Shown: one piece after another, positions 1 to 35,635 of the stretch
Position numbering within the stretch: position 1 is the stretch's first letter
How the letters are laid out: the number at the start of each line of letters is the position of its first letter
NCBI GenBank assembly: GCA_018668695.1
Contig: JABJBS010000111.1
Coordinates: 1-35,635 of the forward strand
Direction of reading: 5' to 3'
Origin: Deltaproteobacteria bacterium
GTDB lineage: Bacteria > Myxococcota > XYA12-FULL-58-9 > JABJBS01
Length of the DNA: 35,635 nt
Notes under the pieces: model-generated
Told to the model about the DNA's origin: nothing
What the model saw: only the letters and a program-made list of their open reading frames with translations
Database searches by the model: none
Position numbers and translations under genes: made by a program

Positions 1-2
1 CT

Positions 3-3000
3 TACTGTGTTCATCTTGAAACTCTGGACGGTGGTGACTCCGCGGTTGCAATGGACCTGACCTTGCCTACCGGTAATCCGGTGGTGACGGGGTCTATAGA
101 CCAAGTAGCAGGTGAAATTACGATTGCTGGTACATGGGATGGCCTTGCGGCTCATGATGCGCAGATTGAGATTTATAAGAACAGTGATTGCAGTGGTGTC
201 GCAACGTTTATCGAAAGCCTTGGCTGGAACGTCTTACAAGGCACAGAGAAGACCTACCTCGAATCTGCGACCGCGTGGTTAAGCCGCGCGAGTGCTTACT
301 GCGCTAAACTACGACTCGGTGACTCCGTGGTTGAAATTGACCTCGGTACTTTGAATGTTGCGGAGTTCACGGCCGCCACATTGGATGCAGGTAACTTAAC
401 AGCGCTTAACTTACTGGCTCAATTTGAAACGAATCATGCAGTTGAAGTGACCCAAACTTTATACGAGGGGTCAACTGCCTCGAATGGTGAATGCGTAGGT
501 GGTACGCAGCTTGGAGATGCCTATGTGGTTATTTCCGACAACTCAGCACATGCTTGGGAGAGCAAAGCCGCTATGCCTCTTAAGCGAGGTGGCCTTTATT
601 GTGTTCAGTTCATTGCTGGAGATTCAGGGGGTGCCTCGGCTTCTGCGCAGTACCAAGTGCCTGACAACATCACTGCACTCGGTGGTTTTATAAATCAGGA
701 AACTGCGGTAATGACGATTAACGGCGGCTTCAGCGGAATTGCTGGAGGTGCATCTCGAATTGACCTACACGCCAACAGTGGTTGCTCAGGTACACCCATT
801 CAAACAACGGCAATTGTTTGGAACTCAATGGGCGCGGGCGTATTTCCCCATTTATTTCTACCTCCCGAATCAGGGTTTACTCGCGGTCTAAATTACTGTG
901 CCCGCCTTATTTTGGGCGAGGTTTCGCGTACGGTTGATTTGGGCGAGCTGACCTTTGCGAATTTGAGTGCGATATCGTTTGATGTTGCGAATGAAAACTT
1001 ACCGGCATTGGGGGCAACCTGGAGTTTGAGTCATGCGACGACAACACGCTCAACGCTTTATAAGGGGAGTTCCGCTCAAGGGACGACCTGTGCAGCTGGC
1101 GATGAGGTGTCTGCAACAGACCACGGTCACAGCGCGTCGACGTCGGTCAATTTTCAGAACCAAGAAAATTGGCAGCACCTCGAACGGGGTGTGAGTTATT
1201 GCCTTGAGGTTGAGGTTACTGATGGAGGTGGAGCGAAGACAGCTCGAAGCGTCACTGCTCCATCGAACACGCCCGGACTGACAGGGAATATCGATCAAGC
1301 CAATGCCAGCATCAGCCTGGTTGGAACATGGACAGGGCAAGCCGGAGCTGCCTCTCAATTGGAACTCTATAAGAATTCTACATGCACCGGTGAATCTATC
1401 GCCACATCGGCAATCAGTTACGAAAGCACTGTGCCGTACGGACATGTCTTTACGGTAGGCGATGTGGGTTCCATTGAACGTGGCTACTCATATTGTGCGC
1501 GCTTGCGATTTGGTGAGGTTACAACTCAGCTGGACCTTGGAGAGCTGGTTTACGCTGATTTCCTAGCGGCAGATCTTGTTTTAGATGATGTGAATACGCC
1601 AACCCTTGCTGCCAGCCATCAAATGAATCACGCGGTCGAGGTTCGTCAGAGCCTCCATTACGGTGCGGTTGTTCTTAATGACCGGTGCGAGGGAGGAAGT
1701 CAGATTGCAGAAGCGCGTTTGACGGCTCTTGAGACCGCCACGGAACTCTGGTCGAGCAGTGCTGAATGGCCACTTAGACGAGGTGGTACCTACTGCATGG
1801 AGTGGTCTACTACCGATGGTGGTGGCGCGAGCCAAGCCGTGACCTATACGGTGCCAAACAACATCACGGCACTAAGTGGCGTAGTCGACCAAGAAAATGC
1901 GACCTTTACAATATCGGGCAGCTGGACGGGACAGGCCGGTGGTGGTGCGCTGCTGGAACTCTTTGCCAATGCAGGATGTACTGGGGCTTCTACCAGCTCG
2001 GTCTCAAGCAGTTGGGATGGATTATCTTCCGCATTGTTACCACACATTTTTGAACCAGGCATCGATGGCTTTCAACGTGGGATAGACTATTGTGTCCAGC
2101 TGACATTGGGTGACGCACGGCAGACTTTTGAACTGGGTGAACTTGAATATGCCCATATCGCGGGGCCGGAGTTCGTCGTAGCAGACCCTTCATCGCCATC
2201 GCTTAGAGCCAACTGGTCTTTAAGCCACGCAACAACGTCTCAAACGAAAATATTTAAGGGCTCTACTGTTGCCGGTAACCTATGCAGCGGTGGCGAATTG
2301 CTTGAGTCGCACGAGCATGGGCATAACAGTGCTTTTACCAGGACATGGAACAATACCGTGCAAGCGCAGATCTTAGAGCGTGGCACTGAGTATTGCGTAG
2401 AGATATTGGTTACCGATGGTGGGGATGCGCAAACTGCCCGAGGGGTCATGGCGCCTACAAACAACCCGGTGCTTACAGGCACGGTTGATCAGGTGACCGG
2501 TACCATCTCCGTGAATGGAACGTGGGCCGGGCAGGCAGGTGCTTCGTCGCAGGCCGAACTCTTTGCAACGGCTGATTGTTCCGGTACGGCTATTGCCGCG
2601 GCTTCGATTGGTTATGATGCCCAAGGAGGCTTTGGTCATACGTTTGGTCCAGACGATGTTGCCGGTCTTGTGAGAGGGCAGAGTTACTGCAGTCGATTGA
2701 CCGTGGGTCAGCAGGTTCAGGATGTGCCACTTGGTTCATTGGATTTCGTTACTTTTGCTTCAGTCTCTCTAACGTTGGCCAACAGCAACACGCCGGCCGT
2801 TCGAGCAAGCTATACACTCAATCATGATTCACCTGTGCTCCTAGAGCTTTACCGCGGAGCGGCGCTGGCCGGAGACGATACTTGCAGTGGCGGTGTATTA
2901 GAGTTTGCGCAAAGGACAACCACTGGTGCGAGTCATGACGAGATATTTGAGAGCTCTGAAGCGGCAGCCTTGTGGCGAGGCACTCAATACTGTGTACAGT

Positions 3001-6000
3001 TCTTATCAACCGATTCTGGCGGTGCACGTGCAGCTGCTGTTTATGTTGTTCCGGCAGCTTCAACGGCATTCAGTGGCAATATGAACCAAGATGAGGCCAC
3101 TGTTTTAGTTAACGGCGGATGGAATGGTCAAGCCGGCGGCAATGCCCGCTTATCCGTTTTTCAAAATGGTACATGTACTGGTGCAGCGTTGTCGCAGAGA
3201 GAAATTTTGTGGAACGAGTTAAGTTCAGCAGTATTCGACCATACCTTTGACCCCGGTGGACAAGGGTTTGAGCGAGGCTATGAATATTGTGTGCAGCTCG
3301 AACTTGGCAATGATGTGAGGACCATTTCCCTTGGTGAACTTGAATACGGGTTCATCGATGCCATCAGCTTTTCGTCGGCAAACCTGGCTCTACCAAGCCT
3401 GGATGCAACATGGTCTCTGAATCACCGAGTTGCTTCGGAGTCTGTCCTGTACCGAGATTCCGTTTCAGCAGGGCATGTCTGCAGTGGTAATAGCAAAGTA
3501 GAGGTTTCTCGAGAAACACACGATACATTAAACACGGCAACCAAGAGCTGGTTGAACACAGATGACTGGCAAAATTTAGCGCGCGGGACACCGTATTGCC
3601 TTGAAGTAAAAGTACTTGATGCGGAGGCTTATCAGACGGCGAGAACTTTTGAGTTTCCCGACAACGATTCATTTGTTCAAGGTGATTTGGATGTAGATAC
3701 GGCAACGGTAACCCTTACTGGGTTTTGGACAGGGAATGCTGGCGCTTCAGCAATGATAGAGCTCTTCCCAACGAACGATTGCAGCGGCGCTGCTCTTGAT
3801 GTTTCTGCTATCCCTTATAATCAGGCCGACGGTTATACCTATGTGGTAGACCCAACAGATTTGCCAGCGCTTGTTCGCGGCCTCTCTTACTGTGGTCGTC
3901 TGGTTCTCGGCGATTCCACCCACGACTTGTCTCTAGGAGAGCTGCCATTCGCGGACATCACTTCTATCGACTTGATTGTGAGCAACGCAGCAACGCCAGA
4001 GCTTCAAGCCACATGGGAACTCGAGCCGAATGGACCAACTACAGCTAAACTTTACGCGGGGTCCAGTCTCAATGGTGATGAGACAGCCTGTGTGGGCGGC
4101 GCCTTAGTCGTGGATTCTACGGTCAGTGTGGACCATGCCGATGGCGGGACGCATCAATGGGCCAATACGGAAGCATGGCACCCCTTAGAGCGTGGCTTAG
4201 AGTATTGTTCTCAGGTTGAAACAGAGGATGGTGGAGAGGCGACAAGGGCGGCTCTCGTGATGTTGCCGGCTACCGGGGTATCGCTGGCAGGCTCTGTGGA
4301 TCAGGACGATGCGCTGCTTACGCTGGATGCCAGTTGGGACGGTAATGCAGGGGCGGGTGCGACGGTCGTGTTGTACCGCAGTGCAAATTGTACGCAAAAC
4401 CCCGTTGCGGTGGAATCTATTGAATGGAATCAGTCAACAACGTGGTCGCACACTTGGGACCAAGATGACCACCCGGGGATTATACGTGGGCACGATTACT
4501 GTGCGCGTCTTGTTTTGGGGCAGGTCGTGGTGGATTACCCTCTCGGCTTTTTGGTTGAATGGGCTTATGTCGATTCGCTGGTTATCAGCACTGAGCAAGA
4601 AAGTGTTCCGTCTATTCGCTCATCGTGGGTACTTAGCCAGGACGAGGTGACTTCGACAAAGCTTTATCGTGGCGGCGTGGTTAACGGCGATACGTGCGAG
4701 GGCGGTGTTCTTATCGATAGCCAAGACCACAATGGAACGGCAAGAACCGTTTTGTGGTCAAACAGCGAAGACTGGCATCTAATCGAGCGTGGGCGCGATT
4801 ATTGTGTGCAATTGAATGTACAGGACACAGGGGCCGACGAAGCTTCGGCGGTGATGGTTCTTGGCGATGCCAGTATGGATCTTTCCGCTTCGGTGAATCA
4901 GGATGATGTTTCATTTACTGTTACGGGTGTTTGGCAGGGCAACGCTGGTGCAAGTTCTAACCTTACACTCTACCAGTCAGCAGATTGCACTGATAACCCA
5001 CTGCGTGTGGTCGACATTGGTTGGGATGTTGCGTCGGGGGTTCAGGAAGTATTTACCCCTGGAAACACACCTGGTCTGGAGCGCGGCTTTAGTTATTGTG
5101 CAAAACTTAGCTTGGGCGGAGCGCAAACGGTTCATGCTCTAGGGGAACTGCATTACAGCACAATCGGTGGGCTGGGCTTCTCGATGACGGATTCATGGGG
5201 CCCAACGCTTCGGGGCCAATGGTCGTTAACCCCGATGGGGATAAGTAGCGCAACTCTCTATGAGGGTGGTACAGCCGAAAATGGTGTATGCGTCGACGGC
5301 GAGTCGGTACTTAGTGAGAGTTACGGACATCTCGGCAGTGTTGTAGCTGATTGGCAGAATACAGGATTACTCAAACGCGGTGCGACCTATTGCTTGGAAG
5401 TGAATACCCAAGATGGTGGTGCGGACAGTGCGTCAGCCAATTTCAGTGTGCCTGCGAACAATCCAGCGATGATTGCTACCTTAAACCAGGTGACAGCAAC
5501 TGTGACCGTTGAGGCCAGCTGGGATGGAATGGCTGGAGCAGCTTCCAGCGTCACACTTTACCGAAGTTCGAACTGTGCGAGTGCCCCTGCGGAAGAAAGA
5601 GTCATTGCTTGGGACTTAGCCGGCGGTGACGATTTCGATTTCACTGAGGCAGATGGAAGCGTTATTCGCGGTTTTGATTACTGTGTTGCCCTAGACATCG
5701 GTGATGTGCGGTTAACGCAGTCTGTTGGCTTCTTGGTTGCCTTCGGTCTCTTTGACCAAGTGAACTTTAATGTGGATGACATCGATGCGCCAAGCCTCAC
5801 GGCGAGTTGGACGATGAGTCAGCCGACAGTAACGACGAGCCAGTTATTTAGAAACAGCGTAGCGAACGAAGCCGGGGATGACTGTATCGGTCCTGATAGT
5901 GAGCTGATTCTCGAAGAGACACAAGACCATCTAGAGGCCATCACTCAAGACTGGCAGAACACTGAGCAGTGGCACAATCTATCCCGCGGCATGGATTACT

Positions 6001-6370
6001 GTTTGCACATTCAGACAGATGACGGTGGTAATCAACATATCGCGACCGATTTGAACTTAGGCGGTTCCCTGGGTTTCGTTGCCGGTACCCTGGATGAGTA
6101 CGCGCCAGGAATAACCGTGAGCGCCTCTTGGTCGGGTAATGCCGGTGGTGGGCCAGCTTATGTTGGGTTTTATCCTGCAACGGGTGGGGCGTGTGGTGAG
6201 TGTGCGCCTGAACTCGAGAACCAGCGCGCGATTCCATGGAATACGCTCGGCGGAGATCAGTATACCTTTATCGATGTTACTGAAACTCGATTGGAGCGAG
6301 GGGCCGATTATTGCGCCTGTATGCGGCTCGGGAACTTAGAGTCGTCGGCTTATGTTGGTGAATTGGGCGG
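3..6370 (+). repeat. Tandem ABAB array of ~100-residue two-cysteine modules (about 600 bp per AB pair)
   Basis: Eleven A modules begin near VVTGSIDQ, ALGGFINQ, GLTGNIDQ, ALSGVVDQ, VLTGTVDQ, AFSGNMNQ, FVQGDLDV, SLAGSVDQ, DLSASVNQ, AMIATLNQ and FVAGTLDE, spaced about 195-205 codons apart. A and B share an LY..(N/S)...C.G element, followed about 35-45 residues later by RG..YC. They therefore probably descend from one ancestral module that duplicated and diverged before the pair was amplified. The codons differ between copies, so the duplications are not recent. Confidence 0.85.
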
Positions 6371-8540
6371 CGTTCCGCCTAGGTACCGAGAGACGCTGGT
6401 CGAAGTTGATGGTTCTCTTGCTGCACTTTACGACACCTATGAAGATGAGGACTTTGCTGAATCTTTGAATGCCGCTCGTGGGCATATTGGGTATGCGCTG
6501 GACTATTGGGATGCACGGACTTCGCTGAGTGAAGTTGGCGAATTTGCGGACCGCCAAATTCAATGGGGGCCATCTTTTAGGAGGGCCCAGAAGGCAGTTG
6601 AAGACATGGTGCGCGCACGCTCAGGAGGAGGGCCAGGTAGCCTGAGAGGCATGGAGTCGCGCCTTGGCTCGGTCATGCTTTACGAGGCAAGACTTCGAGC
6701 ATCTCTAAGCCAAGCGGCCTTGGACGCAAGCAGTCCTGGTTGGTGGCTTAGAGCCACAGAAGTTAGCTACTCAACTGCTCAAAACGGTTTCCAGAGTTTG
6801 TATGGATTGGAACGAGCGGATGCTGCGGCCGATGCCTACGATGCCGCTGCTCCCGTTTACGAACAACAGTATCAAGAGGCTAACCAGGTGAGTCGGGCTC
6901 AAGTGGCTGTCGACGCGCAAATGGCGCAGCCTCGTGAAAACCGTCCTAGACTTGAACTGATTCAGGCAATCGATGCCATGATGATTTCAGGCTTGAAGCC
7001 AGAGCTGGAAGCAGCGGTTGAGGTCTCTTTGGCGGGTCGCGAAAAGTTGGAAGCGGTGATTGGTCGCCTTGAGAATATCGACGCATGCCTTGAAGACCTA
7101 GCGGCTTTCCAGCTTAACGATAAGCAGTTCACGCTTTGCTATCTTGATGTGGTGAAGATTGTGGAGGAACTTGAAAGTTTTGAAAGCGCACTGGTGAACA
7201 CGCATACGTGGCGTGCGCTTCTTGGCTACTCTGTTTTTGCACTGCTGGATATCTCACTTTACCACGGCTCGAATCCATTGGTTACCCAGCCGAACATTGA
7301 GGCTGACACTGACGGACAAGAAGCATTTGACAACTTTGAACTCGGACTTTTAGAGCTTCGAAATGGCGACATCGAAACTTCGCTCGACCGCTACACGCGA
7401 AACGACTGTCTGATTGTGAGAATGTTCAATCGCTACTATGCAATCTCTGGCGGCGGGGCGAATTTTGATCACATTGAAGAGGCTGGTTATTGCCCAGATG
7501 CATCGAATGAATGTGTGGTACCGGACACCTGTTCCGAATCGGCCACGTGCATTGACAGAATCGTTGGTTATGAGTGCCTGTGTGATGAGGGCTTTGAACT
7601 GAATAACGTGAATGAATGTGTCGACTTGGATGAGTGTACCTTTGGAATATCGACATGCTCACCGGTGGCCGAGTGTACCAATGAAGTAGGTAGTTTTACA
7701 TGCGAGTGTCCTGAAGGCTTCGGAGGTGAGTTCTGTTCCGAATGTGAGACAGGTTACGCGGGTGTCCTTTGTGACCAGTGTGATATCAACGGGGGCTTTG
7801 TCGAGTTCCCTGTCTTGAGCGGACTTTGCATCGCTGACCCGTGCTCGGGGCAGTCTTGCCTAGGTCTGGATTCGTGCAGCCCTGATTCTACCGGAGTTGT
7901 GACCGAGACGGGTGTATGCTCCGTCGTCGGTCCAGACAGCTATTCCTGCAGCGCGCTAACCACTGCGTGTCTCCCAGGAACGGCTTGTAATGGTTTTGAA
8001 GGGGTTCATGCTGATTGTATGGTGGAGCCATTCTTCTCCGAGTACATTGAGGGGTCCTCTTGGAACAAGGCGCTAGAAATTTACAATCCGAATGAGCAAG
8101 CATTCAATTTAGAACATTGCTGGGTGGAAATATATTCCAATGGCAGCACCGACGTGGGTTACACGGTGGCACTTTCGGATGTAGTGCCGGGCGGCGAAAC
8201 TCAAGTTCTATGTAATGACCGTATGGACGAAAGTGAGCAGGGACGCTGTGACATCTTAGAGAATTCACTCATCTTTAATGGTGATGATGCCGTGGTATTG
8301 ATTTGCGGCGGTGCTGGTGATGCCGAGGCCCGAAGAATTGCAGATGTAATCGGCCAGGTTGGTAATGACCCGGGTTCGAGCTGGGGCAGTGGCAATCTGA
8401 GTACCAAGAATGCAACGCTGCGACGAGATTGCGGTGTGGTTATCGGCGATGATGTGAAAGACGATGTCTTTACGCCGGCAGAGTCGTTTGTCGGAGAAGA
8501 TATAGACGTATTCGACGGGCTTGGTGCCCACTGTGATTAG
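3..8540 (+). CDS. Giant secreted modular protein, 5'-truncated by the window (alternating two-Cys modules, EGF-like, lamin-tail domain)
   Basis: The frame is already open at base 3 and reads a module end (YC..., DGGDSA) before the first ATG at 51, so the gene starts outside the window. About 2845 residues are visible. From base 3 to about 6370, two related ~100-residue modules alternate. Type A reads roughly DQ..AT..V.GSW.GQAG, LY.N..C.G, RG..YC.RL.LG, LGEL. Type B reads ASWSL.H, LY.GS...G..C.GG, ERG..YC, DGG. I count 11 A and 10 complete B modules, each with one spaced cysteine pair, which suggests disulphide-stabilised beta domains. Bases 6370-7480 look helical and charged. Bases 7500-7770 hold EGF-like modules, including a calcium-type DLDEC...GSFTCECPEGF signature. 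Bases 8010-8540 match a lamin-tail domain (FSEYIEGSSWNKALEIYNP, NGDDAVVL, DVIGQVG, FDGLGAHCD). The A and B modules are not a family I can name. The role is inferred to be extracellular, perhaps adhesion; no enzyme motif is visible. Confidence 0.93.
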   Translation, partial: YCVHLETLDGGDSAVAMDLTLPTGNPVVTGSIDQVAGEITIAGTWDGLAAHDAQIEIYKNSDCSGVATFIESLGWNVLQGTEKTYLESATAWLSRASAYCAKLRLGDSVVEIDLGTLNVAEFTAATLDAGNLTALNLLAQFETNHAVEVTQTLYEGSTASNGECVGGTQLGDAYVVISDNSAHAWESKAAMPLKRGGLYCVQFIAGDSGGASASAQYQVPDNITALGGFINQETAVMTINGGFSGIAGGASRIDLHANSGCSGTPIQTTAIVWNSMGAGVFPHLFLPPESGFTRGLNYCARLILGEVSRTVDLGELTFANLSAISFDVANENLPALGATWSLSHATTTRSTLYKGSSAQGTTCAAGDEVSATDHGHSASTSVNFQNQENWQHLERGVSYCLEVEVTDGGGAKTARSVTAPSNTPGLTGNIDQANASISLVGTWTGQAGAASQLELYKNSTCTGESIATSAISYESTVPYGHVFTVGDVGSIERGYSYCARLRFGEVTTQLDLGELVYADFLAADLVLDDVNTPTLAASHQMNHAVEVRQSLHYGAVVLNDRCEGGSQIAEARLTALETATELWSSSAEWPLRRGGTYCMEWSTTDGGGASQAVTYTVPNNITALSGVVDQENATFTISGSWTGQAGGGALLELFANAGCTGASTSSVSSSWDGLSSALLPHIFEPGIDGFQRGIDYCVQLTLGDARQTFELGELEYAHIAGPEFVVADPSSPSLRANWSLSHATTSQTKIFKGSTVAGNLCSGGELLESHEHGHNSAFTRTWNNTVQAQILERGTEYCVEILVTDGGDAQTARGVMAPTNNPVLTGTVDQVTGTISVNGTWAGQAGASSQAELFATADCSGTAIAAASIGYDAQGGFGHTFGPDDVAGLVRGQSYCSRLTVGQQVQDVPLGSLDFVTFASVSLTLANSNTPAVRASYTLNHDSPVLLELYRGAALAGDDTCSGGVLEFAQRTTTGASHDEIFESSEAAALWRGTQYCVQFLSTDSGGARAAAVYVVPAASTAFSGNMNQDEATVLVNGGWNGQAGGNARLSVFQNGTCTGAALSQREILWNELSSAVFDHTFDPGGQGFERGYEYCVQLELGNDVRTISLGELEYGFIDAISFSSANLALPSLDATWSLNHRVASESVLYRDSVSAGHVCSGNSKVEVSRETHDTLNTATKSWLNTDDWQNLARGTPYCLEVKVLDAEAYQTARTFEFPDNDSFVQGDLDVDTATVTLTGFWTGNAGASAMIELFPTNDCSGAALDVSAIPYNQADGYTYVVDPTDLPALVRGLSYCGRLVLGDSTHDLSLGELPFADITSIDLIVSNAATPELQATWELEPNGPTTAKLYAGSSLNGDETACVGGALVVDSTVSVDHADGGTHQWANTEAWHPLERGLEYCSQVETEDGGEATRAALVMLPATGVSLAGSVDQDDALLTLDASWDGNAGAGATVVLYRSANCTQNPVAVESIEWNQSTTWSHTWDQDDHPGIIRGHDYCARLVLGQVVVDYPLGFLVEWAYVDSLVISTEQESVPSIRSSWVLSQDEVTSTKLYRGGVVNGDTCEGGVLIDSQDHNGTARTVLWSNSEDWHLIERGRDYCVQLNVQDTGADEASAVMVLGDASMDLSASVNQDDVSFTVTGVWQGNAGASSNLTLYQSADCTDNPLRVVDIGWDVASGVQEVFTPGNTPGLERGFSYCAKLSLGGAQTVHALGELHYSTIGGLGFSMTDSWGPTLRGQWSLTPMGISSATLYEGGTAENGVCVDGESVLSESYGHLGSVVADWQNTGLLKRGATYCLEVNTQDGGADSASANFSVPANNPAMIATLNQVTATVTVEASWDGMAGAASSVTLYRSSNCASAPAEERVIAWDLAGGDDFDFTEADGSVIRGFDYCVALDIGDVRLTQSVGFLVAFGLFDQVNFNVDDIDAPSLTASWTMSQPTVTTSQLFRNSVANEAGDDCIGPDSELILEETQDHLEAITQDWQNTEQWHNLSRGMDYCLHIQTDDGGNQHIATDLNLGGSLGFVAGTLDEYAPGITVSASWSGNAGGGPAYVGFYPATGGACGECAPELENQRAIPWNTLGGDQYTFIDVTETRLERGADYCACMRLGNLESSAYVGELGGVPPRYRETLVEVDGSLAALYDTYEDEDFAESLNAARGHIGYALDYWDARTSLSEVGEFADRQIQWGPSFRRAQKAVEDMVRARSGGGPGSLRGMESRLGSVMLYEARLRASLSQAALDASSPGWWLRATEVSYSTAQNGFQSLYGLERADAAADAYDAAAPVYEQQYQEANQVSRAQVAVDAQMAQPRENRPRLELIQAIDAMMISGLKPELEAAVEVSLAGREKLEAVIGRLENIDACLEDLAAFQLNDKQFTLCYLDVVKIVEELESFESALVNTHTWRALLGYSVFALLDISLYHGSNPLVTQPNIEADTDGQEAFDNFELGLLELRNGDIETSLDRYTRNDCLIVRMFNRYYAISGGGANFDHIEEAGYCPDASNECVVPDTCSESATCIDRIVGYECLCDEGFELNNVNECVDLDECTFGISTCSPVAECTNEVGSFTCECPEGFGGEFCSECETGYAGVLCDQCDINGGFVEFPVLSGLCIADPCSGQSCLGLDSCSPDSTGVVTETGVCSVVGPDSYSCSALTTACLPGTACNGFEGVHADCMVEPFFSEYIEGSSWNKALEIYNPNEQAFNLEHCWVEIYSNGSTDVGYTVALSDVVPGGETQVLCNDRMDESEQGRCDILENSLIFNGDDAVVLICGGAGDAEARRIADVIGQVGNDPGSSWGSGNLSTKNATLRRDCGVVIGDDVKDDVFTPAESFVGEDIDVFDGLGAHCD

Positions 8541-8610
8541 AGTTTCGCAGTGATGTTAGCTTAGGTTCTTTAGTCGGTTACATGCTTAATGGGTGAGGGA
8601 GACTTTGGCT

Positions 8611-9771
8611 TCAGGTTCTATAGAGGCCAACTGCCTTAAGCTCCAAGAAATCTCGAACTTGTGCATCGCCGAGATCAATATGCTCCAGAAAATCAGAATG
8701 CTCTACCAGCTCAGATTCGGATAATACCATCACGTGGGGAAAGGAACCCAGAGGTGATGTTTCGGGGTGGGCCAGAGCGTGCTTTGTGAAATCCTGAAGA
8801 CGTGAGGCTAGGTTGGGCGGCCGACCGATCACTGCAAGTTCGGAGCGGCGCTCACTTCCGATGGTGCCGAGAATAACATCGCCCGTGGTCACTCCTATAC
8901 TCAGACGAAGATCCGCGTATTGACCACCCGCAATATTTTGAACCATCGGTGGGAAAGCATCTGCGATGTTCTTCGCCGCTCTAAGGGATGGACCAGTTGG
9001 GTCGCCGCCGGCTAGGCCAAAAACGGCCATGAGGCCGTCGCCCATATGCTTATCTACAATGCCACCGCAGTCATAAATGATTCTATGAATTGGGCTAAAG
9101 AGTTCTTGAAGCAGTCCGAAGATATCACCCGGGCTGGATGTAGCTGACAATTGTGTAAAGCCTCGCACATCGAGCATCAAGATTCCCACTCGGATACGCT
9201 TGGGCTCTTGCATGACGTTGAGTGGCGTTTCCCGTCGCATGGACCCGCCCAGGATTTCGTTTTCTTTATGGAGTTCGGAGTTCTCTTCCAGAATATCTTT
9301 AAGCAAAGCTAATAGTCGGCGATTCTCCTCTACAACCGTATTTTCAGTGACAGCGGCATCAACGACGGCATTGAGACTTTCGCGATTGACCGGCTTGGTC
9401 ACGTACCTAAAAATACCTGCTTCGTTTACTGCACTGATGACGCCTTGGAGGTCAGCGTAGCCCGTGATGATAATACGGGGAGCCGCGTGCTGACGTCTCT
9501 TAAGTTCACGGCAGAGCTGCATACCTGTCATTTTAGGCATTCGGTGGTCAGTGACGACGACGTGGATATCCTGCTCGTTGATAACCGTAAGTGCTTCGTC
9601 ACCGGATTGAGCTGTGAGCACGTTAAATCGCTGTTCGAGTGCTGCACGGTAAAGAGTCAAGTTAGGAGCTTCGTCATCGACAACGAGTACGGTTGCCTGA
9701 GAACTCTTGTCTATAGGCTCCGGCTCTTGCTCATCAAAGACTTTTTGGGCTTTGTCCCAATTGATTTTCAT
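8611..9771 (-). CDS. Response regulator with class III nucleotide cyclase output domain
   Basis: This 386-residue cytoplasmic protein has a receiver domain (about 26-145), a short coiled-coil linker (about 147-178) and a class III adenylate/guanylate cyclase domain (about 195-386). The receiver has the acidic pair D32/D33, phospho-acceptor D75, T103 and K126. The cyclase has metal-binding D201 (LMLDVRGFT) and D245 (HMGDG), nucleotide-binding K241, and N320 and R324 (PNLASRL). The position that is usually Thr or Asp for base recognition (YTVIG in many bacterial enzymes) reads ELAVIG, with Ala313, so cAMP as product is likely but not certain. I start at ATG 9771, not the in-frame TTG one codon earlier: AGGGA lies about 7 bases upstream and overlaps the stop codon of the giant lipoprotein gene, suggesting translational coupling. 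The receiver resembles that of the HD-GYP-like protein at 28072-29268. Confidence 0.93.
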   Translation of the reverse strand: MKINWDKAQKVFDEQEPEPIDKSSQATVLVVDDEAPNLTLYRAALEQRFNVLTAQSGDEALTVINEQDIHVVVTDHRMPKMTGMQLCRELKRRQHAAPRIIITGYADLQGVISAVNEAGIFRYVTKPVNRESLNAVVDAAVTENTVVEENRRLLALLKDILEENSELHKENEILGGSMRRETPLNVMQEPKRIRVGILMLDVRGFTQLSATSSPGDIFGLLQELFSPIHRIIYDCGGIVDKHMGDGLMAVFGLAGGDPTGPSLRAAKNIADAFPPMVQNIAGGQYADLRLSIGVTTGDVILGTIGSERRSELAVIGRPPNLASRLQDFTKHALAHPETSPLGSFPHVMVLSESELVEHSDFLEHIDLGDAQVRDFLELKAVGLYRT

Positions 9772-9780
9772 CAATATTCC

Positions 9781-12700
9781 CTACGGCGAAGTATCATTTA
9801 TAACGGGGGTAGGGTCACAGCTATCTGTTGTTGCATCCCAGGTCCCCTCAACAACTAGAACACACTGCTCTTGCCTGTTGAAGTCCATATCGAAAATTTT
9901 AATTTCATCGATTACAAAACCGCTTCCAAATCCCCATGTCATGTCATCGGCCATAAAGGAATTCAATATAGGAGCAGCATTTGGATTATTGAGAATCAGT
10001 TGTACGATACCATCAATACTGACTTCTACATTGCCTGTGTTGTCTGCGAGCCGGACCAGTAGGTGGTGCCACTGAGTCCCGTCGTAACCCGCTCCAAGGT
10101 CAATGTCTCCACAGACCTCCCCTGAACCACTGTTGGCGTAGCACGCTTCCAGGGTTTCCTGATCCACTCCGTTGGCAACCCGAATCCCGCCCCCGCTGGA
10201 CGGGGTGGTGGCTAGAAAATCGAAGAGGGTTCCGTTGTCGGCAATCGTGTCCTGTTTGAACCACACGCCAATGACAAGTTGACTGACTGAACCAATGGCC
10301 GATCTTATCTCATTCACGCGAAGCCAGGAGGTGTCTTGGTCGGCATCCGCGTCGGTCTTGAATTGGGCAGCGCTGCCTAATCCGGCGATGCTGTCGATGT
10401 AATCTATACTTTCCGCAGTCGCATTAAATTCGGGGGCGGAGCGTCCGGTGTTTTCGGCGCTACCTTCAAACTTGTAACTCATTAAAGGTTCGGAATGGCA
10501 ATCAGTAAAACAGCCATCGAGATTATCGTCGTTGCCATCATCACAATCTTCGTTTCCTTCGAGTATACCATCGCCACAAACAGCGAAACTACAGTCGTTC
10601 GGGCAATCGTTGTAGTTGTTCTCGTCACCATCATCGCATTCTTCGGAGGCATCGACGATTCCGTCCGTACATTTTGGCAGTCGACAGTCTGTTCGGCAGG
10701 TATCAGGAGTATCTGCGTTGGCGTTGCCGGTATCGCATTCTTCGAAAAGTGGACTTAGAGTTTCAGAGATATCTGTTCTAACAATGTCGTCACCACAGGC
10801 AGCCGGAGCACAGGTGTCCGTACAAGCATCGGTAGCAATCGTGTTCCCATCATCACAGGTTTCGTTGCTGTCGACGACGTTGTCACCGCAGTGGGCAACC
10901 TGGCAATTATTGCGACAACTGTCCGCGCTTGTGTCAGAGTTATCGTCGCCATCGTCGCATGCCTCGATGCCCGTTTGAATGAGATTGTCACCACACGCGG
11001 CAATGATACAGCTTGATGTACACGCTCCATTGTCTAGATTGAGGGAGTTTCCTTGATTGTCTGTTCCAATGTCGCATGTCTCTGCTCCCTCGACGATGCC
11101 GTCTCCGCAGATGCCAATCTGACAGTCGTTAGGGCAGTTGTCGTCATTTTCATTGTTTCCGTCATCGCAATCCTCTCCGGTATCCACGACGCCATCACCG
11201 CAAGCTGCAAGAACGCATGTGTTTCGACAGGTGTTGGGTAGAGAGTCCGAGTTGTTAATGCCATCATCACATTCTTCATATCCGTTACTGCCAGGTGTAA
11301 CATCGGTTCGTACAAAGCCATCTCCACAAGTCGCCGGTACACATTGCTCAGTGCAGCTGCCGGTGTTGCTGTTGCCGGGGCCTTCGTCACAGCCTTCTTG
11401 GCCCGCCCAGGTGAAACCATCACCACAGGTTGCTACTTCACAATTTTCAGTACACTCAGCAGTGTCGTTATTTGCAGCAGCGTTGTCGCAACTCTCGGGG
11501 CCTGTCCTGACACCATCGCCGCAGTTTGCGGATGCCGGATTCGTGCAGTCATTCGGGCAACCATCTTTATTCTCTAAGTTTCCGTCGTCACAGAATTCGT
11601 AGCCGGTTTCTCCCGGCGCAGCGTCGAGTCGGACGATATTGTCGCCGCAGGTGGCAACGAGACAGCCATTGGTACATGCGTCGTTTGAATTTGTATTTCC
11701 ATCGTCACATGCTTCGAAGGCAGGGTTCGTGATGTCTAAGATGTCTCCGCGCCATATGCCATCGCCGCAAACGGAGAGCGCGCAACTGTTGGTGCATGCG
11801 TCGAAATTATCATCGTTGTTGTCGTCACACGCTTCACCTGCGGTCTGAATGCCGTTGCCACAAGCTGTGAACGTGCAGTTGGTATCACAATCATCTCCGT
11901 CGGTAGCATTGCCGTCATCACACTCTTCAAAACCCTCTCTGATATTGTTGGAGCAAACGGCAGCATCAGGGTCGCTGCAATCTGATGGGCATGTTTCGGC
12001 ATCAAAGCCGAGCGCGGTTGGGTCACAAAACTCAATGTCGTCCAACACACCATCACCGCAGGCGGGTAGGCTACAGTCGGTTCGGCAAGCATCAGCCAAG
12101 GTGTTGGAGTTGTTTTCACCATCGTCGCAGGCTTCAGATCCAGCTTGGATACCATTGCCACAGCCGCTCTCGGTACAGTTGCTGTCGCAGCCGTCGCCTT
12201 CTATCGCATTAGCATCATCACAGCTTTCGAACCCTTCGGCTTCTCCATCTCCGCAGATAGCCAGCGCCGCATTGGAACAGTCATCGGGACAGGGCTGAGG
12301 ACTATCTAGGTCGAACGGGTCGCAATACTCGTTGCTTGCCTTGACCCCGTCGCCGCAGCTTGCAACTTGGCAGTTACTGCGACAAGCGCTCGGGTCAGTG
12401 CTCGTGTCGGAGTTGTTCAAGCCGTTGTCACAGGTTTCTTCAGCCTGGATAAATCCATCTCCACAACTCGCTGGAATGCATGAGGTGGTGCAGGCGTCGG
12501 TGTTGCTGGTGTTACCGTCATCACACGCTTCTGAGCCGGCTAAGACTAAGCCATCGCCACACACGTTCAAGAGACAAGAGGTAGTGCATTCAGCGTTGTC
12601 ATTGTTGTTTGCGCCAGCATCGCAAGCTTCATTGCCTTCACGTAAGCCGTTCCCGCAAACGGCTTGGCTGGCATCGCTGCAGTCGCTTGGGCAGGTATCG

Positions 12701-15700
12701 CCGTTAAGATTGTTGCCATCATCGCAGAACTCATAACCGGGGTTGCCTGCTTCAATATCACTGCGGACGACACCGTCACCGCATTTGGCGCTGCGGCATG
12801 TATTGGTGCAGCTGTCGTCATTTATAGTGTTTGCATCGTCGCAATTCTCGAAGCCAGCAACGTCTGGATTTAGAATGTCGTTACGAACAAGGCCGTCACC
12901 ACATGCTGCTTGGTTGCAGGTGTTGGTGCAGCCATCGAATGCATTTGTATTACCATCGTCACATGCCTCACCCGCGGTGGTTATACCATTTCCGCAAGCG
13001 GTGACGGTGCAATTGCTATCGCAACCGCTGCCGTCTTCGTTCGTGCCATTGTCGCAGCTTTCGAGTCCTTCAACGATTCCGTTGCCGCAGGTGGCTAGGT
13101 CTGGGTCGCTACAATCGGCGGGGCAGGTGAGCGCAGCCCCAGGGACACCAGGGTCGCAGAATTCGCCCGTATCCACGACGCCATCTCCGCAGCCGGCCGT
13201 TTGGCAGTTGGTGCGGCACCCATCAATATCGCTGTCTGAATTATTTTCGCCATCGTCACATGCCTCGCCGAGCGTGACGATTCCATTGCCGCAAGCTGTT
13301 ACGGTACAGTTGCTGTCGCAGCCGCTTCCGTCGGTGTTGGTGGTACTGTCGCACTCTTCAAATCCCTCGGGAACACCATTGCCGCATACGGATGTGGCCG
13401 GGTTGGTGCAGTCGAGCGGACACGGCTGGGGGCTGTTGGCGTCGAGTGGGTCACAGAACTCGGAAGTATCGGTGACACCGTCGGAACAATGGGCAGTTTG
13501 ACAGTTGGTTCTGCAGGCGGTTGGGCTTGTGCTCGTCGCGCTATTGCTCAAGCCGTCATCACATTGCTCACCAACTTGGATAAAGCCATCTCCGCAAGCG
13601 GCAGTCACACAGGTATTGGTACATCCATCGGTATTGATGTTGTTACCGTCATCGCAACCTTCGTTGCCGAGCCAATGGAGACCGTCACCGCATGTCGCCG
13701 CATTGCAGCTTAGAGTACACGAACCAGTGTCGCTGTTGGCAATACCGTTATCACATGCTTCGTTGCCTTCTCGAATGCCGTCACCACAAACTGCCGCCGT
13801 TGGATCACTGCAGTCTGATGGACAGGCGTCACCATTGATTGAATTACCGTCATCACAGTATTCGTAACCGGGTGTACCTGCCTCGAGATCTTCGCGGACA
13901 ATTCCGTCGCCGCAGATTGCTAACGCGCAGCTGTTGGTGCACGCGTTTGTATCAATGCTGTCACCGTCATCGCATCCCTCAAAGCCTCCTGCCTCTGGGT
14001 CATTGATATCTGAGCGCCATATTCCATCACCGCAGCTGGCCGCTACGCAACTATTGGTGCAGCTGTCATAGTCGTCGTCGTTGCCATCGTCGCAAGCTTC
14101 CGACCCTGTGGTGATGCCGTTTCCACAACCCGTTATGGTACAGTTGCTATCGCAGCCGCTGCCATCTGTATTGGCGCCGTCATCGCAGGTTTCAAAACCT
14201 TCAACAGTACCATTGCCACAGGCTGAGAGGGCAGGGTTTGAGCAGTCTTGTGGGCAATCGGGGTTCTGTGGGTCGTCGCAATATTCACCCGTATCCAGGA
14301 TGCCGTCCCCGCAAGCTGCGGCTTGGCAGTTGATTCGGCAAGCATCGATTTCGGAGTCGCTGTTCAGAGATCCGTTGTCGCAACTTTCGCCCTCAGTCAC
14401 AACGCCGTTGCCGCATGCGGTGATGCTGCAGTTGTTATCGCATCCATCTGCATTGGTATTGTTTTGGTCGTCGCATTCTTCAAACCCTTGGACGATACCA
14501 TCGCCGCAGTTTGCTGTGGCAGGATTCGTGCAGTCAGATGGACAAGGGCTGGCACTTGCTGGATCGAGAGGGTCACAAAATTCCGATGTATCGGTAACAC
14601 CGTCTCCGCAAGAAGGCCTTAGGCAACTCATACGGCAGCCGTCTGGATCTGTCGTGCTATTAGAGTTACCGGTCCCCAGGTCGCAGGCTTCGCCACTTTG
14701 CAACCAGCCATCACCGCATGTTGCCTGAGTGCAGATATTTGTACAGGTACCAGTATTCGCGTTCGCGGCTCCGTTGTCGCATTGTTCTCGTTCGCCCCAA
14801 ACAAGACCATCGCCGCAAACCGCGAGTAAGCATTGTGTGGTGCAACCACCGGTATCGCTGTTGTTTTCACCTAAATCACAGGCCTCATTTCCTGTGCGAA
14901 TGCCATCGCCGCAAACTGAACCAGCCGGGTCAGAGCAGTCGAAAGGACAGGCGTCACCGCTTAGGTTATTCCCGTCGTCACAGTGTTCATACCCAGGGCT
15001 TGTTTCATCGAGGTCGGTACGAACGATGTTGTCACCGCACCGAGCGACCTGACAGGTGTTGGTGCAAGCGTCCGTCGTGATTGCATTGGCATCATCGCAG
15101 CTTTCGAAATCTGGGCTTGATGGGTCAAGGATATCTGAGCGCCAAAAACCATCGCCACAGGTTGCGGGTTCACAGGTATTGAGACAGCTGTCGTAGTTGT
15201 CCTGATTTGCGTCGTCGCAGGTTTCCCCACCGGTCACGATTCCGTTACCGCATGCGGTTTCTGTACAGTTAGAATCACAGCCGTCGCCATCGATACCATT
15301 CGCATCGTCACATTCTTCAAAACCCTCGGTTTGCCCATTGCCGCATAGAGCATCATCAGGGTTTGAGCAGTCGGTGGGGCAGGTGTTGGCCGCTACGCCG
15401 GGTGCGTCTGGGTCGCAGTATTCATTTGAGTCGACGACACCATCACCGCACGAATACGAGTTACAGTCTGTTCGGCAAGCATCTACTTCGTCATCTGAAT
15501 TAAGCGGGCCATCATCACAAGACTCGTCGGTGCTGATGATACCGTTTCCACATGCCGTTTCGCTGCAGTTGGTATCGCACCCATCACCATTGATGTCGTT
15601 GCCATCGTCACATAACTCAAACGCTTCTCTTACACCGTTGCCGCATTCGGCGAGAGCAGGGTTGCTGCAATCTTCTGGGCAGTCCTGGTCGCTGTTTGGA

Positions 15701-18700
15701 TCTTCGGGGTCACAGAATTCGCCATCTGCAACAACCGCGTCACCGCAATAAGCTATTCTGCAAGTTGTTCGGCATGCGTCGGCCGCGGTGCTTGTGTTAT
15801 TATTTTGTGGACCGAGGTCACATTCCTCGTCGCCCTGGACAAATCCGTCACCGCAAGTTGGTAGGCGGCAGGCTGTGGTGCAAGGCCCGGCATTGTTATT
15901 GCTATTGCCATCGTCACACTGTTCGATGCCCGCATGAACAAGACCATCACCGCAAGTATTGAACACGCATGTTGTCGTACAAGTTCCGTTGTCGTTATTG
16001 GCACCGGCAAAATCACAGGCTTCATTGCCTTCAACGACACCGTCACCGCAAAGAGATCCGTCTGGATCCGTGCAGTCAGCAGGGCACCCATCACCGCCGT
16101 TGGTGTTGCCGTCATCGCAATGCTCATAGCCCATAAGACCCGCAGGGATGTCCGTGCGTGTGACACCGTCGCCGCATCTTGCGACCAAGCAGTCGTTTGT
16201 ACAGGCATCGGTATTGTCACTGTTGGCATCGTCACATCCTTCAAAGCCCGGCTCCTCTGGGTTTAGGATGTCGGCTCTCCAAAAGCCATCGCCGCAAGCT
16301 GCGGCTACACAGTTTTGGGTACACGCGTCGTAGTTGTCAGAATTTGCATCATCACAAGATTCTCCAGCCGTGACGATGCCATTACCACAAGCGGTTAGGG
16401 TGCAGTTATTGTCGCAACCATCTCCATTCGCGGTGTTGGCATCATCGCACTCTTCAAAACCTTCCACGCTACCGTTGCCGCAGGTAGCAGCCTCTGGATT
16501 AGAGCAGTCACTGGGGCAAGGCGTTAGGTCGTTGGAGGCAGCTGAGTCGCAGAACTCGTTGCTATCTTTCACGCCATCACCGCATGACGGAGTAGAGCAA
16601 TCCGTACGGCATGCATCAGGTAAGGTGTCTGAGTTTAGGTCGGCGTTGTCGCAGAACTCTCCGAAAGTTACGAGTCCGTTTCCACAGCCCGTAGGCTGAC
16701 AGTTCGAATCACAGCCGTCGGCATCGGTTAGATTACCGTCATCGCATGTTTCATAGCCGGTTGTTTGGCCGTCTCCGCACACTGAGTTGGCGGCGTTGGT
16801 GCAGTCGCTTGGGCATTCAGGGTCTGCGCCCGGAGCGCTTGCATCACAGTATTCACTGCTGTCTCTGACGCCATCCCCGCAGTAGGACAGTCGGCAATCA
16901 AGTCGGCATGCACTTGGGCTGTTGCTGAGATTCGTGTTGGCTGCGCCTTCGTCGCACTCTTCGAGCCCCTGAAGAAAACCGTCTCCGCAACTTGCGACAT
17001 TGCAGTAGGTGGTGCAGCTGTCGTTATTGTTGGTGTTTGCATCGTCGCATTGCTCAAAGGCTGTCCAGATGAGGCCGTCACCGCACTGGGCAACTTGGCA
17101 GCTGGCGAGGCAGCCGCTGTTGTCGGAGTTGAGTATTCCTTCGTCGCATCCCTCATTACCTTCTCGAATACCATTGCCACAGTTGGCGGCGGTAGGGTTT
17201 GAACAGTCAAAGGGACAAGTGTCTCCATTGACGTTGTTTCCATCGTCACAGTGTTCAAAGAGGGGTGATTCCAAAGGAACGTCGGCGCGTATGACACCAT
17301 CTCCGCATCGAGCGAAGGTGCAGGCGTTGGTGCATCCGTCGTTGTTGATGTTGTTACCATCGTCGCAGGATTCATAACCAAGTACTCCGGGGTCAAGAAT
17401 GTCGGACCGGGGGATACCGTCTCCGCAGCTGGCGACGACACAGGCGTTGGTACATGCATCAAAGTTGTTGCTGTTGGCGTCGTCACACCCTTCACCATCC
17501 GTGACAATCCCATTTTGACAACCAGTGACGGTACAGTTCACGTCGCAGCCGTCTCCATTGCTGAAGTTTGCGTCGTCGCATTCTTCAAAGCCGGTCGTCT
17601 CGCCATCACCGCAAAGGGATTCGTCCGGGTTAGAGCAATCTTGTGGGCAGGTGTCTTCCGAGCCAGATACCTCTGGGTCACAAAACTCATCGTCATCTTG
17701 GACGCCATCGCCGCAGGAGGGTAACTCACAAGTGGTTCTGCAAGCGCCGCTGTTTTCGTCCGAGTTGAGAGGACCGTCATCACAGAATTCGCCGAAGGTA
17801 ATGACACCGTTGCCGCAGCCTGTTTCGGTGCAATTGCTATCACAACCATCAGCATCTGCGTTGTTTCCATCATCACATGTTTCGAAGCCTTCAACCACAG
17901 TGTCGCCGCAAACAGAGAGTGTGCTGTCGGTGCAATCGCTGGGGCAGGGCAGAGTATTGTCGGGGCTAAGCGGGTCGCAATATTCATTGGATGCGACGAC
18001 AGAATCGCCGCAGTAACTTAAACGACAATTGTTCCGGCAGCTATCAGGACTTGTGCTGGTGTTGTTATTGGCGTTTCCTTGATCACATTCCTCGCCGGGT
18101 TGCATAAAGCCATCGCCACATGTGGCGGGGATACAGCTGTTGGTGCATGTGTCGTTGTTGTTTGCGTTTCCATCATCACAACCTTCAACACCCTCATGCC
18201 TGAGTCCATCGCCGCAGACGTTGAAGCTACAGCTCGAGGTGCATTGCGCACTGTCTGAATTGCTTGCACCGTTGTCGCAAGCTTCATTGCCTTCTCGAAT
18301 GCCATCGCCGCATACGGATTGCCCGGGGTCGGTGCAATCACCGGGGCACGCGTCTCCACTTACGGTGTTACCGTCATCACAGAATTCGTAGCCAAGTTGT
18401 CCTTGAACCTTATCGAGTCTTCGAATGCCGTCGCCGCATTGAGCGGGGAGGCAGGCGAGGGTGCAGCTATCGTCATTGATGGTGTTGCCGTCGTCGCAGC
18501 CTTCATAGCCAGCCGCGGTTGGGTCCAAAATGTCACTTCGCCAAATCCCGTCACCGCAGGTAGCAAGGGCACATGCAGCGGTACAGCTATCAAATGCATC
18601 GAAATTCCCATCGTCGCAGGCTTCGCCCGCGGTGACGATACCATTACCGCAACCAGTGACTGAACAGTTGCTGTCACAGCCCGAGCCATCGGTATTGATT

Positions 18701-21700
18701 GTATTGTCACAGGTTTCGTAACCTTCGGTGATGCCATTACCGCAGACAGCTTGTTCAGGGTCGGTGCAGTCTGAGGGGCAATCCAAGACGCCGCCAATTC
18801 CCGGATCACAGAACTCGGCGATATCCATCACACCATCACCGCAACGCGGGGCAGAGCAGTCACTGCGGCAGGTGTCAGGATTTACATCTGAGTTAAGGCT
18901 TCCTTGGTCACACGTTTCATCTCCGGTGACAACACCGTTGCCGCATGCGGTAACTGAGCAGTTGCTGTCGCAGCCAGAGCCGTCGATGTTGGAGCCGTCG
19001 TCACATTCCTCAAACCCTGAAATAATTCCATCGCCGCACTCTGCGAGAGTAGGGTTGGTGCAGTCGAGCGGACAACCGGTTGCCAATGGGTCATTGGGGT
19101 CGCAAAACTCGTTGTCAGCCTGAACACCATCACCGCAGAAACTTACGCGGCAAGTGGTTCGGCAAGCAGTTGTCAAGGTGGAGGTATTATTGTTGGCCGC
19201 ACCTTCGTCGCATTCCTCATCTGCCTGAATGATCCCGTCACCACAGGTTGGTAAGAGGCAGTTTGTTGTGCAGCTTCCCTGGTCATCGTTTGCATTTCCA
19301 AGGTCACATAGTTCTCGGCCAGTCCATACAAGCCCATCGCCGCACGTATTAATAAGGCACGAGAGGGTGCATTGCCCGTTGTCACTATTTAGTCCACCAA
19401 AGTCACAAACTTCGTTGCCCGTAATAACTCCGTCACCGCAAATAGCTGAGTCGGGGTCGCTGCAGTCGGCTGGGCAACCTGGGGAACCATCGCAAAACTC
19501 AAAGCCTGGATTACCTGGGGTAATATCTGTTCGCAGAATACCGTCGCCGCATTTTGCGACTTTACAGGTGTCGGTGCAGGCGTCTGCATCTTCGCCATTG
19601 GCGTCATCGCATGCTTCATAGAGTCCGTGGTTGGGGTTGAGGATGTCTGCACGGGTTATCCCGTCACCGCAGAAAGCCAGCTTGCAGGTGTCTGTGCACG
19701 AGTCGTCAGCTAGGGTGTTGCCGTCATCACATTGCTCGTAACCTGTCTGTCCCGGAATGAGACCACTTCGCAGGTGCCCATCACCACAGGCCGCGTTTGT
19801 GCAAGTTGATGTGCAAATACCACCATCACTATTATCAGGGCCGTTATCGCATTCCTCGAAACCATCGATGGATGAGTCTCCGCACACTGAGCTGCTGGGG
19901 TCACTGCAATCATTAGGGCAGGTTGCCGGGTTGTCTCCGCCTGGTCCTGGATCACAGAACTCATAACCGTCCTCGCCCAGAGTTAAATCGCTGCGCGTTA
20001 CACCATCACCGCAGCTGGCAACGTTGCAGGAATCGCTACAGGCATCAGTGTTTACGTTATTGGCGTCGTCGCATTCTTCTTCGCCCTGAATCGTTCCATC
20101 TCCGCAAATGGGTAAAGTACAGCCTGTAGAGCAGGTTCCCGAAGCACTGTTGTTTGGTCCCTCATCACATTCTTCGAACCCTTCCATAAACCCATTGCCG
20201 CACACTGAATTGTCGGGGTTGCTGCAGTCATCTGGACACGGAGCGCCATTGGCCAAATCTTGTGGGTCACAATATTCAGCGGCATCTAAAATCCCGTCAC
20301 CGCAATAGGCTTGCTGACAGTTTGTTCGGCAGCCGTCAGGTTCGTTGTCGTTATTACCTGTGCCTAAGTCGCAGGTTTCATCGCCGTCTTGAATGCCATC
20401 ACCGCAGCGGGGGAGAACGCAATTTGTTCGGCAGGTATCAGGTGATGTGTTGGAGTTATTTGTTCCGTCATCGCACTGTTCAATACCCGCCCACGTATAG
20501 CCATCTCCGCAAGCCGCGATTTGGCAGACCGGTGTACAAAAAGCATCAGCTGAGTTCAGTGTGCCGTTATCACAGGTTTCATCGCCCTGGACGATGCCGT
20601 CACCGCAGACAGTATTTGCCGGATTTGTGCAATCTTGCGGACAGGTCCCGTCGTCGAGCGGGGATGCAGGGTCACAATATTCATAGCCAGGATCGGACGG
20701 GGAAGCATCGGCGCGGATAAAGCCGTCACCACATGCAGCGGTACGACAGGTAGATATGCAACTGTCATCGTTGTCGGTATTTGCATCATCACAGGCTTCA
20801 AAAAGTGGACTATTAAAATCGGTAATGTCTGCTCTTGTTATGCCATCACCACACGTAGCCTGTGTGCATTGATTGGTACACGAGTCGAGGTCGTTGTCAT
20901 TACCATCGTCGCAGCTCTCATGGGCAGGGTTATCAGTGTCCCCAACATCCAGTCTCGTAATACCGTCGCCGCAGCGAGCGGTCATGCAGGTATTCGTACA
21001 AGCGTCCCATGGCGTTGTATTACCGTCTTCACATTCCTCGCGTCCTTCGATGATTCCATCACCGCAGACGGCAAGCATGCAATCATTGGGGCAATCATCT
21101 TCGTTATCGAGGTTGGCATCATCGCATTGTTCAATGCCTTCAATGGTCCCATTGCCACAGGTCCCTAAGAGGCAATCAGAAGGGCAGGCATCGTCATCCA
21201 AAGTGTTGCCGTCGTCGCAGTCTTCATTAGAGTCTTGTACGGAGTCACCGCATGTATAGCTCCGGCAGTTACTGCGGCAGCTGTTGGGATCTGTATCTGA
21301 GTTTTCGATACCATCATCGCATGCCTCAAAGTCCGGATGGGTTGTATCGAAAATATCAAGTCGGATAACACCGTCACCACAGGTTGCGGGCGAACAATCT
21401 GTGCGGCAGGCGTCGGTGTTGACGAGGTTACCGTCATCACAAAGTTCACTGCCATCCACGACTCCGTCTCCGCATTGTTGAAAGCGGCAGTCGTTGGGGC
21501 AATCGTCAAAGTTTTCGCTGTTGCCGTCATCGCACTGCTCGCTGCCTGTGATAACGCCGTCACCACAGTTGGAGAATTGGCAGTCATTCGGGCAGAAGTC
21601 GTTGTTGTTTGTGTTGCCATCATCGCATTGTTCGTCGCTATCTTGGATGCCATCGCCACAAATAGGCAGGGAGCAATCGTTTCGGCACGCGTCGGCTGAA

Positions 21701-22491
21701 TCAGCGTTGGCAGCACCTTCATCACAAGCTTCGTAACCAGAATCTTGGGGATTGATGATATCGGAACGAACGATGCCGTCGCCGCAAATCGCCTCATTGC
21801 ATGATCCAGTACATGCATCGGTATTGACTGTATTACCATCATCACAAGCTTCAGACCCTTCATGGGTTCCGTCGCCACAGATTGCAATCAGGCAGTCATT
21901 GGGACAATCGTCGAAGGTGTTGTTATTACCATCATCACATTGCTCATCGCCTTCAATAACGCCGTTGCCACAGAGGCTGAGCCGGCATGCAGAGCAGCCA
22001 TCTCCGTCTATGTCGTTTCCGTCATCACATTCTTCGCCAGTGTCGGCAACGCCATCGCCGCAGCTTGGAAAAGTACAGTTGGTTCGGCAGCTGTCTGGCT
22101 CGGTATCGGAGAGGGAATCATCGCAGTCTTCGCCGCTGTCAACGACTTGGTCACCACACTTTGGCAGGGAGCAGTCTGTACGGCAGGCATCGGGTGTTGT
22201 GTTGGAGTTGGCCGCACCGGCATCGCAAGCTTCAAAACCCTCGGCCCCTGGAGTCGTAATATCGTTACGCTGAAAACCATCTCCGCATGAGGCTGGTTGG
22301 CATGTTGCAAGGCAACCGTCTTGGTTACTTAGGTTTCCGTCGTCGCAGACCTCGCCGGGTTCAACAACATCGTTGCCGCAACTCTCTGTTTGCTCGTAGG
22401 TGTCTTCAGTGGACTCGATAATTGCGGCTTCGCATCCGACCAGCACAAATGCCATCAGAATTACTTGCCAGGTTGAGTGTTGTCCCCGCAT
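9781..22491 (-). CDS. Giant DUF4215 (Myxococcus cysteine-rich repeat) surface lipoprotein with LamG-like C-terminus
   Basis: This is a 4236-residue protein. The N-terminus is a lipoprotein signal with lipobox LVGC (Cys20) followed by Glu, so outer-membrane anchoring is expected. Residues 38-4002 are about 115 consecutive DUF4215/TIGR02232-type repeats by hand count, with consensus CG(D/N)G...(G/N)E.CDDGN...D.C...C. Each is 31-42 residues long with four cysteines, so roughly 460 cysteines in all, plus dense Asp/Asn runs that could bind calcium. Residues 4003-4236 resemble a LamG/concanavalin-like sandwich (YKFEGSAENT near the start, then VIGVWFKQD, QWHHLLVRL, VSIDG, IDEIKIFD). The ATG at 22491 follows a G6 run acting as ribosome-binding site. 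An Hpt gene lies 97 bases upstream on the same strand, and the REC-cyclase gene begins 9 bases after the stop codon. The frame is intact for 12.7 kb, which argues for selection. Function is unknown; a long surface fibre or adhesin is the best inference. Folding should need periplasmic disulphide formation. Confidence 0.96.
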   Translation of the reverse strand: MRGQHSTWQVILMAFVLVGCEAAIIESTEDTYEQTESCGNDVVEPGEVCDDGNLSNQDGCLATCQPASCGDGFQRNDITTPGAEGFEACDAGAANSNTTPDACRTDCSLPKCGDQVVDSGEDCDDSLSDTEPDSCRTNCTFPSCGDGVADTGEECDDGNDIDGDGCSACRLSLCGNGVIEGDEQCDDGNNNTFDDCPNDCLIAICGDGTHEGSEACDDGNTVNTDACTGSCNEAICGDGIVRSDIINPQDSGYEACDEGAANADSADACRNDCSLPICGDGIQDSDEQCDDGNTNNNDFCPNDCQFSNCGDGVITGSEQCDDGNSENFDDCPNDCRFQQCGDGVVDGSELCDDGNLVNTDACRTDCSPATCGDGVIRLDIFDTTHPDFEACDDGIENSDTDPNSCRSNCRSYTCGDSVQDSNEDCDDGNTLDDDACPSDCLLGTCGNGTIEGIEQCDDANLDNEDDCPNDCMLAVCGDGIIEGREECEDGNTTPWDACTNTCMTARCGDGITRLDVGDTDNPAHESCDDGNDNDLDSCTNQCTQATCGDGITRADITDFNSPLFEACDDANTDNDDSCISTCRTAACGDGFIRADASPSDPGYEYCDPASPLDDGTCPQDCTNPANTVCGDGIVQGDETCDNGTLNSADAFCTPVCQIAACGDGYTWAGIEQCDDGTNNSNTSPDTCRTNCVLPRCGDGIQDGDETCDLGTGNNDNEPDGCRTNCQQAYCGDGILDAAEYCDPQDLANGAPCPDDCSNPDNSVCGNGFMEGFEECDEGPNNSASGTCSTGCTLPICGDGTIQGEEECDDANNVNTDACSDSCNVASCGDGVTRSDLTLGEDGYEFCDPGPGGDNPATCPNDCSDPSSSVCGDSSIDGFEECDNGPDNSDGGICTSTCTNAACGDGHLRSGLIPGQTGYEQCDDGNTLADDSCTDTCKLAFCGDGITRADILNPNHGLYEACDDANGEDADACTDTCKVAKCGDGILRTDITPGNPGFEFCDGSPGCPADCSDPDSAICGDGVITGNEVCDFGGLNSDNGQCTLSCLINTCGDGLVWTGRELCDLGNANDDQGSCTTNCLLPTCGDGIIQADEECDEGAANNNTSTLTTACRTTCRVSFCGDGVQADNEFCDPNDPLATGCPLDCTNPTLAECGDGIISGFEECDDGSNIDGSGCDSNCSVTACGNGVVTGDETCDQGSLNSDVNPDTCRSDCSAPRCGDGVMDIAEFCDPGIGGVLDCPSDCTDPEQAVCGNGITEGYETCDNTINTDGSGCDSNCSVTGCGNGIVTAGEACDDGNFDAFDSCTAACALATCGDGIWRSDILDPTAAGYEGCDDGNTINDDSCTLACLPAQCGDGIRRLDKVQGQLGYEFCDDGNTVSGDACPGDCTDPGQSVCGDGIREGNEACDNGASNSDSAQCTSSCSFNVCGDGLRHEGVEGCDDGNANNNDTCTNSCIPATCGDGFMQPGEECDQGNANNNTSTSPDSCRNNCRLSYCGDSVVASNEYCDPLSPDNTLPCPSDCTDSTLSVCGDTVVEGFETCDDGNNADADGCDSNCTETGCGNGVITFGEFCDDGPLNSDENSGACRTTCELPSCGDGVQDDDEFCDPEVSGSEDTCPQDCSNPDESLCGDGETTGFEECDDANFSNGDGCDVNCTVTGCQNGIVTDGEGCDDANSNNFDACTNACVVASCGDGIPRSDILDPGVLGYESCDDGNNINNDGCTNACTFARCGDGVIRADVPLESPLFEHCDDGNNVNGDTCPFDCSNPTAANCGNGIREGNEGCDEGILNSDNSGCLASCQVAQCGDGLIWTAFEQCDDANTNNNDSCTTYCNVASCGDGFLQGLEECDEGAANTNLSNSPSACRLDCRLSYCGDGVRDSSEYCDASAPGADPECPSDCTNAANSVCGDGQTTGYETCDDGNLTDADGCDSNCQPTGCGNGLVTFGEFCDNADLNSDTLPDACRTDCSTPSCGDGVKDSNEFCDSAASNDLTPCPSDCSNPEAATCGNGSVEGFEECDDANTANGDGCDNNCTLTACGNGIVTAGESCDDANSDNYDACTQNCVAAACGDGFWRADILNPEEPGFEGCDDANSDNTDACTNDCLVARCGDGVTRTDIPAGLMGYEHCDDGNTNGGDGCPADCTDPDGSLCGDGVVEGNEACDFAGANNDNGTCTTTCVFNTCGDGLVHAGIEQCDDGNSNNNAGPCTTACRLPTCGDGFVQGDEECDLGPQNNNTSTAADACRTTCRIAYCGDAVVADGEFCDPEDPNSDQDCPEDCSNPALAECGNGVREAFELCDDGNDINGDGCDTNCSETACGNGIISTDESCDDGPLNSDDEVDACRTDCNSYSCGDGVVDSNEYCDPDAPGVAANTCPTDCSNPDDALCGNGQTEGFEECDDANGIDGDGCDSNCTETACGNGIVTGGETCDDANQDNYDSCLNTCEPATCGDGFWRSDILDPSSPDFESCDDANAITTDACTNTCQVARCGDNIVRTDLDETSPGYEHCDDGNNLSGDACPFDCSDPAGSVCGDGIRTGNEACDLGENNSDTGGCTTQCLLAVCGDGLVWGEREQCDNGAANANTGTCTNICTQATCGDGWLQSGEACDLGTGNSNSTTDPDGCRMSCLRPSCGDGVTDTSEFCDPLDPASASPCPSDCTNPATANCGDGIVQGFEECDDQNNTNADGCDNNCSITACGNGVVTEGESCDNGSLNSDSEIDACRINCQAAACGDGILDTGEYCDDPQNPDCPQDCSNPALSACGNGTVEGFETCDDGANTDGSGCDSNCTITGCGNGITTGSEACDDGNDDDYDSCTNSCVAASCGDGIWRSDINDPEAGGFEGCDDGDSIDTNACTNSCALAICGDGIVREDLEAGTPGYEYCDDGNSINGDACPSDCSDPTAAVCGDGIREGNEACDNGIANSDTGSCTLSCNAATCGDGLHWLGNEGCDDGNNINTDGCTNTCVTAACGDGFIQVGEQCDDGLSNSATSTSPTACRTNCQTAHCSDGVTDTSEFCDPLDANSPQPCPLDCTNPATSVCGNGVPEGFEECDSTTNTDGSGCDSNCTVTACGNGIVTLGEACDDGENNSDSDIDGCRTNCQTAGCGDGVVDTGEFCDPGVPGAALTCPADCSDPDLATCGNGIVEGLESCDNGTNEDGSGCDSNCTVTACGNGITTAGEACDDGNTNAFDGCTNTCNQAACGDGLVRNDILNPDVAGFENCDDANTINDDSCTNTCRSAKCGDGVVRSDIEAGNPGYEFCDDGNNLNGDTCPSDCSDASQAVCGNGLREGNEACDAGANNNDNAECTTSCLLNVCGDGLVLAGSEACDDGNTSNTDACTTSCIPASCGDGFIQAEETCDNGLNNSDTSTDPSACRSNCQVASCGDGVKASNEYCDPFDLDSPQPCPDDCSNAALAICGDGEAEGFESCDDANAIEGDGCDSNCTESGCGNGIQAGSEACDDGENNSNTLADACRTDCSLPACGDGVLDDIEFCDPTALGFDAETCPSDCSDPDAAVCSNNIREGFEECDDGNATDGDDCDTNCTFTACGNGIQTAGEACDDNNDDNFDACTNSCALSVCGDGIWRGDILDITNPAFEACDDGNTNSNDACTNGCLVATCGDNIVRLDAAPGETGYEFCDDGNLENKDGCPNDCTNPASANCGDGVRTGPESCDNAAANNDTAECTENCEVATCGDGFTWAGQEGCDEGPGNSNTGSCTEQCVPATCGDGFVRTDVTPGSNGYEECDDGINNSDSLPNTCRNTCVLAACGDGVVDTGEDCDDGNNENDDNCPNDCQIGICGDGIVEGAETCDIGTDNQGNSLNLDNGACTSSCIIAACGDNLIQTGIEACDDGDDNSDTSADSCRNNCQVAHCGDNVVDSNETCDDGNTIATDACTDTCAPAACGDDIVRTDISETLSPLFEECDTGNANADTPDTCRTDCRLPKCTDGIVDASEECDDGDENNYNDCPNDCSFAVCGDGILEGNEDCDDGNDDNLDGCFTDCHSEPLMSYKFEGSAENTGRSAPEFNATAESIDYIDSIAGLGSAAQFKTDADADQDTSWLRVNEIRSAIGSVSQLVIGVWFKQDTIADNGTLFDFLATTPSSGGGIRVANGVDQETLEACYANSGSGEVCGDIDLGAGYDGTQWHHLLVRLADNTGNVEVSIDGIVQLILNNPNAAPILNSFMADDMTWGFGSGFVIDEIKIFDMDFNRQEQCVLVVEGTWDATTDSCDPTPVINDTSP
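12256..19038 (-). repeat. Higher-order repeat: six tandem 11-unit blocks of about 1.13 kb within the DUF4215 array
   Basis: Units 33-98 of the array fall into six consecutive blocks of eleven, each with the same order of unit types. The block starts are at 19038, 17910, 16779, 15645, 14508 and 13386, and the next would-be start is 12255. Block lengths are 1128, 1131, 1134, 1137, 1122 and 1131 bp. In the first block the unit lengths are 31-34-33-31-31-40-42-32-32-36-34 codons. Position 1 reads GFEECDD...DGxGCDSNC, position 6 IWRSDILDP...GYEGCDDGN, position 7 GYEFCDDGN...CPSDC, position 8 REGNEACD, position 9 a Leu/Trp-containing GLxW type, and positions 10-11 end CR..CR.(S/A)Y and EFCDP.... 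Synonymous differences between blocks are many, so these are old duplications. Confidence 0.88.
19039..20202 (-). repeat. Degenerate upstream copy of the 11-unit block
   Basis: Units 22-32 (1164 bp) align to the 11-unit block. Units 27-32 match block positions 6-11 well: TRADILNP then LRTDITPGNPGFEFCD, VITGNEVCD, LVWTGRE, IIQADEECDEG and ADNEFCDP. Units 22-26 match only loosely. Further towards the N-terminus, units 16-21 still show the position 6-11 order, but units 1-15 do not. The order decays away from the centre of the array. Confidence 0.6.
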
Positions 22492-22500
22492 AAACCCCCC

Positions 22501-22525
22501 AGTCTAGCTCTCCAAGAAGTCTAGC
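22501..22525. repeat. 8-bp direct repeat in the leader of the giant lipoprotein gene
   Basis: AGTCTAGC occurs at 22501-22508 and again at 22518-22525, 17 bp apart start to start, just upstream of the ribosome-binding site of the giant gene. It could be a paired operator or chance. No known binding motif is recognised. Confidence 0.35.
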
Positions 22526-22588
22526 AGATGCTGGGGGTGACGCCATGCAACTTGGCGGCTTTACGCTCTTTTTTCGGAAGAAGGGTCT

Positions 22589-22966
22589 TTAAATGAGGGT
22601 AGAGAGGTACGTAACAACGGCTTTAAGTTCAGCGGTTACGTGTTCAGCTTTTTCGGATACAGAATCCAAATTGTTGTGGGTTCTGGCTTGGGCCTCGATG
22701 GCCGCACAATGACTGGCAAGCTTTCCCGCTCCAACGTTCCCACTGCTCGATTTCATGGTGTGGGCCGTCCGAGCGACAAGCTCCACGTCTTGGGCAGCGA
22801 TCGCCTGGAGTAGCTCTCCACCCAAGCGGGATGCGTCGTCTACGTAGGATTCAATCAAATCAGTGAAGAAATCAGGGGTATCTTCATCTGCAAGCTCCCT
22901 GAGGGTGTCTAATACGTCTACATCTACCGGGCATTCAGCTGATGTCATATGATTTTCTTCCTTCAT
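22589..22966 (-). CDS. Hpt (histidine phosphotransfer) domain protein
   Basis: This is a stand-alone 125-residue Hpt domain, a carrier that passes phosphate between receiver domains in a phosphorelay. The phospho-acceptor is His69 in the ARTAHTMKSSSGNVGA motif. The surrounding helices and the Gly-rich turn fit the four-helix Hpt bundle, and there is no kinase or receiver part. The start at 22966 has AAAGGG about 7 bases upstream. A second ATG six codons in (22948) has AAGGA about 10 bases upstream, so either start is possible. The gene precedes the giant lipoprotein gene by 97 bases on the same strand, and the REC-cyclase lies beyond that, so it may be co-transcribed with its own phosphorylation target. 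It diverges from the chemoreceptor gene at 23126. Confidence 0.92.
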   Translation of the reverse strand: MKEENHMTSAECPVDVDVLDTLRELADEDTPDFFTDLIESYVDDASRLGGELLQAIAAQDVELVARTAHTMKSSSGNVGAGKLASHCAAIEAQARTHNNLDSVSEKAEHVTAELKAVVTYLSTLI

Positions 22967-23070
22967 TTTGTGCCCTTTAAACCTATCGCAAAGCCCGTTG
23001 CGACTAAAGACTTTCGGGGTGCTCTTCGCTTTTTATGAAATAAAACTCGCTCCAACCCCTGAATATCTAG

Positions 23071-23097
23071 TAAAGTTTTTGTGATTTCGTGCGTTAA
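23071..23097 (+). promoter_or_regulatory. Sigma-28 (FliA-type) promoter of the chemoreceptor gene
   Basis: TAAAGTTT (23071-23078) is an exact match to the sigma-28 -35 box. After exactly 11 bases comes TGCGTTAA (23090-23097), which matches GCCGATAA at 5 of 8 positions, including CG and the final TAA. The expected transcript start near 23104 leaves a leader of about 22 bases before the ATG at 23126. Confidence 0.75.
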
Positions 23098-23125
23098 CGT
23101 GGTCCTATCGACTTCGGGGGTATAC

Positions 23126-24385
23126 ATGAGCGAACTCGGTCAGAGTCAGGGAGGGGATAGTTTGTCCCCAGGTATTATTCGTGCTTGCGTTATTGCAGCC
23201 ATTGCGTTGGCTGGGGTGATGTACGGCACCGTCCAGATCACTTCTCCTTCAACCGTTGCTGAGGCCACCGCTGATGCCGATGAAGATTCGGACGACGATG
23301 AAGATGAAGATGAAGATGAAGACGACGAGGGTGAAGAAGAATCGAAGTCAGCCGATGCAGACGACAAGGAAAAGAGCAATACCGTGCCTTTGGCAGGACT
23401 CTTTATAGTAGGTCTTGTTTTAGTTTGCGGCGGCATTGTCAAATCCGCAAGTGACGGCTCTGACGGCGAAGAAATGGCTGAAGTGTTTGCTGCAGTTTCA
23501 CGCGGTGACCTCCGATTTCAGGGTGCGGGCGGCGAGAATCAATCGCTCAACCTGGTTCGTGATGGTTTGAGCGGAGTACGTACTCTCGTTGAGACTGTCG
23601 CTAGCTCTAGTAATTCGTTGATGAGCTCCATTACTGAGTTGGCAGCAACCAGCGATAAGATGGCTGACGATGCGGCATCGTCCTCATCCGAAACGAGCCG
23701 ACTATCGGCCACGGCATCTCAAGTGAGCGAAAACGTTCAAACGGTTGCTGTTGGTGTTGAAGAAATGGGCTCCAATATTAACGAGATTGCAATCAACGCT
23801 CGACAGGCATCGGAAGTTGCTCAGTCGGCAGTTGCTATTGCAGAGACCACAAAAGAGACGGTTAACCAGCTCGATATGACGAGTAAAGAAGTTGGCTCGG
23901 TTGTTAAAGTGATTAGTTCTATCGCTGAGCAAACGAACCTGCTTGCTTTGAACGCTACCATTGAGGCCGCGCGTGCGGGTGAAGCGGGTAAGGGTTTTGC
24001 GGTTGTTGCGACTGAGGTTAAGGAATTGGCCAAGGAAACGACGAAGGCAACAGAGTCGATTACTCAGCAAATCACGGCCATCCAAACAGATATGGATGGT
24101 GCGGTGACTGCAATTGGTCAGATTTTGGATATCATTACGCAAGTAAACGAATACCAAACAACCATTGCAACAGCTGTTCAGGAACAAACCATTACTGCTC
24201 AAGAAATGGGGCGGCACTTGCATGAAGCAGCGGGTGGGACAACGGAGATCGCAAACAGCATTTCACACGTTGCTGGAACGGTTGAGGAGACTGTGGATGC
24301 AGCAGGTCGTGCACGCGATGCTGCGAATAACATCTCAGGGTCTTGTGAGCAGCTTCAGCGCATGTCGAATGAGTTCATGACGTGA
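23126..24385 (+). CDS. Methyl-accepting chemotaxis protein with an acidic inter-membrane loop
   Basis: This 419-residue chemoreceptor would signal to CheA/CheW. Transmembrane helix 1 is at about 17-38 and helix 2 at about 87-105. Between them, where a ligand-binding domain normally sits, there are only about 48 residues dominated by Asp/Glu (about 48-81). The cytoplasmic part ends in a typical MCP signalling coiled coil, with the hairpin tip at about 263-302 ([20 protein letters not shown], then [13 protein letters not shown]). The C-terminus ends RMSNEFMT, so no CheR/CheB-docking pentapeptide is visible. I start at ATG 23126, preceded by GGGGG, because an in-frame earlier start at 23081 would lie inside the sigma-28 promoter. 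The acidic loop is encoded partly by a hexanucleotide tandem repeat. With no conventional sensor it may respond to cations, pH or membrane state, or act through a partner; this is inference. Confidence 0.93.
23297..23320 (+). repeat. Four perfect GATGAA hexanucleotide repeats in the chemoreceptor acidic loop
   Basis: GATGAA is repeated four times without mismatch, encoding (Asp-Glu)4, and is flanked by more GAC/GAT/GAA codons. The unit is two codons, so slippage would change loop length without shifting the frame. Confidence 0.85.
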
Positions 24386-24404
24386 CCTGTAAAAATCAGA
24401 AATA

Positions 24405-24433
24405 AAAAAGAGGGCCATTGGCCCTCTTTTTTT
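24405..24433. terminator. Bidirectional rho-independent terminator between convergent genes
   Basis: The stem GAGGGCC (24410-24416), loop ATT and GGCCCTC (24420-24426) are flanked by an A-run on the left and a T-run on the right. A U-tract therefore follows the hairpin on both strands. It sits between the ends of the chemoreceptor gene (24385, +) and the acyl-CoA synthetase gene (24450, -) and should terminate both. Confidence 0.92.
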
Positions 24434-24449
24434 TGCTTACTTACTGAGC

Positions 24450-26270
24450 TTAGAAGCGAATTTTCTTGGCCATAATCTCATCGTAGCGTTTTTTGGTTAG
24501 CTTTTGATAAGAATCGCTGCCAGGCAACCAAGCATAGACCGGGTCTTTGAGTTGGTTTACATCAAAGCCTTGCTCCTTGAGATCCACCTTACGATGTTTG
24601 AAAGTACCCGTTACTTCGAGTTCTGAACGAAGCCGAATAAAGATTGGGAGGGCATAAGCAGGAAGCGAGGACTGTAGGCTCTCGCTCAGGGCTTTGGCAT
24701 CAAATTCCTTTAGGGCCACATTTAGAACCAGTGATATCATCCCTGCGCGGCCATCGGTGCCTGGAATCTCAACCCCGTAGGTAGTGGCTTCTTCGGCCTG
24801 ATAGAACCCGTTAGCGACCTCATCCACTTCAGTGGTTGAGACGTTCTCGCCTTTCCAGCGAAAGGTGTCACCTAAACGGTCTACAAACTGAGCGTGTCGA
24901 AAGCCCATGTCTTTGAGAAGGTCGCCGGAGTTGAACCAGAGGTCACCTTCGTCAAATACATCTCTGAATAGTTTTTTCTCACTGGCTTCTTTATTCGTGT
25001 AACCATCGAATGGCGTTTTTTTGGTCACTTGGCCAAGAAGAAGTCCAGTTTCACCTTTTCCAACTTTAATAAATCGTCCGTTGCTGTCGCGCAGCGGCTC
25101 ATCCTTATCAATATCGTATTTTACAATCGCATAGGGCAGTGGACAGAAGCCGATGGTGCAATTGAGGTTGAAGAGGTTGATAAAGGCAATGTTGCCCTCA
25201 CTGGCACCATAAAATTCATAAACCTCTGGGATATCAAACCGCTCTTTAAATTCCATCCATACATCAGGACGGAGTCCGTTACCGACAATACGCCGTACCG
25301 GGTTGTGAGCATCGTCTGGACGCCGGGGTTGGTTCAGGAGGTAGCGGCACAATTCACCGATGTAGCATACGGCGACGGCATTGAATTTTCGGGTATCATT
25401 CCAGAACTGACTCACGCTGAACTTTCGACGAAGGGCTATCGCAGCTCCGCCTGCGGACGCTGAGGACCATGCGACGGTCAGGGCGTTGTTGTGATAAAGC
25501 GGAAGCGCCGTGTAGATTGCCTCACCAGGTTTGAGCCTTAGGGCACAGAAACCAAAACCAGCCGATGCCTTAACCCACCTGAAGTGCGTCATGATAGATG
25601 CCTTCGGAAGCCCAGTCGTGCCTGATGTGAAGATATAAAAGCATGGGTCCTTCATCTTCACTCGGCCCGTTGTGAGCGGATTGTCGCTCGAGGCTCGGTC
25701 GCTTACGGCGTTGAGATCGATGAAGTCTTCAGGAACATCCATTTTTCCGGTATCAGGCAAGAAGAAGAGCGGGGTGTTCTCGCGGGGTACGTCGTTGAGG
25801 ACTTCGGAGAACGCGGTATAGAGTTCTTCGCCAACGATATACGCGCGCGGTTTTGAGAGCTCGATGCTGTGAATTAAAGCTTCGCGGCGCTGATTGGTGT
25901 TGATAAGTGATGCGACCGCTCCAAGCTTAGCGAGTGCTCCAACCGAGACCAGCACTTCTGGGCGGTTCTCAAGCAAAACCACAACGACATCACCCTTACG
26001 GATGCCCTCTGACGCAAGGTAGTTTGCGTACCGGTTGACCCAGGCATTGAATGTTGAGTGGCTAAAGCTTTGATTTTCGTAAAGCACAGCCGGGAAGTGT
26101 GGGTGGTCAATGGCGTTGCGTTCGATATAGGAACCGATGGAGAGTTCCTCTTCTTGGTCCGTTTTTCTCAGGTATTTGAGTCCCTCAATAACGGATGGAA
26201 GCTTTTTGACGACCATTTCGACCCGGGAACGGACCGCTGGTAGCTCTTCGATGATAGATTGAATCTGCAT
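24450..26270 (-). CDS. Long/very-long-chain acyl-CoA synthetase (FATP-like, AMP-binding family)
   Basis: This 606-residue ANL-superfamily enzyme should activate fatty acids to acyl-CoA by way of an acyl-adenylate. The P-loop-like motif FTSGTTGLPKA is at about 214-224. YGASEGN (354-360) is the form typical of the FATP/SLC27-like bacterial branch rather than classical FadD. The NSGD motif carries the ribose-binding Asp450, followed by VDRLGDTFRWKGENV (about 463-477), and the C-terminal lobe contains TFKHRKVDLK. Length is normal for the branch. ATG 26270 has a strong AAGGGGGA ribosome-binding site 5-6 bases upstream. It lies 102 bases downstream of the unknown 276-residue gene and has a plausible promoter of its own in that gap. 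No obvious functional link to the motility genes beside it. Confidence 0.93.
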   Translation of the reverse strand: MQIQSIIEELPAVRSRVEMVVKKLPSVIEGLKYLRKTDQEEELSIGSYIERNAIDHPHFPAVLYENQSFSHSTFNAWVNRYANYLASEGIRKGDVVVVLLENRPEVLVSVGALAKLGAVASLINTNQRREALIHSIELSKPRAYIVGEELYTAFSEVLNDVPRENTPLFFLPDTGKMDVPEDFIDLNAVSDRASSDNPLTTGRVKMKDPCFYIFTSGTTGLPKASIMTHFRWVKASAGFGFCALRLKPGEAIYTALPLYHNNALTVAWSSASAGGAAIALRRKFSVSQFWNDTRKFNAVAVCYIGELCRYLLNQPRRPDDAHNPVRRIVGNGLRPDVWMEFKERFDIPEVYEFYGASEGNIAFINLFNLNCTIGFCPLPYAIVKYDIDKDEPLRDSNGRFIKVGKGETGLLLGQVTKKTPFDGYTNKEASEKKLFRDVFDEGDLWFNSGDLLKDMGFRHAQFVDRLGDTFRWKGENVSTTEVDEVANGFYQAEEATTYGVEIPGTDGRAGMISLVLNVALKEFDAKALSESLQSSLPAYALPIFIRLRSELEVTGTFKHRKVDLKEQGFDVNQLKDPVYAWLPGSDSYQKLTKKRYDEIMAKKIRF

Positions 26271-26291
26271 AATTATCCCCCTTTAATGGGG

Positions 26292-26320
26292 AGCGTAGAC
26301 GGGCTAACGCGAGGCGTCAA
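26292..26320 (-). promoter_or_regulatory. Possible sigma-70 promoter of the acyl-CoA synthetase gene
   Basis: On the minus strand TTGACG (26320-26315) is followed, after 17 bases, by TACGCT (26297-26292). The -35 box is good (5 of 6) and the -10 box weak (3 of 6). The start point would leave a leader of about 15 bases holding the AAGGGGGA site. Confidence 0.4.
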
Positions 26321-26372
26321 CAAAAATCCGTGGAATGCGCTTAGTGCCTGGAATTGTTTGCTGATTTAGGGG

Positions 26373-27203
26373 CTAAGTTTCGCTGGAAATTAAGCGAACG
26401 ACTTCATGAACTTCCTGGAGACTTTTGTCGTCCATGTTCTCGCTGATGTAGCTGCTCATCTCGGGCGATAATTCACCTGTATCGGGCGATATCGCAATGG
26501 TTTCAAAGACCATTTTAAAGTGCTGCACAGTGAACTCCCAGCTGGCCTCACCATCAGCATCGGTCATGGAATCGATGGCTGAAAGTTGGCTGTTCACCAT
26601 GCGAATGAACCACTGCTTTCGTTTTTCGTACATCGTGAGCCGCAAGAGGGCTCGGCTGTAGATATCAGCAACAACGTCAGTAACAGCTTGGTCAGCGTAA
26701 AGTTCGTCCCAGAATTCAAGCTTGCCCAGATCTTCGGGGCTGGTTCTGTTTTTGACGAGTGTCGACTCGCAGACCGCCTGCGCATGCTCATAGCGTTCAC
26801 CACCTACCATCAGCCGCAGGGCAATGAAAAATCCAGGCAGCATGCGGCGCGAGAGGGCGCCCTCAGCTAAGCTCTGATCGGGTGCGGTATCGAATAGATG
26901 TGCAAAAGGTTGAACCAACGCACGCGTGAAGGGGTCTCGAACATACTTGACGACTTGGTCAGGACCAATCAAACCTCGAAGAAGCTTAGGCATCAACCCC
27001 GGTACATTACGCAGAGCAGCCATCACTTCTCGAACATCAATCGCCCCAAGACCGGCGCCACGATGCTCGGAATGCGCTACCAAAACCGCTTCGATGATTT
27101 TTAGAATGCGGTCTCCAACAGCCTCGAAGGCAGCCGCATCTGACGGAATGTCCTCATTGGCCACTGTCGATTCCTCTTCTATAACGGGCGTTTTACCAAC
27201 CAT
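26373..27203 (-). CDS. Uncharacterised 276-residue protein in the motA operon
   Basis: I do not recognise this family. It has no signal peptide or clear membrane helix and looks soluble and largely helical. The N-terminus is acidic, followed by a segment rich in hydrophobic helices (about 30-130) with GLMPKLLRGLIGPDQVVKYV and later ALRLMVGGERYEHAQAV. ATG 27203 has GAGG six bases upstream. The gap to the motA stop is only 11 bases, so the two are almost certainly co-transcribed and translated. The position suggests a role with the stator or in motility control, but the sequence itself shows no functional motif. Confidence 0.85.
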   Translation of the reverse strand: MVGKTPVIEEESTVANEDIPSDAAAFEAVGDRILKIIEAVLVAHSEHRGAGLGAIDVREVMAALRNVPGLMPKLLRGLIGPDQVVKYVRDPFTRALVQPFAHLFDTAPDQSLAEGALSRRMLPGFFIALRLMVGGERYEHAQAVCESTLVKNRTSPEDLGKLEFWDELYADQAVTDVVADIYSRALLRLTMYEKRKQWFIRMVNSQLSAIDSMTDADGEASWEFTVQHFKMVFETIAISPDTGELSPEMSSYISENMDDKSLQEVHEVVRLISSET

Positions 27204-27214
27204 TGAGACCTCGC

Positions 27215-27988
27215 TTAAGCAGCTTTCTCGTCACCACTATCGCGCTTACTGGCCTTGAGGTAGGGCTTGAGACTTTCCTCGAGGATACGCGGGTGTTGTT
27301 CGGACTGAATTGAAACAATGGTATCGATGAGGAGCATTTTTGTAACGCGCTCCTCGTTGTTGCGTAGGGTTAACTTGTCGGCGATTGGTAACGCGAACAT
27401 GTTGGCAAGCATCGCACCGTAGAGAGTGGTGAGAAGTGCAACCGCCATAGCCGGACCAATGGTCTTCGGGTCTTCCATATTGGCAAGCATCTGGACCAAG
27501 CCCACAAGCGTTCCAATCATACCCATGGCCGGGCCAACATCGCCGATGGCTTTGAAAATTTTGATGCCACCATCATGCCGGTCCATAGCCTGATACATCT
27601 CCTTGGTAAGTGTGGACTTAATTACTTGTCCATCCACGTTATCCACGAGGTATTCGATTCCTTTTTTAAGAAACGGGTTGGTGACGTTCTCTTCTTCCAG
27701 GGCCAATACGCCTTCTCGGCGAGCCTTGTTGGAGAGGCTTAGGCTAAGCTCGATAAGTTCGTTGGTGTCTGCGCCCTTGAAGAAAAATGCCTGCAGTGCC
27801 ACTTTGATAGCTCCAAGGAACTGTCCAAGGCCGAACTTCATCAGTGCAACAAATATACTTCCGCCGATAACAATGAGCAGTGAGGGCGGGTTAATGAAGA
27901 GGGCAACGCCACCTTCACCTTGCCCAATGGCAAAGCCAACAATCCCAAAAGCGCCCAATAAACCAATAAGCGTTGCCAGATCCGGCAT
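27215..27988 (-). CDS. motA: MotA/PomA flagellar stator (proton/sodium channel) subunit
   Basis: This 257-residue inner-membrane protein forms, with MotB, the ion-driven stator of the flagellar motor. It has four predicted membrane segments. The hallmark blocks GDVGPAMGMIGTLVGLV and IGPAMAVALLTTLYGAMLAN contain the two conserved prolines of helices 3-4. The cytoplasmic motif KARREGVLALEEE contains the Arg/Glu pair that contacts FliG. Overall wording is closer to Vibrio-type PomA than to E. coli MotA, which suggests sodium coupling, but ion choice cannot be decided from this subunit. I choose ATG 27988, with GGAGG six bases upstream, over an in-frame TTG at 28006. No motB follows directly; two motB genes lie about 6-7 kb away, past 33.6 kb. 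The unknown 276-residue gene follows in the same unit. Confidence 0.96.
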   Translation of the reverse strand: MPDLATLIGLLGAFGIVGFAIGQGEGGVALFINPPSLLIVIGGSIFVALMKFGLGQFLGAIKVALQAFFFKGADTNELIELSLSLSNKARREGVLALEEENVTNPFLKKGIEYLVDNVDGQVIKSTLTKEMYQAMDRHDGGIKIFKAIGDVGPAMGMIGTLVGLVQMLANMEDPKTIGPAMAVALLTTLYGAMLANMFALPIADKLTLRNNEERVTKMLLIDTIVSIQSEQHPRILEESLKPYLKASKRDSGDEKAA

Positions 27989-28071
27989 GGCTGACCTCCC
28001 CGTCAAACCGGTACAATACCCTTATAAAAACGGTAGCATGAAGGCTTTGATTCCGCAAACTTCTAAGAAAA

Positions 28072-29268
28072 TCAAGGTGATCGAGGGGCTAGAACGCGAA
28101 TGGGTTCTTTGATGCCGACCCCTTTGTTGAAGCGCTCCAAGCGCTCACGGACCATCTCGGTCACTTCATGGCCTTTTCGAATCACGATTAGACCCTCGAT
28201 GGTGGTCACATCTTGGTCGATAATCATCGTTTGCTCGAGCTCTTCGAGTGTCACCGAGCGGGTTGTCATCGGCGGCGGGTCTATCTGAATTTGCGATAGG
28301 ACGGCCAGCATACGAGGGTCATAGGCCTGCGGGCGAAGCTCTAGGGCCGCGATGCATTCATCCCGGGTAAGGCCACTGGCTACCAATCGTGCAGTATCAA
28401 GGCTTAACCGTAGCAAATTGGCTCCGAGTAGGCGGCGGTTGTCTTCGAGGATGTGCCTTTCAGGGTCTTGGGCCCCGAAGGAGCGGTGTTGATTGCCAAC
28501 CATCACTGCAATGTCTTCTAGTCTTGGGATTCGTTGGAGCAGGCGCTGGGCAGTTTTGGGGTGGTCCAAAAACATCTTTCGCTCTTCTGCGGTGAGTGAT
28601 TGGCGCGTGTCGATACGATGCAGGAGCTCTCCGGGAAGCATGACGCAGCCAATTTGTGAAACCATAGCTGCAATTTCGAACTCATAAATATTGGGTAAAA
28701 AGAGTGCTTCACTGATTCTAATGATGATGGTCCGAAGCTGTTCGGTGCGCCCAAAGGCCTCTTCATTTACCAAGCCAAGTACTTGGGCCATGACATTGAC
28801 GCTGCCCCAGAGTGTCTCTTCCAGAATTTCTCGTTCTGCAACCACAATTTGGTGATGCTCATGGGCACCTTCGAACGCTGTGAGCAGTTCACCGGCAGGG
28901 CAGGGTTTGGAGAGATAGGCGAAAATTCCGCCTTCGTTGACGGCTTTCACCGCTGCTTCAAGGTCTGCGTGACCGGTTAATAAGACACGGCTGCTGTCGG
29001 GAGAGGCATCTTTCGCGAGGCTTAGAAACGACGCCCCATCCATTTCTGGCATTCTCATATCTGAAAGAATGACGCAGTATGGGTCGCTTTTGTGAATCAT
29101 TCGCAGGGCTTCTCGGCCGCTGGTGGCGGTGGACACATCAAAGTGTCGCCGCAGATTGACCTGCAAGCCCTCCAATACATAGGGCTCATCATCCACGCAT
29201 AGGACGCGTGGTTTTACCTTTTTGCGGGAGCGTTTCGTGGAGCCGGTCGTTTCAGAATGGTCAACCAA
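28072..29268 (-). CDS. Response regulator with degenerate HD-GYP-like output domain
   Basis: This 398-residue protein has a receiver domain at about 20-140 (acidic pair D26/D27, phospho-acceptor D70, T98, K121). An HD-GYP-shaped domain follows at about 150-290, and a C-terminal extension ends in a GLIVIRKGHEVTEMVRERLERF segment. Active HD-GYP domains hydrolyse cyclic di-GMP. Here the metal-binding His-Asp pair is Ser204-Gln205 (AAMVSQIG) and the HHE...GYP loop is reduced to NQHRSFGA, though the later DHP (His236) and LTAEE remain. It is therefore probably catalytically dead and acts as a binding or protein-interaction module. The start is TTG 29268: an in-frame stop lies 15 bases upstream, no ATG precedes the receiver, and AGGA sits about 10 bases before it. 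It lies upstream of motA on the same strand, 83 bases away. Its receiver is very like that of the cyclase protein (TG(H/Y)ADL, AVNE.GIF.Y). Confidence 0.9.
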   Translation of the reverse strand: MVDHSETTGSTKRSRKKVKPRVLCVDDEPYVLEGLQVNLRRHFDVSTATSGREALRMIHKSDPYCVILSDMRMPEMDGASFLSLAKDASPDSSRVLLTGHADLEAAVKAVNEGGIFAYLSKPCPAGELLTAFEGAHEHHQIVVAEREILEETLWGSVNVMAQVLGLVNEEAFGRTEQLRTIIIRISEALFLPNIYEFEIAAMVSQIGCVMLPGELLHRIDTRQSLTAEERKMFLDHPKTAQRLLQRIPRLEDIAVMVGNQHRSFGAQDPERHILEDNRRLLGANLLRLSLDTARLVASGLTRDECIAALELRPQAYDPRMLAVLSQIQIDPPPMTTRSVTLEELEQTMIIDQDVTTIEGLIVIRKGHEVTEMVRERLERFNKGVGIKEPIRVLAPRSP

Positions 29269-29363
29269 TGTTTGTAGTTCCTATGCTTGGAAAAGGAGGT
29301 TCACTTAAACGGTAGCGGAACCAGCTGCGGGGGTCAAAATCAAGGTTTGCTCTGGTGGTTGTA

Positions 29364-30665
29364 TCAGGGGTTCTCTGAGCAGGTGATTCCTGTCTTGGCT
29401 GAGAACTTCCTCGTGCAGATTGCGTTTATCGCAATAATATCAGTAAGGTCTGCGCCTTCTGTGATAGCGTGCGTAAGGTCTGCCCGTGAGAGATCGGCCG
29501 CTTGAAGATTCGCCCGCTGAAGGTTTGCTTTCTGAAGATTCGCCCCGACTAAGCGGGTTCCACGGAGATCTGCTCCCTGAAGATTTGCGCCTCTTAGGTT
29601 GGCAAAGCTTAGGTCGAGCCCGGCGAGGTCAGCACCTTCACAAGAAGCCTGAGGTCCAACCGAGCAGGCTGAAATTTCGGAATCCAAATGGCCGCCGCAG
29701 GTGTCACCATTGTTTTGGCTCAACGTTCCATCCGGGCAGCGGGTAAGGTGCCAGGTGGTTTTTTCGAGGTCGGCACGAAGAAGGTTCGCTCCGAGCAGAT
29801 CGGCGTGACTGAAGTCGGCGCCGCGTAAATTAGAATGGGTCAGGTTGCACCCTTGTAGGTTGGCGCCGGTGAGACGTGCCTGCCGCAGATCTGTCGCCTC
29901 GAGATTGGCGTGGTTTAAGTTTGCAGCCCTCCAGTCAATACGGCTGAGGTCTTGGTCAGCGCACTGCAAGTTGGGCCCTGCTGAACATGGGTGTGATCGA
30001 GTGGTTAGGTGGCCGCCGCAAGTGCCACCATTTTGATGACTTTCCGATCCATCCGGGCAGAGGGTTTGGTGCCAGAGTATTTGAGTTACATCGGCCCTCG
30101 ATAGGTTGGCACCCCGTAAGTCTGTGTAGCTCATATTGGAACCCCGAAGCACAGCGCCATGGAAATCGCTGTCTTGAAGTTGAGCGCCGGTAAAGTCGCA
30201 GCCGAGGCAGTTGATATTGCGAAGCTGGGCGCGCTCAAGATTACTGGCCACTAGGCTTACTCCCGGCAGGTCGGCGCCACTTAAGTCAATATACTCAAGT
30301 TTGGCGCGTTTAAATTGTGAGAAGTGGAGCGCAGCATTGGAGAGATTGGCCTCACTAAAGTTTGAGTCTTCGGCATTGGCGTTAAAAAATACCACGTGAC
30401 CCGATAGGTCAGCTTGGCGGAAATCGGCTTCACGTAGGTCACTTTGCGTGCACATCTTGAATGGGCTCGTCACACATACCGGAGAAGGCCAGGCTGCAAA
30501 TGAACTTGGGTGATGCTGCTCCGACTGAACCTCGGGTAGAGGACTTTCCTGAGATTTTGAAGGAAGTGGGTCCGGCTCCGGTGTGCAGGCCTGCAGGAGC
30601 CAAGCGGTAACCAGGATGTGAAGTCCAAGTGTGAAGAATTTAGCCATCTCTACTGGTTTTCGCAT
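29364..30665 (-). CDS. Pentapeptide-repeat lipoprotein with two cysteine-rich inserts
   Basis: The N-terminus is a lipoprotein signal ending in lipobox LLQAC, then a Pro/Ser-rich linker. The rest is dominated by A(D/N)LxxA pentapeptide repeats, which form a right-handed four-sided beta-helix. The helix is broken twice by a near-duplicate insert, WHxTxCPDGxxSxNNGxTCGGHL followed by CS.GP...C (around 29950-30085 and 29640-29765), each with four cysteines. I place the start at ATG 30665 (MRKPVEMAKFF). ATG 30713 further upstream and ATG 30647 within the signal are alternatives, and no ribosome-binding site decides between them. It is divergent from the exported WD40 gene. Function unknown; presumably a surface or periplasmic scaffold. 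Confidence 0.88.
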   Translation of the reverse strand: MRKPVEMAKFFTLGLHILVTAWLLQACTPEPDPLPSKSQESPLPEVQSEQHHPSSFAAWPSPVCVTSPFKMCTQSDLREADFRQADLSGHVVFFNANAEDSNFSEANLSNAALHFSQFKRAKLEYIDLSGADLPGVSLVASNLERAQLRNINCLGCDFTGAQLQDSDFHGAVLRGSNMSYTDLRGANLSRADVTQILWHQTLCPDGSESHQNGGTCGGHLTTRSHPCSAGPNLQCADQDLSRIDWRAANLNHANLEATDLRQARLTGANLQGCNLTHSNLRGADFSHADLLGANLLRADLEKTTWHLTRCPDGTLSQNNGDTCGGHLDSEISACSVGPQASCEGADLAGLDLSFANLRGANLQGADLRGTRLVGANLQKANLQRANLQAADLSRADLTHAITEGADLTDIIAINAICTRKFSAKTGITCSENP

Positions 30666-30869
30666 GCATCTTGGCCTCAAACCAACCTGGAACCTCAACG
30701 AATTCGATTCCATTGATCATTCTTCACTCAAAAAGCCTTTCCGAAGCCCAAGGTATGCGCATGTCGCTCGCCAACATACTTAAGATCGCTAGGGTTTCGT
30801 CGATGGTGATCTGAAGGTGAAAAGCGGCGGTGCACCAAGCGGACGCTGCTAATCTTGAGGGATGGGGTT

Positions 30870-33605
30870 GTGGTGAGGCGGCATCAATTTTGCCAAATGC
30901 TCGTGAGAGCACTGATTGTCTCGTTTGGCGTACTGAGCTGCGCCAACCTGATGGCTGCACCCACTGGAAAACCCCTTCACAAGATACGCGGTCACAACGG
31001 AACCATCCGCGCCTTGGCCTTTTCTCCCAACGGTAAGCTTCTCGTCTCTGGCAGCACCGATGAAACGGTTCGAGTTTGGGATACTGAATCCTCTGATAAC
31101 CTTCATGTGTTTGAGGGCCATTTTGGAGGGGCGAGAACGGTCGCTATTGCGCCAAATAACCGGACCATCGCGACAGGATCCTACGACGGAAAAATCAGAC
31201 TTTATGATTCCAAACGGGGTGTGAAGGTCGGTGAATTTGGGTCGTATACCGAGTGGGTTTCTGCACTGGCTTTTTCCCCCGACGGTAAGTTTTTGGCGGC
31301 CGCCTCTGCTGAAGGTGACGTACGGCTTTGGCGAGTCAAAAACGGAAAGATGATTCGTCAGTACAAGGGTCACCGCGCGGGCGTCATGACCCTTGCCTTT
31401 AGTAAGAACGGTCGGCTCCTGGCAACTGGCGGAACCGAGCGCCTAGTCCGTCTTTTTCGCGCAGGCACCGGGAAATTATTAAAAACCTTTGAGGGTCACG
31501 ATGCATCGATTTCCAGCATTGTGTTTCATCCCAACGGTAAACAAGTTGTGACCGCATCTTGGGATTCGACCATTGCCTTTTGGAATATCCAGCGAGGTAA
31601 TTTTATCAAGGAGTTCAAAGGCCACCTAAGTGAGGTTCAGGCAATTGTTTTTGCAGACCGTGGCCGGACTCTCATTTCTCTGGGGGGCGACAATACGGTT
31701 CGATACTGGGATGTGCGTAACGGTCTCGAGCGTAAGTTAAAGTTCGTCAGGGAGACTGGGGTTGCTGTCGCCGTATCAGGGGCAGGAAGAATGTTTGCGA
31801 CGGCCACATTTGATAACCGGCTTCAGGTATGGGCTCCGTCTGCCCTCCAGGAAGGTTTGAGGGTGGGGCATGAAGCGCCGATTAGCTGCGTCGCGTCCTC
31901 GCCTAAGTCGGATATTGTAGCGATTTGTGATGATACAGCGTTGGTCTTGCGTAATCAGCGTACCGGGAAAAAAGTAGGATGGTTGGCCGAGCATGTAGAG
32001 CCGGTCACCGCGGTAACGTTTAGTGCTGATGGTAAATTCTTGCTCTCTGCTAGCAAAGAACCTGTGGTGCGGCTCTGGGATGTAAAAAAGCGCGTGGTGC
32101 TTCGCCGAATAGCTGGGCCAAAGACTGGGACAGGTGCTCTTGCCTTTTCGCGAAATGGCAAATCGATAAGCTTTGGGGGCTTGGACGGCAGTGTCTGGTT
32201 GGTCAACCCTAAATCCGGGCGAGTGAAGCACAAGATTAAAGCACACCGGTCTCAGGTTACGGGCGTCTCATTTAGCGTGAACGGTAAGTCGGTAATCAGC
32301 GCCAGCTGGGACCGCCAAGTTTTGCAGTGGAGCGTGAAGAGCGGAAAACGATTACACAAGTTCTCCGGCGTGAAGGGACTTGTAGGAGCCTTGGCAGTTT
32401 CTCGTGACGGACGGTACTTGGCCGCTTCCATCGGCTCGAATATTCGCGTCTGGAGTCTCAAAACAAAAAAGAAACTCCACCTTCTCAAAGGTCATAAAGA
32501 CCACGTGAATGACCTCGATTTTGCACCGGGTGCTTCGATACTAGCAAGCGCCAGCCAGGATTGGAGTGTGAAGTTGTGGGATATTAGTAAGGGGTTAGAG
32601 CGTCGCACAATTCAAGGTCACCAGTTTGGTGTTACTGGGGTCGCGTTTTCCAGCAGCGGGTCTAGGCTGATATCGACGAGTTTAGATTTCACAGCTAGGT
32701 TATGGGATGTACGAACCAGTAACGAACGTATGCGACTTGAGGGGCATGAAGGCACCGTTGCAACTGTGGTCTTCAATCCTAAAGGGAATCTCTTGGCGTC
32801 CGGGGGTTACGATAAAGTTATTCGCTTATGGAACACGAAGACCGGCAAGGTGGTTCGCGAGTTGTTCGGTCACCAGGGCGGCGTTGAAGCTGTTGCCTTT
32901 TCACCCGACGGTAAGAAGCTGGCATCAGGGAGCCGTGATAATCAAGTTCGTTTATGGGACGTGAAAACGGGGGAATTACTTCACGAGCTGGAAGGTCACA
33001 CAAACTGGGTGAAGACGCTCGCTTTCTCTCCTGATGGGAAGATTTTAGCATCGGCTGGACGAGACAAAAGGCCCCGACTCTGGAGCGTGTCTCGAGGAGC
33101 TTTACGACGCGAGCTTGAAGCCCAGAAGAGTGAGGTCCAGGGCTTATCATTTCACCCTGATGGTGAAACTTTAGCGGTGGCCGCTGGGCACGATATCCGT
33201 TTTTTCACCATCCCCGATGGGGTCTATTCAAAAGAGTTGGTTGGACATAACCATGTGGTTTCAGCGGTTCCATTTTCGCCCCGTAAGTTAAGTCAGACCA
33301 TCGCATCGGCTTCCTATGATTATACAATTCGTCTTTGGGATGTACGTAAGCAAAAAGTGCGTCGCAAGATGGTGGGGCATGATGGTGGAGTACGAGATAT
33401 AGCCTTCTCACCGGATGGCGAGACCGTGGTGTCTGGAAGTGATGATTCTACCGTTAGGATCTGGAGTGTGGCTTCAGGCAGCGAGCGAATTGTATGTGAA
33501 GGACATCAAGGCGCAGTCACAGCAGTTGCGTACCACCCGAATGGGCGTTTAGTCGCCTCGGCGGGCATCGACCAAACAATCCGAATCTGGGATGCACGGC
33601 TCTAA
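30870..33605 (+). CDS. Exported WD40 protein with 21 blades (three seven-bladed propellers)
   Basis: About 911 residues. After an N-terminal hydrophobic export signal (MLVRALIVSFGVLSCANLMAA) the whole protein is WD40 repeats. I count 21 (GH...V..LAFSPDGK.LASGS.D.TVRLWD), exactly enough for three seven-bladed beta-propellers. Blades 7, 8, 10, 12 and 18 are the least canonical. Cleavage after an Ala in LMAA is likely; a lipid-modified Cys in VLSC is a weaker possibility. GTG 30870, with GAGGGATGG upstream, is my preferred start. TTG 30855 and ATG 30897 are alternatives in the same frame. No kinase, caspase or NB-ARC domain is attached, unlike many bacterial WD40 proteins, so it is probably an extracytoplasmic interaction scaffold. 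It is convergent with the first motB gene. Confidence 0.93.
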   Translation: MVRRHQFCQMLVRALIVSFGVLSCANLMAAPTGKPLHKIRGHNGTIRALAFSPNGKLLVSGSTDETVRVWDTESSDNLHVFEGHFGGARTVAIAPNNRTIATGSYDGKIRLYDSKRGVKVGEFGSYTEWVSALAFSPDGKFLAAASAEGDVRLWRVKNGKMIRQYKGHRAGVMTLAFSKNGRLLATGGTERLVRLFRAGTGKLLKTFEGHDASISSIVFHPNGKQVVTASWDSTIAFWNIQRGNFIKEFKGHLSEVQAIVFADRGRTLISLGGDNTVRYWDVRNGLERKLKFVRETGVAVAVSGAGRMFATATFDNRLQVWAPSALQEGLRVGHEAPISCVASSPKSDIVAICDDTALVLRNQRTGKKVGWLAEHVEPVTAVTFSADGKFLLSASKEPVVRLWDVKKRVVLRRIAGPKTGTGALAFSRNGKSISFGGLDGSVWLVNPKSGRVKHKIKAHRSQVTGVSFSVNGKSVISASWDRQVLQWSVKSGKRLHKFSGVKGLVGALAVSRDGRYLAASIGSNIRVWSLKTKKKLHLLKGHKDHVNDLDFAPGASILASASQDWSVKLWDISKGLERRTIQGHQFGVTGVAFSSSGSRLISTSLDFTARLWDVRTSNERMRLEGHEGTVATVVFNPKGNLLASGGYDKVIRLWNTKTGKVVRELFGHQGGVEAVAFSPDGKKLASGSRDNQVRLWDVKTGELLHELEGHTNWVKTLAFSPDGKILASAGRDKRPRLWSVSRGALRRELEAQKSEVQGLSFHPDGETLAVAAGHDIRFFTIPDGVYSKELVGHNHVVSAVPFSPRKLSQTIASASYDYTIRLWDVRKQKVRRKMVGHDGGVRDIAFSPDGETVVSGSDDSTVRIWSVASGSERIVCEGHQGAVTAVAYHPNGRLVASAGIDQTIRIWDARL

Positions 33606-33625
33606 CGCCTGTTGGCTAAAAGCGT

Positions 33626-34927
33626 TTATTTCGTTGGGGCAGGGGCGGCAGGCGGCGGCTTGCCCACGCTGTTGATCGGTCGAACATGGTCTCGGTGATA
33701 GTTCTCGAGAGTCTCTGCATTGATGATAATGCGCTCAAGGTTGTCGGGGTTGTCGGTGCCCGTAATGTTAGAAGACTCTCGCTGATCAATAATGATTTCA
33801 ACGCGGCGGTTTTTACCTCGATTTTGGGGCGTGTCGTTGGGGACGCGTGGCCGGGTTTCCGCAAATCCACGCAGTACAAAGCGTTCGGGCTTCAGGTCTG
33901 ATCTTTTTAGCAGTGAGTGAATCACCGAAAATGCGCGCGCACTCGAGAGTTCCCAGTTTGAGCGGAACTGTCTCGTACTCATGGGTTGGTTGTCGGTGTG
34001 TCCGGCGACCGTAATGGCACCAGGAATCTTATCCAGAGAGTTTTTAAGCTTGGTTGAAATACTCACAAAACTCTTCTTTAAGGTTGCGCTACCCGCAGAA
34101 AATGAACCGGCTTGAAGGATCTGAATGGTGATTTGCTGATCACCTTCTTCCACTTCAATTTTACCATCGTTGATTTCTTGTTTTAGGATTTGGCGCATTT
34201 CAGCCGACTGCTTCCTGGTTTGTTCTCTGGCAGCGGCTTGGAGAATTTGCGCTTCAGATAGAATTTGTTCAACTCCAAATTCTTCCATTTCAGTGCTCAT
34301 GGACTGACCCAGCCCTCGCTTCATCGACTCGACCATCTTCTTAAATGTCGTAATTTCCATGCTGCTCATCGATAAAAGCATAACGAAGAAACACATGAGT
34401 AGGGACATCAGATCGGCGAATGTTACGACCCAAAGGGGAGCGCCTGCCTCTGCTTCTGGAGCAGGTGGACCCATTGAATCATCTTCCAACAACATTGTCG
34501 GTGGTGGAGGTGCCGGTTTAGCCTTTTTAGCGGCGTCTTCGGTTGCGATATCCGCGGATGGTTTCTTCGGCGCTTTTTTGGCGGTTACTTGTGCTGCGGC
34601 GATCGCAGCGGTTTGAGCAGTTTGTTCCGCCTGCGGTACTCCCGCTACTGCAGTGACGACCGATTTAGCAGTTGTTTTTTTCTTACGTTTCTTTTTTCGG
34701 ACGGGGGCTTTGCCGTCAGCAGTCTCGGCTGGAGCGGCAGCTGGAGTCTTCTTGGAGACTTTCTTCTTGGTTGTCTTCTTCGTTGTTTTCTTGGTTGTTT
34801 TCTTGGTTGATTTCAGCTTTTTGGGCGCATCGGTCTCTGGCGACGGGCGCTCGCGCGTCTTCTTCACTGCTTTATCTGCAGGCTTTGCGCCCCGTTTGGG
34901 CTTATCTGGTTTCTCCGAATCGCTCAC
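33626..34927 (-). CDS. motB: MotB-family stator protein with a long lysine-rich, histone H1-like N-terminal tail
   Basis: This 433-residue protein has the MotB layout. A single membrane helix at about 166-187 carries the ion-binding Asp172 (WVVTFADLMSLLMCFFVMLLS). A periplasmic plug/linker follows, then an OmpA-like peptidoglycan-binding domain at about 265-385 (VAGHTDNQP, NWELSSARAF, FAETRP, NRRVEIII). The cytoplasmic tail before the helix is about 165 residues, against about 30 in E. coli MotB. It is Lys/Ala/Pro-rich (about 36 Lys and 5 Arg, mostly in the first 90 residues) and contains a TKKT repeat, like histone H1 tails. The start is GTG 34927 with AAGGA about 6 bases upstream. It is divergent from a second motB at 35111 and convergent with the WD40 gene. 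The tail might bind polyanions, membrane phospholipid or an acidic partner; this is inference. Confidence 0.95.
   Translation of the reverse strand: MSDSEKPDKPKRGAKPADKAVKKTRERPSPETDAPKKLKSTKKTTKKTTKKTTKKKVSKKTPAAAPAETADGKAPVRKKKRKKKTTAKSVVTAVAGVPQAEQTAQTAAIAAAQVTAKKAPKKPSADIATEDAAKKAKPAPPPPTMLLEDDSMGPPAPEAEAGAPLWVVTFADLMSLLMCFFVMLLSMSSMEITTFKKMVESMKRGLGQSMSTEMEEFGVEQILSEAQILQAAAREQTRKQSAEMRQILKQEINDGKIEVEEGDQQITIQILQAGSFSAGSATLKKSFVSISTKLKNSLDKIPGAITVAGHTDNQPMSTRQFRSNWELSSARAFSVIHSLLKRSDLKPERFVLRGFAETRPRVPNDTPQNRGKNRRVEIIIDQRESSNITGTDNPDNLERIIINAETLENYHRDHVRPINSVGKPPPAAPAPTK
34764..34811 (-). repeat. Four tandem 12-bp repeats encoding the TKKT tract of MotB
   Basis: Plus-strand units TTCTTGGTTGTC, TTCTTCGTTGTT, TTCTTGGTTGTT and TTCTTGGTTGAT lie end to end, with one to two differences between neighbouring units. 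Each unit is four codons, so gain or loss keeps the frame and changes tail length and charge. Confidence 0.85.
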
Positions 34928-35018
34928 CGCTATCCTTTGGCGACAGTGTGGTTAAGTTGCCATGGCTTCCCATTACGAGGCAATCCCACATTTAACTATC
35001 GACTATTTGACCAAAGAC

Positions 35019-35045
35019 TAAAGTTAGAATCCAACACGTCGATTC
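35019..35045 (+). promoter_or_regulatory. Probable sigma-28 promoter of the second motB gene
   Basis: TAAAGTTA (35019-35026) matches the sigma-28 -35 box at 7 of 8 positions. After exactly 11 bases comes GTCGATTC (35038-35045), matching GCCGATAA at 5 of 8, including the CGAT core. It lies in the 183-base gap between the divergent motB genes, correctly oriented for the gene at 35111. Confidence 0.6.
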
Positions 35046-35110
35046 AGTTGTTGCACCCCGAACACCGTAATAAGGTGGTCATGGGACTGGTGCAATCATG
35101 TGGGGAGACT

Positions 35111-35635
35111 ATGGCCGAAGCAAACGAGGCCACCAAAGAGGGTGAAGAACCCGTTGAAGAGGCCAAAGAAGACGCCCCAGCGGTGATTTTCGACGATGGG
35201 CCAGCGGCACCTCCTGAGGAAGAGGAGGCGGCCGGAGCGCCTCTCTGGGTCGTAACCTTTGCCGATTTGATGTCTCTGCTCATGTGTTTTTTCGTCATGT
35301 TACTTAGTATGTCTCAGCTCGATGTCGAGAAGTTCAAGGCAATGGCTGAAGGAATGTCTAAGGGGCTCGGTGCCAAGCCCAGTGTTAAGCTTAAAGACGT
35401 AAGCATCGATGATATTTTGTCCCAGGCCGATAAAATCAAAGAAAAAATGCGACAGAGAACACTGAATGATGCTGATAAGCTTAAAGAATTACTTGCTCCT
35501 GAAATAATGGACCGAAAGGTTGAACTGGAGATTACCGATCAGCTGATTACCGTGAGAATCCTCCAGAGTGGTTCGTTTGCGGCGGGCAGTGCTGACCTAA
35601 AGAAGGCCTTTATGCCGGTGGCCAAGCGTATACGA
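35111..35635 (+). CDS. motB: Second MotB-family stator protein with acidic N-terminal tail, 3'-truncated by the window
   Basis: 175 residues are visible and the frame is open at the window end. A cytoplasmic tail of about 44 residues is strongly acidic (about 15 Asp/Glu against 2 Lys). It is followed by the membrane helix with ion-binding Asp52 in LWVVTFADLMSLLMCFFVMLLSMS, nearly identical to the first motB. The linker then leads to a segment like the start of its periplasmic domain (ITVRILQSGSFAAGSADLKK against ITIQILQAGSFSAGSATLKK). The OmpA-like domain should follow outside the window. ATG 35111 has GGGGAG just upstream; ATG 35081, in frame, is an alternative. It is a clear paralogue of the divergent gene at 33626-34927, with an oppositely charged tail, and may be expressed from the sigma-28-like promoter. 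Confidence 0.94.
   Translation, partial: MAEANEATKEGEEPVEEAKEDAPAVIFDDGPAAPPEEEEAAGAPLWVVTFADLMSLLMCFFVMLLSMSQLDVEKFKAMAEGMSKGLGAKPSVKLKDVSIDDILSQADKIKEKMRQRTLNDADKLKELLAPEIMDRKVELEITDQLITVRILQSGSFAAGSADLKKAFMPVAKRIR

Follow-up and report, generated by a model that had tools for sequence, protein, structure and literature searches.

The window analysed here is a stretch of 35,635 nucleotides, contig JABJBS010000111.1 of a deltaproteobacterium. A gene on its minus strand encodes a predicted lipoprotein of 4236 residues, and the 12.7-kb frame, as read from the ORF and its translation, contains no internal stops. The protein belongs to DUF4215 (PF13948, 823.8 bits against a cut-off of 27, in 28 stretches) and to the myxo_disulf_rpt family (TIGR02232, 874.8 bits against a cut-off of 20.8, in 48 stretches); the latter is the sole NCBIfam family matched by the entire protein at E <= 0.01. 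Unit boundaries were placed at each CG[DN]G-type cysteine, giving 115 units of 31-42 residues, which are typical members of DUF4215/TIGR02232 arrays by both models. The N-terminus, MRGQHSTWQVILMAFVLVGC, was compared by eye with the lipobox pattern [LVI][ASTVI][GAS]C, and on that reading the protein would be secreted and surface-exposed. The non-repetitive C-terminal domain has no match in Pfam or NCBIfam at E <= 10. The features, with unit types named A to K, are as follows.

9781..22491, minus strand: DUF4215/myxo_disulf_rpt gene, 4236-residue predicted lipoprotein with 115 units (ORF, translation, both family matches)
22432..22491, minus strand: predicted signal peptide with lipobox-like VLVGC (residues 16-20; Cys20), read by eye
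20974..22380, minus strand: units 1-14, N-terminal array off the 11-unit register, 4-unit period in units 4-15 (lag identities, type assignment)
20203..20973, minus strand: units 15-21, incomplete block upstream, with types E-K (unit 15 only weakly of type E) (type assignment, block profile)
19039..20202, minus strand: units 22-32, degenerate block 0, A-K, with the A-E part eroded (identity; types F-K rank 1)
17911..19038, minus strand: block 1, units 33-43, types A-K, 1128 bp (unit split, identity matrix)
16780..17910, minus strand: block 2, units 44-54, 1131 bp (unit split, identity matrix)
15646..16779, minus strand: block 3, units 55-65, 1134 bp (unit split, identity matrix)
14509..15645, minus strand: block 4, units 66-76, 1137 bp (unit split, identity matrix; AlphaFold2 model of D-E-F-G)
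13387..14508, minus strand: block 5, units 77-87, 1122 bp (unit split, identity matrix)
12256..13386, minus strand: block 6, units 88-98, 1131 bp (unit split, identity matrix)
11329..12255, minus strand: block 7, partial, units 99-107, types A-I (type assignment, block profile E 5.2e-125)
10495..11328, minus strand: units 108-115, C-terminal, off the 11-unit register (type assignment)
9781..10494, minus strand: non-repetitive C-terminal domain of about 237 residues, without family match

Eleven unit types recur in constant order in six tandem blocks of 1122-1137 bp, whose overall coordinates and length range, first given in a preliminary description of this DNA, were reproduced exactly. In an all-against-all matrix of units 33-98, units eleven positions apart are 60.0% identical, compared to a mean of 41.0% and to 35.9-44.1% at lags 1-10. 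Lags 22 and 33 give 58.5% and 58.0%, and the peak at 11 with its multiples exceeds all shorter lags; neither a matrix lacking this peak nor an equal excess at another lag was obtained. Shuffling the unit order in 5000 permutations reduced lag 11 to 41.0 +/- 1.2%, with a maximum of 47.6% at any lag. Of the 66 units, 56 have their best-scoring partner at lag 11 or one of its multiples, and the remaining ten at lags corresponding to 3 or 8, at which type A resembles D and type C resembles K. These secondary peaks are real, though minor. In variable columns alone, identity is 46.9% at lag 11 and 14-25% at lags 1-10. The two long unit types were considered as the sole cause of the peak and ruled out, as it persists at 45.7% after their removal. 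The peak and its multiples bear out the suggested growth of the array by duplication of whole 11-unit blocks.

The register is longer than the six blocks (12256-19038) in which it was originally recognized. By type assignment and profile matches it keeps its phase between unit 15 or 16 and unit 107 (about 20973-11329). Besides the six clean blocks it takes in one degenerate block and, at each end, a partial one, in total about 8.5 copies. The degenerate upstream copies had been placed correctly at 19039-20202, which is block 0 (50-55% identical to blocks 1-7), but the register also covers units 15-21: these match the block profile at positions 138-368 (E 4.5e-75), and units 15-25 have a mean rank of 2.27 in phase 0 versus at least 4.7 in the other phases. 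The partial downstream copy does comprise units 99-107, but ends at 11329 rather than 11280; eight of its nine units are typed as expected and the ninth ranks second. Type assignment found no phase that fits units 108-115 (phase-0 mean rank 6.25). The 11-unit block is itself nested, with statistical support for a 4+4+3 arrangement, a phasing that occurred in 7 of 2000 permutations. Over units 1-21 identity is 47.1% at lag 4, 45.4% at lag 8 and 38.3% at lag 11.

The blocks are 57-63% identical to each other in protein sequence and 54-63% in DNA, and the most similar pair of units reaches 74% at the DNA level. Between blocks, pS ranges over 0.77-0.92 and pN over 0.25-0.36 (0.25-0.31 among the six clean blocks). 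Residues identical between blocks use the same codon at a frequency of 0.441, compared to 0.425 by chance; the same test picks up a recent duplication elsewhere (L149), at 0.664 versus 0.448. The whole-block duplication is therefore old, synonymous positions having by now been randomized between the blocks. Identity does not depend on how far apart two blocks lie (rho -0.02) and is flat out to lag 55, and the tree of the blocks is star-shaped and unresolved. Site rates are highly uneven (gamma shape 0.32). Forty-eight columns are both conserved and diagnostic of unit type (null mean 0.27, null maximum 4). Each diagnostic residue is fixed in 6 or 7 blocks and varies freely among types, and 39 of the 48 columns, by our own count, lie in the loops at both unit ends, outside the DDGN core. 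Because synonymous sites are saturated while the 48 type residues (0.3 expected) are conserved, unit identity appears to be held by purifying selection, as far as blocks of one gene can be compared; selection on unit identity had been proposed in the preliminary description.

Satellite higher-order repeats are recent and homogenized at the DNA level. Likening the present array to them, as was done at the outset, does not hold: the blocks are old rather than homogenized. Equal-length tandem blocks with degenerate edges do recall the flanks of satellite arrays, but ongoing homogenization by unequal crossing over or gene conversion is very improbable, being contradicted by the low DNA identity between blocks, by the chance level of synonymous agreement and by the modest identity of even the best unit pair. 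Tandem Repeats Finder, with periods tested up to 500 bp, also calls no array at the locus. That the register is still readable after synonymous erasure thus appears attributable to selection and not to recent homogenization, two causes that are commonly confounded in repeat proteins and that this array separates: unit order was kept after the loss of all synonymous signal. A false array created by mis-joined contigs might be suspected in a genome assembled into 424 contigs. Collapse or false expansion of repeats requires near-identical DNA, however, whereas here about 40% of bases differ from block to block and the frame is fully open, so that an artefact hardly needs to be reckoned with.

DUF4215 arrays had been regarded as normally simple runs of one repeat. 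Such runs exist, an example being an array (L048) with 84% identity at lag 1, and most of the arrays surveyed lack a dominant long period. Nevertheless, a multi-unit lag (2, 3, 5, 6, 7, 8 or 9) dominates in 10 of the 61 DUF4215 arrays surveyed besides the present one, in a sample biased to arrays resembling that of the lipoprotein and segmented by a single regular expression whose register slips in places, so that periods may be missed. Two of the ten are in the same genome as the lipoprotein gene. The period varies among arrays and even inside a single protein, and the earlier idea that a block of eleven is the structural or binding unit finds no support. Eleven is no constant of the family, because other arrays show other periods; none of the 61 has period 11, the same number of blocks or a flat identity across blocks. 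In the 9-unit array L025 identity decays over successive multiples (59.8, 52.7, 47.5 and 44.5). Nothing that shares the block occurred in 195 genomes searched from the same phylum, and a search for orthologs by the C-terminal domain gave no matches in 57 relatives. That other arrays might follow the A-K order was also considered and rejected: compared to 30 shuffled orders, the real one brought no gain over 109 ORFs (mean +2.7 bits), six of which beat all shuffles versus about 3.5 expected, and five of these six, checked unit by unit, are not collinear.

A search of one literature collection for DUF4215, a large family of unknown function, found no paper. The fold of the module has been solved, and a single module of human pappalysin-1 (PAPP-A) is its homologue: the short-unit profile matches PDB 8a7d chain C, residues 866-896 (E 4.4e-6), and the two have in common the Cys/Asp pattern CGDGi..gEqCDD.N..ngDgC...C. 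Foldseek superimposes them with an rmsd of 0.9 Å over 33 residues, which alone is not significant. In the PDB search neither the full protein nor a whole block found a match; only the short-unit profile did. PAPP-A contains a single copy of the module within a metalloprotease, whereas the lipoprotein carries an array. In PAPP-A, Ca2+ is described in the LNR modules. The four-unit AlphaFold2 model of D-E-F-G from block 4 has a pLDDT of 93.3; that of the whole 377-residue block, run on six sequences, has a pLDDT of 37 and was not used.

The protein is probably a very large surface rod, rich in cysteine and anchored by lipid, whose nested super-repeat was duplicated anciently and held in order by purifying selection. 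The DUF4215 module would first have been arrayed in sets of four; two such sets and one set lacking a unit would then have made the 11-unit block, [DEFG][HIJK][AB-C], and whole blocks would have been duplicated in tandem long ago to about 8.5 copies. Since then, purifying selection would have preserved the eleven units in their order, in their length and in the residues specific to each type. The resulting stalk would be braced by disulfides and perhaps stabilized by Ca2+, with neighbour contacts and exposed surface recurring every 11 units (about 377 residues), and may offer an identical contact or docking surface at a regular spacing, as in titin and nebulin. The word 'fibre' used previously is not apt, as this is a single predicted lipoprotein chain and nothing points to polymerization. 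Flat cross-block identity and conserved type residues are compatible with, though they do not demonstrate, a structural or binding unit of eleven in the lipoprotein.

The periodicity might serve the rod's own structure only, the types persisting to fit their neighbours, as an interface code, and to keep neighbours dissimilar against misfolding, with no partner of 11-unit period. Near-identical neighbours carry a misfolding risk according to a review of periscope proteins (PMC9704523), adjacent units here are just 40% identical, and the diagnostic columns cluster in the loops at unit ends. Yet the neighbours are not specially dissimilar, because lag-1 identity roughly equals the background (40.3 versus 41.0), and runs of near-identical units such as L048 exist and persist; the possibility is a real one, though somewhat doubtful. 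Slightly less probable still is that the block was a chance unit of duplication and the period has no function, per-unit fold constraint and slow sites having preserved the ancestral types. Eleven does look arbitrary, because related arrays have periods of many lengths; site rates are uneven, and no ortholog was found that shows the period conserved. Against such a frozen history, the 48 diagnostic sites are fixed while synonymous sites were randomized, although other residues are acceptable to the shared fold at these sites, which vary freely between types; identity is also flat here but decays in L025. The favoured selected rod might, more speculatively, be a bacterial molecular ruler. Each block would then be a selected spacer presenting one docking or self-association surface per 377 residues, and would have evolved separately from titin and nebulin but along the same path, from 4-unit set to 11-unit block to tandem copies; we consider this unlikely.

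Among known surface proteins of bacteria, TraA of Myxococcus xanthus is a proposed rigid, cysteine-rich outer-surface stalk with TIGR04201 repeats (PMC3325183). The proposed location, the cysteine-rich repeats and the deltaproteobacterial host are similar, but TraA has nine repeats of another family and MYXO-CTERM, whereas the lipoprotein has a lipobox-like motif; TIGR04201 is unmatched in the whole lipoprotein (NCBIfam, E <= 0.01). Periscope proteins are bacterial surface rods of tandem folded modules, whose repeats are near-identical in DNA and vary in copy number by recombination (PMC9704523). Unlike these, the repeats of the lipoprotein are old and diverged.

Nested super-repeats in proteins, like those of titin and nebulin, thus also arise in bacteria. 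These two muscle proteins supply the closest analogues of the array. Position-specific conservation of modules across super-repeats is seen here in the 48 diagnostic columns. Together with its relatives of periods 2-9, the array forms a comparative set for asking whether super-repeat length is set by structure, by partners or by accident. Nebulin has a 7-module super-repeat and winds along actin (PMC1553488). Its short modules were also duplicated several at once, leaving an autocorrelation peak at one lag in the same type of analysis; the module fold and cellular setting differ. The C-zone of the titin A-band contains 11 copies of an 11-domain super-repeat, built from Ig and FnIII domains, each with about 100 residues, which in muscle matches the 43-nm repeat of the myosin filament (PMC10665226). 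In both titin and the lipoprotein eleven differing modules, drawn from one or two families, follow in constant order, and modules at corresponding positions resemble each other more closely than adjacent ones do. In both, conservation is highest in the central repeats while those at the ends deviate most, and the origin is by recursive block duplication. The units compared here are instead short and cysteine-rich, from a predicted bacterial lipoprotein. The number eleven common to the two is probably a coincidence.

The array is encoded by a single gene:

22491-9781, minus strand: giant array gene, a single open frame of 4236 amino acids

An N-terminal signal-peptide-like segment closes with VLVGC, which by eye reads as a lipobox, and is followed by 115 cysteine-rich units, numbered here from the N-terminus. 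Pfam recognizes DUF4215 alone (823.8 bits) and NCBIfam recognizes TIGR02232, myxo_disulf_rpt, alone (874.8 bits); the C-terminal ~237 residues matched no family.

The sequence was cut at every first Cys of a unit and all units were compared with each other. In units 33-98, which form six clean blocks of eleven unit types (A to K), mean identity is 60.0% at a lag of 11 units, 58.5% at lag 22 and 58.0% at lag 33, compared to 35.9-44.1% at lags 1 to 10. The excess at lag 11 expected by the preliminary description is thus present, and its coordinates and lengths for the six blocks agree exactly with ours. The highest identity at any lag in 5000 shuffles of the unit order was 47.6%. The peak is retained in the variable columns of these units (46.9% versus 14-25%) and persists, at 45.7%, without the two long unit types. 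The own type scored highest for 59 of the 66 core units and was within the top two for all of them.

The repeat is longer than first described. The blocks at 12256-19038 and their flanking copies stand, but that range is too short. Units 99-107 correspond to types A-I (8 of 9 top-ranked; block-profile match E 5e-125), units 22-32 are a degenerate A-K block (E 8e-88) and units 15-21 are types E-K (E 4e-75). These flanking units fit phase 0 and no other phase, so the super-repeat reaches from about 20973 to 11329, that is 93 units in ~9.6 kb, leaving units 1-14 and 108-115 outside.

The block itself appears to be nested. Type A resembles D, C resembles K, B resembles E, and H, I and E are mutually alike. 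The best 4+4+3 split of the ring of eleven types, [DEFG][HIJK][AB-C], has a mean identity of 45.7% versus 39.4% between types overall, a value matched by 7 of 2000 random orders. Units 4-15, near the N-terminus, have a period of four units, and over units 1-21 identity is 47.1% at lag 4, 45.4% at lag 8 and 38.3% at lag 11. The split and the N-terminal period make it likely, though not certain, that a 4-unit stage preceded the 11-unit stage.

The blocks are old. Their DNA identity is 54-63%, and amino acids shared between blocks use the same codon in 44.1% of cases, where codon usage alone predicts 42.5%. The test has power because it picked up a recent block duplication in another DUF4215 array, L149 (66.4% versus 44.8%). 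Identity is independent of block separation (rho -0.02), and the block tree is star-shaped, lacks any supported branch and has its longest branches in the two edge blocks. The satellite-DNA likeness drawn earlier therefore fails: concerted evolution is the engine of satellite higher-order repeats, whereas none is visible here. The proposed dN/dS comparison of blocks gave pN of 0.25-0.36 (0.25-0.31 within the six clean blocks) and pS of 0.77-0.92, but no estimate of dS, which is saturated.

Despite this age, 48 alignment columns carry a residue characteristic of a single unit type, with at most one exception among the copies of that type, compared to a mean of 0.27 and a maximum of 4 such columns with shuffled labels. 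These sites differ between types, and hence the shared fold does not require those residues. The simplest reading is that purifying selection acts on unit type, as the preliminary description had supposed. Alternatively, the types could be a frozen history with no function, or an interface code that needs no outside partner. The part of the mechanism that we hold firmly is nested block duplication long ago, followed by selection on unit type. The product would likely be a very long lipid-anchored rod and, more tentatively, a contact or docking surface may recur on it every 11 units. In sum, the earlier observation is confirmed and extended, and its interpretation was half right.

Organization of this kind is known. 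In the titin C-zone, 11 domains form a super-repeat whose central copies agree most closely at equivalent positions, the end copies agreeing least (PMC10665226); nebulin grew seven modules at a time (PMC1553488). The number 11 common to titin and the present array is taken here to be a coincidence. The present array is a new example of this known organization, old and unusually clear; the literature searched contained no description of one in a bacterial cysteine-rich lipoprotein.

Nor are DUF4215 arrays always the simple runs as which they are usually described. Among 62 arrays with at least 14 units, 11, this one included, have a dominant lag (lag >=2, z >=5). The dominant lag is 11 in this array (z 16.2), 9 in a Candidatus Binatia MAG (z 12.5), and 8, 7, 6, 6, 5, 5, 3, 2 and 2 in the others. 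Two of these others come from the genome of the 11-unit array, with lags of 5 (L103, contig 21) and 2 (L102, contig 228), and a 4165-residue DUF4215 protein of a same-order genome (L136, G004 contig 29) combines an array of lag 7 with one of lag 6. Multi-unit duplication is thus an ordinary growth route of these arrays, and no one period is fixed for the family. The distinctive properties of the 11-unit array are its length, copy number and flatness of identity, which is level out to lag 55; in the 116-unit Binatia array (L025, JANQEO010000231.1) identity declines with distance (59.8, 52.7, 47.5, 44.5) and has reached background at four blocks.

The 11-unit order, which the preliminary description proposed to seek in relatives, was not found in 195 genomes of the phylum, the nearest of which were seven others of the same order: the block profile scored at most 197 bits there, on a partial stretch, compared to 610-622 for its own copies. 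A GTDB contig scan gave 77 loci, 29-53% identical, and across 109 ORFs with other arrays the true unit order did not outscore shuffled ones. So far the order is private to genome GCA_018668695.1.

A short-unit profile hits a single module in pappalysin-1 (PDB 8a7d_C, residues 866-896, E 4.4e-6) and also pappalysin-2 (E 0.0013). AlphaFold2 modeled the D-E-F-G stretch (60 rows) at a pLDDT of 93.3, with hardly any regular secondary structure, and Foldseek placed a single unit on PAPP-A with 0.9 Å over 33 residues (42% identity), though at E 0.39. On these results each unit is probably a small disulfide-knotted module; the solved relative within human pappalysin-1 would supply a fold for this family of unknown function. 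The conserved D/N pattern suggests Ca2+ binding, which stays an inference because the PAPP-A literature consulted describes Ca2+ for the LNR modules and the catalytic domain, not for the DUF4215-like module.

The surrounding genes encode response regulators, an MCP, MotA/MotB-like, WD40 and pentapeptide proteins and an AMP-binding enzyme, and do not suggest an operon partner. The MotA-like gene is at 27215-28006. A head-to-head MotB-like pair comprises 33626-34927 (minus), carrying an OmpA domain, and 34937-35635 (plus). The WD40 protein (30855-33605, plus; 916 residues) has 16 WD40 stretches and an apparent signal peptide. The converging neighbor at 3-8540 (plus), of at least 2829 residues with an EGF and LTD-like C-terminus, is likewise a nested repeat: identity among its ~20 units of 97-106 residues alternates, being 24.6% at lag 1, 33.1% at lag 2, 37.3% at lag 4 and 34.7% at lag 8.
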